NCBI GenBank assembly: GCA_007050995.1 | Contig: VJOU01000003.1 | Span: 124,001-188,000, forward strand | Reading direction: 5' to 3' | Source: Glycocaulis profundi | Lineage (GTDB): Bacteria; Pseudomonadota; Alphaproteobacteria; Caulobacterales; Maricaulaceae | DNA: 64,000 nt | Shown: piece after piece, positions 1-64,000 of the stretch | Position numbering within the stretch: the first letter of the stretch is position 1 | Layout of the letters: every line of letters begins with the position of its first letter | The notes under the pieces: model-generated | What the model saw: only the letters and a program-made list of their open reading frames with translations | Database searches by the model: none | What the model was told of the DNA's origin: nothing | Position numbers and translations under genes: made by a program

Positions 1-1673
1 GCGAGGCGGCCTCGCGCATGCCCGCGGGCGACCTGGTGCTGGAGATCGACCTGCGCGCCCCGCGGCTGGACCAGCGCGGACGCAGCCCCTTCGCCTTCGC
101 CGACCCGCTCTCGCTGACCGACATCGTGGCCACCCTGGAGCGCGCCTCGCGCGACGACCGGGTCAAGGGCCTGCTGGTGCGCGCCAACGAGTTCGGCATG
201 GCGCCGGGCCAGGCCGAGGAGATGCGCGCCGCCTTCGCCCGCTTCTCCGAATCGGGCCGGTTCGTCATCGCCCACGCCCAGGGCTTCGAGGGCACGGGAA
301 TCACCAACTATTTCGCCGTCTCCGGCGCCGACGAGATCTGGCTGCAGGACACCGCCACCTTCTCGGCCACGGGCCTGGCCACCGAGACCCTGTTCCTGGG
401 CGGCCTGTTCGAGCAGTTCGACGCGGTCCCTGAATTCCTGCAGTTCTACGAGTACAAGAACGCGGCCAACACCTACACCGAGCGCGACTTCACCGAGGCG
501 CACCGCGAGGCCACCCTCTCCTACCTGACCTCCATCTTCGACACCGCCATCGCCGCCTCCGCCGAGAGCCGGGGCATGCAGGCCGCGCAGATGGAGAGCC
601 TGATCACGTCCGGCCCCTACAACGCCGAGGCCGCCCTGGTGGCGGGCCTGGTGGACATGCTGGGCCAACCCGCCGCCGCGCGCATGGCCGCGCTGGAGCG
701 CGCAGGCGACGGCTCCGGACTGGTGGAGATCGAGCAGTATCACCGTCAGCAGACCCAGGGCCCCGCCCGGCGCACGAACGACCCGGTCATCGCCATCGTC
801 GGCGGACAGGGGCCCATCGTGACCGGTTCGGGCGATGCGGGCTTCGGCGGCGGCGAAATGATCGGCGGCGACTTTCTGGCCGACGCCATCGACGAGGCCG
901 CGGACTCCGATTCGGTGCGCGCCATCGTCATGCGGATCGACAGCCCCGGCGGCTCGGCCATCGCCTCCGACCAGGTCTGGGACGCGGTGGTCCGCGCCCG
1001 GCAGGCCGGCAAGCCGGTCGTCGTTTCCATGGGCTCGGTCGCCGCTTCGGGCGGCTATTACGTCGCCGCGCCCGCCGACCTGATCGTGGCGAACGCCACC
1101 ACCATCACGGGCTCCATCGGGGTGCTGGCGGGCAAGGTGGTGATTGCGGGCACGCTCGACCGGGTGGGCGTGAACATCGAACCCCTCGCGGTGGGCGGCG
1201 AGTACGTCACCGCCTATTCGGGCCAGCAGACCTGGACCGAGAGCCAGCGCGAGGCTTACACCGCGATGGCCGAAGGCATCTATGCGGACTTCACCGGCAA
1301 GGTCGCCGAAGGCCGCCAGCTTCCCCTCGATCAGGTTCAGGAGGTCGCCCGCGGGCGGGTCTGGACCGGCGCTCAGGCGCTCGAACTGGGACTGGTGGAC
1401 AGGATCGGCGGCCTGCACGAGGCCATCGACGCGGCCCGCGAGCTGGCCGGCATCGAAACCGATCAGGCCGTGAGCCTGCGGACCTTCCCGCGTCAGCCCA
1501 CCCCGCTGGAAGCCTTCCAGCGCCTGTTCGGCATCTCGGCGGAAGGGGCTCAGGCCGCCGCCCGTCTGGGCGTGCTGATGGACCTGCCCGAAATCGCCGC
1601 CGCCATCGAGGCGCGCCAGGAGGCCTCCCGGCCGGGCGTCCGCCTGCAGGCGGTCGACCCCCTGCCCCGGTAA
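1..1673 (+). CDS. sppA: Signal peptide peptidase SppA, 67K type (5' end cut by window)
   Basis: Membrane-bound serine protease of family S49 that degrades cleaved signal peptides. The frame is already open at base 3, upstream of the first in-frame ATG (18), so the N-terminal membrane anchor lies outside the window. Two S49 repeats are visible. The N-terminal half carries the Y-K-N-A motif whose Lys (bases 456-458) matches the general base of the long-form enzymes. The C-terminal half carries A-A-S-G-G-Y with the nucleophile Ser at bases 1047-1049. About 556 residues are present of the roughly 600 expected. The gene ends at TAA just before a strong hairpin terminator. The family call is secure; the true start cannot be seen. 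Confidence 0.93.
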   Translation, partial: EAASRMPAGDLVLEIDLRAPRLDQRGRSPFAFADPLSLTDIVATLERASRDDRVKGLLVRANEFGMAPGQAEEMRAAFARFSESGRFVIAHAQGFEGTGITNYFAVSGADEIWLQDTATFSATGLATETLFLGGLFEQFDAVPEFLQFYEYKNAANTYTERDFTEAHREATLSYLTSIFDTAIAASAESRGMQAAQMESLITSGPYNAEAALVAGLVDMLGQPAAARMAALERAGDGSGLVEIEQYHRQQTQGPARRTNDPVIAIVGGQGPIVTGSGDAGFGGGEMIGGDFLADAIDEAADSDSVRAIVMRIDSPGGSAIASDQVWDAVVRARQAGKPVVVSMGSVAASGGYYVAAPADLIVANATTITGSIGVLAGKVVIAGTLDRVGVNIEPLAVGGEYVTAYSGQQTWTESQREAYTAMAEGIYADFTGKVAEGRQLPLDQVQEVARGRVWTGAQALELGLVDRIGGLHEAIDAARELAGIETDQAVSLRTFPRQPTPLEAFQRLFGISAEGAQAAARLGVLMDLPEIAAAIEARQEASRPGVRLQAVDPLPR

Positions 1674-1693
1674 ACGGAGCCGGAACTGAACTG

Positions 1694-1727
1694 AAAAGGC
1701 CCGCCGGATCACCCGGCGGGCCTTTTT
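1694..1727. terminator. Bidirectional rho-independent terminator
   Basis: A GGCCCGCCGG/CCGGCGGGCC stem with a short loop, flanked by AAAA on the left and TTTTT on the right. It sits between the convergent sppA and DUF3667 genes and can end transcription from both sides. Confidence 0.9.
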
Positions 1728-1733
1728 CATGGT

Positions 1734-2825
1734 TCAGATCGACATCGCCCCGAGCGCGAAGGCGATGCCCAGCCCGATCGACAGCATAATGAAATAGAGG
1801 AAGTCGAGGGTCAGGGTGCGGACCACCGAGCTGAACCGCCCGCGCCCGTAGGTCACCCGGTGGATGCGGTACAGATAGGCGTTCGAATAGATCAGCAGCC
1901 CCACGCTGACCCACCACCAGCCCACCACCATCGCCGCCAGCACGCCCAGCGACATGGCGAAGAACAGCGCCGCGTGGAAATGCAGCGACACGATCAGGTG
2001 GTCGAAGAAGAAGAACCGCCGCCGCCACAGATAGGTCATCGCCAGCAGCAGGGCGTAGATCGGCAGCATCACGAACATGAGCCGGGGTATCCAGCGGCGT
2101 GTCTCCGCGGCCAGCCGGTCGCGGTTGTCCACCACCCGCGCCAGCCGGTCGGCGCCCTCGTCCCCGCGGGCCTGCCCCTCGCGGATGGCCTCCATCGCCT
2201 GAGGCGGCAGCACACGCTCCAGCGTGTCGTCCTCCGCCTCGGATCCGGTCTCCGCCCTTCCCTCCTCGCGCGCGCCTCCGAACGCTTCGCGGAAGGACTG
2301 ATCGGCCAGATCAAGCCCCTCCATCGCTTCGCGGTAATCCTGCTCGCTCATGGAGCCGGCTTCATAGGCGCGCTCGACCTGCGCGCGGGCGCTGTCGGTG
2401 TTCGGCGCGCCGGAGACCCGGAAGCCCACTCCCTGCCCCATCGCCAGCGGCAGCAGCACGAAGAAGACAAGAGACGCCAGAACGTAGAGGCGGAAAGGCG
2501 GAATGAAGCGCGCGCGCCTGCCGTCGAGATAGTCGCGCGACACCCGGCCCGGACGGAGCATCAGGGCGGGCACGGTCCGCGCGACCCGGCCGTCCAGCGC
2601 GAACAGGGTCTCCAGACTTTCCCCGATCAGCGCCCAGAAGGGCCGCCGCAGGCTGCGTGCGCTCTGCCCGCAGGACTGGCAGAAATCGCCCGTCAGTGCC
2701 GCGCCGCAGTTCAGGCAGTGGCCGCGCTCGCCCGCAGGCGCGCCTTTTCCGGCCAGCCCCGCCGCCGCGTCCGCGCCGGCGTGCTCGATGGCGGCGTCTG
2801 CCGCCTCTCCCAGTTCGTCGCTCAT
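1734..2825 (-). CDS. DUF3667 family zinc-ribbon membrane protein
   Basis: Protein of 363 residues with an N-terminal C-x2-C ... C-x2-C zinc ribbon (CLNCGAAL and FCQSCGQS, about residues 36-58). A conserved segment follows in which a gene-family R-P-G motif precedes the first membrane span. At least four hydrophobic spans are visible, one near residue 130 and three in the last 120 residues, separated by a charged soluble stretch. This matches DUF3667, whose function is unknown. The ATG at 2825 is preferred because GGGGAGG lies 4-5 bases upstream; a GTG one codon earlier (2828) is possible but too close to it. It is separated from upstream oppA by a terminator, so it is probably transcribed alone. 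Confidence 0.8.
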   Translation of the reverse strand: MSDELGEAADAAIEHAGADAAAGLAGKGAPAGERGHCLNCGAALTGDFCQSCGQSARSLRRPFWALIGESLETLFALDGRVARTVPALMLRPGRVSRDYLDGRRARFIPPFRLYVLASLVFFVLLPLAMGQGVGFRVSGAPNTDSARAQVERAYEAGSMSEQDYREAMEGLDLADQSFREAFGGAREEGRAETGSEAEDDTLERVLPPQAMEAIREGQARGDEGADRLARVVDNRDRLAAETRRWIPRLMFVMLPIYALLLAMTYLWRRRFFFFDHLIVSLHFHAALFFAMSLGVLAAMVVGWWWVSVGLLIYSNAYLYRIHRVTYGRGRFSSVVRTLTLDFLYFIMLSIGLGIAFALGAMSI

Positions 2826-2838
2826 CACCCCTCCCCTG

Positions 2839-2866
2839 AAAACGCCCCGGCGCGGGGCCGGGGCGT
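2839..2866 (-). terminator. Rho-independent terminator of oppA
   Basis: On the minus strand an ACGCCCCGGC/GCCGGGGCGT stem with a 5-base loop is followed directly by TTTT. It lies between the oppA stop (2875) and the DUF3667 start. Confidence 0.8.
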
Positions 2867-2874
2867 GTCAGTCA

Positions 2875-4539
2875 TCAGGCGTCTTCAGGTTCGGGCGCGT
2901 CCGCGGTCCCGCCGTCTTCGGGCGCGGGACGCTCAACATCGGCCAGGCAGAGATAGCGCGTGCGGTTGATCTTGAGCTGGTTGTGCTCCCACCCGGTCAC
3001 GTTCGGGTTCACCAGCGAGCGGTTCACCAGATAATAGCCGGGGATGTAGGGCATCTCGTCGAGCAGAAGCTGTTCGGCCTCGCTCAGGAGGCGCCCGCGT
3101 TCACCTGCGTCCGCTTCCAGATTGGCCTCGGCCACCAGACGGTCGAATTCTTCATTCGACCAGCGCGCATAGTTCATGGGGATGGACTGGGTCTCGCCCA
3201 GGAAGAGGAAGTTGTAGGCGTCGTTGTAGTCGGCGATCCAGCCGCCGTCCGCGGCGGTGAAGTCGCCCGCGCGCAGATTGTCGTAGTGGATCTGGGTGTC
3301 GCGCTGGGACACCGAGACCTGCACCCATGGCGCGATCTCCTGCCAGTCCTGCTGGATGACCGGCGCGACGCGGGGATGTTCGGCGGTGGCCCGGTGGACG
3401 TAATCGATCCGCAGCGGATTGGATGGCCCGTACCCGGCCTCCTCCAGCAGTTCGCGGGCGCGCTCTCGTCGGGTCTCGATGGACTCGTCGGCCCATTCGA
3501 GCCGCGCCGTGCCGGGATAATCGGTCACGCCGGGCGGCACGAAGGTGAAGGCGGGCTCTTCGCCCGCGCGCAGAATCTGGCTGGTGATGAACTCGCGGTT
3601 CAGCGCCATGCCGAGCGCCTGGCGCACGCGCACGTCGTCAAACGGCGGCTGGGTGGTGTTCAGCGGGTAATAGGTCAGCCCCAGATAGGGACCGACCTGG
3701 ACGTAATCGGGCACCTCGCGGCGCAGGAAATCCAGATTCTGGCCGTTGAACTCCGGGTTCAGGTGAAGCTCGCCGTTGCGCACCCGGCGCTCGGCGGCGT
3801 TCGCGTCCACGGTGGGGTAGTAGAACACCTCGTCCACGCAGACATTGGCGTTGTCCCAGAAGCGCTCATTGCGCTCGACATGGACGAAATTGTTCGTGCG
3901 CCACTGGACCAGCGTGTAGGCGCCGTTGGTGACCATGTTGCCCGGCTGGATCCAGGCGTCGCCATAGACCTCCACCACGTGACGCGGCACCGGGAAGGAG
4001 GTGTAGTGCGCGAACAGGGTGGGCAGGAAGGGCGCAGGGTGGGCCAGCTCGACCACCAGGGTGCGGTCGTCCTCGGCCCGCACGCCCAGCTCCTCGGGCT
4101 CCATCTCGCCGCGGTTGACCTCGATGGCGTTGCGGATCGGGTAGAGCACCGAGGCGTACTGGGCCAGGGTCTCGGGGTTCATGATCCGGCGGAAGGCGAA
4201 CTCGAAGTCATGGGCGGTGACCGGCTCGCCGTCCGACCAGTACGCCTCGCGCAGGGTGAAGGTCCAGGTCAGACCGTCCTCGCTGGTCTCCCAGCTTTCC
4301 GCCATGCCCGGAACCGTCTCGCCGTCGGCCGCCTCGGTGAACAGGCCGATGAACATGTCACCGATGATGTTGTTCTCCCACACCCCGTTCGCGCGGTGCG
4401 GATCCAGCGACAGCGGCTCGGCCAGATTGCCGCGGTGCAGCACCACAGCGTCGTCGTCGCGCGGAGCGCCGCAGGCGGTCAGCGCGAGGGCGCTGGCCCC
4501 GCATGCGAAAATCCCAGCCAAGCGCACAGCGTTCGTCAT
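2875..4539 (-). CDS. oppA: Oligopeptide ABC transporter substrate-binding lipoprotein (OppA-like)
   Basis: Periplasmic solute receptor of the SBP_bac_5 family, 554 residues, expected to hand peptides to the OppB/OppC permeases. A lipoprotein signal peptide ends in the lipobox L-T-A-C near residue 22. The family pattern follows, with an early 'L.EPLSLDPH' segment, W-x-W-T-F-T-L-R, and a P-G-x-x-x-Y-P segment late in the protein. Start 4539 is chosen because GGGGAG lies 8 bases upstream and the signal peptide begins there; an upstream in-frame start would add 40 non-signal residues. It is on the same strand as oppCB (5341-7178) but separated from them by a gene on the opposite strand, so it likely has its own promoter in 4540-4710. 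The acidic, proline-rich C-terminal tail is unusual. Confidence 0.88.
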   Translation of the reverse strand: MTNAVRLAGIFACGASALALTACGAPRDDDAVVLHRGNLAEPLSLDPHRANGVWENNIIGDMFIGLFTEAADGETVPGMAESWETSEDGLTWTFTLREAYWSDGEPVTAHDFEFAFRRIMNPETLAQYASVLYPIRNAIEVNRGEMEPEELGVRAEDDRTLVVELAHPAPFLPTLFAHYTSFPVPRHVVEVYGDAWIQPGNMVTNGAYTLVQWRTNNFVHVERNERFWDNANVCVDEVFYYPTVDANAAERRVRNGELHLNPEFNGQNLDFLRREVPDYVQVGPYLGLTYYPLNTTQPPFDDVRVRQALGMALNREFITSQILRAGEEPAFTFVPPGVTDYPGTARLEWADESIETRRERARELLEEAGYGPSNPLRIDYVHRATAEHPRVAPVIQQDWQEIAPWVQVSVSQRDTQIHYDNLRAGDFTAADGGWIADYNDAYNFLFLGETQSIPMNYARWSNEEFDRLVAEANLEADAGERGRLLSEAEQLLLDEMPYIPGYYLVNRSLVNPNVTGWEHNQLKINRTRYLCLADVERPAPEDGGTADAPEPEDA

Positions 4540-4710
4540 TCTCGTTCTCCCCGTTGATTGGAGGTGTTTTTCCGACGCCCGGACGCTCAGCGCAAGGGGC
4601 TGGTGTCTCTCCAGTCCGGTGTCACGGGCCCATGCCGGTCCGCCCGACCGCATCGACATGACCTTTCTTCTACCCGATAATCCGTGCTTTCAAAGGGAAA
4701 ACCAAACGCC

Positions 4711-5322
4711 ATGCCCCAGTCTGCGCTCCCCGTTTTCGCCGCCTTCGTCCTCGCCGCCGTGGGCGGCGCCGCCTCGGCCCAGACCCAGCCCCCGGCCGTG
4801 AGCGAGCTGATGGCGTGCCGGACGGTGGCCGACGCCAACGAGCGGGCGCGCTGTTTCGACGAGCGCGCGGCGGCGCTCGACCAGGCCCTGCAGGACGGAG
4901 CTCTCGTGGTGGTCGACGCCGCCGCCATCGCGGAGGCCGAACAGCGCAGCTTCGGCCTGCCGACCTTCAGCGCCTCCGCCATGCTGCCCTCGCTGAGCGT
5001 TCTGGGCTCAGGCGCGGCGGCGGCCACCGCAGCCGAGCTGGCCGAAGAGTCCGGTCCCGGCGTCGAGGTCTCCCGGCGCGCGGACGGCGAGGTGCAGGCG
5101 CTGACCGGCCTGCCGGTGACCCACGCCTATCATGCGCAGGACGGCAAGCTGATCGTGGTCCTGGAGAACGGACAGACCTGGCGGCAGACCGACACCCGCC
5201 GGATGCCGCTGCCCCGGCAGGGCGACATCATCACCGCCGAAATCCAGCGAGCCTCGATGGGCTCGTTCATGCTGCGGCTGAGCCATCACCATTACGCGAT
5301 GCGCGCGCGCCGGGACAGCTAG
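4711..5322 (+). CDS. Hypothetical secreted protein with a Cys-containing N-terminal motif
   Basis: Protein of 203 residues with a clear signal peptide (hydrophobic core, cleavage after A-S-A near residue 23). The start of the mature part has the pattern C-x4-D-x2-E-R-x-R-C-F-D, which is common in small periplasmic alphaproteobacterial proteins and resembles the N-terminal motif of VasI-like proteins. The C-terminal half has alternating beta-type segments ('GQTWRQTD', 'SMGSFMLRL') suggesting a small beta-rich domain. The ATG at 4711 is chosen because the signal peptide starts there; a GTG at 4684 is possible. It sits between oppA and oppC on the opposite strand. No function can be assigned. 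Confidence 0.7.
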   Translation: MPQSALPVFAAFVLAAVGGAASAQTQPPAVSELMACRTVADANERARCFDERAAALDQALQDGALVVVDAAAIAEAEQRSFGLPTFSASAMLPSLSVLGSGAAAATAAELAEESGPGVEVSRRADGEVQALTGLPVTHAYHAQDGKLIVVLENGQTWRQTDTRRMPLPRQGDIITAEIQRASMGSFMLRLSHHHYAMRARRDS

Positions 5323-5340
5323 CGCCCGCCCCGCGCGGCG

Positions 5341-6246
5341 TCAGCGGTCCTTGGGGTCGATGGCGTCGCGCAGGCCGTCGCCGATGAAGTTGAAGCAGAA
5401 CAGCGTCAGCATCATCGTCGCGGCGGGGAAGATCAGCGTCCAGGGCGCGATCTCCATGTCCCGCGCGCCGTTGGCGATCAGATTGCCCAGCGAGGTCAGC
5501 GGCTCCTGCACGCCCAGCCCCAGGAAGCTCAGGAAGCTTTCCGCCAGGATCACCACCGGGATGGTCAGGGTGACGTAGACCACCACAGGGCCCAGCACGT
5601 TGGGGATGATATGCCGGCGGATGATCGAGAAGCGGCTCACGCCCGCGGCCTGGGCGGCCTCGACGAACTCCATGTTCTTCAGCGCGATGGTCTGGCCGCG
5701 CACGATGCGCGCCATGGTCAGCCACTCGACCGCGCCGATGGCGACGAAGATCAGGATGATGTTCCGCCCGAACACCACCATCAGGATGATCACGAAGAAG
5801 ATGAAGGGCAGCGAGTAGAGCACGTCCACGACGCGCATCATGATCTGGTCGACCCGCCCGCCGATGAAACCCGCGGTCGCGCCCCAGATCACGCCGATCA
5901 CCAGCGACACCGCCGTGGCGACCACGCCGACCATCAGCGACATCCTGAGGCCCACCATGGTGCGCGCGAACAGGTCGCGGCCCTGGGCGTCGGTGCCGAA
6001 TATGTGCAGATCGGCGAAGGTGGGGGCGAGCTGGACCTTGTCGCGGAAGATGAAGCTGGGGTCGTGGACCCAGACCAGCGGCCCGATGAAGGCGATCACG
6101 GTGAGCACGGCTAGCACGGTCAGACCGGCCACCGCCGCCTTGTTGCGGGCCAGGCGCACGCGCGCGTCGTCCCACAGCGAGCGGCCCTTGATGACGCTGT
6201 CTTCCATCAGCGCCGCCTTTTCCGAAGGTGTCGAGGTCATCACCAT
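5341..6246 (-). CDS. oppC: Oligopeptide ABC transporter permease (OppC-like)
   Basis: Inner-membrane permease of 301 residues with the OppC-type architecture: a cytoplasmic N-terminus, a first span near residues 40-60, a periplasmic domain with 'HIFGTDAQGRD' (the typical G-T-D-x-x-G-R-D motif), then the BPD_transp_1 core. The E-A-A ATPase-coupling loop is seen as 'EAAQAAGVSRFSIIRRHIIPN'-like sequence near residues 190-210. Its start overlaps the oppB stop by one base (TGATG), so the two permeases are translationally coupled. An internal ATG two codons later is an alternative start. No OppD/OppF ATPase genes follow; the gene after it is on the other strand. Confidence 0.9.
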   Translation of the reverse strand: MVMTSTPSEKAALMEDSVIKGRSLWDDARVRLARNKAAVAGLTVLAVLTVIAFIGPLVWVHDPSFIFRDKVQLAPTFADLHIFGTDAQGRDLFARTMVGLRMSLMVGVVATAVSLVIGVIWGATAGFIGGRVDQIMMRVVDVLYSLPFIFFVIILMVVFGRNIILIFVAIGAVEWLTMARIVRGQTIALKNMEFVEAAQAAGVSRFSIIRRHIIPNVLGPVVVYVTLTIPVVILAESFLSFLGLGVQEPLTSLGNLIANGARDMEIAPWTLIFPAATMMLTLFCFNFIGDGLRDAIDPKDR

Positions 6247-7178
6247 CAGTCGTATTTCACCTTCGGATTGAGCGCCGCGTAGAGCAGGTCCGCGATCAGG
6301 TTAAGCACGATGATCAGCGAGGCGTACAGGATCACCACGCCCATCACGACGGTGTAGTCGCGCTGCAGCGCCGCCTGGACGAACTGGCGGCCGATGCCGG
6401 GCAGCTGGAAGACCTGCTCGATGACGATGGAGCCGGTCAGCAGCGCCGCGGAGGCCGGGCCCAGATAGCTCACCAGCGGCAGGATGGCGCTGCGCAGGGC
6501 GTGGCGGAACAGCACCGCGCCCGAGGACAGGCCCTTGGCGCGGGCGGTGCGGATGTAGTTGGAGCGGATCACCTCGATCATCGAGGCGCGCATCAGCCGC
6601 GAGATGATCGCGATCTGGGGCAGCGCCAGCGTGATGACGGGCAGGATCAGGCGCTCGGGCGTCATGCCGTATCGCGGGTCGAGCCCGCCCGTGGGCAGCC
6701 AGCCCAGATACAGTCCCACCACCAGCGCCAGGATCGGTCCCATCACGAAGGGCGGGATCACGATCCCCACCGTGGACAGGCCCACCACGCCGTAATCGGC
6801 GGGCGTGTTCTGGCGCAGCGCCGCGATGGCGCCCAGGAAGCCGCCCACGATCAGGGCCAGGGTGATCGACAGCGCGCCGATGGTGGCCGAGACGGGGAAG
6901 CCCTCGGCGATGATGTCGGCGACAGTCTTGTCTCGGAAGCGCAGGGACGGGCCGAGGTCGAACTGCACGATCCCGGCCATGTAGTCGACATACTGCTTCC
7001 ACAGCGGCTGATCCATGCCGTAGGCGGCCATGATGTTGGTGCGGATCTCCGCGGGCATGGGCCGTTCGAGATCGAACGGACCGCCCGGGGCGATGCGCAT
7101 CATGAAGAAGGCGACCGTGATGATGATCAGGATGGTGGGGATCGCCACCAGGATGCGTCGCGCGACGAAGCCGGTCAT
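6246..7178 (-). CDS. oppB: Oligopeptide ABC transporter permease (OppB-like)
   Basis: Inner-membrane permease of 310 residues. It begins with the typical OppB start 'MTGFVARRILVAIPTI' and a first membrane span, then a periplasmic region, then the transport core with 'RTARAKGLSSGAVLFRHALR', the ATPase-coupling loop of this family. The start at 7178 is chosen because the family begins exactly there and a GAAGG motif precedes it; an upstream ATG (7241) would add 21 residues of non-family sequence. It forms the first gene of a two-gene oppBC unit with a one-base overlap to oppC. Confidence 0.9.
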   Translation of the reverse strand: MTGFVARRILVAIPTILIIITVAFFMMRIAPGGPFDLERPMPAEIRTNIMAAYGMDQPLWKQYVDYMAGIVQFDLGPSLRFRDKTVADIIAEGFPVSATIGALSITLALIVGGFLGAIAALRQNTPADYGVVGLSTVGIVIPPFVMGPILALVVGLYLGWLPTGGLDPRYGMTPERLILPVITLALPQIAIISRLMRASMIEVIRSNYIRTARAKGLSSGAVLFRHALRSAILPLVSYLGPASAALLTGSIVIEQVFQLPGIGRQFVQAALQRDYTVVMGVVILYASLIIVLNLIADLLYAALNPKVKYD

Positions 7179-7274
7179 GTATGCCTTCGGAGACGTTGAG
7201 GAAGCGGCGGGAGTGTTGGCCCGCGGGACAGGGGCGATCAAGGCGGGGGCGCAGTCCGGCGCCGGATCGTTATA

Positions 7275-7454
7275 TTATTGCACTTGTTCCTGCGCAGGCG
7301 GAAGGGGCAGCGCGATGCGCGCGCCGGTCTCGGGCGGCGCGGGCTCGGCCATGGCCCCTCCCAGCTTGACGAAAACCACCAGCGCCAGCGTCAGCGCCGC
7401 CAGCCGCATCCGGCGCGAGACGCCCAGCGCCAGCCCGCTCATCGCTATTCTCAT
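7275..7454 (-). CDS. Small hypothetical exported or membrane peptide (59 aa)
   Basis: A short frame of 59 residues with a basic N-terminus, one hydrophobic segment (residues about 17-34) and a proline-rich tail. GGAAGGGG lies about 8 bases upstream of the ATG at 7454, which supports real translation. It lies about 100 bases upstream of oppB on the same strand. No family is recognised. A longer open frame reading through it from the other side of the ATP-grasp gene is taken as a shadow. Confidence 0.45.
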   Translation of the reverse strand: MRIAMSGLALGVSRRMRLAALTLALVVFVKLGGAMAEPAPPETGARIALPLPPAQEQVQ

Positions 7455-7577
7455 GTCTCGACCCCTTCCAACCGCTGCCGGGACGCATGGGCGGGGTCTG
7501 TGCAAGCCCGGCGCCGCCGCGATTGAAGCGGACGCCCAGCGGGATAGACTGACCGCCCCCGCGGATGGGAGGAGCGA

Positions 7578-8489
7578 ATGGCCGCGACCGCCTGGTGGAA
7601 TGATTTTCAGTATTCGGGCGGGGCCATGCGCGTGAAGGCGACCGGCGCGCGCGTTCCTGTCGAGCCGGTGCTGGCGGCCTCCTGCCTGCGCTGGCTGGCC
7701 TTCCACCTCGCCGTCGAAGCCGAGCGGCGCGTGGTGGATGCGGACGGCCCCGCGGTGTGGTTCGCGCCCCAGCGGCCCCGGCCCTGGTATCTGGTCTGGC
7801 CGGTGATGGCGCTGGCGGGGCTGAGATTCGCGCGGCGGCCTGAAGAGGCCGACCTCGCCTTCCATTTCCAGGACGCTACGCTGTGCGATCCGGTGGCTCT
7901 GCCCGCCATCAACGGCGCCTGCCTGGACATCTCCAAGAGCCGGGTGGCGGCGGTGTTCGAGCAGGTCTCGGGCCGGGCGCTGGCGCTCGATCCCGAGACC
8001 GCCGCGGCGCCGTTCGTGGAGAAGGGCGAGACCAACGCCGCCCATGACGGCGCGATCCGTTTCGCCCCCTGCCCGCCCGCGCCGGGCCGGGTCTATCAGC
8101 GCCTGATCGACACCGCCCAGCCCGACGGGATGGTCGAGGACTGGCGCTGCTGCATGGTGGACGGACGGATCGGCGCGGTGCTGCTCAAGCGGCGGCCCGC
8201 CGGGTCGCGCTTCTCCAACGCCAACCACGCGATACGCATCGTGGACACGCCGGACGCCTTCAGCGCGGAGGAAGCCGCGATGATCGAGCGTTTCGCGGGC
8301 GCGATGGGTCTGGAATGGGGCGGGATCGACGTGCTGCGCGAGCGCGCCACCGGGCTGATCTGGGTCGTGGACGCCAACCGCACCGATCTGGGACCGCCCG
8401 CCGCCCTGAGCCTGAAAGCGAAGCTGGCTCTCGCCCGGACCCTCGCCGCGCCGATGCGGACATGGGCCGAGGGGCTGGCCGCGCGATGA
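7578..8489 (+). CDS. ATP-grasp-like hypothetical protein
   Basis: Protein of 303 residues with no signal peptide. The C-terminal half has features of an ATP-grasp fold: 'WGGIDVLRE' followed by 'IWVVDANRTDLGPP', resembling the metal/ATP-binding D...N strand pair of that superfamily, and a preceding basic stretch ('LLKRRPAG') that could contact nucleotide. This assignment is inference. GGGAGGAG three bases before the ATG supports the start at 7578. It overlaps the following MBL-fold gene by 4 bases (ATGA), so the two are co-translated and may act in one pathway. The substrate is unknown. Confidence 0.65.
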   Translation: MAATAWWNDFQYSGGAMRVKATGARVPVEPVLAASCLRWLAFHLAVEAERRVVDADGPAVWFAPQRPRPWYLVWPVMALAGLRFARRPEEADLAFHFQDATLCDPVALPAINGACLDISKSRVAAVFEQVSGRALALDPETAAAPFVEKGETNAAHDGAIRFAPCPPAPGRVYQRLIDTAQPDGMVEDWRCCMVDGRIGAVLLKRRPAGSRFSNANHAIRIVDTPDAFSAEEAAMIERFAGAMGLEWGGIDVLRERATGLIWVVDANRTDLGPPAALSLKAKLALARTLAAPMRTWAEGLAAR

Positions 8490-9385
8490 GCATCCCCTTC
8501 GTGCATGCGTTCGATTTCGCCTATGGGCGGGCGGACCGGGTCAGCCCGCTGCTGACGCGGATCGTGGCGGACAATCCCGGGCCGTTCACCCAGGCCGGGA
8601 CCAACAGCTATATCGTCGGCGCGGGCGACGAGGTCGCTCTGATCGATCCGGGACCCGCTTTGCCCGCCCACGAGGCCGCGCTGGAGCGCGCGCTGGAGGG
8701 CAAGCGGCTCGCCGGCGTTTTTCTGACCCACGCCCACGCCGATCACAGCCCCCTGTCCCGCCCGCTGGCGCACAGACATGGCTGCCCGATCCTCGCCTTC
8801 CCCTTCGCCAGCGGGGCCGCGCAGGGTGACGGCCCGACGATGGAAGCCGGGATCGATCCCGATTTCCGCGTCGACGTCGCTCTGGAGGACGGCATGGTCC
8901 GGCGGGGGCCGGACTGGACCCTGACGGCGATCCACACGCCCGGTCACGCGTCCAACCACGTCTGCTTCGCTCTGGCCGAGGAGACCGCGCTGATCTGCGG
9001 GGACCATGTGATGGGGTGGGCCACCTCGGTAGTGATCCCGCCCGATGGCGACATGACGGATTATCTGGCCAGCCTGGCGCGGGTCCGGGCGATGGACTTC
9101 GCCCGCCTCTGGCCCGCCCACGGCCCGTCCGTGGACGATCCCGCACCGTTTCTCGACGCCTACATCGCCCACCGCCACGCCCGCGAGGACCAGATCAGGG
9201 CCATCCTGCGCGACGGCCCCGCGGCCATCCCTCAGATGGTGGACAGGATGTATCAGGGCCTCGACCCGCGGCTGAAACCGGCCGCGGCGATCTCGGTGCT
9301 GGCGCACATGATCGGCATGGTCGGACGCGGCGAGGCGGCCTGCGAGGGCGCGCCGGGGGTGGAGTCGGTCTACACCCTCGCCTGA
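8486..9385 (+). CDS. MBL-fold metallo-hydrolase (LACTB2-like)
   Basis: Zinc hydrolase of 299 residues with the metallo-beta-lactamase fold. The metal-binding motif H-A-H-A-D-H is near residue 79, a second His in 'HTPGHASNHV' near residue 150, and the Asp in 'CGDHVMGW' near residue 172. A C-terminal winged-helix-like segment of about 70 residues follows, as in LACTB2-type proteins, which include RNA endonucleases and thioester hydrolases. The start overlaps the stop of the ATP-grasp-like gene (ATGA). Cytoplasmic by absence of a signal peptide. The family is clear; the substrate is not. Confidence 0.85.
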   Translation: MSIPFVHAFDFAYGRADRVSPLLTRIVADNPGPFTQAGTNSYIVGAGDEVALIDPGPALPAHEAALERALEGKRLAGVFLTHAHADHSPLSRPLAHRHGCPILAFPFASGAAQGDGPTMEAGIDPDFRVDVALEDGMVRRGPDWTLTAIHTPGHASNHVCFALAEETALICGDHVMGWATSVVIPPDGDMTDYLASLARVRAMDFARLWPAHGPSVDDPAPFLDAYIAHRHAREDQIRAILRDGPAAIPQMVDRMYQGLDPRLKPAAAISVLAHMIGMVGRGEAACEGAPGVESVYTLA

Positions 9386-9398
9386 TCCGTTCTCAGGG

Positions 9399-10271
9399 TC
9401 AGTGACTCAGCGGCACGTCCATGATCTTCACGCCGGGGGGCGCGGGCGGCTGGTCGGGCACGAAGAAGTCGGGCAGGAGCTCCTGGCCCGGCTCGACGGC
9501 GAACTGGTCGAGATCGGTCACGCCCTCGGAGATCAGGAAGGTGTCGTCGATCAGGAAATGGCCGGTGAACTCCGGGGCGGGCTTGGTCAGCACCCGGTAC
9601 GCGGTTTCGGCCAGAATCTCCGGCTTGCGGCAGTTGCGGAAGGCCTCCTCGCCCGCCAGCACGTTGGCGATGGCGGCGGTGGCGATGGCGGTGCGCGGCC
9701 AGATGGCGTTCGCCGCGATCCGGCCCTTGAACTCGCCCGCCCAGCCCAGCACGCACAGGCTCATGCCGAATTTCGAGCTGGTGTAGGCCACGTGGGGCGC
9801 GAACCATTTGGTCTTCATGTCCAGCGGCGGAGACAGGGCGAGAATGTGCGCGTTGTCCGATTTCTCCAGCCAGGGCAGGCATTTCTGGGTGACGAGATAG
9901 GTGCCGCGCGCATTGACCTGATGCATGAGGTCCCAGCGCTTGAGCGGGGTGTCCTTCGTGCTCATCGGGAAGATGGCCGAGGCGTTGTTGATGACGATGT
10001 CGATGCCGCCGAAGGTCTCGGCGGTCTTTGCCACCGCGTCCTCCACGCTCTGCTCGTCGCGGATGTCGCAGACGATGGGCAGCGCCTTGCCGCCCGCCTT
10101 CTCCACCGCCTCGGCGGCGGTGTGGATGGTGCCGGGCAGCTTGGGGTGGGGCGTGTCGGTCTTGGCCGCGATGACGACGTTCGCCCCGTCCGCCGCGCAG
10201 CGCACGGCGATGGCCTCGCCGATCCCGCGGCTGGCGCCGGTGATGAAGATGGTCCTGCCCTTCAGGCTCAT
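9399..10271 (-). CDS. SDR family oxidoreductase (HSDL2-like)
   Basis: Short-chain dehydrogenase of 290 residues. It has the Rossmann motif 'TGASRGIG' at residues 11-18, 'NNASA' near residue 110, a catalytic Ser in 'LALSPPL' and Y-T-S-S-K as the Y-x3-K pair. The long insert after the first glycine motif ('AAKTDTPHPKLPGTI') and the C-terminal extension with 'FLIDDTFL' are typical of hydroxysteroid-dehydrogenase-like protein 2 and its bacterial relatives, thought to act on fatty or acyl substrates. It is convergent with the MBL gene, only 13 bases apart. Confidence 0.88.
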   Translation of the reverse strand: MSLKGRTIFITGASRGIGEAIAVRCAADGANVVIAAKTDTPHPKLPGTIHTAAEAVEKAGGKALPIVCDIRDEQSVEDAVAKTAETFGGIDIVINNASAIFPMSTKDTPLKRWDLMHQVNARGTYLVTQKCLPWLEKSDNAHILALSPPLDMKTKWFAPHVAYTSSKFGMSLCVLGWAGEFKGRIAANAIWPRTAIATAAIANVLAGEEAFRNCRKPEILAETAYRVLTKPAPEFTGHFLIDDTFLISEGVTDLDQFAVEPGQELLPDFFVPDQPPAPPGVKIMDVPLSH

Positions 10272-10326
10272 GACGGCCTCCCGTGTGTGCTCAGGGGCAG
10301 CCTAGTGCATGGCGGGGGCGGAGGTA

Positions 10327-10480
10327 ATGGGGTTTGAGGGCTGCGCGCGGGCGGTCCCGGCTCTGCGCTGCGCTCCGGCCGGGATGACGGGGCGCCGTCC
10401 CCCGCGCGTCAGCGCACCAGCGCGAACGCTCGCCCGCAGCGCAGCGAGGACCGACGCCCCGGAGGGGCGGAGGACAGGGA
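10327..10480. repeat. Intergenic repeat cluster, copy A of a dispersed element
   Basis: This 211-base gap between the SDR gene and lepB holds no gene. Bases 10350-10388 form an imperfect palindrome of the CCCGGC...GCCGGG-ATGAC type common in alphaproteobacterial intergenic regions. Bases 10403-10480, read on the minus strand, match bases 12388-12464 on the plus strand at nearly every position, including CTGTCCTCCGCCCCTCCGGG. The second copy is therefore inverted, about 1.9 kb away. Confidence 0.75.
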
Positions 10481-10482
10481 AA

Positions 10483-11250
10483 CTACAAAGGCAGCCAGAC
10501 CCGCCAGCCGGGGCATTCCAGGCCCGGTTCGTCGCGGCAGCTGGCGAAGGTGAACAGCACCGTGATCGCGCGGCCCACCAGCTCGTCGCGGTGGACATAG
10601 CCCAGACCGGCGGCGACGCGGCTGTCGGCGCTGGCGTCGCGGTTGTCGCCCATCAGGAAGTAGTGGTCGGACGGCACGCGGAACGGGCCGGCATTGTCCA
10701 GCGGGGCGCTGTCGGAACGCTCGTAGATCACGTGGCTGGAGCCGTCGGGCATGATCTCGTCATAGGCGATGGCGCTGACCAGTCCGCCGTCGCGGCTGCG
10801 GTAGCGGACCTCCTCGCGCTCGACGCGCTCGATCAGATCGCCGTTCAGATACAGCCGGCCCGCGCGCACCTCCACGGTGTCGCCCGGATGGCCGATCACC
10901 CGCTTGATGATGTTGATGCGCTGGCCCGGATCGCGGACCACGACCATCTCGCCGCGCTTGGGCATGCCGAAGGAGAGCACCCGGCCCTCCCAGCTGTCGG
11001 GCACGTGATAGCCCAGACCCAGCGGCAGAGAATGGCGCGAATAGCCGTAGTTGAATTTCGAGACCAGCACCCGGTCGCCCACCTGCAGGGCGGGCTGCAT
11101 GGATTCGGACGGGATGTGGAAGGCGGCGAAGGCGAAGGTGACCAGGCCCAGATAGACCGCCGCCACGCCCGCGATGAAGCGGATGGTCTCACCCAGTTCG
11201 CCCGCGACCTTGCGGGCCAGGCCCGGCTTTTCCTCAGGGGTGTCGGTCAT
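10483..11250 (-). CDS. lepB: Signal peptidase I
   Basis: Membrane serine protease (S26) of 255 residues that removes signal peptides from exported proteins. One N-terminal span is present (residues about 25-44). The nucleophile is Ser50 in 'IPSESM', the general base is Lys116 in 'IIKRVIG', and the C-terminal 'GDNRDASADSR' is the conserved box E. The last residues carry two Cys (C-R-D-E-P-G-L-E-C) that could form a disulfide. The start overlaps the stop of the upstream YbjQ-like gene (ATGA), so they are coupled. A much longer open frame upstream is a shadow. Confidence 0.93.
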   Translation of the reverse strand: MTDTPEEKPGLARKVAGELGETIRFIAGVAAVYLGLVTFAFAAFHIPSESMQPALQVGDRVLVSKFNYGYSRHSLPLGLGYHVPDSWEGRVLSFGMPKRGEMVVVRDPGQRINIIKRVIGHPGDTVEVRAGRLYLNGDLIERVEREEVRYRSRDGGLVSAIAYDEIMPDGSSHVIYERSDSAPLDNAGPFRVPSDHYFLMGDNRDASADSRVAAGLGYVHRDELVGRAITVLFTFASCRDEPGLECPGWRVWLPL

Positions 11251-11606
11251 TTGAGTTTCACCGCCGTGCCGTAGGCGAGGGTTTCCGCCGCCCCTTCCAT
11301 AACCGTGGAGCTGGAAAAGCGGAAGGCGATGATGGCGTCCGCCCCGAGCTCGCGCGCGTGGGCGATCATCCGCAGCAGCGCCTGCTCGCGCGATTCGCTC
11401 ATCAGGGTGGAGTATTCGTTGATCTCGCCGCCCACCAGATTGCGCAGGCCCGCGATGAAGTCCCGGCCCACGAAGCGCGCGCGCACGATGGAGCCGCGCG
11501 CGATGCCGCAGATCTCGGCGATCTCGCGGCCCGGCAGGGTGTCGCCCGAAGTGATCGGAATGTCGGAGTCCGCGTGCGGATTGCCGTGATGGCTGGCGCC
11601 GGTCAT
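11247..11606 (-). CDS. YbjQ/UPF0145 family protein
   Basis: Protein of 119 residues matching the YbjQ (DUF74) family: 'ITSGDTLPGREIAEICGIARG' region at the start, 'SREQALLRMIAHARELGADAIIAFRF' in the middle, and a G-T-A-V near the end. The family forms pentameric beta-rich assemblies, and its function is unknown (sometimes described as heavy-metal binding). The N-terminus has an extra H-H-G-N-P-H segment. It lies between a small membrane protein and lepB, with a 4-base overlap to lepB. Confidence 0.88.
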   Translation of the reverse strand: MTGASHHGNPHADSDIPITSGDTLPGREIAEICGIARGSIVRARFVGRDFIAGLRNLVGGEINEYSTLMSESREQALLRMIAHARELGADAIIAFRFSSSTVMEGAAETLAYGTAVKLK

Positions 11607-11629
11607 GTAGCCCTCCCCAAAAGGCCGCG

Positions 11630-11857
11630 TCAGGGTCCGGCGGGCGGAGGCCCGGCGGCCGCGTCATTTCGCGCGTACAGCATGGCCGCGCCCGCAGCAA
11701 ACGAAATCGCGGGCAGCATCCATATCAAGGTTGCAGGCCATTCCGGCGCCAGCACGCCCGCCCCGTGGGCCGCGGCGATGGCCGCGCCGGTGACGAAACC
11801 GAGCCCGATCAAGGCTTCAGGAAGGCGTCGGAAAGGACCTGTCATGAGGCGGATCAT
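11630..11857 (-). CDS. Small hypothetical membrane protein
   Basis: Seventy-five residues with two hydrophobic segments (about residues 15-35 and 42-62) and an Ala/Pro tail. The start could be 11857 or the ATG four codons later (11845), which has an AGGA motif 10 bases upstream. It is on the same strand and 23 bases from the YbjQ-like gene, so it is probably the first gene of a three-gene unit ending in lepB. No family is recognised. Confidence 0.6.
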   Translation of the reverse strand: MIRLMTGPFRRLPEALIGLGFVTGAAIAAAHGAGVLAPEWPATLIWMLPAISFAAGAAMLYARNDAAAGPPPAGP

Positions 11858-11991
11858 CCTATGAACGCCGCGCGCGGGCTAGTGCGGCGCCTGCGCAAGA
11901 CGAGAAAACCCCGCGCGCTGTCGTTTTTGCGCTTCACCCCGCCCCCCGGGCAGGTCCAAACTGCGCGCCGATCTGAAAATGGAGGGACTCC

Positions 11992-12378
11992 ATGGCCGAA
12001 ACCCAGACCACGCCGCCCGCCGCCCCGCCGCCCGAGCCACGCTCGGAGGACAGCGACCGCACGCTGGCGATGGTGGTGTACGGGCTGTACATCATCGCGA
12101 TCTTCACCGGCATGGCCGCGTCCATCGTCGGCCTGATCCTGGCGCTGGTGCGCAAGGAAGGCGCCTCGCCGCTGTATGACAACCACTACACCTATCAGAT
12201 CTTCACCGTGGTCTGGGGCCTGGTCTTCTTCGTGGTCGGCCTGCTGACCTTCTGGTTCCTGGTCGGCTTCCTGGTCTGGTTCATCGGCTGGCTGTGGTTC
12301 ATCGCCCGCGCGATCATCGGCCTGATCCGCCTGATGGACGGCAAGCCGAACCCCGATCCGCGGACGTTTCTGTTTTAG
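11992..12378 (+). CDS. DUF4870-like small integral membrane protein
   Basis: Protein of 128 residues with a Pro-rich, charged N-terminus and three membrane spans (about residues 28-52, 66-88 and 92-110). It ends in 'IRLMDGKPNPDP', the typical ending of this widespread family of small membrane proteins. GGAGGG five bases before the ATG supports the start. It is divergent from the lepB unit. Function unknown. Confidence 0.8.
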   Translation: MAETQTTPPAAPPPEPRSEDSDRTLAMVVYGLYIIAIFTGMAASIVGLILALVRKEGASPLYDNHYTYQIFTVVWGLVFFVVGLLTFWFLVGFLVWFIGWLWFIARAIIGLIRLMDGKPNPDPRTFLF

Positions 12379-12387
12379 GGAGTTTTT

Positions 12388-12464
12388 CCTGTCCTCCGCC
12401 CCTCCGGGGCATCGGTTCCTCGCTCCGCTGCGGGCGCGCGTTCGCGCTGGTGCGCTGCGCGGGG
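12388..12464. repeat. Dispersed intergenic repeat, copy B (inverted relative to copy A)
   Basis: About 77 bases, matching the minus strand of 10403-10480 with only a few substitutions and two small indels. It begins 10 bases after the stop of the DUF4870-like gene. No coding potential. Confidence 0.75.
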
Positions 12465-12483
12465 GAAGCCCTCACCGCCTTCT

Positions 12484-12594
12484 CCTCCCCTGCGAAGGGG
12501 GAGGCCGGGAGGGGGTCTGGTTCAGGACGTGAGACGTTTCGAGGAGGGCGAGGTCTGTTCGACCCCCTCCTCGCCTCCCCCTTGCAGGGGGAGG
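12484..12594. repeat. Nested palindromic intergenic element
   Basis: Two similar hairpins, CCTCCCC-loop-GGGGGAGG at 12484-12504 and CCTCCCCC-TTGCA-GGGGGAGG at 12574-12594, flank a perfect 10-base inverted repeat GGAGGGGGTC (12508-12517) and GACCCCCTCC (12561-12570). The whole block is therefore palindromic. It lies between convergent genes and may act as a terminator or be a MITE-like repeat of the type abundant in Caulobacterales. The gap 12379-12605 holds nothing else. Confidence 0.75.
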
Positions 12595-12605
12595 AAGACA
12601 GGCCC

Positions 12606-13145
12606 CTACCCCGCGTCCGCCTCGACATGCAGGCGGATGGTGACCTGCTCGCCCACATCGCCCCAGCCTGAGCCGCCCACGCCGAAGGCGGAGCGGTCCA
12701 CGGTCAGTTCGCCGTCGGCCACCGCGCGGTCGCCGTCGATCTGGAGCGTGAAGGGCAGGACGGCCTCGGTCTCCTGCCCCCTTATGGTCAGCGTGCCGCG
12801 GGCCTCGTAGCCGTCGTCTGTGGCCGTGACATCGTCTGAGACGAAGCGCGCCTCGGGGTGGGCGGCCGGGTTCAGGCCGTCGGGGCTTCTCAGCGCGGTC
12901 TGGTAGTCGCGATTGCCCATGGTTCCGCTGGAGACGGTCACCGTCGCCTCGATGCGGGCGCTGGCGAGGTCTTCAGGGTCGAGGGTGATCGCGGCGTCGA
13001 ACTCGCTGAACTCGCCCGAGGCGGGCTGGCCGAACACGGTGGTCTCGAAGCCCACCGTGGAGGCCTCGCGGTCCAGTACCCAGTCCTGGGCGAAGGCGGC
13101 GGGGGCGGCGAGAATGGCGGCGGTCGCCAGAAGCGTGCGGAGCAT
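12606..13145 (-). CDS. YceI family periplasmic protein
   Basis: Secreted lipocalin-like beta-barrel protein of 179 residues, a family that binds polyisoprenoid or amphiphilic lipids such as ubiquinone-type molecules. A signal peptide ends in A-F-A near residue 19, then 'WVLDREASTVGFETTVFG' and 'TLTIRGQETEAVLPF' match the two family halves. The ATG at 13145 is preferred because AAGGA lies 8 bases upstream; a GTG at 13160 that overlaps the cytochrome b561 stop is an alternative. It is the third gene of a YceI-b561-YceI operon. Confidence 0.88.
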   Translation of the reverse strand: MLRTLLATAAILAAPAAFAQDWVLDREASTVGFETTVFGQPASGEFSEFDAAITLDPEDLASARIEATVTVSSGTMGNRDYQTALRSPDGLNPAAHPEARFVSDDVTATDDGYEARGTLTIRGQETEAVLPFTLQIDGDRAVADGELTVDRSAFGVGGSGWGDVGEQVTIRLHVEADAG

Positions 13146-13156
13146 GGCGGTTTCCT

Positions 13157-13744
13157 TCACGGGCGCCGGAGCGCGGGGATCATGCGGGCGAGAACGTCGT
13201 CCCGGTCGAGGATATGGTGCTTGAGCGCCGCGCCCGCATGGAGCGCCAGCAGAGCGAGGATCGCCCAGGCGCCCGCGCCGTGCAGGCCTGACAGCATCTC
13301 GTACAGATCGTTCGGCACCGGCAGGTGGGGCAGCGGCAGGGCGGACGTGTTGAGCATCAGGGAGGGGAAGTCCGAGGCGGAGGCGGTCAGCCAGCCCAGC
13401 AGCGGCATCCCGATCATCAGCATGTAAAAGCCCACATGGCTGAACCGCGCGCCGATCCGCTCATAGGCCTTCATGTGCGCGGGCAGCGGCGGGACGGGGT
13501 GGGTCAGCCGCCAGCCCAGACGGACCAGCGACAGGATCAGCACCGCGATGCCCGCCGTCTTGTGCCAGTTGTAGGCGCCCTGCACCTGGGCGAAGCTCAT
13601 CTCGCCGGAAAGAGCCCGCTCGCGCAGGCCCTCCATCCACCAGCCATAGAAGATCATCGAGACCAGCAGGACCGCGATGATCCAGTGCAGGGCGATGGCG
13701 ACCGCGGTGTAGCGGGCCGGGCGCGATGGGGCCGGTTCGGCCAT
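13157..13744 (-). CDS. Cytochrome b561 family protein
   Basis: Four-helix di-haem b membrane protein of 195 residues. Paired haem-ligand His residues are seen: 'ALHWIIAVLL' in helix 1, 'NWHKTAGI' in helix 2, and 'LHGAGAWAI' plus 'ALHAGAALKHH' in the last two helices. Family members pass electrons between quinone and periplasmic acceptors such as superoxide. It is flanked on both sides by YceI genes on the same strand with 3-11 base gaps, a known association of b561 with YceI but here with two copies. Confidence 0.9.
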   Translation of the reverse strand: MAEPAPSRPARYTAVAIALHWIIAVLLVSMIFYGWWMEGLRERALSGEMSFAQVQGAYNWHKTAGIAVLILSLVRLGWRLTHPVPPLPAHMKAYERIGARFSHVGFYMLMIGMPLLGWLTASASDFPSLMLNTSALPLPHLPVPNDLYEMLSGLHGAGAWAILALLALHAGAALKHHILDRDDVLARMIPALRRP

Positions 13745-13747
13745 GGG

Positions 13748-14347
13748 TCAGTCCTTTCTCAGGAACTCCGCCTCGATACGTAGGCGCACTTCATCGCCCA
13801 GAAAGCCCGGCGGCAAGCGTCCGATTGAGAATTCCGACCGGCTGACGGTCAGATCGGCCCCGAATCCCATGGCCTGGCGGCCTTCGAGGGGATTGAGGAC
13901 GCCGCCGTAAAACTCCGTTTCCAGAACCGCGGGCGCGCTGCGGCCCTTCACGGTGAGCGTGCCATGCACCCGGCCCGCGCTTTCGCCGGTGATCTCGATC
14001 CTCTCCGAAACGAAGACGATCTGCGGGTGGGCGTCCGCGTCCAGCCAGCCCGGACCGCGCAGGGTCGCGTCGAATTCAGGATCGCCGGTGGACACCGAGG
14101 CGGCCTCCACGATGGCGGTCAGGACGGCGGTCTCAGGCGCGGCGGGATCGAAGTCCAGGCTCGCCTCGGCCCGGTCGAAGCGGGCGGTGTACCAGCTCAG
14201 CCCCATGTGACGGACCCGCCACGTCACCGAAGCGTGGTCCGCGTCCAGCCCCCACGCCCCGCCCGGCAGACGGGCGGGATCGGCGGTGGGCGCGGACACG
14301 CAGGCGGCCAGCGCGAGGGCGGCGAGGATCGGGGCGAGGCGGATCAT
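13748..14347 (-). CDS. YceI family lipoprotein
   Basis: Second YceI-type protein, 199 residues, made as a lipoprotein: the lipobox L-A-A-C puts the lipidated Cys at residue 16. The mature part has 'WGLDADHASVTWRVRHMG' and 'GTLTVKGRSAPAVLET', matching the family. It is only distantly similar to the soluble YceI at 12606 and carries a longer loop ('PLEGRQAMGFG'). As first gene of the operon it would tether the lipid-binding partner to a membrane next to cytochrome b561. Confidence 0.88.
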   Translation of the reverse strand: MIRLAPILAALALAACVSAPTADPARLPGGAWGLDADHASVTWRVRHMGLSWYTARFDRAEASLDFDPAAPETAVLTAIVEAASVSTGDPEFDATLRGPGWLDADAHPQIVFVSERIEITGESAGRVHGTLTVKGRSAPAVLETEFYGGVLNPLEGRQAMGFGADLTVSRSEFSIGRLPPGFLGDEVRLRIEAEFLRKD

Positions 14348-14471
14348 CCCTTCAGTCTACGCCATCGCGCGCCCTGCGGTTTGCCGGCCGCTGGACAAAA
14401 CACGCTTAGGGGGCTCGCCCCGGCGGCCTGAACCGTTATCTTCGCGGACGCATCACGCATGGGAGAGACGC

Positions 14472-16256
14472 ATGAGCTATCGCGCGCCGGTCAAGGACAT
14501 CCGCTTCGCGCTCGAGGAGATCGCCGCGCTGGACGGGCTGAAGCCCACCGGCGCCTTCCCCGAGCTCACCGGCGAGCTGACCGGCCAGATCCTCGAAGAG
14601 GCCGGAAAGCTCTGCAATGACGTGCTGGCGCCGATCAACCGCGCCGGAGACCTACAGGGCTGCACGCTCAAAGACGGCGCGGTGACGACGCCCGACGGGT
14701 TCAAGGCCGCTTACGCCGCCTTCGTGGAGGGCGGATGGCAGGGGCTGCAGTTTCCCGCCGAGCACGGCGGGATGGGCCTGCCCAAGGCGCTGGGCTGTTC
14801 GCTGATGGAGATGGTGCAGGGCGCGAACATGGCGTTCGGGCTGGGGCCGATGCTGACATACGCGGGCATCGAGGCGCTGATCGCCCACGGCACGGACGAG
14901 CAGAAATCGGTGTGGCTGCCCCGGATCATCACCGGCGAATGGTCCGCGTCCATGCAACTCACAGAGCCGCAGGCGGGGTCGGACGTGGGCGCGCTGCGCA
15001 CGAAGGCCGAACCCAATGGCGACGGCTCGTGGTCTCTGACGGGCCAGAAGATCTACATCACCTGGGGCGAGCACGACTGCGCGGACAACATCGTGCATCT
15101 GGTCCTCGCCCGCACGCCGGACGCGCCCGAGGGCACGCGCGGCATCTCGCTCTTCCTGGTGCCTAAATTCCTGCTCGACGAGAACGGCGAGCCGGGAGAG
15201 CGCAACGCGGTCGAGGCCATCGGGCTGGAGCACAAGATGGGCATCCACGGCTCGCCCACCTGCACGATGGACTTCGCCGGCGCGAAAGGCTGGCTGGTCG
15301 GGCCCGAGTTCAAGGGCATGATCTGCATGTTCACGATGATGAACAGCGCCCGGCTGAACGTGGGCGTTCAGGGCGTGGGCATCGCCGAGCGCGCCTACCA
15401 GCAGGCGCTGGCCTACGCGAAGGACCGCCGTCAGGGCCGGGCGATCATGGCCGACGGCGCGCCGCCCCACGCCATCATCGACCATCCCGACGTGCGCCGG
15501 ATGCTGGCGATGATGAAGGCGAAGATCGAGGCGGCGCGGGCGATCTGCCTGCACGCGGCGGTGGAGGCGGACTTCGCCGAGCACCATGACGAGGCCGACG
15601 AGAAGGCGTGGGCGAAACGCCGCGAAGACCTGCTCATCCCCATCGCCAAGGCGTGGTCCACCGACATGGCCGTGGAGGTCGCGTCGATGGGCATCCAGGT
15701 CCATGGAGGCATGGGCTATATCGAGGAGACCGGCGCGGCCCAGCACTATCGCGACGCCAAGATCGCGGCCATCTACGAGGGCACGAACGGCATCCAGGCG
15801 ATCGATCTGGCCGGGCGCAAGCTGGCCATGGAGGGCGGCAAGGCGTTCGCGGACCTGATCGAGGACATCCGCCAGACGGTCGAAGACCTGTCCACCAGCT
15901 CCGACCCCGCCCTGCCCGAGCTGGCCAGACGGCTCGACCCGGCCTGCGACACCCTGACCGAAGCGGTCAAATGGATGCAGCGCGCGGACGACGCGGACCG
16001 GCTGACCGGCGCGACGGCCTTCCTGAAACTCGCCGGGGACGTGACCGGGGGCTGGCTGCTGTGCGTGGGCGCGGTCGCCGCCCGGCGGATCATCAAGGAA
16101 GGCGAAGGCGATCTGGACTACGCCCGCGCCCGGATCGCGCTGGCCGGGGTCTATGCCGACACCGTGCTGTCCAGCGTGCCGGGCCTTCTGGGCGACGTCA
16201 CCGTGGGGGCCGAGCGCCTGTTCAAGCCCGGCGCGGGGATGCTGGAGAGCGCGTGA
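14472..16256 (+). CDS. Acyl-CoA dehydrogenase, DmdC-type long form
   Basis: FAD enzyme of 594 residues. It starts '[17 protein letters not shown]', the start typical of the DmdC (3-methylmercaptopropionyl-CoA dehydrogenase) group and related fatty acyl-CoA dehydrogenases. Signature segments include '[17 protein letters not shown]', '[10 protein letters not shown]' and '[33 protein letters not shown]', the last containing the catalytic Glu region. A C-terminal extension domain of about 130 residues is present. GGGAGAGACGC precedes the chosen ATG; upstream in-frame sequence is a shadow. Substrate chain length cannot be told from sequence alone, and no dmdB/dmdD neighbours are present. Confidence 0.9.
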
Positions 16257-16341
16257 TTTCCCTCTCCGCCTTCATCTGACGGCAACACATCCGCCTCCAA
16301 CTTCCTGAGGTCACGGCGATTCGCCTGACGGGGAGCGGATC

Positions 16342-17358
16342 ATGCCTGAGCGTATTCTGAAGGTCGCGACGCGGATTTCCTCGCTGGCCACCGGCAAGGT
16401 GGACGAGATTCAAGCCATCACCCGGTCGGCGAACATGCTGGCGCTGAACGCCCTGATCGAGTCAGCCCGCGCAGGCGAGGCGGGCAAGGGATTCTCGGTG
16501 GTGGCAGGCGAGGTCAAGGCCATCGCCGGGCAGGTCACCGCGATCTCCGACGAGCTGCGCGCGGTCTTCGACACCGAGGTGGGCGTGCTTCAGGAGACCG
16601 CCGGACAGGTGCGCGGCAGCCGTCTGGTCGATCTGGCGGGCTACGCCATCGAGCTGATCGACCGCAATCTGTATGAGCGCTCGTGCGACGTGCGCTGGTG
16701 GGCCACCGATCAGGCCGTGGTCGACGCCTGCGCCCGCCCCGGCCCCGAGACCGCCGCCCACGCCAGCGCGCGGCTGGGCGTGATCCTGTCGGCCTACACC
16801 GTCTATCTCGATCTGTGGGTGACTGATGCCGAAGGCCGGGTGATCGCCAGCGGCCGCCCCGGCCAGTATCGCGGCGTCCAGGGGGCTTCGGTGGCCGGAG
16901 AGGCCTGGTTCCGCGAGGCGATGGCCAGCCGCTCGGGCGACGATTACGCGGTGGCCGACATCGCCCGGCAGCCGCTTCTGGACAACCAAGCCTGCCCCGT
17001 CTACGCCGCCGCGATCCGCGAGGGCGGGCGCGAGAACGGCAGACCCGTGGGCGCGCTGGGCATCTTCTTCGACTGGGAAAGCCAGTCCGAGACCATCGTG
17101 AAATCCCTGCGCCTGAACGAGGCCGAGCGCGCCCGCACCCGCGTCATGCTGCTGGACAGCGGCCACCGCGTGATCGCCTCCAGCGACGGCAAGGGCCTGC
17201 TGACCGAGCGCCACCCCCTGCGCACCGAGGGCCGCGAGAGCGGGTTTCATACCGACGAGCAGGGCCGCCTTGTGGGCTTCGCCCTCACCCCCGGCTACGA
17301 GACCTATCGGGGGCTGGGCTGGTACGGGGTGGTCGAGCAGGCGGGCGAACAGCCTTAG
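16342..17358 (+). CDS. Soluble MCP-like protein with C-terminal Cache-type sensor
   Basis: Protein of 338 residues with an unusual order. The first 90 residues hold the conserved hairpin tip of methyl-accepting chemotaxis proteins ('[28 protein letters not shown]'), the CheA/CheW contact site. A linker follows, then a region of about 210 residues with a Cache-like pattern ('[20 protein letters not shown]', '[11 protein letters not shown]'-like segment, '[12 protein letters not shown]', '[15 protein letters not shown]'). There is no membrane span, so sensing would be cytoplasmic. The signalling domain is much shorter than in normal MCPs. Its TAG stop overlaps the TAA stop of the opposing OmpA-family gene. 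Confidence 0.82.
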
Positions 17359-18326
17359 CGCAGCACCAGCTCCACGCGCCGGTTCTGTTCGCGGCCGTCT
17401 TCGGTGGCGTTGCTGGCGGCGGGGGCGAGGAAGGCGACGCCTTCGGCGGTCATGCGGCCCGCCGCGATCCCGTGATCGTCGATCAGGGCCTGACGCACCG
17501 CCGCGGCGCGGCGGGCGGACAGCGAGCGGTTATGGTCCAGCGCGCCCTGATTGTCGGTGTGGCCCACGATGACGACCTCGATGTCCGGCTGATCGGACAG
17601 AAGCGCGGCCATCTGGGCGATGGCGTCCGTTGAGCGGTCCTCGATGGCGTCGCTGTCATGGGCGAAGAACACGCCCTCGACCACGACCCGGCCCTCCGCC
17701 TCCAGCCCCGCCTGGAGCTCGGACGCGCTGCGCACGCCGACCTCGACCTGACCCGTGGCCATGGCCTCCTCCTCGACGATGACCTGCCAGATCACGCGGG
17801 CCTCGTCATTGCGGTTGCGCTGGCCCGTGAAGATGAAGGCGTGCACGGCGCCCTCCTCGTCCTGGCGCGAGGCCAGGACCGCGCGGGCGCCGTCGGAGAT
17901 CGTGTAGGCCCGCACGGCGAAGCCTTCGCGGGGGAAGACGCGGGAGGTGCCGCTGATCAGGCGCGACATGCCCCGCCCGCATTCGGAGGCCCCGGTGCAG
18001 GTGAACACGATGTCGAACCCGCCCGCCTCCAGCGCGGCTTCGTAATTTCGCGCGATCTCGATCTCGCGACGACCTTCGGGAGCGCGATAGGCGGTCCAGC
18101 TCGCCCGCCCTTCCAGAGAGAGCAGTTCGAGATCGTCGTCGCGATGGTCGGCGACCGGCCCGGCGGGCAGGACGACCGCCTCATACTCGGCGGCCTCCTG
18201 CGCGATGATCTCTGAATCGGCGAAGCGCGAGAGCAGCGGATGGTCCGCCGATCCCTCGATGTCCTGAGCCAGCGCCGCAGGGGCCATGACGGCGGCCAGA
18301 GCCGCCCCGGTCAGCATCATCTTCAT
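17355..18326 (-). CDS. OmpA family protein with N-terminal DUF4892-like domain
   Basis: Secreted protein of 323 residues. A signal peptide (residues 1-20) is followed by a domain of about 180 residues with 'HPLLSRF', 'YEAVVLP' and '[10 protein letters not shown]', resembling DUF4892. A C-terminal OmpA/peptidoglycan-binding domain ends the protein, with '[14 protein letters not shown]', '[11 protein letters not shown]', '[16 protein letters not shown]' and a final 'NRRVELVL'. It probably links the outer membrane or periplasm to the cell wall. The ATG at 18326 has GGGAGAGA 7-8 bases upstream; a longer open frame beyond it is spurious. Confidence 0.85.
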
Positions 18327-18415
18327 CGCGCGTCTCTCCCAAAGGCGAATCCATGAAGGCCGGAGCGTAGCCCGCCCTGCGCGAATGACGAAAACCTTTG
18401 GTGGAAGCCGCCCGG

Positions 18416-20425
18416 TCAGGCGCCGATCACGCCTCCGTCGGTCCTGCGGATCGCGACGGTGGCCGAGCGGGGGATGGCGTCGCCGCCGTCGGGCCAGTGG
18501 CTGGAATAATTCCCCGCTGCGAAGTCCTCGGGCGTGGTGGTGGCGCCGGGGTGCTGGACGTTCACGAAGATGGTGCGCTGGTCGGGGGTGGTGACCACGC
18601 CGGTGATCTCCTGTCCCATCGGGCCGGTCAGGAAGCGGCGGATCTCGCCGGTCTCGGGGTTGGCCGCCAGCATGGCGTTGTTGCCGAAGGGCGCGTGCAG
18701 GCCCGTGTTCATCACGCTTTCGGAGATGTCGGTCTGGATCCACAGCCGCCGGTCGGCGTCGAACCACAGCCCGTCGGGGCTGGAGAAGATGCTGTCGTCG
18801 TCCAGCGCCTCGCCGTTCAGGTCGCGGCTGTCATCGGACGGGCCGGCCAGCACGAACAGGTCCCAGGCGAAGGTCTCGGCGGTCTGATCGCCGCCGTCCT
18901 CGGTCCAGCGGATGATCGAGCCGAAGGCGTTCTGCTCGCGCGGATTGGCCGCGTCGGTCTGGTCCTCGGTGCGGTTGGTGTTGTTGGTCAGGGTGAAATA
19001 GACCGCCCGGGTCTCGGGATCGACCGCGCCCCATTCGGGCCGGTCCATCTTGGTGGCGCCCACATGGTCGGCGGCCAGCCGGGTGTTGACCAGCACGTCG
19101 GCCTGGTCGGCGAAGCCGTTCTCTTCGATCAGCCCGTTCTCGCCATGGACCAGCGCGAGCCAGTCGCCCGTGCCGTCCTCGTTGAATCTGGCGACGTAAA
19201 GCCTTCCATCATCGAGGATGTCGCCGCGGGTGACGCCGCGCTCGAACGCGCCGTCGGAGACGAATTTGTAGATGTACTCGAACCGGGAGTCGTCGCCCGA
19301 ATAGCAGACCACGCGCTCGCCGTCGGCCACCGGCGCGAACACCACGCCCTCATGGGCGAAGCGGCCCAGCGTGGTGCGCTTGACCGGCGCGGCGTCGGGA
19401 TCGAAGGGGTCGATCTCGCACATCCAGCCGAAGGTGTTCGGCTCGTTGCGGTAATCGCCCTGGGCGGTATCGGCCCGGGTCGAGGCGTCGAAGCGCACGT
19501 ATTCGTCCGCGCCGCCTTCGGCCAGATGCCACGAATGGCGGGAGCTGTCGCGGCGCACGCCATAGCGCTCATGCTCGCGGGGGTGGGTCTCGTCGGTGTT
19601 GACGAAATAGCCCGACCAGTTCTCCTCCGCCGCCATGTAGGTGTTCCACGGCGTGACCCCGTGCGCGCAGTTGGACAGCGTGCCGCGGGTGGCGTGGCCC
19701 TGAGGCGAGTAGAGGGTCTTCATGAGATCGCTGCCCCGGGCGGGTCCGGCGATCTCCATATGGGTCAGGCCCGTGATCCGGCGGTTGCGCGGATCAGCCA
19801 CGACCGACCAATTGCCCTGCCCGTCATCGCGGATGCGCGCGACCGAGACGCCGTGGGCGTTCAGCTCCTTCAGGCAGTGATCGGGATCGCGCGTCTCGCC
19901 ATGGTCGGGGCCTTCCCAGCCCGACACCGCCCGCCCGGCCAGCACGCCCGCATGCAGGAAGCGCGCTTCGATGTATTCGTGATTGACCACCAGCAGCCCG
20001 TCGGAGGAGCTGCCCTGCCACGGGTCGTCGCCCTCGATGGGGAAGAAGTGCATGCCGTCATGGTGCATGCCCGCCTGCTCGCCCTGTTCGGCGCCGGTGT
20101 TGGCCGGGCTGAATTCGGGCATGGAGCCGGTGATGGCGTCGCCCCAGCGATAGATCGCCTTGGCTTCGTAACCCTCTGGCACGATGAAAGTATCGGAGTT
20201 GCTGACCGGCACGGGAGAAAAGCCCAGCGACGGCCCGGCGCCGGTTTCGGCCTTCAACGCATGCGCGATGCCAGTGGAGGCGAACATGCCCGTGACCGCC
20301 GCGCCCAGACCGCCCTTGAGGAACGCCCGGCGCCCGAAGCGCGCCTGCGCGATCTCGGCGAAATGGGCGTTGGACGAGCGGTTGCGCTCGGGCTCGTAGT
20401 CATAATCCAGCGGATTGTCGGTCAT
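18416..20425 (-). CDS. phoX: PhoX family alkaline phosphatase (Tat-exported)
   Basis: Protein of 669 residues in the DUF839/PhoX family of calcium- and iron-dependent phosphatases that release phosphate from organic esters. A twin-arginine signal is present ('FGRRAFLKGGLGAA', residues about 30-43) after a long charged N-region, as is normal for PhoX. Conserved blocks include 'VVNHEYIEARF', 'GTLSNCAHGVTPWNTYMAAEENW', 'CYSGDDSRFEYIYKFVS' and 'WIQTDISESVMN'. GGGGAGAC precedes the ATG. It is monocistronic and divergent from tsaC. A Pho box was not clearly seen in the 131-base gap. Confidence 0.92.
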   Translation of the reverse strand: MTDNPLDYDYEPERNRSSNAHFAEIAQARFGRRAFLKGGLGAAVTGMFASTGIAHALKAETGAGPSLGFSPVPVSNSDTFIVPEGYEAKAIYRWGDAITGSMPEFSPANTGAEQGEQAGMHHDGMHFFPIEGDDPWQGSSSDGLLVVNHEYIEARFLHAGVLAGRAVSGWEGPDHGETRDPDHCLKELNAHGVSVARIRDDGQGNWSVVADPRNRRITGLTHMEIAGPARGSDLMKTLYSPQGHATRGTLSNCAHGVTPWNTYMAAEENWSGYFVNTDETHPREHERYGVRRDSSRHSWHLAEGGADEYVRFDASTRADTAQGDYRNEPNTFGWMCEIDPFDPDAAPVKRTTLGRFAHEGVVFAPVADGERVVCYSGDDSRFEYIYKFVSDGAFERGVTRGDILDDGRLYVARFNEDGTGDWLALVHGENGLIEENGFADQADVLVNTRLAADHVGATKMDRPEWGAVDPETRAVYFTLTNNTNRTEDQTDAANPREQNAFGSIIRWTEDGGDQTAETFAWDLFVLAGPSDDSRDLNGEALDDDSIFSSPDGLWFDADRRLWIQTDISESVMNTGLHAPFGNNAMLAANPETGEIRRFLTGPMGQEITGVVTTPDQRTIFVNVQHPGATTTPEDFAAGNYSSHWPDGGDAIPRSATVAIRRTDGGVIGA

Positions 20426-20556
20426 GGTCGGCGTCTCCCCGGCCTTCTTTGAGAGGTGTGGCCCCCGGGCTAGCAGCGGTTTGCGACAGAGGCGTGAAAC
20501 TCTCGCATGGCCCGGTGCCCGTTCCCATCACGATGAAGCGCGGCTAGAGAAGGCTG

Positions 20557-21513
20557 ATGACCGCGCGCACCCTTCCCGCCCACGACCCCGCGAGCCTCGA
20601 CGAGGCCGCCCGCATCCTCGCGGCGGGCGGGCTCGTGGCCGTGCCCACCGAGACGGTCTATGGCCTGGCCGCGGACGCGACCGACGCGCAAGCCGTGGCG
20701 GCGATCTATGAGGCGAAGGGACGACCGCGCTTCAACCCCCTGATCGCGCATGTGGATTCGCTGACACGCGCGCTGTCCCTGATCGAGCTGTCCGACCGGG
20801 CGATGGCGCTGGCGCGGGCCTTCTGGCCCGGCCCGCTGACGCTGGTGGGGCGCAGGCGGGAGGGGGCGGGCTTGTCCGATCTGGCCGCGGCGGGGCTGGA
20901 CACGCTGGCGGTGCGCTGGCCGGCGTCGGCGGCCATGACCGGTCTGGTGGCGCGGCTGGACCGCCCGCTGGTCGCGCCGAGCGCGAACCCGTCCGGCGCG
21001 GTGAGCCCCACCACCGCCGCCCATGTCGCCGAAGGGCTGGGCGGGCGCATCGGCCTGATTCTCGATGGCGGCCCCTGCGCGGTGGGGGTGGAGAGCGCCA
21101 TCGTCGCGGACGGGCCGGAAGGGCTGGTCCTGCTGCGTCCCGGCGGGATCGCGCGCGAGGCGCTGGAGGAGGCCGCGGGCGCGCGCCTGCTGTCGCCCGA
21201 GGACGGCGCGGTGCGGGCGCCGGGCATGCTGGCGAGCCATTACGCGCCCGGCGCTGGCGTGCGGCTGGACGCTGCAGCCCCGCTCGATCACGAGGCTTAT
21301 CTGGCCTTCGGACCCTATCGCGGGCCGGACGGGGCGGGCGTGGTCCAGCTCTCCGCTCGCGGGGATTTGACGGAGGCGGCGGCGAATCTGTTTGCCGCGC
21401 TGCGCGAAGCCGATGAAATGGCCGGTGCGATCGCGGTGGCGCCGATTCCCGAAACCGGGCTGGGCGAGGCGATCAACGACCGGCTGCGGCGCGCCGCCGC
21501 GCCGAGGCCTTGA
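20557..21513 (+). CDS. tsaC: L-threonylcarbamoyladenylate synthase (TsaC/Sua5 type)
   Basis: Enzyme of 318 residues making threonylcarbamoyl-AMP for the t6A37 tRNA modification. The N-terminal YrdC domain has 'PTETVYGLAADA', 'IYEAKGRPRFNPLIAHV' and 'RLDRPLVAPSANPSG'. A C-terminal Sua5 domain of about 110 residues follows ('APGMLASHYAPGAGVRL'), so this is the long Sua5 form. It is followed after 12 bases by a GrlR-like gene. Confidence 0.93.
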   Translation: MTARTLPAHDPASLDEAARILAAGGLVAVPTETVYGLAADATDAQAVAAIYEAKGRPRFNPLIAHVDSLTRALSLIELSDRAMALARAFWPGPLTLVGRRREGAGLSDLAAAGLDTLAVRWPASAAMTGLVARLDRPLVAPSANPSGAVSPTTAAHVAEGLGGRIGLILDGGPCAVGVESAIVADGPEGLVLLRPGGIAREALEEAAGARLLSPEDGAVRAPGMLASHYAPGAGVRLDAAAPLDHEAYLAFGPYRGPDGAGVVQLSARGDLTEAAANLFAALREADEMAGAIAVAPIPETGLGEAINDRLRRAAAPRP

Positions 21514-21525
21514 GGGGGGCTGACG

Positions 21526-21849
21526 ATGCAGGACGGCTTTTTCACGGTGAGCTTCGAGACGCGCTTCGACCGCGGCGGAGGCGTGGCCTTCGTCGAGGGC
21601 GACCGGCTGACGGGCGGGGACAGCCTGATGTACTGGACCGGAACGGTGAGCCGCTCGGGCGAGAAGGTGGAGCTGGACGTTCAGGTGATCCGTCATGGCG
21701 ATCACGGCGTGTCGGTGCTGGGCGACCATGACCGCTTCCGCCTGAAGGCGAAGGGCCGGGCGGAGGGCGACGCCGTCACGGTCAGCGGCCATGCGGACGT
21801 GGCCCCGCAGATGACGCTGACCGCGACTCTGCGGCGCACCCCGGTCTGA
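21526..21849 (+). CDS. GrlR-like small protein
   Basis: Protein of 107 residues whose pattern fits the GrlR family of small beta-barrels: 'FFTVSFETRFDRGGGVAFVEGDRLTGGDSLMYWTG' and a second half with 'VLGDHDRFRLKAKGRAEGD'. GrlR of enteric pathogens represses type III secretion by binding GrlA. Relatives in alphaproteobacteria have no known partner, and no secretion genes lie nearby. It starts 12 bases after tsaC and may be in one transcript with it. Confidence 0.65.
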   Translation: MQDGFFTVSFETRFDRGGGVAFVEGDRLTGGDSLMYWTGTVSRSGEKVELDVQVIRHGDHGVSVLGDHDRFRLKAKGRAEGDAVTVSGHADVAPQMTLTATLRRTPV

Positions 21850-21887
21850 GGCTTGGCCCGGGCGGGCGCGGCAGGCATGGTGCAGAC

Positions 21888-23297
21888 ATGACCGCGACAC
21901 ACCCCTTCGACACCCTGAAATCGACCCTCGACCCGAAAGCCTGGAGCGAGGACGCGGGCGAGCTCGCCCCCCATGCCCGCGACTGGCGCGGGCGGTATTC
22001 GGGCTCGGCCCCGATCCTGTTCAAGCCGTCCAGCACCGAGGAGGTGAGCCGCATCCTGGCCGCCTGCAATGAGGCGGGCGTCGCGGTGCTGCCCCAGAGC
22101 GGCAACACCGGGCTGGTGGGCGGCTCCACCCCGCAGGGCGAGGCGGTGATCAGCCTGAAACGCATGACCGCGATCCGCGCGCTCGACACCGCCAACGAGT
22201 CCATCACCGTGGACGCCGGCGTGATCCTCGAGACCGTGCAGAACGCCGCGAAAGAGGCGGGCAAGCTGTTTCCGCTGTCGCTGGGGGCGCAGGGCTCGGC
22301 CATGATCGGCGGGCTGATCTCCACCAATGCGGGCGGGGTGCAGGTGCTGCGCTACGGCATGATGCGCGACCTGGTGCTGGGGCTGGCGGCGGTGCTGCCC
22401 GACGGGCGGGTGCTGTCAGGGCTGTCGGGACTGCGCAAGAACAACACCGGCTACGACCTCAAACAGCTCTTCATCGGCGCGGAGGGCACGCTGGGCGTGG
22501 TCACGGGCGCGACCCTGAAGCTCTTCCCCCGGCCCGCCTCGTCATCGGTCGCGGTGGTGTCGGTTCAAAGCCCGCTGGAGGCGGTCAGCCTGCTCGATCT
22601 GGTCAAGTCGCTGACCGGGGGCGCGGTGTCGGGCTTCGAGCTGATGCCCAAGGTGGGCCTCGATCTGGTCTATGGCCACGTGCCCGGCGCCCGCCCGCCG
22701 CTTGAAGGCGGGCCGGAATGGTGCGTGCTGATCGAGCTGACCAGCGGCGAGCCGGGCCGCGCGGGGCCGATGATGGAGACCGCGCTGGAGGCGGCGTTCG
22801 AGACGGGGCTAGTGCTGGACGGTGTCATCGCCCAGACCGAGACCCAGGCCGCGGAATTCTGGGCGCTGCGCGAAGCAATCCCCGAGGGCGAGAAGGCCCA
22901 CGGCAAGGCGGTCAAGCACGACGTCTCGGTGCCGGTCTCCAAGATGGGCGAGTTCATCGTGGAGGCCACGAAGAAGGCCGAGGCGCTGGTCCCGCATGCT
23001 CGGGTTCTGGCCTTCGGCCATGTCGGGGACGGCAATGTCCACTTCAACCTGCAGGGCCGCGAGCACGGCGCGGGCGACGACTTCCTGAAGGCCGCCGAGC
23101 CCGCCACCACGCTGATCTATGATCTGGTCGACGCCTATGACGGCTCGATCTCCGCCGAGCATGGCATCGGCATCCTCAAGCAGGCCGAGCTGAAGGCCCG
23201 CAAGCCGGTCGAGGTCGCGGTGATGCGCCAGATCAAGGCCGCGCTGGACCCCAACTCGATCATGAACCCGCGCGTGCTGCTCGGCCCTGAGCGTTAA
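21888..23297 (+). CDS. FAD-linked 2-hydroxyacid dehydrogenase (D2HGDH/GlcD-like)
   Basis: Protein of 469 residues of the vanillyl-alcohol-oxidase flavoprotein fold. The N-terminal FAD-binding PCMH domain has 'PQSGNTGLVGGSTPQ' near residue 67 and 'GGLISTNAGGVQVLRYGMMRD'-type sequence near 142. The C-terminal cap domain has 'FGHVGDGNVHFN' with metal-ligand His residues and ends in 'SAEHGIGILKQ...NPRVLL'. This is the pattern of D-2-hydroxyglutarate and D-lactate dehydrogenases; D-2-hydroxyglutarate is the likelier substrate. It stands alone 38 bases after the GrlR-like gene. Confidence 0.88.
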   Translation: MTATHPFDTLKSTLDPKAWSEDAGELAPHARDWRGRYSGSAPILFKPSSTEEVSRILAACNEAGVAVLPQSGNTGLVGGSTPQGEAVISLKRMTAIRALDTANESITVDAGVILETVQNAAKEAGKLFPLSLGAQGSAMIGGLISTNAGGVQVLRYGMMRDLVLGLAAVLPDGRVLSGLSGLRKNNTGYDLKQLFIGAEGTLGVVTGATLKLFPRPASSSVAVVSVQSPLEAVSLLDLVKSLTGGAVSGFELMPKVGLDLVYGHVPGARPPLEGGPEWCVLIELTSGEPGRAGPMMETALEAAFETGLVLDGVIAQTETQAAEFWALREAIPEGEKAHGKAVKHDVSVPVSKMGEFIVEATKKAEALVPHARVLAFGHVGDGNVHFNLQGREHGAGDDFLKAAEPATTLIYDLVDAYDGSISAEHGIGILKQAELKARKPVEVAVMRQIKAALDPNSIMNPRVLLGPER

Positions 23298-23375
23298 CCC
23301 CTGCACACCGAAGGGTTGGAACCGGCGCATGGCGGACGTATCTCTCCGCCCAAGAAGAAGAAAAGAGGAACGTCC

Positions 23376-24158
23376 ATGCTGATCCTGCTGTCCCCTGCCA
23401 AGCAGCTCGATTTCGAGCCCGCGCGCGAAACCCTGACCCCCACGCGCCCCGCCCTGATCGAGCGCACGCGCGAGCTGTCCAAGACCACTTCGACGCTGTC
23501 CGCAGGCAAGCTGAAATCGCTGATGAACATCTCCGACGATCTGGCCGCGCTCAACCGCGAGCGCTTCCAGGCCTTCGACCCGGACGCCGAGGGCGGCAAG
23601 CCCGCGGCCCTGGCCTTCGCGGGCGACGTCTATCGCGGGCTGGACGCCGGTTCGCTCTCTGACGCCGATCTGGAATGGGCGCAGGACCATCTGCGCATCC
23701 TGTCGGGGCTTTACGGCGCGCTGCGCCCGCTGGATGCGATCCAGCCCTACCGGCTGGAGATGGGCACCCGCCTGAAGACGAAGAAGGGCGGCAATCTGTA
23801 CGATTTCTGGGGCGATGATGTGGGCGCCGCGCTGGACGCCGCGCTGGAGGGCCACCAGAGCCGGACCATCGTCAATCTCGCCTCGAACGAATACGCCAAG
23901 GCCGCCCGCCTGAAGGACCGCGAGGCCCGCGTGATCAACGTGGACTTCAAGGAGGAGAAGGACGGCAAGCTGCGCATGCTGATGATCTATGCCAAGCAGG
24001 CGCGCGGCATGATGGCCCGCTGGATCATTGAAAACCGGATCGAGGACCCCGCCGAGCTGACCAAATTCAAGGCCGGCGGCTACCGCTTCGACAAGGCGGG
24101 ATCGGACGACGGCGCTCTGCTCTTCACCCGCCCCCAGCCGAAGCCGAAAAAGGGATAG
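23376..24158 (+). CDS. yaaA: YaaA family peroxide stress protein
   Basis: Protein of 260 residues matching YaaA (DUF328), which in E. coli lowers free intracellular iron during hydrogen peroxide stress and binds DNA. Family signatures are 'MLILLSPAKQLDF' at the start, 'YRGLDAGSLSDADLEWAQDHLRILSGLYG' in the middle and 'VNLASNEYAKAARL'. GAGGA five bases before the ATG at 23376 decides the start; upstream in-frame residues are Lys-rich and unrelated. Confidence 0.93.
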   Translation: MLILLSPAKQLDFEPARETLTPTRPALIERTRELSKTTSTLSAGKLKSLMNISDDLAALNRERFQAFDPDAEGGKPAALAFAGDVYRGLDAGSLSDADLEWAQDHLRILSGLYGALRPLDAIQPYRLEMGTRLKTKKGGNLYDFWGDDVGAALDAALEGHQSRTIVNLASNEYAKAARLKDREARVINVDFKEEKDGKLRMLMIYAKQARGMMARWIIENRIEDPAELTKFKAGGYRFDKAGSDDGALLFTRPQPKPKKG

Positions 24159-24256
24159 GAGCCTTTCGCGCCCGTTCGCGTTAGGCTCACTTGACGAACC
24201 CGGCGTCCCGGCTTCTTTTGCAGCGCAGCATAGACTTGTTTCAGGAGAGCGATCCG

Positions 24257-25057
24257 ATGGGCGCGCTGACTGCGGATCTCAAGGGCCATGCGGCCATCGT
24301 CACCGGCTCCACCTCCGGCATCGGCGCCGCGGTGGCCGAAGCCCTCGCGGCCAACGGCGCGAACGTCCTGCTCAACGGGCTGGGTGATGCGGGCGAAATC
24401 GAAAAGCTGCGCGCGAGGATCGAGGCCGATCACGGCGTGAAGGCCCTCTACCACCCCGCCGACATGCGAAAGCCCGACGAGATCGCGGACATGGTGGCCA
24501 CGGCCCATGACGCGTTCGGGCGGCTGGACATCCTGGTCAACAATGCGGGCATCCAGCACGTCGCCGCGGTGGAGGACTTCCCCGCCGAGAAGTGGGACGC
24601 GATCCTGACCATCAACCTGACCGCGGTCTTCCACGCCATCAAGCACGCCGTGCCGGTCATGAAGGCGCAGAAGCGCGGGCGGATCATCAACATCGCATCG
24701 GCCCACGGGCTCGTCGCCTCGCCCTACAAATCCGCCTACGTGGCCGCCAAGCACGGGGTGTTGGGCCTGACCAAGACCGTGGCGCTGGAGACCGCCGAGC
24801 ACGGGATCACCTGCAACGCGGTCTGCCCGGGCTATGTCCGCACCCCGCTGGTGGACGCCCAGATCGACGACACCGCCAAGGCCCGCGGAATCACCCGCGA
24901 CGAGGTGGTGCGCGACGTCATGCTGTCCGCCCAGCCGACAAAGAAATTCGTCGAGTATGACGAGCTGAACGGCATCATCCTGTATCTCGCCTCCGATGCG
25001 GGGGCGTCCGCGAACGGCGCGGCCTTCCCCATCGAGGGCGGCTGGACGGCGGCCTGA
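24257..25057 (+). CDS. bdhA: 3-hydroxybutyrate dehydrogenase
   Basis: Short-chain dehydrogenase of 266 residues converting 3-hydroxybutyrate and acetoacetate with NAD. Motifs seen are 'TGSTSGIG' (residues about 17-24), 'NNAGIQHV', the catalytic Ser in 'NIASAHG', the Y-x3-K in 'SAYVAAKHG', and 'CNAVCPGYVRTPLV'. These last segments are hallmarks of the PHB-linked enzyme. CAGGAGAG precedes the ATG at 24257. The patatin gene begins one base after its stop, so both are in one operon, probably in polyhydroxybutyrate turnover. Confidence 0.92.
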   Translation: MGALTADLKGHAAIVTGSTSGIGAAVAEALAANGANVLLNGLGDAGEIEKLRARIEADHGVKALYHPADMRKPDEIADMVATAHDAFGRLDILVNNAGIQHVAAVEDFPAEKWDAILTINLTAVFHAIKHAVPVMKAQKRGRIINIASAHGLVASPYKSAYVAAKHGVLGLTKTVALETAEHGITCNAVCPGYVRTPLVDAQIDDTAKARGITRDEVVRDVMLSAQPTKKFVEYDELNGIILYLASDAGASANGAAFPIEGGWTAA

Positions 25058-25058
25058 G

Positions 25059-26069
25059 ATGGCCGGGCGGGGGAAGGCCAGACCGGTCAGCCTCGCCCTG
25101 CAGGGCGGCGGATCGCACGGCGCCTTCACCTGGGGCGTCCTGGACGCCATCGCCGAGGACGGGCGGCTCGACCCCCGCGCCATCACAGCCACCAGCGCGG
25201 GCGCCATGAACGCGGCGGTATTCGTGCATGGCCGCCGCGAGGGCGGAGTGGACGGCGCGCGCCAGGCGCTCGAGGATTTCTGGAAGGCGGTCTCGCGCGC
25301 GGGCGCGGCCTTCCGGCCCCGGGCGCCGGGCTTTTCCATGGCGCGCATGTTCCCCCTGCTGGACGCCTGGTCGCGCCTGACCAGCCCTTACGACCTCAAC
25401 CCGTTCGGCTATGACCCGCTGCGCGACATCCTGCGCGCGCAGATCGATTTCTCCCGCCTGCACGAGTGCGAGGAGACGCGGCTGTTCGTGACCGCCACAC
25501 AGGTCTCCACGGGCCGCCCGCGGGTGTTCGCAGGCGAGGAGGTGACCGAGGAGGCGGTGCTGGCGTCCGCCTGCCTGCCCTTCATCCGGCAGGCGGTGGA
25601 GATCGACGGCGAGGCCTACTGGGACGGCGGCTTCACCGGAAACCCGGCCCTGTGGCCGCTGTTCTACGCCGACACCCCGCCCGACGTGGTGATCGTGCAC
25701 ATCAACCCCATCCGGCGCGAGGGCGTGCCCAAGAGCGCCGAGGACATCATGAACCGGGTGAACGAGATCACCTTCAACGCCTCGCTGATGTCCGAACTGC
25801 GCGCGGTCGCCTTCGCCAAGCGCCTGATCGAGCAGGACATGCTCAAGGAAGATCAGAAGTCCCGCCTGCGGAACATCAACCTTCATTCGATCAAGGCCGA
25901 TGCTGCGCTGAAGGACTTCCCCGCCTCGACCAAGTACGACACGTCCTGGCGCTTCATGATCACCCTGCGCGACGCGGGACGGAAGGCGGCGAAGACCTGG
26001 CTGGAGCGGTGTTCAAAGCATGTCGGAAAACGTTCGAGCATCGACGTGCATGCGGATTTTCTGAGCTGA
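25059..26069 (+). CDS. Patatin-like phospholipase
   Basis: Protein of 336 residues with the patatin catalytic set: an oxyanion loop 'LQGGGSHGAF' near residue 14, the nucleophile Ser in 'TATSAGAMNA' near residue 48, and the Asp of 'YWDGGFTGNP' near residue 190. A G-x-S-x-G is replaced by T-x-S-x-G at the nucleophile elbow, a tolerated variant. It follows bdhA by one base. In alphaproteobacteria this pair is a recurrent neighbour set and may act on PHB granules, which is inference. The C-terminal 25 residues are basic and may be a granule or membrane contact. Confidence 0.88.
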   Translation: MAGRGKARPVSLALQGGGSHGAFTWGVLDAIAEDGRLDPRAITATSAGAMNAAVFVHGRREGGVDGARQALEDFWKAVSRAGAAFRPRAPGFSMARMFPLLDAWSRLTSPYDLNPFGYDPLRDILRAQIDFSRLHECEETRLFVTATQVSTGRPRVFAGEEVTEEAVLASACLPFIRQAVEIDGEAYWDGGFTGNPALWPLFYADTPPDVVIVHINPIRREGVPKSAEDIMNRVNEITFNASLMSELRAVAFAKRLIEQDMLKEDQKSRLRNINLHSIKADAALKDFPASTKYDTSWRFMITLRDAGRKAAKTWLERCSKHVGKRSSIDVHADFLS

Positions 26070-26114
26070 AAACCAGCCCCTGCTTGAAAACAGGTCGCGC
26101 AATTCCCATTTGCA

Positions 26115-26130
26115 TCGCTATACTTAGCGA
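26115..26130. promoter_or_regulatory. Short palindrome TCGCTA-TACT-TAGCGA
   Basis: A perfect 6-base inverted repeat with a 4-base spacer, in an AT-richer stretch of the 121-base gap upstream of the small basic protein. The overlap with a TATACT hexamer suggests an operator over a -10 box, but no matching -35 was found. Confidence 0.3.
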
Positions 26131-26190
26131 AATCTGTTCCAGCGCCCCCTGTCTGCGGCGCGGATGACGCGCCGATGAAAGGGACTGCTC

Positions 26191-26427
26191 ATGACTGTCA
26201 AGACCCCGCTCCCCGGAGGCCCCGTGGCCCCCAAGGACAAGCACGCGGCCACCAACGCCGCCGCCTGGGCGATCATCGATGCGGACACCTCGGCGCGCCG
26301 GTCCAAGATGGAGCGGCTGAAGGCCATGCGCCTCGAGCAGGAAGCGGCTGAAGCCCAGGCTGCCAAGGCCGCCGCGAAAGCCGAAAAGGCCGCCGCCACC
26401 CGGGCGAAGAAAGCCGTCAAGGCCTGA
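26191..26427 (+). CDS. Small Ala/Lys-rich hypothetical protein
   Basis: Seventy-eight residues; the C-terminal half is a predicted amphipathic helix of repeating A-A-K-A-E-K-A type, giving a highly basic tail. The N-terminal part contains 'NAAAWAIIDADTSARRSKMERLKAMR'-like sequence. AAAGGGA lies about 8 bases before the ATG. It could be a nucleic-acid-associated or ribosome-associated small protein, but this is a guess from composition only. Confidence 0.65.
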   Translation: MTVKTPLPGGPVAPKDKHAATNAAAWAIIDADTSARRSKMERLKAMRLEQEAAEAQAAKAAAKAEKAAATRAKKAVKA

Positions 26428-26492
26428 CGCTTCCTCCTGATGCGCGGTGCGCCTAGGCTTGCGGGAGCGATTCTCCTGCTCCCGGATGCCCC

Positions 26493-26975
26493 ATGCGCCC
26501 CGCGCCCGACGCCCCGCCTCGCCCCGACACGCTGATCCGCCCCGCCCGCATGCCTGAGCTGCGGGCGCTGAGCGGGCTGTGCCTGCGCGCGGCGGCGGCC
26601 TTCGAGACCGACCGCGAAATGCTGCGCGCCAGCCGCCGCGAGCTGGTGGTCACGCCCGACAGCCTTCTGGAGGCCCGCACCGGGGTTCTGGAGCTTGATG
26701 GCCGCGCCATCGGCATCGCGCAGGTGGCCGTCGACCCCGACGGGGCGGAACTGATGCGGCTTCATGTCGACCCGGACCACATGCGCCGCGGCCATGGCTC
26801 GGCGCTGCTGGGCTGGGCGGTGTCCCAAGCTCGCGCGCTTCAGGCCAGACGCATGGACGTCGCCTGCCCGCCTTATGCGGCGGGCTTCTTCCAGCAGGCC
26901 GGGGCCATGCGGGCGGGCGAGCGCGAAGGCCCCCTGCCCAGCTCGGTCCGGCTCAGGCTGGTCCTGCCGCTCTAG
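26493..26975 (+). CDS. GNAT family N-acetyltransferase
   Basis: Protein of 160 residues with the acetyl-CoA-binding fold: 'IGIAQVAVDPDGAELMRLHVDPDHMRRGHGSALLGWAV', where R-R-G-H-G-S-A-L is the pyrophosphate-binding loop (R/Q-x-x-G-x-G/A), followed by 'AAGFFQQAGAM' in the last helix. The substrate is unknown. It is convergent with the DUF418 gene, one base apart. Confidence 0.85.
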   Translation: MRPAPDAPPRPDTLIRPARMPELRALSGLCLRAAAAFETDREMLRASRRELVVTPDSLLEARTGVLELDGRAIGIAQVAVDPDGAELMRLHVDPDHMRRGHGSALLGWAVSQARALQARRMDVACPPYAAGFFQQAGAMRAGEREGPLPSSVRLRLVLPL

Positions 26976-26976
26976 C

Positions 26977-28200
26977 TCACGCCGCCACGGGCGCAGGCCG
27001 GTCGCGTCTGAGGATGGGCGGCGCTGATTTATACGACAGGGTGCGCCACAGCCATTCGAACGGGCCGTAGCGGAAGAGCTGCATCCACACGGTCGAGACC
27101 ACGAGCTGGACGATCCAGACCGTGACGACGATCATCGTCAGCTCCGACCGCTCCAGCGTGCCCCACCAGCCCAGCCCGATCCCGCCTACCGACAGGAAGA
27201 CCATCGACAGGGTCTGGGTGAGGTAGTTGGTGAACGCCATCCGACCCGCGCAGGCGAACGGATAGCGCACAATGGCCAGCCACGGCGCCTTGCAGACCAG
27301 CATCACCAGGCTGGCCCAGGAGAGCGCCACAAGCAGGCTGAGCGCGTAGTTCACGCCCGAATGGACCCACATCGTCTCCATCGGATAGCCCGCCGCGATC
27401 CAGCCCGCGCCCACCGTCCACAGCACCGGCAGCGCCAGCAGGCCGGGGATGGCCGCGATGGCGTAGCGCAGCGCGCTCCAGCCCAGGGTGAAGAAGCCGG
27501 TCTTGTAGAGCGCCATGCCCAGCAGCATCACGCCCAGCACCCGCCCGCCGAACATCAGCAGGCCTGTGAGCACCCCGATCAGATAGCCGATGCTGTTATA
27601 GAGCCGGCTGTCGAGGAAGCCGGACTGATAGGCGGTGGTGAACCGCTCCAGCGTCGCGGCGTCGGGGTTCATGCCCCACTCCTGGGGCGCGGAGGCGTCG
27701 GGCACGAGGCCGATTGCATAGAACTGACCCACCATGATCAGCCCGGCCAGCGCGATGGCCGCCAGCCCCCAGACTGTCAGCCACGTCGCGGACAGACGCC
27801 GCAGCATCACCGCGATCAGGCCGAAGATGGCGTACATGGTCAGGATGTCGCCGAACCAGAACACCGCCCCGTGGATCACCCCGAAGGCGAGCAGCCAGAA
27901 CATGCGCCGCCGGTGCAGCGCCAGATCGTCCGGCCCGCCATCCTTCACCATCAGCAGAATCCCCGCGCCGAACAGGGCGGAGAAGATGGTGATGAACTTC
28001 ATCTCGAAGAAGGTGAAGGTGATCAGCCAGGCGTCCGCGTTCGCCCCGGCGGCGTCCATGTGGGCGGGGGGAAACTGATAGGCGCCCCAGTACATGAAGA
28101 AGGCGGGGATGTTCACCATCAGGATGCCCATCACCGCGACGCCGCGCAGCACGTCCAGACTCTGATGACGCGCGCCCGGCGCGACCGGCAGAACACCCAT
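26977..28200 (-). CDS. DUF418 family integral membrane protein
   Basis: Protein of 407 residues with about ten membrane spans. It starts with 'SLDVLRGVAVMGILMVNIPAF', the DUF418/acyltransferase-3-like opening, and ends with the DUF418 core 'FACAGRMAFTNYLTQTL' and 'FRYGPFEWLWRTLSY'. The family (YeiB-like) is thought to be transporters or acyl-transfer enzymes, unproven. The start at 28200 follows GGGAGGGG closely; an in-frame ATG 19 codons upstream (28257) is an alternative. Confidence 0.88.
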   Translation of the reverse strand: MGVLPVAPGARHQSLDVLRGVAVMGILMVNIPAFFMYWGAYQFPPAHMDAAGANADAWLITFTFFEMKFITIFSALFGAGILLMVKDGGPDDLALHRRRMFWLLAFGVIHGAVFWFGDILTMYAIFGLIAVMLRRLSATWLTVWGLAAIALAGLIMVGQFYAIGLVPDASAPQEWGMNPDAATLERFTTAYQSGFLDSRLYNSIGYLIGVLTGLLMFGGRVLGVMLLGMALYKTGFFTLGWSALRYAIAAIPGLLALPVLWTVGAGWIAAGYPMETMWVHSGVNYALSLLVALSWASLVMLVCKAPWLAIVRYPFACAGRMAFTNYLTQTLSMVFLSVGGIGLGWWGTLERSELTMIVVTVWIVQLVVSTVWMQLFRYGPFEWLWRTLSYKSAPPILRRDRPAPVAA

Positions 28201-28385
28201 GATCCCCTCCCAGGACAATGACCGCTGGAGGATGATCGCGCCGACCGCATCGGGCAAGGGCGAACTGGCCCTGCGAGGCCGCAGGGCGGCGAGATTACGA
28301 AGATTTCATGGCTGAGATGGAGGATCTGGCTTGAGCGCGGACGCGCGCGGGCGCATAAGGCCTTTGGAAGGGTAGGAGACTCGCC

Positions 28386-28652
28386 ATGATGGCGTTCCTT
28401 TACGAGTTGCTTCACATGGCGGCCGCCGCGGTTCTCGCGATGGTCGGGCTGGGCTATGACCGGGCCGAGATCGCGGAAGACAAGCCCCTGCCCCACGCCA
28501 TCGAAGCCGCCTTCAGCGCCACCGGCGACGTCCACGAGGCCTCTCACGGCCCTCTGGCCTATGGCGCGTCCATGACCGTGAATGTCGGCGGCCTGCAGGT
28601 GTGCGTGGACGTTCCCGAGCCGCCCGCCGCGCCTTCTCCCCGCGCGATCTGA
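28386..28652 (+). CDS. Small hypothetical protein
   Basis: Eighty-eight residues with a short hydrophobic helix near the N-terminus (residues about 4-22) and a Pro-rich end. GTAGGAG lies about 8 bases before a double ATG, supporting translation. No family is recognised. It is divergent from the DUF418 gene and about 120 bases before the coiled-coil gene. Confidence 0.6.
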   Translation: MMAFLYELLHMAAAAVLAMVGLGYDRAEIAEDKPLPHAIEAAFSATGDVHEASHGPLAYGASMTVNVGGLQVCVDVPEPPAAPSPRAI

Positions 28653-28772
28653 CACTCCCCGCCTTCCGGCCCTGATTCACCCGCGTCGCCTCTGGCGCGC
28701 GCTCTGGCGTCAACCAGTCCGGCGCCCTAGGCTTGCGGCAGGGCTGGCTAGCCGTTGAACGGGGCGACACTC

Positions 28773-30743
28773 ATGGCCGCAGATCACCGATCCGCATCGA
28801 CCGCGACCGCGCCCGGCGAGGCCCCGGCCAAGCCTGCCGCGCCGATCCGGCTGGACCGGCGCACGGCACGGACACCGGCCGCCGAGCCCGCGGACGACCG
28901 GTCAGGCGCCTGGCTGGGCTGGGCGGGGGCGGCGGGCGCGCTTATCTGGACCGGCGGCGCGCTGGCCTATCTGTTCGGCTTCGTGTTCGACGACCTCTCC
29001 GCCCTCTCCCCGCTCCAGATCGCCGCTCTGGGCTTCTTCGCGGCGGGTCCGGCCCTGCTGTTCATTCTCGTCGGGGCGATGGGCCGCGAAGTCGTGCGCG
29101 CCGCCTCCCGCGCGCGTCGCGCGGACGCGCTGATCGTCCGGCTGGGCTCGCCCGCCGACGACGCCCGCTCCGGGGTCCGCAGCCTGGCCGATTCCATCAG
29201 CCTCGAGATCGACCGCGTGAACTCAGGCATGGAGAGCGCGCTGGCGCGGCTGGCCGCCATGGAGGAGGTCATCCGCCACCACGCCGAAAGCCTCGATGAA
29301 GTCACCGGAGGGGCGAAGGAGAGGGCCGAGGGCCTGATGAAGACCCTGCGCGAGGAGCGCCAGAAGCTGGGCGAGGTCTCCGAAGGGCTGGACGACAAGG
29401 CCGCCCTGATCGCCGCGGCGATCCAGGACCAGTCCAACATGGTCGCCGCCGCCGCCGAACTGGCCGAGGCCAAGGCCGCCGAGGGCGAGCGCGTGCTGCG
29501 TGCGGGGGCCGAGAAACTGTCCGGCGCCGCGGACGCCGCCGAGGAAGCCGGCGAGCGCGTCTCGCTGAGCCTGGACGCGCGCGCGGGCGAGATGCGCGAG
29601 ATGTCCGACACCCTGAAGACGCGGTCCGAAGGATTGGAGGCGGCCTATCTGAAGCACCGCGACCGGCTGGCCGAAGCCAGCGAGGCGCTGCGCCGCGAGC
29701 AGGAGAAGATCGCCTCGGCGCTGGACTTCCACAAGGCCGAGCTGGACACCATGTCGAGGACCGCGCGCGAGGGCGCGGGCTCGCTGCGCGCCTCGGCGGA
29801 AGCCAGCGCGCACATCTTCGCCTCGGCCATCGAGGAAGCCGTCGAACGCGCCGAGACCATGACCCGGACCATCACGGCCGAAGGCGGCCGCATGGGCCAG
29901 GCGCAGGAGAACATCGTCGCCCGGCTCGAAGCCGCCGCCCGCGCCGCGCGCGAGGCCACCGAAGAGTCCGCCTCGCGCCTGACCGCCCAGACCGACGCCG
30001 CCCAGGCCGCGCTGGAGCGCGTCAGCGAGACCGGGTTCGAGGCCGCGCGCCGGGCGGACGAATCCTTCCAGGCTCGTCTGCAGGAGGCCGAAGACCTCAC
30101 CGAGCGCGCCGCTCAGGCCGCCCAGTCCGCCAGCGAGGCGGTGCGCCGCCAGCTTTCAGAGACTCTGGCGGAATCCCGCGCCCAGTCCCAGGCGCTCGAA
30201 AAGGAGCTGGACGCGCTGCGCACCCGCTTCGACGACGCCCCCGCCGCCGCCCGGCGCGCGGCCAAGGCGGTCGAACAGGCGCTGGCCGAGGGGCTGGACG
30301 CCCTGAACCGCTCCGCTGACGAAGCCGCTGAACGCGCGCGGGAGGTGGACTCCCTGTTCCAGGCCCGCATCCGGCACAATTACGAGCTTCTGTCGGATTT
30401 CATGCTCAGAATGGGTTCGGTTGCGGGCGGCAAGCGCCCCGTCGACATCGCGCCTCATGAGATACCCGACCCCCTCAGCGCCCGTCGCAGGAGCGAGCCC
30501 GCCCCCGCCCGCGAGCGCCGGGAATCCAAACCGTCCCGCGCACCCGAGCCAGAGCAGGCCGAGGACGCGCCGCTGGAACTGGGCATCCAGGACGAGGCCG
30601 GCCCCGCCCGAAGCGAGGCCGAAGCGCCCGGCACGACGGGCAAGGATCTGGGCTGGCGCTGGCGCGACCTGCTGGCGAACATGGGCACCGAAGCGTCCGA
30701 TGAGCCCGCGGTCGGCGACGATCCCGGCAAGCGGCGGCGCTAA
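28773..30743 (+). CDS. Large coiled-coil membrane protein (TipN-like layout)
   Basis: Protein of 656 residues. A Pro/Ala-rich cytoplasmic N-terminus is followed by two membrane spans (about residues 44-70 and 82-104), then about 440 residues of nearly continuous Ala/Glu/Arg-rich coiled coil, then a disordered Pro/Glu tail. Two N-terminal spans plus a long coiled coil is the layout of TipN, the new-pole marker of Caulobacter; identity with TipN is inference and would need alignment. The ATG at 28773 is chosen over a TTG six codons upstream because it is a better start codon and has GGGG upstream. Its stop overlaps the DUF1499 gene end by 4 bases. Confidence 0.7.
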   Translation: MAADHRSASTATAPGEAPAKPAAPIRLDRRTARTPAAEPADDRSGAWLGWAGAAGALIWTGGALAYLFGFVFDDLSALSPLQIAALGFFAAGPALLFILVGAMGREVVRAASRARRADALIVRLGSPADDARSGVRSLADSISLEIDRVNSGMESALARLAAMEEVIRHHAESLDEVTGGAKERAEGLMKTLREERQKLGEVSEGLDDKAALIAAAIQDQSNMVAAAAELAEAKAAEGERVLRAGAEKLSGAADAAEEAGERVSLSLDARAGEMREMSDTLKTRSEGLEAAYLKHRDRLAEASEALRREQEKIASALDFHKAELDTMSRTAREGAGSLRASAEASAHIFASAIEEAVERAETMTRTITAEGGRMGQAQENIVARLEAAARAAREATEESASRLTAQTDAAQAALERVSETGFEAARRADESFQARLQEAEDLTERAAQAAQSASEAVRRQLSETLAESRAQSQALEKELDALRTRFDDAPAAARRAAKAVEQALAEGLDALNRSADEAAERAREVDSLFQARIRHNYELLSDFMLRMGSVAGGKRPVDIAPHEIPDPLSARRRSEPAPARERRESKPSRAPEPEQAEDAPLELGIQDEAGPARSEAEAPGTTGKDLGWRWRDLLANMGTEASDEPAVGDDPGKRRR

Positions 30744-31561
30744 CCGGTCCGGGGCTCGCCCAGACGCTCCCTCAACCGCCGCTCGAATTCGCGCAGCCGC
30801 GCCGCGTTCGCGCCCAGATCGGACATGCCCACCCGGCTGACCGAGCGGGCGTCCACGACCGAGCCTTCGCCTTCCTCGCCGATCCGCACCACCACGTCGT
30901 CGCGAAAGCCGAACCAGAAAGTCTCGGCGGTCGCCTCGAACACCGTGCCGTTCGCCGGTTCCGGGCTCAGCGTCCAGCCCATCTCCCTCGCCACGTCCAC
31001 CGCCGCGGCGTGGGCCGTTTCAGGATCGGCGGACAGACGGATGGGGCGGATGTCGGGATAAGCTTCGGCCTGCACCTCGGCCAGCGCGCGCCCCGAGCGC
31101 GGATCGGTCTTGGAGAAATAGTCCACCGAATTGGCGTCCGGCCCGCGCGCGGCGATCATGACCGGGCTGAACTCGGGCGGGTTGGCCGTGTTGGTGGCGA
31201 TGTCGTGGATGGGCGGCACGCCTGCGGCCTGCTCGCGCACGTGCAGCGCGTAGCCCAGCCCGGCCGCGCCGACGGCGATGGCCGCGATAGCGGCGATGAA
31301 GCCGCCCGCGCCGGGCCGGTCGCGCCGGGCGAGCAGCGCGGTGAGGGTCAGCGCGACAAGCGCCGCCGCACCGACAAGAACCGAAGCCCACAGCAGGTTC
31401 GGGCCGATCTGGCGCGTCAGCGTGCCGAACCCCATGCGCCAGTCCCACAGGCCGTATTTCGTGCCCAGGGCGGCGGCGAGGAAGAAAAGCGGGGTGATGA
31501 CGGCCAGCGCGCCGGCCAGCAGCGCGAGACCTCTGACGATCCAGCCCATGGCACCGTGCAT
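30740..31561 (-). CDS. DUF1499 family membrane protein
   Basis: Protein of 273 residues with four predicted spans in the first 140 residues, then a DUF1499 domain ('PPIHDIATNTANPPEFS' ... 'WTLSPEPANGTVFEATAETFWFGFRDDVVVRI' ... 'SVSRVGMSDLGANAARLREF'). The domain's function is unknown; it is common in alphaproteobacteria. The ATG at 31561 has GGGGAGG 7 bases upstream. It lies downstream of pdxH on the same strand, 43 bases away, and may share its transcript. Confidence 0.85.
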   Translation of the reverse strand: MHGAMGWIVRGLALLAGALAVITPLFFLAAALGTKYGLWDWRMGFGTLTRQIGPNLLWASVLVGAAALVALTLTALLARRDRPGAGGFIAAIAAIAVGAAGLGYALHVREQAAGVPPIHDIATNTANPPEFSPVMIAARGPDANSVDYFSKTDPRSGRALAEVQAEAYPDIRPIRLSADPETAHAAAVDVAREMGWTLSPEPANGTVFEATAETFWFGFRDDVVVRIGEEGEGSVVDARSVSRVGMSDLGANAARLREFERRLRERLGEPRTG

Positions 31562-31604
31562 GGCCGCCTCCCCTCGCCGCGCCCGGCCCTCCGCCGGGCA
31601 GGGC

Positions 31605-32279
31605 TCAAGGATACAGGCGCGAGACGGTGAAGGGCGAGTCCAATCGTTCCCGCTCGAAAACCATCCGGTCGTGCAGGCGGAAAGCCCGGTCGCGCCAGAA
31701 CTCGATCCTGAGCGGAGCAATCCGGTAGCCGGTCCAGAACTCCGGCCGCGGCACCTCGCCCAGACCGAACTTCGCCGCGTATCCAGCCACCGCCTTCTCC
31801 AGCGCGAACCGGCTTTCCAGCGGGCGGGACTGTTTGGACGCCCACGCCCCGATCCGGCTGTCGCGGGCGCGGGACTGGAAATAGGCGTCCGCCTCCGCCG
31901 CGCTCACCTCGCTGACGATCCCGCGCACCCGGACCTGACGGCGCAGGGACTTCCAGTGAAAGCACAGCGCCGCCTTGGGGTTGGTGGAGATCTGGAGGCC
32001 CTTGGCGCTTTCGGTGTTGGTGTAGAAGACGAAGCCGTCCGCATCGAAATCCTTCAGGAGGACCATGCGCGAATCCGGCATCCCGTCCGCGTCCGCCGTC
32101 GCCAGCGCCATGGCGTTGGGATCGTTCGGCTCGGTCTCACGCGCCCGGCCCAGCCATTCGCCGAACAGGGCGAACGGATCGTCACGCGTGAAAATGTCCG
32201 CCTCCGCACGCTCGGAATCGCGCAGATACTCTGCCTCTGAAGGTGTGGGCGGGATGACGTCCTTGCCGACCATGAGCAT
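31605..32279 (-). CDS. pdxH: Pyridoxamine 5'-phosphate oxidase
   Basis: FMN enzyme of 224 residues making pyridoxal 5'-phosphate. Conserved blocks are '[35 protein letters not shown]', '[30 protein letters not shown]', and the C-terminal signature '[13 protein letters not shown]'. The start at 32279 has GGAG five bases upstream and gives the usual family length; in-frame sequence further upstream is not family-like. It is divergent from the J-domain gene across a 100-base gap. Confidence 0.95.
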
Positions 32280-32319
32280 CAGGCTCCGATAGCATGAGTT
32301 GCGGAACAGATTTACTGCG

Positions 32320-32344
32320 ACTTTACAGAGACCAGCGGCGTCAA
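32320..32344 (-). promoter_or_regulatory. Possible pdxH promoter
   Basis: On the minus strand TTGACG (32344-32339) is followed 13 bases later by TAAAGT (32325-32320). This fits the short-spaced Caulobacter-type housekeeping consensus loosely. It would give a leader of about 35 bases to the pdxH ATG. Confidence 0.3.
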
Positions 32345-32379
32345 CCTTTCGCCAACACCTTTGACCTAATCGTGATCGC

Positions 32380-32964
32380 ATGAGCCAGCCGGAGACGCCA
32401 GACCTCCCCGAGGCAGTCCTCGCCGCCTACCGCCTGTTCGGGCTGGAGGGTGGAGAGGACCTCAACACCGTCAAAGCTGCTTTCCGCGAGCGGATCAAGG
32501 CCGTGCATCCAGACACTGGCGGCTCCGACCCCGAGGCGGTGAAGAAACTCCAGCTGATGATGAAGGCCTATGAGGTCCTTCAGATGTATGCCCCGCGCGA
32601 GCTGGAACTGGTCCTGACCCCCGAGGAAGCCCGCAAGGGCGGCCTGCGCACCGTGCAGCTCGAAGACAAGGCGGCGATGGTCCGCCTCACCCCCTTCGCG
32701 AAATCGGGGATGATCTTCGTGCCCGTCGGCGAGACGCGCTGGCGGCTGCGCGTGTTGGTCCGCGAGCCCATCGTGGACGGCGGTCAGGAGGAAGGTCCCG
32801 AGGAGCGCGCCCGACGCGAGGAAAAGGCCCGCCAGCTCGCCGAGCTGGAGGCCCGCCGCAGGGCTGAAGAGGACGCCGGGCTGCTGAAGGCTTTCTGCGA
32901 CGCCTTCACCAAATCCCCGCCCGGCGCGGCGCTGACCAAATGGCTCCGCAAGGGCGCGGCCTGA
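32380..32964 (+). CDS. J-domain protein
   Basis: Protein of 194 residues. The J domain is N-terminal here (residues about 12-68) with the H-P-D motif in '[10 protein letters not shown]' that stimulates DnaK. A middle region of about 60 residues follows, then a charged helix and a C-terminal segment. There is no zinc-finger or client-binding domain of full DnaJ. The neighbourhood pdxH / J-protein / aroC is conserved in alphaproteobacteria. The specific client is unknown. Confidence 0.88.
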
Positions 32965-33037
32965 CACCAAGCCGGATGACGCGGGCGCGAACGGCCTCTA
33001 GGATCGCGGCTTCCGCCCTCCCCAGACCGGTTCCGCC

Positions 33038-34126
33038 ATGTCCCACAACAGTTTCGGCCATCTGTTCCGCTTCACCACCTGGGGCGAGAGCCACGGGCCC
33101 GCGCTGGGCTGCGTGATCGACGGCTGCCCGGCGGGCCTCCCGCTCACCGAAGCCGACATCCAGCCCTTTCTGGACGCGCGCAAGCCGGGCGGGTCGCGGC
33201 ACGTGACCCAGCGGCGCGAGGACGACCGGGTGCGCATCCTGTCAGGCGTGTTCGAGGACGACCGCACGGACGGACAGGTGACCACCGGCGCGCCGATCAG
33301 CCTGATGATCGAGAACACCGACCAGCGCTCGAAGGATTATTCCGACATCCGCGACCGCTGGCGGCCCGGTCATGCCGACTACACCTACGACGCCAAGTAC
33401 GGGGTGCGCGATTATCGCGGCGGCGGACGGTCCAGCGCGCGCGAGACCGCCGCGCGGGTCGCCGCGGGCGCGGTGGCGCGGAAGATAATCGGCGAGGGCG
33501 TCACGATCCGAGGCGCGCTGGTGCAGGTCGGCCCCCGGTCCATCGACCGCGCCCGCTGGAGCTGGGACGAGACGGGCCGCAACGACTTCTTCTGCCCCGA
33601 CGCGGCCACCGCCGCGCTGTGGGATGAGGACATGGATCTGGTCCGCAAGGCGGGCAGCTCCGTGGGGGCGATGATCGAGGTGGTCGCTTCGGGCGTGCCC
33701 GCGGGCTGGGGCGCGCCGGTCTATGGCAAGCTCGATCAGGACCTGGCCAGCGCCATGATGTCGATCAACGCGGTCAAGGGCGTGGAGATCGGCGCGGGGC
33801 TCGCCGCGGCGGGCATGAGCGGCGAGGACGCCGCCGACGAGATGGAACTGAAGGACGGGAAGCCCGCCTTCCGCACCAACAATAATGGCGGCGTGCTGGG
33901 CGGCATCTCCACGGGTCAGGATCTTGTGGTGCGCTTCTCGGTCAAGCCCACCTCCTCGATCCGCATCGAGCGCGACACGCTGGACCGCGACCTGAACCCT
34001 GTCACCGTGTCCACCAAGGGCCGCCACGACCCCTGCGTAGGCATCCGCGCGGTGCCGGTGGGCGAGGCGATGATGGCCATCGTGCTGGCAGACCACCTTC
34101 TGCGCCATCGCGCACAGAAGGGCTAG
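33038..34126 (+). CDS. aroC: Chorismate synthase
   Basis: FMN-dependent enzyme of 362 residues converting EPSP to chorismate, the last shared step of aromatic amino acid synthesis. The signatures '[18 protein letters not shown]', '[34 protein letters not shown]' (each read in pieces) and '[19 protein letters not shown]' are intact. Normal full length. Confidence 0.97.
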
Positions 34127-34135
34127 CAGAACCGG

Positions 34136-34795
34136 TCAGGAGGCCAGCGGCTCGATCAGCTCCGGCCCGTTCCGGCGGATCGAGTTGACCGCCGTCGACA
34201 CCCTGAACGCCTCCAGCGTCCCCTCGGGCGGCGCGCCCAGAAAGGGCGCGGGGTCGTTGGCCGGGTCGAGCCATGCCGCGAACCGGTCGGGCGTGACCAT
34301 GACCGGCGTGCGGTGGTGCAGGTGGCGGATGTCGCCGCTGGCCTCAGCCGTCAGGATGGCGAAGCTGTCGATCCGATCCGCCCCCTCGCCCCAGCGCTCC
34401 CACAGCCCGGCGAAGACCATGGGATGGCCGTCCGTCCGCCGGATCAGCCAGGGCTGGCGCGCATCGCCGTCCTTCGTCCATTCATAGAAGCTGTCCGCGG
34501 GGATCAGCGCGCGCCTGCGGCCCAGCGCCTGCCGGAAGGTGGGCTTCTCATGGGCGGTCTCCGACCGGGCGTTGATGAGGGGTTTGGAACTGGCCGGACC
34601 GGTCTTCGACCAGTGCGGCACCAGGCCCCAGCGGACCAGCGACAGGCGCGGGTTCCCGTCCCCGCCCCGGCGGACCACGGGCATCGCGTCGGTGGGCGCG
34701 GCGTTCCATGTCGGCGCGAAATTGGGCCGGTCCGGCGCGCCGAACAGGGCCAACAGGTCTTCCAGCGAATATGTGAGCGTGTATCGTCCGCACAT
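34136..34795 (-). CDS. SOS response-associated peptidase (YedK/HMCES)
   Basis: Protein of 219 residues that forms a thiazolidine crosslink with abasic sites in single-stranded DNA. The essential Cys2 is in 'MCGRYTLT'. Other family residues are visible: N in 'PTWNAAPTD', 'WGLVPHWSK', 'INARSETAHEKPTFRQAL', 'FYEW' with the Glu, and the His in 'IRHLHHRTPVMV'. Convergent with aroC and divergent from the Nudix gene. No LexA box was obvious in the short gap. Confidence 0.93.
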   Translation of the reverse strand: MCGRYTLTYSLEDLLALFGAPDRPNFAPTWNAAPTDAMPVVRRGGDGNPRLSLVRWGLVPHWSKTGPASSKPLINARSETAHEKPTFRQALGRRRALIPADSFYEWTKDGDARQPWLIRRTDGHPMVFAGLWERWGEGADRIDSFAILTAEASGDIRHLHHRTPVMVTPDRFAAWLDPANDPAPFLGAPPEGTLEAFRVSTAVNSIRRNGPELIEPLAS

Positions 34796-34846
34796 GGGTC
34801 CAGCCTGCCGCCGGACCGATTCCCGTCAAGCGCTGAAGGACGTTTC

Positions 34847-35257
34847 ATGGCTTCGCTTCATCCCGTGCCCTCGGTCGGTCTGGTCGTCTGGCGCGGTTCG
34901 GACGTGCTGCTCATCAAGCGCGGCAAGCAGCCCTGGCAGGGCCGGTGGGCCATTCCCGGAGGCCGGATCGAGCGCGGCGAGGCCCTGCACGACGCCGCCT
35001 CGCGCGAGCTGGCCGAGGAGACCGGCGTGAAGGCGAAGATCATGGGGCTGATCGGCGTGTTCGAATCCATCAACGAATACGGCCACTTCGTCATGATCGA
35101 CTATGCCGCGCGCTGGGTTTCGGGCGATCCGGTGGCGGGCGACGACGCGCTGGCCGCCGAGTTCGTGCCGGTCGAGCAGGCGCTCGAACGCGTCGCCTGG
35201 GACGACACGCGGCTGGCCATCCAGCAGAGCATGGCCTTGATCGCGCCGGATTGTTGA
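34847..35257 (+). CDS. Nudix hydrolase
   Basis: Protein of 136 residues with a complete Nudix box starting at 'GGRIERGEALHDAASRELAEETGV' (read as G-x5-E-x7-R-E-x2-E-E-x-G), which binds divalent metal and cleaves nucleoside diphosphate derivatives. The TGAAGGA motif about 8 bases before the ATG at 34847 decides the start. The substrate is unknown. It is followed after 15 bases by the TIGR02301 gene. Confidence 0.9.
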   Translation: MASLHPVPSVGLVVWRGSDVLLIKRGKQPWQGRWAIPGGRIERGEALHDAASRELAEETGVKAKIMGLIGVFESINEYGHFVMIDYAARWVSGDPVAGDDALAAEFVPVEQALERVAWDDTRLAIQQSMALIAPDC

Positions 35258-35272
35258 GCGATCAGACCGCCC

Positions 35273-35638
35273 ATGATCCGCGCCCTTCTGATCGCGGCGA
35301 GCCTGCTCGCCCTGCCCCTGCCCGCCGCCGCCCAGTCCGGCTCGGGCTATCCGGCCGAGCCTCTGGCGGGGCTGCTGGGAGAGATGCATGCGCTGAACTA
35401 TCACTGCCGCACGGCGCGCCAGCAGTACTGGCGCTCGCGGGTGCAGGAGATGATCGATCTGGAGGCGCCCCAGCCGGGCGCCTATCGCGAGCGTCTGATC
35501 GCCAGCTTCAACCGCGGCTTCCAGTATTACAGCCCGCGCCGGGTGCGCTGCGGGGCGGAGGCCGAGCAGGAGCTGCAGGCGCTGGCCGCGCGCGCCCGCC
35601 CGCTGGCCGAACAGATGCGCCAGACCTACATTCAGTAG
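35273..35638 (+). CDS. TIGR02301 family secreted protein
   Basis: Protein of 121 residues with a signal peptide (cleavage after A-A-A near residue 20). The mature part has the family pattern 'LGEMHALNYHC', 'YWRSRVQEMIDLEAP', 'LIASFNRGFQYY' with two conserved Cys. The family is restricted largely to alphaproteobacteria and has no known function. Same direction and close to the Nudix gene. Confidence 0.85.
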   Translation: MIRALLIAASLLALPLPAAAQSGSGYPAEPLAGLLGEMHALNYHCRTARQQYWRSRVQEMIDLEAPQPGAYRERLIASFNRGFQYYSPRRVRCGAEAEQELQALAARARPLAEQMRQTYIQ

Positions 35639-35687
35639 CCCGCCCGCCCCATATCCGCTCTTTCCCGCCAGCCCCGACCGGACAGAC

Positions 35688-36833
35688 ATGGCGATAAAGC
35701 GCATCCGCATGATCACCCGTCTGGACGAACTCGCGCCCGAACAGTGGGACCGCGTGGCCAATCCCGACGGCGCGCCCTTCGATCCGTTCCTGAGCTGGGA
35801 CTTCCTCGACGCGCTGGAGCGCTCGGGCTCGGCGGTGGAGGAGACCGGCTGGGGCCCGCGCCACCTGATCGCCGAGGACGAGGCGGGCGCGGTGACCGGC
35901 GCGCTGCCCCTCTATCTCAAAGGCCATTCCCAAGGCGAATACGTGTTCGACCACGCCTGGGCGGACGCCTTCGAGCGGGGCGGCGGACGGTATTATCCCA
36001 AGCTGGTGACCGCCATCCCCTTCACCCCCGTGACCGGGCGGCGCGTGCTGGCGGGCGAGCCGCAAATCCGCGCCGCCCTGATCGACGCCGCGCGGCACGT
36101 GGCGGACGAGTGGAACGTGTCGAGCTGGCACGTCCTCTTCCCCGAAACCGTCCAGCGCGCCGAGATGGAGGCCGCCGGCCTGCTCGCCCGCTGCGACGTG
36201 CAGTATGTGTGGGAGAACAACGGCTACGCGGCGTATGAGGACTTCCTCGCCGACCTTTCCTCGCGCAAGCGCAAGGCCCTGAAGAAGGAGCGCGCGGCGG
36301 CGCACGGCGGGCTGGAGATCGTCCGGCTGACCGGCGCGCAGATCACCGAAGAGCATTGGGACGTGTTCTTCGAGTGCTATCAGGACACCGGCGCGCGCAA
36401 ATGGGGCCACCCCTATCTGAACCGCGCCTTCTTCACCCTGATCGGCGAGCGCATGGCCGGCCGCGTGCTGATGGTCATGGCCCGGCGCGAGGGGCGATGG
36501 ATCGCCGCGGCGCTGAACTTCATCGGGTCGGACGCGCTCTATGGCCGCTACTGGGGCTGTCTGGAGGAGCGCGACAGCCTGCATTTCGAGCTGTGCTACC
36601 ATCAGGCCGTCGAGTTCGCGATCGAGCGCGGTCTGGCGCGCGTGGAGGCCGGCGCGCAGGGCCATCACAAGCTCGCCCGCGGCTACCGCCCCCGCCCCGT
36701 CTGGTCCGCCCACCACCTCTCCAGCGGAAACTTCAAAAGGGCGGTGAAGGACTATCTGGATCGCGAGCGGGAGGCGGTGACGGGGGAGATCGCGGCGATG
36801 GAGGCGGAGTCGCCGTTTCGGAAGCAGGGGTGA
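35688..36833 (+). CDS. FemAB-like GNAT superfamily protein (PF04339 type)
   Basis: Protein of 381 residues matching the 'peptidogalycan' GNAT family: N-terminal 'WDFLDALERSGSAVEETGWGPRHLIA', central 'LPLYLKGHSQGEYVFDHAWADAFERGGGRYYPKL', and C-terminal 'GARKWGHPYLNRAFF' plus 'YGRYWGCLEERDSLHFELCYHQAVEFAI' and 'EAGAQGHHKLARGY'. Members are predicted aminoacyl- or acyl-transferases; substrate not known. Cytoplasmic. Confidence 0.88.
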   Translation: MAIKRIRMITRLDELAPEQWDRVANPDGAPFDPFLSWDFLDALERSGSAVEETGWGPRHLIAEDEAGAVTGALPLYLKGHSQGEYVFDHAWADAFERGGGRYYPKLVTAIPFTPVTGRRVLAGEPQIRAALIDAARHVADEWNVSSWHVLFPETVQRAEMEAAGLLARCDVQYVWENNGYAAYEDFLADLSSRKRKALKKERAAAHGGLEIVRLTGAQITEEHWDVFFECYQDTGARKWGHPYLNRAFFTLIGERMAGRVLMVMARREGRWIAAALNFIGSDALYGRYWGCLEERDSLHFELCYHQAVEFAIERGLARVEAGAQGHHKLARGYRPRPVWSAHHLSSGNFKRAVKDYLDREREAVTGEIAAMEAESPFRKQG

Positions 36834-36904
36834 GGCCGGTCTGGATCGGCCCCCTCGCATCGGTTACGAACGGAGCGACGAGCCCCAGACCGGAGAGACA
36901 TCCC

Positions 36905-37336
36905 ATGAGCCTGACCGGCGCCTATGACGACCAGAACATCCTCGCCAAGATCATGCGCGGGGAGATTCCGTCCGCGAAGGTGTTCGAGGACGACGAGGTT
37001 CTGGCGATCATGGACGCCTTTCCTCAGGCGGAGGGCCACGTGCTGGTGATCCCCAAGACCCCGGCGCGCAATTTCCTGGAGATGGAGCCCGACGCGGCCG
37101 CCCGCGCCGTCACGCGGATTCAGGCCATCGCCCGCGCGGTGGCCGCCGCGCTGGAGCCTGACGGGGTGATCGTCACCCAGTTCAACGGATCGGCGGCGGG
37201 CCAGACCATCTTCCACGTCCATTTCCACATCATCCCGCGCTGGGAGGACCGCCCGATGGGTCGTCACTCGTCCGGCGGCATGGCGGATATGGGCGAACTG
37301 ACCGCGTTGGCCGACAGGATCGCCGCCCAGATCTGA
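36905..37336 (+). CDS. HIT family nucleotide-binding protein
   Basis: Protein of 143 residues of the Hint branch of histidine-triad hydrolases, which cleave AMP-linked compounds. The triad is 'HVHFHIIP' near residue 105. The N-terminus has 'ILAKIMRGEIPSAKVFEDDEVLAIMDAFPQAEGHVLVIPK' in the expected places. The ATG at 36905 is preceded by CCGGAGAG; the in-frame sequence upstream is a shadow over the FemAB-like gene. Confidence 0.93.
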   Translation: MSLTGAYDDQNILAKIMRGEIPSAKVFEDDEVLAIMDAFPQAEGHVLVIPKTPARNFLEMEPDAAARAVTRIQAIARAVAAALEPDGVIVTQFNGSAAGQTIFHVHFHIIPRWEDRPMGRHSSGGMADMGELTALADRIAAQI

Positions 37337-37340
37337 CGCC

Positions 37341-38549
37341 TCACCAGTTCCACATCGTCCCGTCGGCCAGACGCGCCACGGGGAGCTGCTTGGGGTCGTA
37401 GGGGTGGCGCGCGGCCAGATCTTCGTCGATGTCCACGCCGTGGCCGGGCGTCTCGCCGGGATGCATGTAGCCGTCCTTGAAGGTGTAGGCGTGGGGGAAG
37501 ACCGCGTCGGTGGCTTCGGTGTGGCGCATGTATTCCTGGATGCCGAAATTGGGCACCCACAGATCGAAGTGGAGCGCCGCGCCCATGCAGACCGGCGACA
37601 GGTCGGTGGCGCCGTGGCTGCCGGTGCGGACCTGATAGAGCGCGGCCAGCGCCGCGATCTGGCGCAGATGGGTGATGCCGCCCGCATGGACCACCGTGGC
37701 GCGGATGTAGTCGATCAGTTGCTCCTGAATCAGCGTCCGGCAGTCATGGATGGAGTTGAAGATCTCCCCCACCGCCAGCGGCGTGGTCGTGTGCTGGCGC
37801 ACCAGCCGGAAGGCCTCCTGGTTCTCCGCCGGGGTGCAGTCCTCCATCCAGAACAGGCGATGGGGCTCCAGCGCCCTGCCCAGCCGCGCCGCCTCGATGG
37901 GCGTCAGGCGGTGGTGGACGTCGTGCAGCAGCTCGATGTCCGGCCCGTGGGCCTCCCGCACGGCGTCAAACAGCTTCGGCGCGAAATCGAGATAGGCGGG
38001 CGTGGACCAGACCGTCTCATAGGGCAGCGCGCTTTCGGCCGGCTCGTAGCCGTCCTTGCCGCGCCCCACCCCGTATGAGCCCTTCACGCCGGGGATGGCG
38101 GCCTGCACCCGGATCGCCTTGTAGCCCATCTCCACATAGCGCCCGACCTCGGCCACCGCGCTGTCGATGTCGGCGCCGTTGGCGTGGCCGTAGACCATCA
38201 CGCCTTCCCGGCTCGCCCCGCCCAGAAGCTGGTAGAGCGGCAGGCCCGCCGCCTTGGCCTTGAGGTCCCACAGGGCGGTGTCCACCGCGGCGATGGCGGT
38301 CATGGTCACCGGGCCGCGCCGCCAGTAGGCGCCCCTGTAGAGGAACTGCCAGATGTCCTCGATCCGGTGCGCGTCCCGCCCGATCAGGTTGGGGATGACG
38401 TGGTGCTCGAGATAGGCCGCCACGGCCAGCTCGCGCCCGTTCAGCGTCGCGTCGCCGATGCCGTATGTCCCCTGATCGGTCTCGATCTTCAGGGTCACGA
38501 AATTGCGGCCTGGACAGGTGATGATGACGCGCGCGCCTGTGATCTTCAT
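37341..38549 (-). CDS. manD: D-mannonate dehydratase, enolase superfamily
   Basis: Protein of 402 residues of the mandelate-racemase group of enolases, ManD/RspA type, turning D-mannonate into 2-keto-3-deoxygluconate. Conserved blocks: '[35 protein letters not shown]', '[22 protein letters not shown]', the metal ligands in 'LLHDVHHRL', 'FWMEDCTP' and 'AVGEIFNS', and the catalytic His in '[12 protein letters not shown]'. The ending 'MWNW' is typical. This step belongs to D-glucuronate breakdown, fitting glucuronoxylan use by the neighbouring locus. GGGAGG about 12 bases upstream plus the family start favour 38549. Convergent with the HIT gene. Confidence 0.92.
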
Positions 38550-38608
38550 GGTCCCGTTTCCTCCCGCGCCGGTCGAGGGCGCCATGCTTGTATTTTCCCG
38601 GCCCGCGC

Positions 38609-38636
38609 TTGCGCCCGTGCGTCCCGCCCCTACAAT
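38609..38636 (+). promoter_or_regulatory. Candidate promoter of the GH9 gene
   Basis: TTGCGC (38609-38614), a 16-base spacer, and TACAAT (38631-38636), a good -10 match. The expected start of transcription near 38643 falls inside the CAATTG palindrome, giving a leader of about 45 bases. Confidence 0.4.
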
Positions 38637-38649
38637 TGCCGGACAATTG
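38633..38649. promoter_or_regulatory. Palindromic operator candidate CAATTG-N5-CAATTG
   Basis: Two CAATTG hexamers with a 5-base spacer overlap the candidate -10 box in the divergent manD/GH9 gap. The ATTG...CAAT dyad is like GntR-family (uronate regulator) sites, so a uronate-responsive repressor is possible. The protein is not known. Confidence 0.4.
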
Positions 38650-38689
38650 ATACGCCGTCTTCAGGTGGCGACGCAAAGGGGAGAGACGT

Positions 38690-40519
38690 ATGAAACGGAT
38701 GTTTGCGGCCAGCCTGCCGGTGATGATGTTAGCGCTATCATCGCCCGTCAAGGCGGAGGAGGACGCGCCCTCGCCCGTCCGCATGAGCCAGATCGGCTTC
38801 GAGACCGGCGGCCCCAAGCTCGCGATCATCCCCACTGAGGCCTCCACCCCCCTGCCCTTCCGCATCCTCGACGGAAACGGAGCCATCGTACTGGAGGGCG
38901 AAACCGTCGTGTTCGGCGCGGACGAGGCCTCGGGCGAGAGCGTCCACCGGGCCGATTTCTCAGACCTGTCCCAGCCGGGCGAATACCGCCTGACGTTCGA
39001 GGGCGGCGAGAGCCGGAGTTTCACCGTCTCGGACGCGCCCTGGTCGGAGATCGCGCGCGATTCCCTCAGCCTGTTTCATCAGAACCGCGCCGGCATCGCC
39101 ATCGAAGAGCGCCATGTGGAGCGCGCCGACCTCGCCCGCCCCGCCGCCCATCTCGATGAGCTGCTGACCTGCTTTTCGGGGACCGACCAGCGCGGCAATG
39201 ACTGGCCGGGCTGCGATCACGAGCTGGACGTGACCGGCGGCTGGTATGACGCGGGCGATCACGGCAAATACGTGGTCAATGGCGGCATCACGGTCTGGAC
39301 GCTGATGGACGCCTGGACACGGTTCGGCGCGGCCTATGGCGACGGCACGCTGCCCATCCCCGAAGCGGGGAACGGGGTCGGCGACCTGCTCGATGAAATC
39401 CGCTGGGGCATGGAGTTCATGCTCGCCATGCAGATTCCCGACGGCGCGCGCATGGCCGTGCCCGTGGGCGCGGACCAGACGCCGGACGCCCCGGACTTCA
39501 CCGAGATCGACGCGGGCGGTCTGGCCCACCACAAGACCCACAACGAGGTGTGGACGCCCCTGCCGCTGGCCCCGCACGAGGACGACGTGCCGCGCTTCCT
39601 CTACCCGCCCTCGACCGCGGCCACCCTCAATCTGGCCGCCTCCGCGGCCATGTGCGCGCGGGTTTGGGCCGGGATCGATCCTGACTTCGCCGACCGCTGC
39701 CTGAGCGCCGCCGAGCGCGCCTGGGACGCCGCAGAACGCCACCCCGACATCTACGCCATCGGCGATTTCAATGGCGGCGGGGGGTATGGCGACAGCGATC
39801 TGAGCGACGAGGCCTATTGGGCCGCAACCGAGCTTTTCGCGGCCACAGGCGAGGATCGCTACGACGCGGCCATGCGCGCCTCGCCTCACTTCCTCGGCGC
39901 GCCGGGCGCGGAGCCCGACACCGGCTCCATCGCCTGGCCCAGCGTGGGCGCGCTGGGCACGATCACGCTGGCGACCGCCGAGACCCGATTACCCGAAGCC
40001 GAGCGCGAGCAGGCCCGCGCCGCGCTCCTCGCGGCCGCGGACGGCTACATGGACGTCCGCGAGGCGGAGGGCTACGCCTTCCCGCTCGATCCGGGCGGCT
40101 ATGTCTGGGGCTCGAACGGGGATCTGATGAACCGGGCCATGGTGCTGGCGCTCGCCAGCGACCTGACGGGGCAGGCGCGCTACCGCACCGGCGTGATCGA
40201 CGCGATGGACTATGTCATGGGCCGCAACGCGCTGGACCAGTCCTACGTCACCGGATACGGCGCGCGGCCGATGCTCAACCCCCATCACCGCCACTGGGCC
40301 CATGCCTCCGACCCGGCCTACCCCCGGCCCCCGGCGGGCGTGATTTCGGGCGGGCCGAACAATGCGAACATGAGCGATCCCGTCGCGATGGAGATGGAGG
40401 GCTCGTGCGCGCTGCAGGCCTGCTGGGCCGACCACATCGATTCCTACGCCATGAACGAGGTGGCGGTGAACTGGAACGCGCCCTTCTTCTGGGTCGCGGC
40501 CTGGCTGGATGGGGGGTGA
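38690..40519 (+). CDS. Glycoside hydrolase family 9 (endoglucanase-type)
   Basis: Secreted enzyme of 609 residues. A signal peptide (residues 1-22) is followed by an N-terminal immunoglobulin-like CelD_N domain (about 28-115) and a GH9 (alpha/alpha)6 barrel. Catalytic features: 'DAGDHGKY' with Asp187 and Asp190 (nucleophile/base), 'NPHHRHWAHA' substrate-binding segment, and the acid Glu590 in 'NEVAVNWN' near the end. It should cleave beta-1,4-glucan or related hemicellulose backbones. There is no CBM. Its first codons contain a LacI-type operator (38728-38741) that forces rare TTA, CTA and TCA codons in the signal peptide. Divergent from manD. Confidence 0.9.
   Translation: MKRMFAASLPVMMLALSSPVKAEEDAPSPVRMSQIGFETGGPKLAIIPTEASTPLPFRILDGNGAIVLEGETVVFGADEASGESVHRADFSDLSQPGEYRLTFEGGESRSFTVSDAPWSEIARDSLSLFHQNRAGIAIEERHVERADLARPAAHLDELLTCFSGTDQRGNDWPGCDHELDVTGGWYDAGDHGKYVVNGGITVWTLMDAWTRFGAAYGDGTLPIPEAGNGVGDLLDEIRWGMEFMLAMQIPDGARMAVPVGADQTPDAPDFTEIDAGGLAHHKTHNEVWTPLPLAPHEDDVPRFLYPPSTAATLNLAASAAMCARVWAGIDPDFADRCLSAAERAWDAAERHPDIYAIGDFNGGGGYGDSDLSDEAYWAATELFAATGEDRYDAAMRASPHFLGAPGAEPDTGSIAWPSVGALGTITLATAETRLPEAEREQARAALLAAADGYMDVREAEGYAFPLDPGGYVWGSNGDLMNRAMVLALASDLTGQARYRTGVIDAMDYVMGRNALDQSYVTGYGARPMLNPHHRHWAHASDPAYPRPPAGVISGGPNNANMSDPVAMEMEGSCALQACWADHIDSYAMNEVAVNWNAPFFWVAAWLDGG
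38728..38741. promoter_or_regulatory. LacI-type operator inside the GH9 coding start
   Basis: TGTTAGCGCTATCA, extended dyad GATGAT...TATCATC, lies 38 bases after the GH9 ATG. On the minus strand it reads TGATAGCGCTAACA, identical to the 14-base site upstream of GH43 (55552-55565). Its position downstream of the promoter fits a roadblock-type repressor. Confidence 0.65.
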
Positions 40520-40530
40520 CCTTCACCCCA

Positions 40531-40631
40531 CCGTCATGGCCCGGCTCGACCGGGCCACCCATCCGGTGAACGGTTCGGGGCGCATCGAACGGTTACCGGC
40601 TGGGTCCCCCGGTCAAGCCGGGGGATGACGG
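40531..40631. repeat. 100-base palindromic intergenic element
   Basis: CCGTCATGGCCCGGCTCGAC at the left is mirrored on the right by the complement of CCGTCATCCCCCGGCTTGAC, and the arms pair with few mismatches up to the centre near 40580. It fills nearly all of the gap between the convergent GH9 and GH3 genes and can fold into a long stem that would stop transcription from both sides. The form is that of a common alphaproteobacterial REP/MITE-like repeat. Confidence 0.75.
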
Positions 40632-40647
40632 TGTCGGGAGAGCCCGG

Positions 40648-43227
40648 TCACTCAGGACAGATCGCGTCGCCCTCGTTGGAGGCCAGCCGCACGGATTCAA
40701 AACTCAGCGCCACGGGGGCGTCGGCTTCGATCACGAAGGGCTCGGACACCGCGGAAATCTCCGTGCCCCGGTCGCGGAAGCAGGACAGGCGCACCTTGAT
40801 CTCGCCCCACTGGCCCTCGCCGGCTTCCAGCAGGAAGGGCGTCAGGTCCACCCGGCCCTCGCCCGCGCCCAGCATGACCTGGCCTTCGGGCGCGGCCTCG
40901 AGGCGGTAGCGCAGGGCCAGCGCCATCTCGCCGTTCGACTGACGGGTGAGATCGACCGGCTGGCCCGAGACCGCTGCACGGGCCTCGCCCGTGAACACAA
41001 GCGTGCGGGCGGATTCCTGCGCCGCGCCGTCCGCGGGACGGATTGCCACCGCGCCGCGGGGGCTCTCGCCGGAGGGCTCGCCCACGCGCACCTCGCCGCC
41101 CGCGTCGCGCAGCATCAGCGACCAGGGCGGCACGAAACGGCCTTCGGTGAAGTAGCGGTCGGGATTGGCCGCCTCGCCGTCCACACCGGACTCCTCGTCC
41201 AGCACGTCCACGGCCCCAGGCTCGGCATAGCTGAGCCCGTAGCCATAGGCGAAGAGCGGATCATACCCCTCCATGCCGTGATTGAGCGGGCCCTGAACCG
41301 CCGTGCGCGGCCAGGAGAAGGACAGGGTTCCGGTGAAGTCGTGGCGCGGCGCGCCCTCGGCGTCGCCGATCAGCACGTCCGCGATCCCGCCGCCTTCCGA
41401 ACCGGGCAGCCAGGCCGCCACGAAAGCGTCCGAGGCGTTCATCTCCGGGCTGGTGAACATGGGCCGCCCCGAGATGAAGACCGAGACGGTGGGGATGCCC
41501 GCCTCGCGGAAGGCGCGCAGCATCTCCAGCGGGCGGTCGTCGGTGAAGTCCAGATGCTCCAGATCGCCTTGGAACTCGGCATAGGGCGTCTCGCCGAACA
41601 CCACGACAGCGACGTCCGGCGCCTCGTCGAAGCTGCCGTCCGGGCTCCAGGCGGCACTGCCGCCCGCCTCGGTCACGGCCTGTTCGATGCCCGCCCAGAT
41701 GGACTGGCCGTTGGGGAAGTCGTCATTGGTGGTGCCCGTGCCCTGCCAGCTCAGGGTCCAGCCGCCCGAGGCCTGGCCGATGGAATCGGCGGCCTCGCCC
41801 GCGACCAGCACCCGCGCGTTCCCGGCAATGGGCAGCGCGCCGTCATTGTTCTTCAGCAGCACCAGCGACTGGCGCACCGCGTCGCGGGCCACCTCCCGGT
41901 GCTCGTCCGCGCCCAGAAGCTCCAGACGACCTTCCAGCGGGCGGCTGTCTTCAAACAGGCCCGCCTTGACCTTCACCCGCAGGATGCGCCGCACCGCCTC
42001 GTCCAGCCGCTCCATGGGGATCGCGCCGGACCGCGCCTGCGCCAGCGTGTTCTCGTACAGGGGCCGCCAGCTGTCGGGGGCCATGAACATGTCGATGCCC
42101 GCGTTGAAGGCCTCAGGGCAGCTTTCATTGGTGCAGCCCTCGATCTGGCCGTGGGCGTTCCAGTCCGACACCACGAAGCCCTCGAACCCCAGCGGGCCGC
42201 GCAGCACGTCGGTCAACAGGGTCTCGTTGCCGGTGATCTTGAAACCGTTCCAGCTCGAGAAGGAGGCCATCACCGTGAGAACGCCCGCGTCGATGGCGGG
42301 CGGGTAGCCGGCGTTGTGGATCTCGATCAGCTCGGCCTCGCTGATCGGCGCGTCGCCCTGGTCGATGCCGTCCGTGGTGCCGCCATCGGCCAGATAGTGC
42401 TTGGCCGAGCCGGAAATGCGGCCCTCGCCCAGCGGCTGGCCGGAGACCAGATCGCCCTGCAGCCCGCGGGTCACCGCGCCCGAATACATCGCGACGATCT
42501 CGGGATGCTCGCCATAGCCCTCATAGGTGCGGCCCCAGCGGTCGTCGCGGGGCACGGCCACCGTGGGGCCGAACGTCCAGTCCGCGCCGGTGGCGGCCAC
42601 CTCGCGGGCGGTGACCTGGGCGATGGCTTCGATCAGCTCGGGATTCCGCGCCGCGCCCAGCCCGATATTGTGCGGGAAGATGGTGGCGCCGATGACGTTG
42701 TTGTGCCCGTGGACCGCGTCGATGCCGAAGATGAGCGGGATGGCCGCGCCCTCGCGCGCCGCGGCCGCCTCGCGGAAGGCCCGCGCCAGCGCGACCCAGT
42801 CCTCTCCGCTCGCCCAGTTGCGCCCGCCCGGCGCGGAATTGCCCCCCGCCAGGATCGAGCCCAGCGGATAGCGCGCCATGTCCTCGGGCGTGAAGGCGGA
42901 GATGTCGGCCTGGATGGTCTGACCCACCTTCTCCTCCAGCGTCATCGAGGCGAGCAGCTCGTCGATGAAGGCCTCGGTCTCGGCGTCCGTGATCGCGTCG
43001 GGCGTGGCCGCCGTGGGCCAGACGTCCGGGTTGGCGCGCGCTTCGGCGGGTGTCTCCAGCCGCGCGATCTCCGCGCCGCCAGGGGCGTCGCCGGGCGCGG
43101 ACGTCTCCGCGGGCGCGGCCTCCTCGGCGGGCGGCGGGGCCTCCCGGGGCACGTCGGCGGGGTCGCAGGCGGTCAGGCCCAGCGCCAGAGCGCTGGCGGA
43201 GACGGTCAGGATGGCGATGCGGCTCAT
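40648..43227 (-). CDS. Glycoside hydrolase family 3 lipoprotein (exo-beta-glucosidase/xylosidase)
   Basis: Protein of 859 residues exported as a lipoprotein (lipobox L-T-A-C, Cys21) with an acidic Ala/Pro/Glu linker to about residue 60. The GH3 TIM barrel has 'EEKVGQTIQADISAF', 'DDRWGRTYEGYGEHPEIV' and 'SAKHYLADGGTTDGIDQGD'. The nucleophile Asp lies in 'GFVVSDWNAHGQ'. The second alpha/beta domain has 'SLVLLKNNDGALPI' and 'VVVFGETPYAE'. An extra C-terminal beta domain of about 150 residues follows, as in ExoP-type beta-glucanases. It would release single sugars from oligosaccharides at the outer membrane or in the periplasm. It follows the cupin gene by 13 bases. Confidence 0.92.
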   Translation of the reverse strand: MSRIAILTVSASALALGLTACDPADVPREAPPPAEEAAPAETSAPGDAPGGAEIARLETPAEARANPDVWPTAATPDAITDAETEAFIDELLASMTLEEKVGQTIQADISAFTPEDMARYPLGSILAGGNSAPGGRNWASGEDWVALARAFREAAAAREGAAIPLIFGIDAVHGHNNVIGATIFPHNIGLGAARNPELIEAIAQVTAREVAATGADWTFGPTVAVPRDDRWGRTYEGYGEHPEIVAMYSGAVTRGLQGDLVSGQPLGEGRISGSAKHYLADGGTTDGIDQGDAPISEAELIEIHNAGYPPAIDAGVLTVMASFSSWNGFKITGNETLLTDVLRGPLGFEGFVVSDWNAHGQIEGCTNESCPEAFNAGIDMFMAPDSWRPLYENTLAQARSGAIPMERLDEAVRRILRVKVKAGLFEDSRPLEGRLELLGADEHREVARDAVRQSLVLLKNNDGALPIAGNARVLVAGEAADSIGQASGGWTLSWQGTGTTNDDFPNGQSIWAGIEQAVTEAGGSAAWSPDGSFDEAPDVAVVVFGETPYAEFQGDLEHLDFTDDRPLEMLRAFREAGIPTVSVFISGRPMFTSPEMNASDAFVAAWLPGSEGGGIADVLIGDAEGAPRHDFTGTLSFSWPRTAVQGPLNHGMEGYDPLFAYGYGLSYAEPGAVDVLDEESGVDGEAANPDRYFTEGRFVPPWSLMLRDAGGEVRVGEPSGESPRGAVAIRPADGAAQESARTLVFTGEARAAVSGQPVDLTRQSNGEMALALRYRLEAAPEGQVMLGAGEGRVDLTPFLLEAGEGQWGEIKVRLSCFRDRGTEISAVSEPFVIEADAPVALSFESVRLASNEGDAICPE

Positions 43228-43240
43228 GGCGGGTCTCTCC

Positions 43241-44263
43241 TCAATGTCCCTGGAGCTGGCGGACCAGCGAATTGGCCAGATAAGCGCGGACGCGGTGCTG
43301 GTTCTCGTCCGTCATCGGCCCCTGTATCCCCTGCCCCTGCGCGGGCAGGTGCGCGGCGGCGGCGTCGGGTCCGTCGAAGACGAAATGTTCAAACAGGGCG
43401 CGGAACGCCTCCCGCCGCGGCGCAGGCAGGTCGCGCACGCCCAGCATGGCGTGGACCATCGCCTCGAAGGCGGTTCCCGTGCCCATGGGCGAGGGGTCCC
43501 ACCAGTAATTGACCAGCGCGTTGAACGGATCAAGCGAGCGCACGTGGTGCCACCACAGCGCGGGAATATAGATCGCGTCGCCCGGCTCCAGATCGGCGGT
43601 CAGGGCGTGGCCCAGCGCCGTCTCGAAGCGCGGATGGCGGTCGAAGTCGGGATCGTCGGGATCGGCCATGGACACCGGCTGGCCCGCGATGGTGCGGTCC
43701 AGCGGCCCGACATAGAGGTTTTTCGCCTGCTCGGGCGGGAACAGGGTGAAGCGCCGCCGCCCGGCGGCCACCACCGCGATGTTGTCGGACAGGTCGTAAT
43801 GGGTGGAGACCGTGATCGCGTTGCCCAGCCACAGGCGCGGCTCGACGCCGGACGGCACGAGGCCGAGCCCGTGGCCGGCCTGAAAGCCCGGTGCGATCTG
43901 CGGCGCGGGAACCGAACCCATGTAGAGCGCGGGCGGCTCGGCCATTTGCGCGGCGGCGGCGAGGTCGGCCACGAAGCCCGCCAGTCCGCTCTGCCGCCGC
44001 TCGAAATTGAAACCCGTCATGGACGGGTCGTAGAAGAACCGGCCTTCGATGGCGGGCGGTCCCACGAACACCTCCGCCACCGCGCCCGCGTCCAGCGCGG
44101 ACAGGGCACGCCCCGCCTCGGCGGGGCCGCGCAGGGCGGCCTGCACCAGCGGCCAGTGCGCGGCGGCGTCTTTCAGGACCGCGGGCGCGTAGCCCGGCGC
44201 GATCTCTTCGCGGAAGGTCTCCGCATCGGCCTCGCGCCAGACCCTGACCGCGCCTGAGGTCAT
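43241..44263 (-). CDS. JmjC/cupin-like domain protein
   Basis: Protein of 340 residues of the cupin_8 (JmjC-like Fe(II)/2-oxoglutarate oxygenase) family. The metal site is visible as H-x-D in 'STHYDLSDN' near residue 155 and the distal His in 'IPALWWHHV' near residue 240. 'AAGRRRFTLFPPEQAKNLYVGPLD' is the typical strand after the first metal ligands. There is no signal peptide, so it is cytoplasmic. Such genes recur with TonB receptors and tryptophan-halogenase-like genes in Caulobacterales and Xanthomonadales; the substrate is unknown, possibly protein side chains. The start overlaps the GH10 stop (ATGA), so it is translated with the xylanase. Confidence 0.85.
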   Translation of the reverse strand: MTSGAVRVWREADAETFREEIAPGYAPAVLKDAAAHWPLVQAALRGPAEAGRALSALDAGAVAEVFVGPPAIEGRFFYDPSMTGFNFERRQSGLAGFVADLAAAAQMAEPPALYMGSVPAPQIAPGFQAGHGLGLVPSGVEPRLWLGNAITVSTHYDLSDNIAVVAAGRRRFTLFPPEQAKNLYVGPLDRTIAGQPVSMADPDDPDFDRHPRFETALGHALTADLEPGDAIYIPALWWHHVRSLDPFNALVNYWWDPSPMGTGTAFEAMVHAMLGVRDLPAPRREAFRALFEHFVFDGPDAAAAHLPAQGQGIQGPMTDENQHRVRAYLANSLVRQLQGH

Positions 44264-45411
44264 GCCGGACGCGGCTCGGCGGCCCGGATGGCGTCCGCGA
44301 TGGCCTGACGCAACGGTTTGGGCCGGTAGTCCTCGTCATAGGGCGTGGGCCGCTTGGGCAGGCCGTCCTCGCGCAGCCACATGCCCTGATACCAGGACAG
44401 ATGATCGGCCATGCCCCAGACGAGGATGTCCTTGGTCTGGGGGTAGGAGAACATCAGGTCCAGATAGCGCCGGGCCAGCTCGGCCACCTCACGGTCGCGG
44501 GTCTCGATGTCGGCGGGCAGGTTCTTGTCGTGCACGTCGAACTCGGTGATCGACAGGCTCAGATCCAGCCCGGTCACCGCGTCCAGGAACTGCCGCCAGC
44601 CATCCGCGCGGGCGGTGTCGAATCCGGTCGAGTAATCGTAATTGCCTGAGCCGATATGGCTCTGCACGCCCAGCCCGTCGACCGGCGCGCCGCGCTCCTT
44701 CAGCCGCTCGAGCAGGCGCAGAACGCCCTCCTGCTGGCGTTCGTATCCCGCCTCCCAGCTCATGTAGTCGTTGTAGAGCAGCTCCGCGTCGGGGTCGGCT
44801 TCCTTGGCGACATGGAAGGCGATGTCGATCACCTCTTCGCCCAGATGCTGGGAGAGCGGGGTCTGGCGCAGGCGGCCCGCCTCGTCGATGGTCTCGTTGA
44901 CCACGTCCCACGAATAGATCCGGCCCCGATAGCGCTCGACCAGCGTGCGGACGTGCTCGGTCAGCATCCGCTCGGCCTCGGTCCCGGGGCGGGAGCCGAA
45001 ATCATGATTGGCGAACCAGTCGGGGAACCAGTCGGTATGGTGCCACAGCAGGGTGTGACCACGCATCTCCATGCCGTTCTCGGCGGCGAAGTCCATCACC
45101 ATGTCCGCGGGCCGGAAATCGAAGGTCTCCGCGTCGGGCCGCGCGACATACCATTTGAGCTCGTTCTCATGGACCAGCACGCCGCACTCGCGGATCAGAA
45201 GCTCGCGGTAACGCGCGTCATGGAAGGACGAGGCCAGAGAGTCCGGGTCGCCCACGCCCACCGCGCTGCCGAACCGCATCCCCTTCTCCTGCGCCAGCTC
45301 GTGCAGGGAGGGGCCTTCGAAAAAGTCCTCGGCGAAGCCGCGCGGGGCGGCCATGGCGGCGAGCCCGCCCGCGGCGAGCATCAGGGACTGGCGTCGGGTC
45401 AGCATGGTCAT
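44260..45411 (-). CDS. Endo-1,4-beta-xylanase, GH10
   Basis: Enzyme of 383 residues cutting the xylan backbone. A twin-arginine-like N-terminus ('TRRQSLMLAAGGLAAMAAP') suggests Tat export. The GH10 barrel has 'VHENELKWY', 'RGHTLLWHH', the acid/base Glu173 in 'WDVVNE', 'LYNDYMSWE', 'GLGVQSHIG', and the nucleophile Glu290 in 'SITEFDVHD'. The last block 'ILVWGMADHLSWYQG' is where most GH10 enzymes have 'TVWGVTD.W'. No CBM. It is the first gene of the GH10-cupin-GH3 unit, downstream of the TonB receptor but separated from it by a terminator. Confidence 0.94.
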   Translation of the reverse strand: MTMLTRRQSLMLAAGGLAAMAAPRGFAEDFFEGPSLHELAQEKGMRFGSAVGVGDPDSLASSFHDARYRELLIRECGVLVHENELKWYVARPDAETFDFRPADMVMDFAAENGMEMRGHTLLWHHTDWFPDWFANHDFGSRPGTEAERMLTEHVRTLVERYRGRIYSWDVVNETIDEAGRLRQTPLSQHLGEEVIDIAFHVAKEADPDAELLYNDYMSWEAGYERQQEGVLRLLERLKERGAPVDGLGVQSHIGSGNYDYSTGFDTARADGWRQFLDAVTGLDLSLSITEFDVHDKNLPADIETRDREVAELARRYLDLMFSYPQTKDILVWGMADHLSWYQGMWLREDGLPKRPTPYDEDYRPKPLRQAIADAIRAAEPRPA

Positions 45412-45454
45412 GTCACGTCAAAACCGGCCCTGGGCGGCCGGCCCTCTTGCTTGG

Positions 45455-45496
45455 AAAAAAGTCGGGGCGCGTGTCCGTCAGCCGGACGCGCGCCCC
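45455..45496 (-). terminator. Rho-independent terminator after the TonB receptor gene
   Basis: On the minus strand a GGGGCGCG...CGCGCCCC stem of 14 pairs with a GCTGA loop is followed by GAC and TTTTTT (45460-45455). It lies 15 bases past the receptor stop and 44 bases before the GH10 start, so the receptor and the GH10 unit are at least partly separate transcripts. Confidence 0.85.
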
Positions 45497-45510
45497 GGGG
45501 AGGGAGCCGA

Positions 45511-48500
45511 TCAGAAGGTGCCGCGCACGATGAAGGTGAAGCGGCGGTCGTTCATGAACCACGAGCGGGGCGCGGTCAGCAGATCGTTGTTCAGGACCTG
45601 GCTGGTGCGGGTGACCTCATTGGTCAGGTTCACGCCCTGCACCCCGATGCGGACATTTTCGTTCACGGAATAGAAGATCGAACCATCCAGCTGGCCGCTG
45701 CTCTCCTGGATGATCGGCGCGAAGGGCACGATCACGTCGCGCACCGTCACCACGAAGTCCGATCGCCAGGCATAGGCCGCCCTCAGCGACCACGGTCCCT
45801 TCTCGTAGAAGCCGGCGAAGTTGGCCGTGTGCTCGGACAGGCCCTGCAGCGGCAGCAGGCTGGTGTCCACGTTGGCGACCAGGCCGGCGGACACGTCCGG
45901 GTCGGTGGCGTTCAGCGTGCTCTGCTCCACCCCGTCGGAGTCCACGTAGGTGTAATTGGCGCTGATCCCCAGCCCGTCGAACGGTTCGGGAAGGAAGTCG
46001 TAGGTCTGCTGGTAGGCGAGTTCGAAGCCCCGCACGGTGCCCGTGCCTTCGGCGTTCATCGGCATCGACACGACCGCGTCGAAGGAGGCTCCGTTGTTGG
46101 TGAAGGTCTCCAGCGTCGTCGCGTTCGTGTGCACGTCGGTCAGACGCTTGTAGAACAGCGACAGGGTCACCGAACCGACCTCGGCGAAATACCATTCCGC
46201 GGCCAGGTCGACATTGTCCGCCTTGATGGGCCGCAGATAGGGATTGCCCACCCCGAACCGGCCCCGCGGCCGTCCGTCGACGATGTCATCCGCGCCGGTT
46301 TCAAGCGTGATGTTGTAGAAATTGCGCGTCAGGCCGATGTCAGGCGGCGTGATCGCCCGCGACAGGCCGAGACGGAACTGCAGACCGTTGTCCAGCCGCA
46401 GCAGGCTGTTGAAGCTGGGCAGCCAGTGATCCTGCGAATACGTGGCGTCATTATTGACCAGCGCCCCGTCCTGGAAGGCCCTGGCGTCGGCCCGGACCTG
46501 AGGATCGAGGGCGCAGAAGGCGGTCAGCTCCTGATCAGGATCGGCGGCCTGATTCGCGCAGCCTGCCTCGGTCTGGAAGCTCTGGTTCTGGAAGGCGATA
46601 ACGCCGGGGGATTCACGTTCCACCGAAACGTATCGCACGCCGATATTGCCGCTCAGCCGCATGCCCGCGCCCAGGTCGCCGCCGAAGCGGAGCATGGCGT
46701 AGGCCGCGTCGGTCTCTTCGCGCATCGGGTTGATTTCCTGGGGCCGGTAAACACCCTCGGTCACGCCGCAGCGCTGGCCCAGCGGCACCCAGTCGACCGA
46801 GCAGCCGAATTCATCGATCTCGCCATCGCGCCAGGCGATGCCCGTGGCGTAGTCGATCAGCTGGTTGTAGCGGTCGATGGTGTTCTGCCCCCAGAACAGC
46901 CGGGAGTCGGCACCCGTGGGCACAGGAACCTCCCCGCGCATGAAGTTGTCGAAATCGAAGGCTTCATGGTATTTCGCCAGCTGGCCCACGCCCGGGCGGG
47001 CGCCGTCCAGCCAGACCGGCCCCCCGCCGCCCCACTGTTCGGAGATGACGCCCCAGTTGTACTGGGAGAAGCGGGTGGTCTGATTGCGGATCGACCGCCG
47101 GGCGCCGACCCGGACCGAGTCCAGCCAGCTGCCTTCGTCGAACGAGTAGTCCGCATCGAAGCGGAAGGCGTCCAGCGTGCCCTCGCTGTTTTCGAAATGG
47201 TCCATCGCCGCACGGGAGAAGGAGTTGTAGGGGTCGGAATAGCTTTCATTGCCCGCCTGCCGGTACTCAGGGCACTGGGCCCCGGTCTCGGGGTTGGGAG
47301 CGGTGCACAGCGTTCCGTCTTCGGCGCGGCGCGGCAGGGGCAGGAAGTTCACGATCGGAATGTCGTCGCCGCGAAGCTGGATTTCCACGTCCTGATAGGT
47401 CGAGTTCCACAGGCCGATGTCCCGGACGTCGACGGTGGAGTCCACGTGCTGGTAATCGAAGTTGAACGACCAGCGGTCGTCCGGCGTCCAGCGGAAGTTC
47501 AGGCCGTAATCGGTGGTCACGTAATCCTGGACCACGTCGCGGCGGATATTGTTGCTCTGCAGGCCCCATGCGGGCGTGCGCGCGCCGGGACCGGGATCGA
47601 ACTGGCCGTCGCGCCAGCCGGTGTTGTCGCTTGTGATGGCGCCGCGGGTGAACACGCCGTCGGGACCGAACTCAAGCGTCGTGCCCGGGATGGCGCGGGA
47701 GTCGCCGTTGTCCGCCACGTTGTCGGTGGCGATCTCGATGGCGCGCTCGGTCCAGGCCTGGCGCGAATCCGAGCGCAGGAACTGGGCGGTCGCGACCATG
47801 GTGCGGTCGGGGCTGCGCCATTGGCCCGAGGCGCCGATGCCGGTGCGCTCGCGCTCGAAGATCTGGCTGCGGAAGGCCGCCCCGCGGGGGAACCAGACCG
47901 ACCCCACCTCGGTGTCGCCGTCGCCGGGGACCACGTCATTGTTCGAATACAGGGCGCGCGGTCCGAAGTTGGATATCTGCTGGCCGTCGGAGCGCGCGAC
48001 GAGCTCTGAATGCACCGCGTTGATCAGGAAGCCGAACTCGCCCGCGTTGTTCGTCTCGAACCGGTCGGAGAACAGCACCGAGGCCGTCGGCGCCCAGCGT
48101 TCCGCGAAGTCGCCGTAACTGCCTTCGATGGAGCCCGCGATCACCCGACCCGACGCGTCGAAGGGCACGCGGGTGCGCAGGTTGATCGTGCCGGAGATGC
48201 CGCCCTCGATCAGGTCCGCGGACGGGCTTTTATAGACGTCCACGCCGCCCATCAGCTCCGAAGGCACGTCCGAGAAGCTGAGCACCCGGCCGTTGTTGGC
48301 GCTGAAGGTGTCGCGCCCGTTGAGCTCGGAACGCACCCAGGTCAGGCCGCGCACGACCACGCCAGAGCCCTCGATGGAGAAGTGGTCGGGATCCACGCCT
48401 GCGCGGAAGCGGTCGATGGACACGCCCGGCACGCGCTGGAGCGCTTCGGTCACCGAGCGGTCGGGCAGCGCGCCGATGTCCTCGGCGGTGATCGCGTCCA

Positions 48501-48753
48501 CGACGACTTCGGAGTCGCGCCGGATCGTCTGGGAGGACCGCAGGCTGGACCGGATCCCCTGAACCTGGATGACCTCGATCCCGGCCTGCGGATCAGCGGC
48601 CTCTTCATCCTCCTGAACCGCCTGCTGGGTCGTGACCGCCTGCTGCGCGGCCGCCGCGCCGGAAAGCATGGCCGCGAGCGCGATTGCCGAGGCCCCGCCC
48701 ATCCAGTGCACGGCGGATTTTCGGCGCAATTGTCCCGTGGTTTCGTCCGACAT
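45511..48753 (-). CDS. TonB-dependent receptor (TIGR01782 type)
   Basis: Outer-membrane active importer of 1080 residues. The long N-terminus has a signal-peptide core 'ASAIALAAMLSGAAAAQQ', then a TonB-box-like 'GIEVIQVQGIRSSL', the plug domain ('VVVDAITAEDIGALPDRSVTEALQRVPGVSIDRF') and a large beta barrel ending in an aromatic residue. This sequence type is typical of carbohydrate receptors of Caulobacter, Xanthomonas and Sphingomonas. With GH10, GH43, GH3 and GH9 around it the ligand is most likely xylo- or gluco-oligosaccharide; this is inference from context. GGGGAGGA is 7 bases before the ATG. Two LacI-type dyads lie 30-67 bases upstream. Confidence 0.93.
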   Translation of the reverse strand: MSDETTGQLRRKSAVHWMGGASAIALAAMLSGAAAAQQAVTTQQAVQEDEEAADPQAGIEVIQVQGIRSSLRSSQTIRRDSEVVVDAITAEDIGALPDRSVTEALQRVPGVSIDRFRAGVDPDHFSIEGSGVVVRGLTWVRSELNGRDTFSANNGRVLSFSDVPSELMGGVDVYKSPSADLIEGGISGTINLRTRVPFDASGRVIAGSIEGSYGDFAERWAPTASVLFSDRFETNNAGEFGFLINAVHSELVARSDGQQISNFGPRALYSNNDVVPGDGDTEVGSVWFPRGAAFRSQIFERERTGIGASGQWRSPDRTMVATAQFLRSDSRQAWTERAIEIATDNVADNGDSRAIPGTTLEFGPDGVFTRGAITSDNTGWRDGQFDPGPGARTPAWGLQSNNIRRDVVQDYVTTDYGLNFRWTPDDRWSFNFDYQHVDSTVDVRDIGLWNSTYQDVEIQLRGDDIPIVNFLPLPRRAEDGTLCTAPNPETGAQCPEYRQAGNESYSDPYNSFSRAAMDHFENSEGTLDAFRFDADYSFDEGSWLDSVRVGARRSIRNQTTRFSQYNWGVISEQWGGGGPVWLDGARPGVGQLAKYHEAFDFDNFMRGEVPVPTGADSRLFWGQNTIDRYNQLIDYATGIAWRDGEIDEFGCSVDWVPLGQRCGVTEGVYRPQEINPMREETDAAYAMLRFGGDLGAGMRLSGNIGVRYVSVERESPGVIAFQNQSFQTEAGCANQAADPDQELTAFCALDPQVRADARAFQDGALVNNDATYSQDHWLPSFNSLLRLDNGLQFRLGLSRAITPPDIGLTRNFYNITLETGADDIVDGRPRGRFGVGNPYLRPIKADNVDLAAEWYFAEVGSVTLSLFYKRLTDVHTNATTLETFTNNGASFDAVVSMPMNAEGTGTVRGFELAYQQTYDFLPEPFDGLGISANYTYVDSDGVEQSTLNATDPDVSAGLVANVDTSLLPLQGLSEHTANFAGFYEKGPWSLRAAYAWRSDFVVTVRDVIVPFAPIIQESSGQLDGSIFYSVNENVRIGVQGVNLTNEVTRTSQVLNNDLLTAPRSWFMNDRRFTFIVRGTF

Positions 48754-48782
48754 CAGAATTCCTCCCCTGTGACATTCTTTTT

Positions 48783-48796
48783 TGTTAGCGCTAACA
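48783..48796. promoter_or_regulatory. LacI-type operator upstream of the TonB receptor (site 1)
   Basis: TGTTAGCGCTAACA, a perfect 14-base palindrome with the central CG of LacI-family sites, 30 bases before the receptor ATG. It shares the core TAGCGCTA with the GH9 and GH43 sites. Confidence 0.75.
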
Positions 48797-48804
48797 TTTG
48801 ATTT

Positions 48805-48820
48805 TTTGCGTTAGCGCAAA
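48805..48820. promoter_or_regulatory. Second dyad upstream of the TonB receptor (site 2)
   Basis: TTTGCGTTAGCGCAAA, a 16-base inverted repeat (TTTGCG/CGCAAA around TTAG) whose centre is 23 bases, about two helix turns, from site 1. It contains GTTAGCG in common with site 1, so the same repressor may bind both cooperatively, or a second regulator may use it. Confidence 0.5.
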
Positions 48821-48977
48821 TGTCTGATTAATGACAGGCGTAGCCCAAGACGAATTCTCACGCAAGCGTTACATGGGCCCTTTTCCCAAAAAATCGGACG
48901 CGCCAGGCGCCGGAAGCTCCGCAGACCCGGCACCCCCCGCCTTCAGCCACGCAGGGGTTGGCGGGTAGCCAGGATGA

Positions 48978-49007
48978 TTGACCGCCCGCCTTTCCCGCCG
49001 ATAGCAT
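48978..49007 (+). promoter_or_regulatory. Candidate promoter of the halogenase operon
   Basis: TTGACC (48978-48983), an 18-base spacer, and TAGCAT (49002-49007), 34 bases before the first halogenase ATG. The remaining divergent gap (48821-48977) has an ACGCAAGCGT dyad at 48860-48869 and no gene. Confidence 0.4.
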
Positions 49008-49040
49008 CGGGACCGAGCGCGTCGGGGAGGACGCCGGGCT

Positions 49041-50567
49041 ATGTCAGACAATTCAGACAGCAAGGTGAGACGCGTGCTCATCGTGGGGGGCGGCACGGCG
49101 GGGTGGATGACCGCCGCGGCCCTGTCGCACGGCCTGCGCGGAACCGGCGTCAGGATCGAACTTGTCGAATCAGAAGCCATCGGAACCGTCGGCGTGGGCG
49201 AGTCCACCGTGCCCCATATCCGCTATTTCAACCAGACGCTGGGGATCGACGAGGCGGGCTTCATCGCCCGCACCCGCGCGACGATCAAGCTGGGCATCGA
49301 GTTCCGGAACTGGGCACGCGAGGGCGACGCCTACATCCATCCGTTCGGGGCCTATGGCGAGCCCGATGGCGGGCCGGACTTCCATCACCAATGGCTGCGC
49401 CTGGGCGGGCCGGAGACGATGGGGCCCATCGACCAGTGGTCCCTGCCCATCGCCATGGCCAAGGCCGAGCGCTTCGCCCCGCCCTCTGACGAACCCGGCG
49501 CGCTGGCGTCCACCTATTCATACGCCTACCAGTTCGACGCCGCGCTCTACGCCCGCTATCTGCGCGAGTTCGCCGAGGCGCGGGGTGTGGCGCGCACGGA
49601 GGGACGCATCCTCGACGTGGCGCTGGATCCCGAGACCGGCGACGCCAGCTCGGTCACGTTGGAGAGCGGCCGTCGGATCGAGGCGGACCTGTTCGTGGAC
49701 TGCTCGGGCTTCCGCGGGCTGATCATCGAACAGGCCATGAAGACCGGCTATGAGGACTGGTCGCGCTGGCTGCCCTGCGACCGGGCCATCGCCATCCCCA
49801 GCGCCTCCACCGACGCGCTGCCCCCCTACACCCGAGCGAGCGCGACCGAGGCGGGCTGGGTCTGGCGCATCCCGCTCCAGCACCGGGTCGGCAACGGGCA
49901 TGTCTATGCCAGCGCCTTTATGGACGACGCCCGCGCCGAGGGCCTGCTGATGACCGCGCTGGAGGGCGAGGCGCTGGCCCCGCCCAACCGGCTGCGCTTC
50001 CTGGCAGGCAAGAGAAAGCTGCAATGGAACCGCAACTGCGTGGCCATCGGGCTGGCGAGCGGTTTCCTCGAGCCGCTGGAATCCACCTCCATCCACCTGA
50101 TCCAGGCGGCGGCGGGTTACCTGCTGGACCTGTTCCCAACCGGCGACGGGGACGAGGCCGCCCGGGACGAGTTCAACCGGACCATGGCGATGGAATACGA
50201 GCGGGTGCGCGACTTCCTGATCCTGCACTATCACGCGACCGAGCGGGACGACACGCCGTTCTGGAACCACGTCCGCACGATGGAGATCCCAGACTCGCTG
50301 GCCTCGAAGATGGCCCTGTTCCGCGAGCGCGGCTCGGTGGCGGGCTATGAGCACGGCGTCTTCCTCGAACCCAGCTGGGTCGCGGTCTATCTGGGCCAGC
50401 GGATCATTCCCGCCCGGCACGATCTCGCCGCGCTGGCCGTGCCTGAAGCCCACGCGCGCGAGCGTGCGCGCGCGCTGAAAGACGAGATCGCCGCGCTGGC
50501 CATGCGCCTGCCGCTGCACCGGGACAGGGTGGGCGCGCCCCGCGCCACCGCGGGGTCGGCGGCATGA
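49041..50567 (+). CDS. Tryptophan 7-halogenase family protein 1
   Basis: FAD-dependent halogenase-type protein of 508 residues. The nucleotide-binding motif 'GGGTAGW' is at residues 16-22. The Lys that carries the active halogen in this family is Lys83 in 'TIKLGIEFRNW', the second signature 'GWVWRIP' is at 272-278, and the catalytic Glu is Glu347 in '[11 protein letters not shown]'. All catalytic elements are therefore intact. It starts an operon of four homologues (spacing -4, -4 and +11 bases). A flavin reductase partner was not found in the window. The substrate is unknown; tryptophan or indole-like compounds are the family norm, but clusters beside TonB receptors have no established substrate. 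Confidence 0.9.
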   Translation: MSDNSDSKVRRVLIVGGGTAGWMTAAALSHGLRGTGVRIELVESEAIGTVGVGESTVPHIRYFNQTLGIDEAGFIARTRATIKLGIEFRNWAREGDAYIHPFGAYGEPDGGPDFHHQWLRLGGPETMGPIDQWSLPIAMAKAERFAPPSDEPGALASTYSYAYQFDAALYARYLREFAEARGVARTEGRILDVALDPETGDASSVTLESGRRIEADLFVDCSGFRGLIIEQAMKTGYEDWSRWLPCDRAIAIPSASTDALPPYTRASATEAGWVWRIPLQHRVGNGHVYASAFMDDARAEGLLMTALEGEALAPPNRLRFLAGKRKLQWNRNCVAIGLASGFLEPLESTSIHLIQAAAGYLLDLFPTGDGDEAARDEFNRTMAMEYERVRDFLILHYHATERDDTPFWNHVRTMEIPDSLASKMALFRERGSVAGYEHGVFLEPSWVAVYLGQRIIPARHDLAALAVPEAHARERARALKDEIAALAMRLPLHRDRVGAPRATAGSAA

Positions 50568-52066
50568 GCGCGCCGGCCATCCTGATCGCGGGGGGCGGCA
50601 TGGCGGGCTGGACCACCGCCCTCGCCCTCGCCCGGCCCTTTCGCGGAACCGGCGCCCGGATCGCCGTCATCGACACGCCCGGTCCCGACGTCTCGCTCGG
50701 CCCCCTCGCCCCGGCCATCGCCACCCTGCCCTCGGCGCAGGACGCGCACTGGGCGCTGGGCCTGCCCGAGCACCGCGTGGTCCGAGCGGGCCGCGGCGCC
50801 TACCGGCTGGGGGAATTCTGGCGGGGCTGGGACGGACGGGAGGCCGCCGCCTTCCTGCCCTTCGGCGAGGTCGGCGCGGACATCGGCGGGGTGCGCTTCC
50901 ACCAGCAGGTCGCGCGGCTGCAGGCCCTGGGCGAGACCGCCTCGCTCGCCGATCACGCCCTGTCCTCGCTCGCCGCCGCCGCGGGCCGGTTCGCCATTCC
51001 GCCCCACGATGCGGCCGACATCCGCGCCACCCTCGATCACGGCCTGCATCTTGACGCGGAGGCTCTGACCGGCGCTCTGCTGCGCCCCGTCGCGCTGGCC
51101 ATGGGCGTGACGCGCATTGAGGGCGGCATCGGGGAGGTCGAGCTGTGCACGGACGGCCTGATCGCGGCGCTGCGCCTTGATGACGGGCGGCGCGAGACCG
51201 CCGACCTGTTCATCGACGCCACCGGCCCGGACGCCCGCCTGATCGGCGCGCTGGAGGCGGCGTGGGAGGACGAGGCGGCGTGGGAGGACTGGGCCGCCCT
51301 GTCGCCCTTCGACCGCGCCGCCGCGGTCATCCGGCCCGACACCGCCGAGCCCGCCCCCTTCACCCGCGACGCCGCCCATCCGTGGGGCTGGCGGCGGACG
51401 ATGCCGCTGAACGGCGCGCGCGGCGAGATCGTCATGTTCGCCTCGCGCCACATGAAGGACGAGCGGGCGTCGCAGATGATGGGCGGCGCCGAGCCCGCGG
51501 CTGTCACGTCCGGACGGCGGCTTTCCCCCTGGACCGGCAACTGCGTGGCCGTCGGCGCGGCCGCAGCCATCCCCGACCCGCTGGCCTCGGCGGAGCTGGC
51601 GCTGGTCCATGCCGCGGCCCTGCGCCTGGCCCGCCTCGTGCCCTGGCCGGGCGGCTGGCGGGCGGAGGCGGAGGAGTTCAACCGGCTGTGGCGGCACGAG
51701 ACGGAGTCGGCGCGCGACTTCGCCCTGCTGCGCCACCTGCTGAATCGCCGCCCCGAGAAGGTGTGGGCAGCCGCCCGCGAGGCGTCCGCGCCCGAGCCGA
51801 TGGACCGGCGTCTCGCCCTGTTCGCCGCGCGCGGGCGCATCATCCGCACCGAGCACGGGCTGTATGACGACGCGCTGTGGGCGCGGGCCTTCATCGCGCT
51901 GGGCGCCAGACCCCGCCATCACGACCCGCTGGCCGACGGGCTGGACGCCGGGATGCTCAAGGCCCGCTCGGCCCGCATCCGCGAGCTCGCCGCCCGGGCC
52001 GCCGCTTCCATGCCGCGCCACGGCGACTTCCTCGCCCGCGTGAACGCCCAGGACGGACCGCGATGA
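50564..52066 (+). CDS. Degenerate tryptophan-halogenase-like flavoprotein
   Basis: Protein of 500 residues, clearly homologous to its neighbours at the N-terminus ('ILIAGGGMAGWTTALAL') and in overall layout, but diverged. The 'FKLGIEF' Lys motif is replaced by a 'VRFHQQVARLQ' region without an equivalent Lys. 'GWxWRIP' is altered to 'WGWRRTMPL'. 'FLEPLESTS' has become 'IPDPLASAE', losing the catalytic Glu. It overlaps both flanking genes by 4 bases and has no stop codons or frameshifts, so it is kept as a protein. It may bind flavin and serve as a structural or regulatory partner of the active homologues; this is inference. Confidence 0.85.
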   Translation: MSAPAILIAGGGMAGWTTALALARPFRGTGARIAVIDTPGPDVSLGPLAPAIATLPSAQDAHWALGLPEHRVVRAGRGAYRLGEFWRGWDGREAAAFLPFGEVGADIGGVRFHQQVARLQALGETASLADHALSSLAAAAGRFAIPPHDAADIRATLDHGLHLDAEALTGALLRPVALAMGVTRIEGGIGEVELCTDGLIAALRLDDGRRETADLFIDATGPDARLIGALEAAWEDEAAWEDWAALSPFDRAAAVIRPDTAEPAPFTRDAAHPWGWRRTMPLNGARGEIVMFASRHMKDERASQMMGGAEPAAVTSGRRLSPWTGNCVAVGAAAAIPDPLASAELALVHAAALRLARLVPWPGGWRAEAEEFNRLWRHETESARDFALLRHLLNRRPEKVWAAAREASAPEPMDRRLALFAARGRIIRTEHGLYDDALWARAFIALGARPRHHDPLADGLDAGMLKARSARIRELAARAAASMPRHGDFLARVNAQDGPR

Positions 52067-53580
52067 GAGACCCTGACGCCATCACCAAGGTCGTCATCGT
52101 GGGCGGCGGCACGGCGGGCTGGATGGCCGCCGCGGCCCTGTCGCGCATGTCGGGCAGCGGGCTGATGGAGGTCACGCTGGTGGAGTCCGACGCCATCGGC
52201 ATCGTCGGCGTGGGCGAGGCGACCATCCCGCCCATCCGCCATTTCAACGAGATCATCGGCATCGACGAGCGCGACTTCATCCGCGCCACGCAAGGTGCCT
52301 TCAAGCTGGGCATCGAGTTCCGCGGCTGGACGCGGCCCGGCCACCGCTACATCCACCCGTTCGGCCCCTATGGCGCGGACATCGGCGCGGTGAAGTTCCA
52401 CCAGCACTGGCTGCGCATGCGGGCCGTGGGCCGGGCGGCGGACATCGAGGACTATAATCTGTGCGCGGTCGCGTCGCGCCAGGGCCGGTTCGGGCCCGTC
52501 GCCCCCCAGGCCCGCTCCCCCCTCGCCCAGCTTCACTGGGCCTATCATTTCGACGCTTCTTTGTATGCGAAGTATCTGCGCGCCTTCTCCGAAGCCCACG
52601 GCGTCGTCCGCCGCGAGGGCCGGATCACGCGGGTCCATCAGCGGGCCGAGGACGGTTTCATCGAGGCCGTCGAACTGGAGAGCGGCGAGCGGGTGGAGGG
52701 CGAGCTGTTCATCGACTGCTCGGGCTTCCGCGGCCTGCTGATCGAGCAGACCCTGAAGGCGGGCTACGAGGACTGGACCGGATGGCTGCCCTGCGACCGG
52801 GCGATGGCGGTGCCCTGCGCCCATGGCGCGGAGGGGCTGACGCCCTACACCCGATCCACCGCCCGCGAGGCCGGCTGGCAGTGGCGCATCCCGCTCCAGC
52901 ACCGGGTCGGCAACGGATACGTCTATTCCAGCGCGCACATCTCAGACGACGAAGCCACCGCGACCCTGCTCGCCAGCCTCGAAGGCGAGGCGCAGGCCGA
53001 TCCGCGCCCCCTGCGCTTCACCACCGGCCAGCGCAAATCGGCCTGGGTGAAGAACTGCGTGGCGCTGGGACTGGCCTCGGGCTTCCTGGAGCCGCTGGAG
53101 TCCACCTCCATCCACATGATCCAGACCGGCATCACCCGGCTGCTGCACCTGTTCCCCGATCGCGGGTTCGATGCGCGGGGGATCGCCGAATACAACCGCC
53201 TGACCGCCCGTCACGCCGCGCAGATCCGCGATTTCATCATCCTGCACTACCACGCCAACCAGCGCGCCGGAGAGCCCCTGTGGGACGCCTGCCGGACGAT
53301 GGCGGTCCCCGACAGCCTGCAGCGCAGGCTCGACCTGTTCCGCCTGAAGGGCCGGATCAGCCGGGACGAGGACGAGCTGTTCGCCGAGCCCAGCTGGCTC
53401 GCGGTCTATCTGGGACAGGAGGTGGTTCCCGAAGGCTGGGATCCCATCGCCGACGCCGCCCCGGCGGACGACATCGCCGCCGCGCTGGAGCAGGTCCGCA
53501 ACGCCGTGCTTGCCGGAACGGCGTCCATGCCGCTTCATTCAGACTTCATCGCCCGGCACTGCCGCGCGCACGCCGCCTAG
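52063..53580 (+). CDS. Tryptophan 7-halogenase family protein 2 (catalytic)
   Basis: Protein of 505 residues with a complete set of motifs: 'GGGTAGW' near residue 16, '[11 protein letters not shown]' with the halogen-carrying Lys near residue 83, '[15 protein letters not shown]' near 272, and '[11 protein letters not shown]' near 345 with the catalytic Glu. The start overlaps the stop of the degenerate homologue (ATGA); upstream in-frame sequence is a shadow. It is most similar to the next gene, with long identical DNA blocks, indicating a duplication. Confidence 0.9.
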
Positions 53581-53591
53581 GGGGAGGGTTC

Positions 53592-55097
53592 ATGTCAGAC
53601 GCGCGCATCCGCAAGATCGTCATCGTGGGCGGAGGGACCGCCGGCTGGATGACCGCCGCCTGCCTCTCGCGCCTGCTGGGCGAGGACTATGCCGACATCA
53701 CGCTGGTGGAATCGGACGCCATCGGAATCGTGGGCGTGGGCGAGGCGACCATCCCCCAGATCAGGATTTTCAACGAGCTGCTGGGGCTGGACGAAGACGA
53801 TTTCATGCGGCGCACCCAGGGCTCGTTCAAGCTGGGCATCCAGTTCATCGACTGGGGGCGCAGGGGCCACACCTATTTCCATCCCTTCGGTCCGTTCGGC
53901 GTGGACATGCTGGGCGTCAGCTTCCACGCCTACTGGCTGAGGATGATGCATGCGGGCCGGGCCGATCCGATCACGGATTTCTCCCTGCAGTCGGTCGCCG
54001 CCGAGCGGGGCCGCTTCATGCGCCCGATCAAGGCGGGCCAGTCGCCGCTGTCCAACATCGCCTACGCCTTCCATTTCGACGCCGCGCTGTATGCGAAATT
54101 CCTGCGCGAATTCTCCGAAGTCCGGGGCGTGACCCGCCGCGAGGGCAAGGTGGTCCAGGTCCATCAGCGCGGCGAGGACGGCTTCATCGAGGCCGTCGAG
54201 CTGGAAAGCGGCGAGCGGATCGAGGGCGAGCTGTTCATCGACTGCTCGGGCTTCCGCGGCCTGCTGATTGAGCAGACCCTGAAGGCGGGCTACGAGGACT
54301 GGACCCACTGGCTGCCCTGCGACCGGGCGATGGCGGTGCCCTGCGAGCACGGCACGGGCGAGTTCACCCCCTACACCCGCTCGACCGCCCGCGAGGCGGG
54401 CTGGCAGTGGCGCATCCCGCTCCAGCACCGGGTCGGCAACGGATACGTCTATTCCAGCCAGCACATCTCCGACGACGAGGCCGCGGCCACCCTGCTGGCC
54501 AATCTCGACGGCGAGGCGCTGGCCGATCCGCGCCCGCTGCGCTTCGTGACCGGGCGACGCAGATCGGCCTGGGTGAAGAACTGCGTGGCGCTGGGGCTGG
54601 CCTCGGGCTTCCTGGAGCCTCTGGAGTCCACGTCGATCCACCTCATCCAGTCGGGCATCGCCCGGCTGATGGCCATGTTCCCCGACCGCAGTTTCGATCC
54701 GGCGACCATCGCGCGCTACAACCGCGTGGTGAAGCGCGAGTTCGAGCAGGTCCGCGACTTCATCGTCCTGCACTACAACGTCACCGAACGCGACGATACG
54801 GCCTTCTGGGACCATGTGCGCACCATGGACGTGCCCGACAGCCTGCAGGAGAAATACGACATCTTCGCCCACACCGGCCGGGTGTTCCGCGAGAACGAGG
54901 AGCTGTTCAACGACACCAGCTGGTTCGCGGTGATGATCGGCCAGGGGATGAAACCGGCCGCCTACGACCCGATGGCGGACGTGATCAGCCTCGACGAGAC
55001 GGAAAAGCGCCTCGCCCACATCCGCGAGACCATCTCCAACTCCGCCGACTACATGCCCACCCACACCAATTTCATCGGCCAGAACTGCGCGGCGTAG
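53592..55097 (+). CDS. Tryptophan 7-halogenase family protein 3 (catalytic)
   Basis: Protein of 501 residues with 'GGGTAGW' near residue 15, '[11 protein letters not shown]' carrying the catalytic Lys near residue 81, '[15 protein letters not shown]' and '[11 protein letters not shown]'. GGGGAGGG precedes the ATG at 53592 by 3-4 bases; a much longer in-frame opening upstream is a shadow of the previous gene. The substrate-facing middle region ('[12 protein letters not shown]', 'SNIAYAFHF') differs from its neighbour, so the paralogues may act on different sites or substrates. Confidence 0.9.
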
Positions 55098-55106
55098 GAG
55101 TTTCTC

Positions 55107-55514
55107 ATGGACGCAAGCCACCGCGCTGATGCGGAAACCCACATCGAGACGTATCGGTCCAGATATGGCATCGAAATCGATTTGGAACTCTACGATCTCA
55201 CCCCGGAAAACTGGGCCGCAAATTACATACCGTTCCACGACACAGCAGGCTGCTATCTTTTCTATTCTGAGGATGGCGACCTTCTCTATGTCGGGAAAGC
55301 CTCGCTCAAGAACAATCTGGGCCGCCGCATCGACAGCTACTTCCAAAGCAACCCTTTCGCGCCGCACCCCCACCACCGCTGGAGCGCCCCGCCGCGTTAT
55401 GCTCTGGTAGTGAAGGTCGCAGAGCCTTGGGAAGCTCCATCTCTGGAGGAATACCTGATCGCCAAGCTCAATCCCCGCGACAACACGCTCGGGATCAAAC
55501 CTCCCCCCGCCTGA
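55107..55514 (+). CDS. GIY-YIG nuclease family protein
   Basis: Protein of 135 residues. The GIY-YIG core is visible as 'GCYLFYSEDGDLLYVGKAS' (G-x-Y ... L-Y-V-G), the Arg in 'LGRRIDSYF', and the metal-binding Glu with its usual context in 'LEEYLIAKLNPRDN'. A catalytic role in DNA cleavage is plausible but the protein lacks any extra DNA-binding domain. GGAG lies about 7 bases before the ATG. Its base composition is visibly more AT-rich than the genes on both sides, which suggests recent acquisition. Function within this locus is unclear. Confidence 0.8.
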   Translation: MDASHRADAETHIETYRSRYGIEIDLELYDLTPENWAANYIPFHDTAGCYLFYSEDGDLLYVGKASLKNNLGRRIDSYFQSNPFAPHPHHRWSAPPRYALVVKVAEPWEAPSLEEYLIAKLNPRDNTLGIKPPPA

Positions 55515-55551
55515 CTTCGATTTCCCTTGCCCTCCCCCTCCCCGCTTGAAA

Positions 55552-55565
55552 TGATAGCGCTAACA
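55552..55565. promoter_or_regulatory. LacI-type operator upstream of GH43
   Basis: TGATAGCGCTAACA, 32 bases before the GH43 ATG, identical to the minus-strand reading of the GH9 site and one base from the receptor site. A TTGAAA hexamer directly precedes it (55546-55551), so it would cover the promoter spacer. Confidence 0.7.
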
Positions 55566-55597
55566 CGATCCGTCAGAGATCCCAGGGAGGACGAGGA

Positions 55598-57286
55598 ATG
55601 AGACCCATCCGCACGTTGATGGCGGGCTGCGCGCTCGTCGCGCTGGCCGCTCCGGCCTTCGGCCAGCAGGCCCGGTTCGAGCAGTTCCGCTATGCCGGCG
55701 CCGACCCGGTCCACGCGGAGGTCTCCGCCGGCCCCGGCGAATATCTCAACCCGGTGCTGGCGGGCTTCTATCCCGATCCGAACATTCTTCAGGTGGGCGG
55801 CGACTACTACATCACCACCTCCACCTTCGCCTATTTCCCCGGCCTGCCGATCTTCCATTCCACCGACCTGGTCAGCTGGACCCAGATCGGCAACGCGCTG
55901 GACCGCGAGGACATGGTCGATTTCGGCGATCTGGGCCTGTCGCGCGGCATCTTCGCGCCCGCCATGGCCCACCATGACGGCCTGTTCTACATGCTCAACA
56001 CCTGCGTGGACTGCGGGGACAATTTCCTGATCACCGCGGACGATCCCGCCGGGCCGTGGTCGGAGCCGGTCTGGCTGCCCGATCTGGCGGGCGGCATCGA
56101 TCCCTCCCTTTTCATCGACGAGGACGGCCGCGCCTTCCTGCTCAACAACGGCCCGCCCGACCGCGAGCCCGAATATGACGGCCACCGCGCGGTCTGGATC
56201 CAGGAGTTCGATCTCGACACGCTGCAGACCTTCGGCCCGCGCACGGTTCTGATCGACGGCGGGGTGGACTTCTCCGAGCAGCCGATCTGGATCGAGGGGC
56301 CGCACATCTACAAGGTGGATGGCGAATACTTCCTCATCGCCGCGGAGGGCGGCACGGCGGTCAACCATTCCCAGGTCGTGCTCAAGAGCGACCGCCCCGA
56401 CGGCCCCTACGAGCCGTGGGAGGGCAATCCGATCCTGACCCAGCGCGATCTCGATCCCGACCGCCCCCACCCCATCACCTCGGCGGGCCACGCCAGCTTC
56501 GTGACCACGCCCTCGGGCGAATGGTGGTCCACCTTCCTGGCCGTCAGGCCTTATGAAGGCGACAGCTACAACACCGGGCGGGAGACCTTCCTGATGCCCG
56601 TGCGATGGGAGGACGGCTGGCCGGTGATGACCGAAAAGGGCGAGGAGATTCCCTACGTCCACGCCCGCCCCGACCTGCCCGAGGCCGAGGCGCCGCCCCT
56701 GCCCACCACCGGCCCGTTCGAGGTCGAGGAGGACTTCTCCGGCCCCGAGCTCGGCCCCCACTGGATGAGCTTCCGGCGCGGCCATCAGGACTGGGCCGAT
56801 CTGAGCGAGCCGGGCGTTCTGGTCCTGACCGCGCGCGCCGAGGGGCTGGGCCACAACGCCAGTCCCTCCTATGTCGGCCGCCGCCAGCAGCACATCCACG
56901 CCGAGGCGTCCGTGGCCGTCAGCTTTGCGCCCGAGGCCGAAGGCCAGCGCGCCGGGCTCGCCTGGGTGCAGAGCGATGAATACTGGTACGCGCTGACCGT
57001 GGCGCGGCTGGACGGTGAGGACATCATCGCGCTCGAACGCCGCGCCGGGCCGGACGAGGATCGCGACGGCGACCTGATCGCCTCCGCCCCCCTGCCGGTC
57101 GAGGCCGGCCAGACCGTCCACTTCCGGGCCGTGGCCCGCGCGGACGAATACGACTTCCTCTACAGCGCGGACGGTGAAGACTGGACCATGCTGGAAGAAG
57201 GCGCGGACGGCACGATCCTGTCCACCCATGTCGCGGGCGGCTTCGTCGGCGCCACCATGGGTCCCTACGCCTACGCCCCGGAGTGA
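55598..57286 (+). CDS. Glycoside hydrolase family 43 (beta-xylosidase/arabinofuranosidase type)
   Basis: Secreted enzyme of 562 residues with a signal peptide (cleavage near residue 22). The five-bladed GH43 propeller has the three catalytic acids: Asp60 in 'FYPDPNI' (base), Asp168 in 'GIDPSLF' (pKa modulator) and Glu233 in 'WIEGPHIY' (acid). A C-terminal concanavalin-like domain of about 190 residues follows ('VEEDFSGPELGPHWMSFR' onward), as in GH43 beta-xylosidases. It should trim xylo-oligosaccharides made by the GH10 xylanase. GGGAGGACGAGG precedes the ATG. It has its own LacI-type operator. Confidence 0.92.
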   Translation: MRPIRTLMAGCALVALAAPAFGQQARFEQFRYAGADPVHAEVSAGPGEYLNPVLAGFYPDPNILQVGGDYYITTSTFAYFPGLPIFHSTDLVSWTQIGNALDREDMVDFGDLGLSRGIFAPAMAHHDGLFYMLNTCVDCGDNFLITADDPAGPWSEPVWLPDLAGGIDPSLFIDEDGRAFLLNNGPPDREPEYDGHRAVWIQEFDLDTLQTFGPRTVLIDGGVDFSEQPIWIEGPHIYKVDGEYFLIAAEGGTAVNHSQVVLKSDRPDGPYEPWEGNPILTQRDLDPDRPHPITSAGHASFVTTPSGEWWSTFLAVRPYEGDSYNTGRETFLMPVRWEDGWPVMTEKGEEIPYVHARPDLPEAEAPPLPTTGPFEVEEDFSGPELGPHWMSFRRGHQDWADLSEPGVLVLTARAEGLGHNASPSYVGRRQQHIHAEASVAVSFAPEAEGQRAGLAWVQSDEYWYALTVARLDGEDIIALERRAGPDEDRDGDLIASAPLPVEAGQTVHFRAVARADEYDFLYSADGEDWTMLEEGADGTILSTHVAGGFVGATMGPYAYAPE

Positions 57287-57302
57287 TCCCGCAGGCGCGG
57301 GA
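57287..57302. terminator. Weak hairpin between GH43 and der
   Basis: TCCCGC-AGGC-GCGGGA, a 6-base stem right after the GH43 stop and before the convergent der stop. It has no T-run, so termination is uncertain. Confidence 0.35.
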
Positions 57303-57305
57303 AAC

Positions 57306-58676
57306 CTAGTCCTTGTCCACGTAGGGGTTCCGGCCCGCCTTCACGATGAGGCGGATCGGGACCCCGGGCATGTCGAAGGCCTGGCGCAGGCCGTTGATCA
57401 GATAGCGCTTGTAGCTTTCAGGCAGGTGCGCGGCGCGCGAAGCCATCAGCACGAAGGTCGGCGGGCGGCCCTTGGTCTGCGCCATGTATTTCAGGCGCAC
57501 CCGGCGACCGTCCACGGCGGGGGGCGGGTGGCGCTCGGTCATCTCGCGCAGCCAGTCATTGAGATCGCGCGTCTTGACCTTGGCCGCCCAGTTGCGGTGA
57601 AGGCCCGCCACCGCGGGCATGATGCGGTCCAGCCCCCGGCCCGTGCCGGCGGAAACCGGCACCATGGGCGCGCCCTTGACCTGAGGCAGCAGCCGGTCGA
57701 ACTCCAGTTGGAGCTCCTTGAGGGCCGCGGGCTTGTCGGTGACCGTGTCCCACTTGGAGATCAGCACGACCAGACCCCGGCCCTCCTCGGCCACGCGGTC
57801 GGCGATGATCAGGTCCTGTTTCTCGAACGGGCGCTCAGCGTCCACCAGCAGCAGGACGATCTCCGCGAACTTGATGGCGCGCAGGGTGTCCGCCGCGCTC
57901 ATCCGCTCCAGCCGGTCGTCCACCTTGCCGCGTTTTCTCAGGCCCGCGGTGTCGTGCAGGCGGACGCGGCGGCCCTCCCACTCCCATTCCACCGCGATGG
58001 CGTCGCGCGTGAGCCCCGCCTCGGGTCCTGTGATCAGGCGGTCTTCGCCGATCAGGGCATTGACCAGCGTGGACTTGCCCACGTTCGGGCGGCCCACGAC
58101 CGCGATGCGCAGCGGCGGGGTGTCGCCGTCTTCGTCGTCCTCGGCGTCGGGATCGAATTCAGGCTCGGCCTCGTACGTGCCCATCGTCTCCATGGCGGCG
58201 CGCAGGGCGGCGTACAGGTCGCCCATGCCCTCGCCATGGGCCGCGGAGATGTCCACCGGCTCGCCCAGACCCAGCGCGTAGGCCTCCATAGAGCCGTCCG
58301 CGCCCTGCCGTCCCTCGCGCTTGTTGACCGCCAGAATGACGGGCTTGGAGGTGCGGCGCAGGATTTCCGCGAAGCGCTCGTCCAGCCCCGTCACGCCCTC
58401 GCGCCCGTCGATCAGGAACACGCAGATGTCGGCGTCCTGAAGGGCGCGTTCGGTCTGAATGCGCATCCGCTCTTCGATGCCGCCGGGCGCGTCTTCATAG
58501 CCCGCGGTGTCGATCAGGCGCAGGTCGATGTCGCCCAGACGGCCCATCGCCTCCTTGCGGTCGCGCGTGACGCCCGGACGGTCGTCCACCATGGCGAGCG
58601 GTTTGCCCGCCAACCGGTTGAACAGGGTCGATTTGCCCACGTTGGGGCGGCCCACGATGGCCAGTCTCGGCGTCAT
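57306..58676 (-). CDS. der: Ribosome biogenesis GTPase Der (EngA)
   Basis: Protein of 456 residues with two tandem G domains, each with a G1 loop ('GRPNVGKSTLFNRL' near residue 8 and 'GRPNVGKSTLVNAL' near residue 195), D-T-A-G switches and N-K-x-D-type bases ('AVNKREG', 'LISKWD'), followed by the C-terminal KH-like domain. It assists assembly of the 50S ribosomal subunit. It is the last gene of the TPR/bamB/der group, 33 bases after bamB. Confidence 0.96.
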   Translation of the reverse strand: MTPRLAIVGRPNVGKSTLFNRLAGKPLAMVDDRPGVTRDRKEAMGRLGDIDLRLIDTAGYEDAPGGIEERMRIQTERALQDADICVFLIDGREGVTGLDERFAEILRRTSKPVILAVNKREGRQGADGSMEAYALGLGEPVDISAAHGEGMGDLYAALRAAMETMGTYEAEPEFDPDAEDDEDGDTPPLRIAVVGRPNVGKSTLVNALIGEDRLITGPEAGLTRDAIAVEWEWEGRRVRLHDTAGLRKRGKVDDRLERMSAADTLRAIKFAEIVLLLVDAERPFEKQDLIIADRVAEEGRGLVVLISKWDTVTDKPAALKELQLEFDRLLPQVKGAPMVPVSAGTGRGLDRIMPAVAGLHRNWAAKVKTRDLNDWLREMTERHPPPAVDGRRVRLKYMAQTKGRPPTFVLMASRAAHLPESYKRYLINGLRQAFDMPGVPIRLIVKAGRNPYVDKD

Positions 58677-58709
58677 CGCCCGATGCCTTTCCCGGCCCCG
58701 TCAGGACCT

Positions 58710-60140
58710 CTAGCGGTACGCCGACAGGCGGCCGTCGTCGGTCAGGACGTAGACCGTCTCATTCGCGATCACAGGCGCGATGAAAGCGTCGCCCCGCAGA
58801 TTGCGGCTTTCCTGACGCTCGCCGGTGACCGGATCGAGTATCGCCAGTTCGCCGTTCGAGCCCGCGACCAGCAGGCGGTTGCCCGCCATGATCGGTCCGG
58901 CCCAGGCGATGCGGTTGCGGCGGCGGCGCTCATTGGCGAACTGCTGCAGCTCGGTGATCCACTGCACCTCGCCGGTGCGGCGGTTCATGGCCACGACCGC
59001 GGCCTCGGTGGTCACGATGAACAGGAACTCGCCCGCGACCCACGGCGCGGTCAGGCCGCCCGCCGGGGCGTCCCAGATCCGCTCGCCCGAACGCAGGTCC
59101 AGCGCGGTCATGATGCCCGAATGGCTCATGGCGTAGACGGTGTTCTCGGTCACCACCGGGCTGCCGGCGATGTCGTTGATCGAGGAAAGCGGCGTCAGAC
59201 CGCCCGCGCGGGTCAGGGAGTCCGACCACAGCACGGCGCCGTTCTGAACGCGCAGCGCGACGATCTCGCCGGAGCTGAACGGGGCGACCACCACTTCGCC
59301 GGAGACCGCCACGGACGGGGCCGTGATCAGGCGCGCGGTCTCGGCGATGGCGGCGTGGGTCCACTGCACCGAGCCTGTGGCCGCGTTCATGGCCATCAGC
59401 TCGTTTTCCTGCGTGATGGCGAAGACCCGGCCGTCGGCCACCTTGGGCGCGCTCTGGAAGGGGCTGAACGCCTCGGCCCGCCACACTTCGCTGCCATTGG
59501 CCGCATCCAGCGCGACCAGGAAGCGCCCGCCTGAGTGCGCGAAGACGCGGTTGCCTTCCACCGCGACGCCGCCGCCAAAGCTCATCGTCTCGTCGCCGCC
59601 CGGCGCTCGGCCATCACCAAGGAAGGGGATGCGCGCGCTCAGGCCGCGGTCTTCGCGTTCGCCGCTGGCCTGCGTATTGGCGCGAAGCCGGGTGGACCAG
59701 CGCTCACGGCCGTCCTGGGCGTCGCGGGCGGAGACCCGCCCCGCCGCGTCCACGGTGAAGATCACGCCGTCCTGAACGACCGGGCGCGCGTTGATCCGGC
59801 GCTCGCGGTTCGACCCCGCGCCGACATTCACCCGCCAGACCGGCTCCAGCGCGCCGCGCGCCTGGGTGTGCTGCATGGCGTTGGTGGGAAAGCCGTCCGG
59901 CTGGGGCCAGCGGTCGTTCACGTAGGCCGGGGGCAGCGTGACCGCGCGCGGTCCGCCTTCGGGCGCGCTCAGGCGCTGCTCCATCGTGAGAACGGAGACC
60001 CGGTCCTCCATGGGAGGCGCGTTCGGGTCGACGCGGTCGCGGCCGAACGGGTTGATCCGGTCGAGCGTCTGGCAGCCCGACAGAACGACGGCGCCCGCCG
60101 CGATGGCGGCGAGAAGGGCGGTGCGGGTCAAGACGGTCAC
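58710..60140 (-). CDS. bamB: Outer membrane assembly lipoprotein BamB
   Basis: Protein of 476 residues with a lipobox L-S-G-C (Cys23) and an eight-bladed PQQ-type propeller ('GRVSARDAQDGRERW', 'VALDAANGSEVWRAEAF', 'GEIVALRVQNGAVLW', 'MTALDLRSGERIWDAP', 'VVAMNRRTGEVQW', 'LAILDPVTGE'). It is a subunit of the BAM complex that inserts outer-membrane proteins. The start overlaps the TPR gene stop by 4 bases. It is longer than E. coli BamB by about 80 residues, mainly at the N-terminus. Confidence 0.93.
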   Translation of the reverse strand: MTVLTRTALLAAIAAGAVVLSGCQTLDRINPFGRDRVDPNAPPMEDRVSVLTMEQRLSAPEGGPRAVTLPPAYVNDRWPQPDGFPTNAMQHTQARGALEPVWRVNVGAGSNRERRINARPVVQDGVIFTVDAAGRVSARDAQDGRERWSTRLRANTQASGEREDRGLSARIPFLGDGRAPGGDETMSFGGGVAVEGNRVFAHSGGRFLVALDAANGSEVWRAEAFSPFQSAPKVADGRVFAITQENELMAMNAATGSVQWTHAAIAETARLITAPSVAVSGEVVVAPFSSGEIVALRVQNGAVLWSDSLTRAGGLTPLSSINDIAGSPVVTENTVYAMSHSGIMTALDLRSGERIWDAPAGGLTAPWVAGEFLFIVTTEAAVVAMNRRTGEVQWITELQQFANERRRRNRIAWAGPIMAGNRLLVAGSNGELAILDPVTGERQESRNLRGDAFIAPVIANETVYVLTDDGRLSAYR

Positions 60141-60988
60141 GCTCCGTCCTCCTCTTCAATTGCGGGGTCCGCGGGGGGCGCGGCGTCAGGCTCGGGCGCG
60201 GTCTGCACGCCGGCGGCGGCCTCGGCGGGCATCTCTCCGCCGAGCGGGTCGGATTCGACCGGCGCCGCCTCGGGCAGCAGGCCGGACGGATCGGCCGCGT
60301 CCTCGCCCATCACGGCGGGCAGGGCGTCGGCGGCGGGCAGCGGCGCGCGCACGTTGATCAGCGCCAGCGCCTCGGCGGCCCGGCGGCGCAGCCCCTGGGG
60401 CGCGTCCAGCGCGGACTGGATGAACTGGTACTGGCGGCGCGCCTCGTCCCAGCGCTCGTCGCGCAGGGCGGCAGCGCCGATCAGCTCGCGCGCCAGCAGG
60501 GCCTGCGCGGGATCGGCGGTCAGAAGCGGCTCCAGCCGCAGACGGATGTCGTCGGCCGACAGCACGTCGAATCCGGCCAGCGCGCTGCGATAGCGGGCGA
60601 GATCGCGGATCAGGGCGGCGGGCGAGCGCTGGACGGCTTCGTCATAGAGCTGCATCGCGCGCTCGAAATCGCCGTCCTCCTCGGCCATCGCGGCGCGCTG
60701 CATCAGCGCCAGCGTGGCATAGCCGCGCGGTCCGTCTTCCGACATCGCCGCGAAACCCGCCTCGGCGCCCTCACGGTCGCCGCCCTCCAGCGCGTCCCGC
60801 GCGGCGTAGAAGCGCTCGGACGCCTCCTCGGCCTGGCCCTCGGACCACGCCTTCCAGGCTTCGTTGCCCGCCACGCCCAGCACGATCGCCAGCGCCACCG
60901 CGCCCACGATCGGGCCCCACTTCTTCAAGAGGGACTTGTAGCGCTCCTGGCGCAGCTCTTCTTCAACTTCGTCGAAAACGTCGACCAA
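60137..60988 (-). CDS. YfgM-like TPR membrane protein
   Basis: Protein of 283 residues with a cytoplasmic N-terminus 'VFDEVEEELRQERYKSLLKKWGP', one membrane span (about residues 29-46) and a periplasmic helical repeat domain, then an acidic Pro/Ala tail. This is the layout of YfgM, an ancillary subunit of the SecYEG translocon that works with periplasmic chaperones. Its position before bamB and der is the same as in many proteobacteria. Confidence 0.88.
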   Translation of the reverse strand: MVDVFDEVEEELRQERYKSLLKKWGPIVGAVALAIVLGVAGNEAWKAWSEGQAEEASERFYAARDALEGGDREGAEAGFAAMSEDGPRGYATLALMQRAAMAEEDGDFERAMQLYDEAVQRSPAALIRDLARYRSALAGFDVLSADDIRLRLEPLLTADPAQALLARELIGAAALRDERWDEARRQYQFIQSALDAPQGLRRRAAEALALINVRAPLPAADALPAVMGEDAADPSGLLPEAAPVESDPLGGEMPAEAAAGVQTAPEPDAAPPADPAIEEEDGA

Positions 60989-61069
60989 GACGGATGCCTC
61001 GCGTCATAGGAAAATATCGCGCGGACCCTAGCGGGGCGGGGGCGGCGCGGCAATACGCGGGCGCCGCTG

Positions 61070-61894
61070 TCAGCGTTTCGCGCGATAGACCTGATCGGGA
61101 CCGGGAAAGGCGCGCGACCGGACGTCTTTGGCGTAGGACTCCGCCGCTTCGGAGATCAGCGACTTGAGGTCCGCGTAGCGTTTGACGAAACGGGGCGTCC
61201 AGTCGAACTGGCCCAGCATGTCGTTGGTGACCAGAATCTGCCCGTCGCAGGTGGCCGACGCCCCGATGCCGATGGTGGGGGCCTTGACCGCCTTGGTGAT
61301 CTCTTCGGCCAGATCCTCGGCCACGCCCTCGACCACGATGGCGAAGGCGCCCGCCTCGTCGGCGGCGCGGGCCTCGTCGAGCACTCGCCGGCGGCTCTCC
61401 TCGTCGCGGCCCTTGGCCTTGAACCCGCCCTCGGCGAGCGCGGCCTGGGGCCTCAGGCCCACATGGGCGATCACGGGCACGGCGCGCTCGGCCAGATAGC
61501 GGATGGTCTCGGCGATGTAGACTCCGCTCTCGAGCTTGACCGCCTGCGCCCCGGTCTCGCGCAGCACCCGGGCGGCGTTGTCGAAGGCCTGCCCGGGATC
61601 GCGCTCATAGCTGGAGAAGGGCATGTCCACCACGACCATGGCGCGCGACGCCCCGCGCATGACCGCCTGCCCGTGCAGGATCATCATCTCCAGCGTGACC
61701 GGAATGGTGTTGGGCAGGCCGTGCACGACCATGCCCACCGAATCCCCCACCAGCAGCAGGTCGCAGTGCGGATCGAGCAGCGCCGCGGTGGGCGCGTCAT
61801 AGGCGGTCAGGCACACGATGGGCTCGCCGCCCTTGCGCGCGCGGATGTCGGGCGGGGTGACCCGCTTGACCGGGCTCGGGCTCTGGGCGGACAT
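61070..61894 (-). CDS. panB: 3-methyl-2-oxobutanoate hydroxymethyltransferase
   Basis: Enzyme of 274 residues making ketopantoate for pantothenate and CoA synthesis. Signatures: '[30 protein letters not shown]', '[13 protein letters not shown]', 'AVKLESGV', '[10 protein letters not shown]' and '[21 protein letters not shown]'. The metal ligands (D in 'VGDSVG', D in 'VVDMPF') are present. panC is not adjacent; the neighbours are unrelated. The gap 60989-61069 holds no gene. Confidence 0.95.
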
Positions 61895-61968
61895 GGGCGG
61901 GCCTCCAGCTTGTGAACGCGGCGCAGCCTAGCGGCCTTTCGCGCCTGCACAATACCCGATCCGGTCCC

Positions 61969-62277
61969 CTATCGCCGCGCCCCGGCCACCCGGTCGCCGA
62001 ACACCATCGCCACGCCCGCAAGCACCAGACCCGCCACGATCACGGGCAGGCTGGCCGCCTCGTCGGGCAGCAGGGCCAGTTCAGGCATCTGAAACAGCGA
62101 CACCGCCGCGACCGCCGCACCGGCCAGCCCCGCGCCGGTCAGCACCAGCGCCCGCCAGCGGCGGGGCCGCTCGATCCGGTCCATCACGGCGGCGGTGAAA
62201 TCAGGCTCGGGCCGCCTGGGCGCGGCCTCGGCGAACATCGCGCCGAGCCGGGCGTCGAAATCGTCTTGATGGCTCAT
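61969..62277 (-). CDS. Putative anti-sigma factor / small membrane protein
   Basis: Protein of 102 residues with an N-terminal cytoplasmic segment of about 40 residues and two membrane spans (about 41-60 and 76-95). It starts 4 bases before the end of the ECF sigma gene (ATGA overlap), the usual place and size for a cognate membrane anti-sigma factor. No zinc-binding motif is present. The assignment rests on context. Confidence 0.65.
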   Translation of the reverse strand: MSHQDDFDARLGAMFAEAAPRRPEPDFTAAVMDRIERPRRWRALVLTGAGLAGAAVAAVSLFQMPELALLPDEAASLPVIVAGLVLAGVAMVFGDRVAGARR

Positions 62278-62813
62278 GCCGCGTTCTCCCTGGCCTCGAA
62301 CCAGGCTTTCAGCCTGTCCCGGCCTCTGTTGACATGGGATTTGACCGTCCCGAGGGGAAGCCCGGTGGCCTCGGCCACCTCAGGATGGCTCATCCCCGCC
62401 GAATAGGCGAGCACCACGCAGGTCCGCTCGTCCTCCTTCAGGGTCGCCAGCGCGCGGTCGAGATCCAGTCCCATGCCGGCCATGTCCGAAGGACGCTCCT
62501 CGGTGTCCGCTTCCGCGCCGTAGCGCTCCTTCATACGCGCCTCTGACCGCCCCTTGCGGGCGGCCATCAGAAACTCGGTGTACGCGACGCGGCAGATCCA
62601 GCTCTTGAAGCTGCCCCGCCCCGAGTAGCTGGCGATCTTGCGGTGCGCCTTCACGAAGGCGTCCTGGGCGATGTCGTCGGCCCGCGCCGGATCGCGGGTC
62701 AGCCGGACCAGCAGGCCGCGCACGGCGCACTGGTGGCGCCGCACGAGCTCCGCGAAAGCCCGGTCGTCCCGCGCCGCCGCCAGGGCGGCCAGCTCCTCGT
62801 CGGTGGCGATCAC
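62274..62813 (-). CDS. ECF RNA polymerase sigma factor
   Basis: Protein of about 179 residues with sigma region 2 ('DDIAQDAFVKAHRKIASYSGRGSFKSWICRVAYTEFL') and region 4 ('LKEDERTCVVLAYSAGMSHPEVAEATGLPLGTVKSHVNRGRDRLK'). A GTG at 62813 is the likely start: AAGGA lies about 10 bases upstream and it avoids overlap with the preceding gene. A TTG at 62867 is a possible longer start. It is coupled to the putative anti-sigma gene. The inducing signal is unknown. Confidence 0.88.
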   Translation of the reverse strand: MIATDEELAALAAARDDRAFAELVRRHQCAVRGLLVRLTRDPARADDIAQDAFVKAHRKIASYSGRGSFKSWICRVAYTEFLMAARKGRSEARMKERYGAEADTEERPSDMAGMGLDLDRALATLKEDERTCVVLAYSAGMSHPEVAEATGLPLGTVKSHVNRGRDRLKAWFEARENAA

Positions 62814-62835
62814 GCGCCCGCCGTCCTTTCCGGCC

Positions 62836-63234
62836 TCAAGGCTCGCGCCGCTCCCGGCGGGCGTCAAGCCAGCCGAAGAAGAGCAGCGCGACGCCCACGA
62901 AGCCGGGGAAAGCGGCCACGCCCGCCATGATGGGGAAGGTGCTGGCCGGCGCGCCCACCGCGCCCGCGGTGATGTCGATCATCCAGCCCAGCACCATGAA
63001 GGCCAGGGCGATCGCGATCAGCACGGCGCCCGATTTGAGGTTGGAATTGCCGTCGTCACCGCGGCGTCCACCCAGCGCGATGACCGTCTCGGGCGTCAGC
63101 GGGCTTCCCGCGCGCACCGCCTCGCGGATGGTTTCATGCAGGTGCTTCTTTCCGGACGACCGGGCCATGAAGACCACGGCCACGATGCCGAAAATCATCG
63201 CGAAAAAGCTGAGGGGAACCAGAATTTCGACCAT
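62836..63234 (-). CDS. DUF6249-like small membrane protein
   Basis: Protein of 132 residues with three spans (about residues 3-22, 72-92 and 104-124). Between the first two lies a soluble segment with 'KKHLHETIREAVRAGSPLTPETV', the characteristic motif of DUF6249-type proteins often next to ECF sigma genes. AAGGAG 8 bases upstream fixes the ATG at 63234. Probably the first gene of the sigma/anti-sigma unit. Confidence 0.75.
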   Translation of the reverse strand: MVEILVPLSFFAMIFGIVAVVFMARSSGKKHLHETIREAVRAGSPLTPETVIALGGRRGDDGNSNLKSGAVLIAIALAFMVLGWMIDITAGAVGAPASTFPIMAGVAAFPGFVGVALLFFGWLDARRERREP

Positions 63235-63259
63235 CGATGCGTCTCCTTGCCGGGCGCGT

Positions 63260-63294
63260 GTCCGCGCGCTTCTGACAGACAGATGCGCGCGGAC
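63260..63294. repeat. Perfect 10-base inverted repeat
   Basis: GTCCGCGCGC (63260-63269) and GCGCGCGGAC (63285-63294), with a 15-base loop, between the VOC gene and the DUF6249-like gene. It may be a terminator stem without a T-run or a regulatory hairpin. Confidence 0.4.
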
Positions 63295-63332
63295 CCGCAA
63301 TCAGATGCAGGCTCGGAGAGGAATATCCCGCG

Positions 63333-63737
63333 TCACTCGCAGTTGACCATCCACGCCACGCCGAAGCGGTCCTTCGCCATGCCGAAGCGGCGCGCCCAGA
63401 AGGTCTGGCCGATGGGCATGGTCACGCTGCCGCCCTCGCTGAGACCGGCGAAGACGCGCTCGGCCTCCTCGGGGTCGTCCACGTGCAGGGATATATGCGT
63501 GCCGCCGGGCGGGTCGAAGGGCTGGCCGCCATTGTCGGACGCCATCAGCCGGACATCGCCTGCGCTCAGGCAGGCATGCATGACCTGCTCGCGGACGGCG
63601 TCTGGGACCGGCTCATCGCCGGGCATCTGGGAGAAACGCATGATCTCCAGTTCGCCGCCGATCACGGACTGGTAGGCGCGCATCGCCTCCTCGCAGTTTC
63701 CGCCGAAGATCAGATAGGGATGGGCCTGAAGGGTCAT
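63333..63737 (-). CDS. VOC family protein (PhnB-like)
   Basis: Protein of 134 residues of the vicinal-oxygen-chelate fold, PhnB/3-demethylubiquinone methyltransferase-like group: 'YLIFGGNCEEAMRAYQSVIGGELEIMRFSQMP', 'HACLSAGDVRLMASDN', 'HISLHVDDPEEAERVFAGLSEGG' and 'FWARRFGMAKDRFGVAWMVN'. Function in this group is not established. It follows the DUF1428 gene by about 10 bases on the same strand. Confidence 0.9.
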   Translation of the reverse strand: MTLQAHPYLIFGGNCEEAMRAYQSVIGGELEIMRFSQMPGDEPVPDAVREQVMHACLSAGDVRLMASDNGGQPFDPPGGTHISLHVDDPEEAERVFAGLSEGGSVTMPIGQTFWARRFGMAKDRFGVAWMVNCE

Positions 63738-63747
63738 CGCCGCCTCC

Positions 63748-64000
63748 TCACGCCGTCTTTTCGACGATGGGGCGGAACCCGCCCCAGAACATGCGCTTGC
63801 CGTCGAAGGGCATGGACTGCGGGCCCATGTCCTTCATGCGCGGGTCGGCCATGACCTTGGCCATCACCTCGTCGCGGTGCTCGCGGGAGCGATAGACCGC
63901 ATAGGCGAACACCACCGTCTCGCCCGGCTCGCGCTTGACCGCCCGGAAGAAGTCGGTCGTCTCGCCTTCAGGCACGTCGTCGGCGACCGCCTCCATGTAG
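63748..64000 (-). CDS. DUF1428 family protein (5' part beyond window end)
   Basis: The last 84 residues of a DUF1428 protein: 'VKREPGETVVFAYAVYRSREHRDEVMAKVMADPRMKDM' and 'MPFDGKRMFWGGF' match the family closely. The frame is open to the window edge, and family members have about 40 more residues before this point, so the true start lies outside. The Met codon at 63996 is internal. Ferredoxin-like dimeric alpha/beta-barrel fold, function unknown. Confidence 0.85.
   Translation of the reverse strand, partial: YMEAVADDVPEGETTDFFRAVKREPGETVVFAYAVYRSREHRDEVMAKVMADPRMKDMGPQSMPFDGKRMFWGGFRPIVEKTA

Follow-up and report, generated by a model that had tools for sequence, protein, structure and literature searches.

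The window, a stretch of 64,000 nucleotides of contig VJOU01000003.1 from Glycocaulis profundi, contains four tandem open reading frames (ORFs) on the forward strand between positions 49041 and 55097, all of which match PF04820, in agreement with the initial annotation of four flavin-dependent halogenase (FDH) family genes. We refer to them by position in the cassette as FDH1 to FDH4 (positions p1 to p4). Genes 1/2 and 2/3 share 4-base overlaps, genes 3/4 are separated by 11 bases, and a profile search of the whole assembly returns only these four PF04820 matches. As Table 1 shows, the operon is divergent from a TonB receptor and lies among glycosidase genes, with GH10, GH3 and GH9 on its left and GH43 on its right, so that the receptor and glycan setting described at the outset holds. 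FDH1, FDH3 and FDH4 each contain the GxGxxG-type FAD motif, the catalytic Lys, the WxWxIP motif and the catalytic Glu of variant A flavin-dependent halogenases, from which we infer three predicted catalytic enzymes. FDH2 lacks the variant A Lys, WxWxIP and Glu.

Table 1. Features of the halogenase cassette and its surroundings in the window
Feature	Position	Strand	Evidence
GH9 cellulase-family glycosidase	38690..40519	+	PF00759, 327 bits
Predicted palindromic LacI-type operator, within first codons of GH9 ORF	38727..38740	.	exact palindrome match
GH3 glycosidase with ExoP-type C-terminal domain	40648..43227	-	PF00933, PF01915, PF18559
Cupin_8 (JmjC-like) protein, recurs near such FDH loci	43241..44263	-	PF13621, 210 bits; CUP8 matches in many loci of set 2
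GH10 endoxylanase-family enzyme	44260..45411	-	PF00331, 294.8 bits
TonB-dependent receptor (TonB-Xanth-Caul), divergent from cassette	45511..48753	-	TIGR01782 711 bits, cut-off 310
Predicted palindromic LacI-type operator, receptor-FDH1 gap	48783..48796	.	exact TGTTAGCGCTAACA
FDH1 (p1), predicted halogenase with intact motifs	49041..50567	+	508 aa; PF04820 623 bits; GGGTAGW, K, WVWRIP, EPLEST kept; model pLDDT 88.9
FDH2 (p2), putative pseudo-halogenase, conserved FDH1 neighbour	50564..52066	+	500 aa; PF04820 298 bits; K to R, WxWxIP to WRRTMP, EPLEST to DPLASA; model pLDDT 93.1, pTM 0.92
FDH3 (p3), predicted halogenase with intact motifs	52063..53580	+	505 aa; PF04820 658 bits; all motifs present
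FDH4 (p4), predicted halogenase with intact motifs	53592..55097	+	501 aa; PF04820 685 bits; all motifs present
Small GIY-YIG ORF directly 3' of FDH4	55107..55514	+	PF01541, 31 bits; homologue at same place in L064
Predicted palindromic LacI-type operator, upstream of GH43	55552..55565	.	exact palindrome match
GH43 beta-xylosidase-type glycosidase	55598..57286	+	PF04616 + PF17851

The predicted operator, the palindrome TGWTAGCGCTAWCA, was read from two window sites; it has three exact matches in the window, where 0.16 would be expected at ≤2 mismatches, and eight places genome-wide (seven exact, one with one mismatch) versus none for the reversed control. The five sites outside the window adjoin a LacI gene with an FAA-hydrolase-type ORF, a SASA-type esterase, a GH3 gene, a G6PD gene, and a TonB receptor gene that diverges from those for MFS and GH43 proteins. 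The cassette thus has its operator in common with other xylan and sugar genes, as in an XylR/LacI-type xylan regulon. The XylR-type LacI regulon of Xanthomonas xylan loci also includes a receptor, and the palindrome is near-identical to what we take to be its xyl-box, TGGTAGCGCTAACA; a regulon of this kind is suggested here by the operator together with the LacI gene beside one site. The xylan setting of this cassette is supported by the predicted palindrome sites. Among relatives, TGnTAGCGCTAnCA occurs in the receptor-FDH1 gap of L064–L066 and L074–L076, and different palindromes occupy this gap in some other cassette loci.

The comparison covers 58 distinct loci with a p1 gene, of which 21 were picked for their pattern, 21 came from a gene-4 similarity scan and 16 from further tandem clusters. 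The window and 20 regions chosen for a listed arrangement of FDH-gap-FDH-FDH or of four FDH genes in tandem make up set 1. For set 2, the best 80 of 586 loci matching an alignment of 17 cassette p4 genes were taken, except that L084 was left out because it duplicates L064. Set 3 adds 20 clusters from the listings used for set 1; 19 of them have at least two FDHs on the same strand, L222 was included on the strength of one listed FDH gene, and gaps in these clusters were often visible beforehand; L211 (a near-copy of L210) and L214 (on the same contig as L146) were dropped. L086 and L100, in which p2 lies at the contig edge and p1 off the contig, were left out of the p1-locus count. A class-level scan with a p2 alignment matched 24 of 289 genomes at 1e-60, which provides no count of p2 because active FDHs match too.

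A defective FDH directly follows p1 in all 58 loci, with a gap of ≤25 bp between the ORFs or an overlap, and not one position-2 ORF has all three motifs. Lys, WxWxIP and Glu are all absent in 47 of the 58, Glu only is seen in five (L081, L083, L110, L118 and L221), Lys only in another five, and one (L087) is without Glu alone; motif calls in these diverged genes are by sequence alignment, with large gaps between motif columns in seven of the 58. With three FDH genes truncated by contig ends set aside, all three motifs are present in 58 p1, 51 p3 and 56 p4 genes of the same loci, although the intact state of 51/51 p3 genes is partly set by the classing rule, because the defective genes of L087, L110, L118 and L132, for which p3 is the best model, were assigned to p2 by place and low score. 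The motifs are found in all 63 position-1, -3 and -4 genes of set 1. Gene 1 never occurs without gene 2 in the 58 loci, whereas loss or relocation affects gene 3 or 4 in some of them: seven loci have three-gene forms, p4 is moved in L213, and L137 and L145 have a split cassette. In L090 and L218, the fetched stretches contain p3 and p4, with p1 and p2 both absent.

The initial annotation had called the second gene degenerate. The loss of motifs bears this out, but the gene is a full-length open frame (368–602 aa in 58/58 loci), conserved and selected, and no decayed copy. Gene p2 is under purifying selection despite faster evolution than its partners: dN/dS is below 1 in all nine pairs computed (0.15–0.31 in eight, 0.54 in one), and in these pairs, the computable nine of 12, it is above that of every partner gene by a factor of 1.5–5.5. 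Across the p1/p3/p4 genes of set 1, 100 columns are ≥95% conserved; p2 has lost 41 of these, including E40, S41, G45, G48, E51, K80, W273–I275 and E345–S348, and retains 29, for the most part Gly, Pro, Trp and further hydrophobic residues. Most of GxGxxG is retained, so p2 may bind flavin or have another activity. The model of FDH2, made for the window copy only, has the FDH fold, as evidenced by a TM of 0.91 to BrvH (6frl). Constant co-occurrence with an active-type homologue, lost catalytic residues, and retention of fold and selection are the features of a pseudoenzyme subunit. The retention of FDH2 immediately next to FDH1, in spite of its missing catalytic parts, is suggestive of a functional partner subunit and not of a copy in decay. 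The lasting linkage may be partly mechanical, since FDH1 and FDH2 are translationally coupled.

Phylogeny of receptor-linked halogenases, proposed initially as a check, shows that they group by cassette position: in a tree of 84 FDHs, p1, p2 and p4 form one clade each, and p3 is paraphyletic. In a wider tree, the p1 clade has a support of 99 and contains cassette genes only, a branch supported at 97 has 40 p2 rows together on one side, and 37 of 49 single receptor-linked FDHs from the p4 similarity scan fall in the p4-side clade. The defective gene of L087 is on the active side of this tree, so the defective members may not all share a single origin.

The linkage to receptors is conserved in related genomes, as had been anticipated, with a TonB receptor within the fetched stretch of 57 of the 58 p1 loci. 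The layout is divergent with a receptor-FDH1 gap of 91–310 bp in 19 of the 21 set-1 loci; in L077 and L082 it is FDH4 that the receptor faces. Given these lengths, we rejected the idea that the gap generally contains a peptide precursor gene. The receptor correlates with p1–p4 (Mantel r of 0.73–0.90, n = 30), and the partial Mantel value is 0.80 for receptor and p4 given GH10 versus 0.16 for GH10 and p4 given the receptor. No tracking of the receptor by p2 is seen beyond that of p1 (partial Mantel given p1, −0.08). Gene p4 tracks the receptor best and is the only one with a receptor-specific signal, which p1 and p2 do not clearly show. Cupin_8 correlates with p2 at 0.69, against 0.41 for receptor and p2 (n = 13).

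In the receptors themselves, no universal aromatic residue was found among 95 halogenase-linked sequences, the best being a Trp present in 72% versus 19% of 21 unlinked receptors, a sample drawn from the window's own family only. Against this same sample, linked receptors have signature residues, among them D433 (99% versus 14%), and a higher Trp content (1.55% versus 1.10%), and in a quick tree they form two main clusters with two unlinked receptors inside. The survey of neighbours within 3.5 kb gave 239 ORFs, 141 at ≤2 per locus, of which 72 were scanned; LacI (5), MFS (5), alpha-amylase (4) and DUF6445 (4) are best represented, and no flavin reductase gene was seen among those scanned.

We favor a receptor-linked halogenation cassette in which three catalytic FDHs (FDH1, FDH3 and FDH4) are accompanied by an obligate pseudo-halogenase, FDH2, that partners FDH1, a tentative reading to which we assign a probability of roughly 0.4. 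FDH1 and FDH2 would form a heteromeric enzyme, FDH2 without turnover of its own and positioning the substrate or regulating FDH1. Cassette and receptor would be induced together by the LacI-type regulator of the same locus. The intact FDHs would act on electron-rich aromatic groups in a large ligand that is produced or imported along with the receptor, and FADH2 would be supplied by a flavin reductase encoded elsewhere in the genome. A polypeptide substrate, such as a receptor precursor or other locus protein, is weakly favored over a free plant phenolic, given that the cassette accompanies receptors in glycan loci of different kinds.

It is possible, if somewhat unlikely, that FDH2 has instead gained a different chemistry, for example as a hydroxylase or oxidase whose step precedes or follows that of FDH1. 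The full FDH fold of the window copy's model, the purifying selection, and the presence of GxGxxG with the Asp/Gly of the FIDATG segment in most p2 rows are consistent with this, as are weak NCBIfam matches, far below cut-offs, to QhpG and LodB, which we take to be FDH-like relatives acting on proteins. However, the FAD-loop residues among the p2 losses (E40, S41, G45, G48 and E51) argue otherwise, and the invariant polar p2 residues D218, N326 and N373 appear to be shared with active FDHs (D217, N330 and N377), so that no new site stands out.

A general tie to xylan or plant phenolics is not borne out. Both Alpha- and Gammaproteobacteria carry the cassette, next to TonB receptors in loci of several types, and it is thus not xylan-specific; the same four genes lie beside receptors in fetched stretches without a GH10 match, some with other palindromes, and p4 follows the receptor better than GH10. 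We therefore consider it unlikely that the cassette halogenates phenolics (ferulate, lignin fragments) freed from glucuronoarabinoxylan, even though the operator is common to GH9, GH43, esterase and other sugar genes, and cassette and GH10 are both present in two and both absent in four of six genomes of the genus. In xylan-type loci, moreover, GH43 and GH10 keep pace with the receptor in tracking p1 and p2, with correlations of 0.95 and 0.94 for GH43 and 0.90 and 0.84 for the receptor (n = 9), and 0.95 and 0.88 for GH10 and 0.95 and 0.86 for the receptor (n = 11).

A heteromeric protein halogenase, in which FDH1 and FDH2 (and FDH3/FDH4) would halogenate aromatic residues in the partner TonB receptor or in a different protein of the locus as a routine regulated step of glycan uptake in many Proteobacteria, seems to us improbable. 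Quite improbable, too, is a diffusible halogenated small molecule made to compete at the polymer, with co-regulation as the receptor's only link: three FDHs have intact motifs and halogenation is common in antibiotics, but no biosynthetic genes occur in the sample of neighbours scanned, where sugar enzymes, LacI and MFS make up most of the recurrent families. Finally, the view of FDH2 as a functionless, decaying duplicate or pseudogene debris, which its motif loss and faster evolution might suggest, is close to refuted and was rejected on the basis of the constant open frame directly after p1, the dN/dS values and the confident modelled fold of the window copy.

To our knowledge, the flavin-dependent halogenase family has been studied as stand-alone enzymes, and no description of such a cassette was found in searches of the open-licence literature. 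KtzQ and KtzR of the kutzneride pathway are tandem tryptophan halogenases, both active and acting in turn on tryptophan; unlike the cassette, they are not known to include a pseudoenzyme or to be linked to a receptor. The best solved match of FDH1, FDH3 and FDH4 is 9luq, a tryptophan halogenase from Pseudoalteromonas sp. L11, whereas that of FDH2 is BrvH from Brevundimonas sp. BAL3, which is among the two closest solved kin of the other three and has the same three motifs. Xcc4156 of Xanthomonas campestris (6y1w) is the third-best solved match of FDH4, FDH1 and FDH3. The catalytic Lys is exposed in both BrvH and Xcc4156, the site of the latter being open, and the accessible portion of that report mentions no cassette or partner (PMC7336383). 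BrvH is described as one active enzyme that brominates indole at a low 2.5 mU/mg, and its authors doubt that indole is the natural substrate; its active site is likened to that of the peptide-acting MibH, another FDH gene lies upstream of brvH, and no pseudo-partner is described in the text available (PMC5945002). The K83A substitution abolishes BrvH activity (PMC5945002), and FDH2 has R at that position. If FDH1 depends on FDH2, work on singly expressed genes would have overlooked the true enzyme together with its substrate, and the pair would make the natural substrate of BrvH-type halogenases a tractable question. A conserved pseudo-halogenase would also add a non-catalytic subunit to the flavin-dependent halogenase family.

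The initial annotation had described four tandem flavin-dependent halogenase (FDH) genes divergent from a TonB-dependent receptor among glycan-utilisation genes, and this arrangement is borne out. All four genes lie on the + strand with their ends overlapping or nearly adjoining, and each covers the PF04820 profile nearly end to end, with 298 bits for FDH2 versus 623–685 bits for the others. A whole-assembly search returned no further PF04820 match. A TonB-Xanth-Caul receptor diverges from FDH1 at a distance of ~288 bp; GH10, Cupin_8, GH3 and GH9 genes lie to the left of the cassette and receptor, and a small GIY-YIG ORF and a GH43 gene lie to the right. The GIY-YIG ORF, between FDH4 and GH43, has a homologue at the equivalent place in L064, a stretch fetched from another genome, and no match in the L065 or L066 stretches. 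FDH genes beside TonB receptors are already known.

Positions of the halogenase genes and other features in the window
Feature	Position	Strand	Match
FDH1	49041–50567	+	PF04820
FDH2	50564–52066	+	PF04820, 298 bits
FDH3	52063–53580	+	PF04820
FDH4	53592–55097	+	PF04820
GIY-YIG ORF	55107–55514		
Cupin_8 gene	43241–44263		Cupin_8 (JmjC-like)
Operator copy in GH9 ORF	38727–38740		exact

A family scan found a PF04820 match over the cut-off in 89 of 137 genomes, with many clusters showing an FDH-gap-FDH-FDH pattern. Set 1 comprises 20 regions selected for this pattern plus the window, and in 21/21 a four-gene cassette (positions p1–p4) stands beside a TonB receptor, which is divergent from p1 in 19/21 and faces p4 in L077 and L082. 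The p1, p3 and p4 genes carry the catalytic Lys, WxWxIP and the catalytic Glu (EPLEST segment) in 63/63 cases; in p2, WxWxIP and EPLES are each found in 0/21, a Glu in the catalytic column in 2/21 (L081, L083) and the Lys in 4/21. Set 2 consists of the best 80 of 586 loci from a scan of genome contigs with an alignment of 17 p4 genes, L084 being left out as a copy of L064. Among these best 80 of 586, 49 loci hold a single FDH, with all three motifs in 48/49, and 21 hold p1, followed in 21/21 by a defective FDH, that is, one without at least one motif. Genera represented among these 21 loci are Alpha- and Gammaproteobacteria, with Sphingomonas, Caulobacter, Asticcacaulis, Parvularcula, Gilvimarinus, Cellvibrio and Aestuariibacter among them. 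In set 3, 20 further clusters taken from family listings, p1 occurs in 18 and the next gene is defective in 18/18; two of these 18 loci are duplicates and were left out.

Pooling the three sets gives 58 distinct p1 loci, with a defective FDH directly downstream in 58/58, a p1–p2 gap of ≤25 bp or an overlap, and a p2 open frame of 368–602 aa. The cassette has four genes in 50 of these loci, three in 7 and five in 1. Conserved linkage in related genomes had been named as a test of the initial annotation, and a TonB receptor lies within the fetched stretch in 57/58, the exception being L216. The full motif set occurs in none of the 58 p2 genes, of which 47 are without any motif, 5 keep only Glu, 5 keep only Lys and one lacks Glu alone (one further row of the tally, the cut p4 of L221, is outside the 58). 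Large alignment gaps between motif columns in 7/58 indicate that there a region was lost, not single letters. By comparison, 70/74 FDHs are intact in 60 loci without p1, and of the other four, three are in L115, L096, L126 (with Lys and Glu retained) and the last is a p2 at the contig edge in L086.

In the window FDH2, R replaces the catalytic Lys, WRRTMP replaces WxWxIP and DPLASA replaces EPLEST. The K83A substitution in BrvH, at the Lys equivalent to the R position of FDH2, abolished activity, as described in an excerpt of the report (PMC5945002). Out of 100 columns conserved at ≥95% in p1, p3 and p4 of set 1, p2 has lost 41 (present in ≤25% of rows) and kept 29 (≥60%). With functional labels as used in the FDH literature, the lost columns cluster at the FAD loop, the Lys, WxWxIP and the EPLESTS segment, and most of those kept are structural positions, Gly, Pro and Trp among them. 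AlphaFold models the window FDH2 with confidence (pLDDT 93.1, pTM 0.92), and the nearest structure to this model is BrvH (TM 0.91). For p2, eight pairs give a dN/dS of 0.15–0.31 and the window/L065 pair gives 0.54; these values are 1.5–5.5 times those of its partners and exceed each partner in 9/12 pairs, those with unsaturated dS for which it was computed.

An 84-gene tree places p2 (100/100), p1 (94/88) and p4 (90/95) in one clade each and leaves p3 paraphyletic; branching order within p2 is unsure because of long branches. In a quick 229-gene tree, from which genes with <400 aligned aa were left out, the p1 clade (support 99) holds cassette genes only, 40 p2 rows fall together on the same side of a branch supported at 97, and 37/49 single FDHs from the best 80 of 586 loci fall within the clade of p4. 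The least degraded p2 is that of L087, with K and WxWxIP kept. The defective gene L087:6929-8443, in a five-gene cassette, has lost Glu alone; it groups with active genes in the wider tree, so a separate loss is possible, as is an intermediate. Taken together, the selection, residue loss, confident fold and separate clade give the picture of a selected pseudoenzyme. The earlier description of FDH2 as degenerate therefore holds for its motifs, whereas purifying selection, the kept fold and an open frame in 58/58 loci speak against it for the gene as a whole. Searches of open-licence papers turned up no account of a conserved cassette that includes an obligate pseudo-halogenase.

The pairing of p1 with p2 is constant across the 58 loci. 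Seven three-gene loci lack p3 or p4 (L088, L093, L103, L131, L142, L151, L156), p4 of L213 lies on the other side of the receptor, and the cassettes of L137 and L145 are broken into facing p3–p4 and p2–p1 pairs; p1 is separated from p2 in 0/58 loci. A Cupin_8 gene sits between the two convergent pairs of L137 and L145, and this natural rearrangement has left p1 with p2. Both p1 and p2 are absent from the L090 and L218 fetched stretches, which carry p3 and p4. Translational coupling helps hold p1 and p2 together, yet the other couplings of the cassette have broken. Tail-to-tail FDH pairs are another recurrent arrangement in the family (L222, G123:C85:3928-6874), and the L222 pair is intact and adjoins a TonB receptor.

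The palindrome TGWTAGCGCTAWCA, derived from two window sites, has three exact copies in the window, one of them within the receptor–FDH1 gap, and with ≤1 mismatch it occurs at eight places genome-wide versus none for a reversed control. The five sites beyond the window adjoin a LacI gene with an FAA-hydrolase-type ORF, a SASA esterase, GH3, G6PD and a TonB receptor that is divergent from MFS and GH43 genes. Since the cassette gap shares this palindrome with sugar-gene sites, the cassette is predicted from sequence to be co-regulated with xylan use, which we consider likely. A crude scan of the set 1 receptor–FDH1 gaps found TGnTAGCGCTAnCA in the window, L064–L066 and L074–L076; some gaps have different palindromes, TGATAACGTTATCA in L073 being one example, and several showed none. 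An exact operator copy falls within the codons for the GH9 signal peptide, so the annotated start or the repression mode there may need revision.

The cassette occurs in GH10/GH43 loci as in the window, in GH3-type loci and in Cupin_8 loci; in G076, a genome with two cassettes, each groups by locus type, receptor included. Within the genus, cassette and GH10 are both present in 2/6 genomes and both absent in 4/6. Receptor distances correlate with those of p1, p2, p3 and p4 at 0.85, 0.73, 0.87 and 0.90 (n = 30). Controlling for GH10, Cupin_8, GH3 or GH43 (small n of 11, 13, 16 and 9), the receptor–p4 correlation is 0.80, 0.84, 0.76 and 0.69, and the correlation of these genes with p4 controlling for the receptor is 0.16, 0.29, 0.48 and 0.59. 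The receptor thus explains p4 beyond the glycan-locus genes better than the reverse, which in these small samples is not so for p1 and p2. With p1 and p2, GH43 correlates at 0.95 and 0.94 versus 0.90 and 0.84 for the receptor (n = 9), GH10 equals the receptor or is slightly higher (n = 11) and GH3 is lower (n = 16); with p2, Cupin_8 reaches 0.69 versus 0.41 (n = 13). No tracking of the receptor by p2 beyond p1 was seen (partial −0.08). Cupin_8 genes recur near receptor-linked FDHs in many of the best 80 of 586 loci; this JmjC-like fold includes protein hydroxylases, so their recurrence would fit a protein-modification role. DUF6445 (PF20043) adjoins receptor-linked FDHs in 4/72 neighbours scanned.

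The simplest reading is a heteromeric enzyme, in which FDH2 would be the partner subunit of FDH1. The cassette would be induced together with the receptor, and its target may be a large aromatic ligand; no candidate target residue stood out in the linked receptors. The cassette spans receptor and locus types, and the nearest solved FDH kin have open sites, as excerpts of their reports describe (PMC7336383, PMC5945002), which tentatively suggests that this ligand would be a polypeptide rather than a free phenolic.
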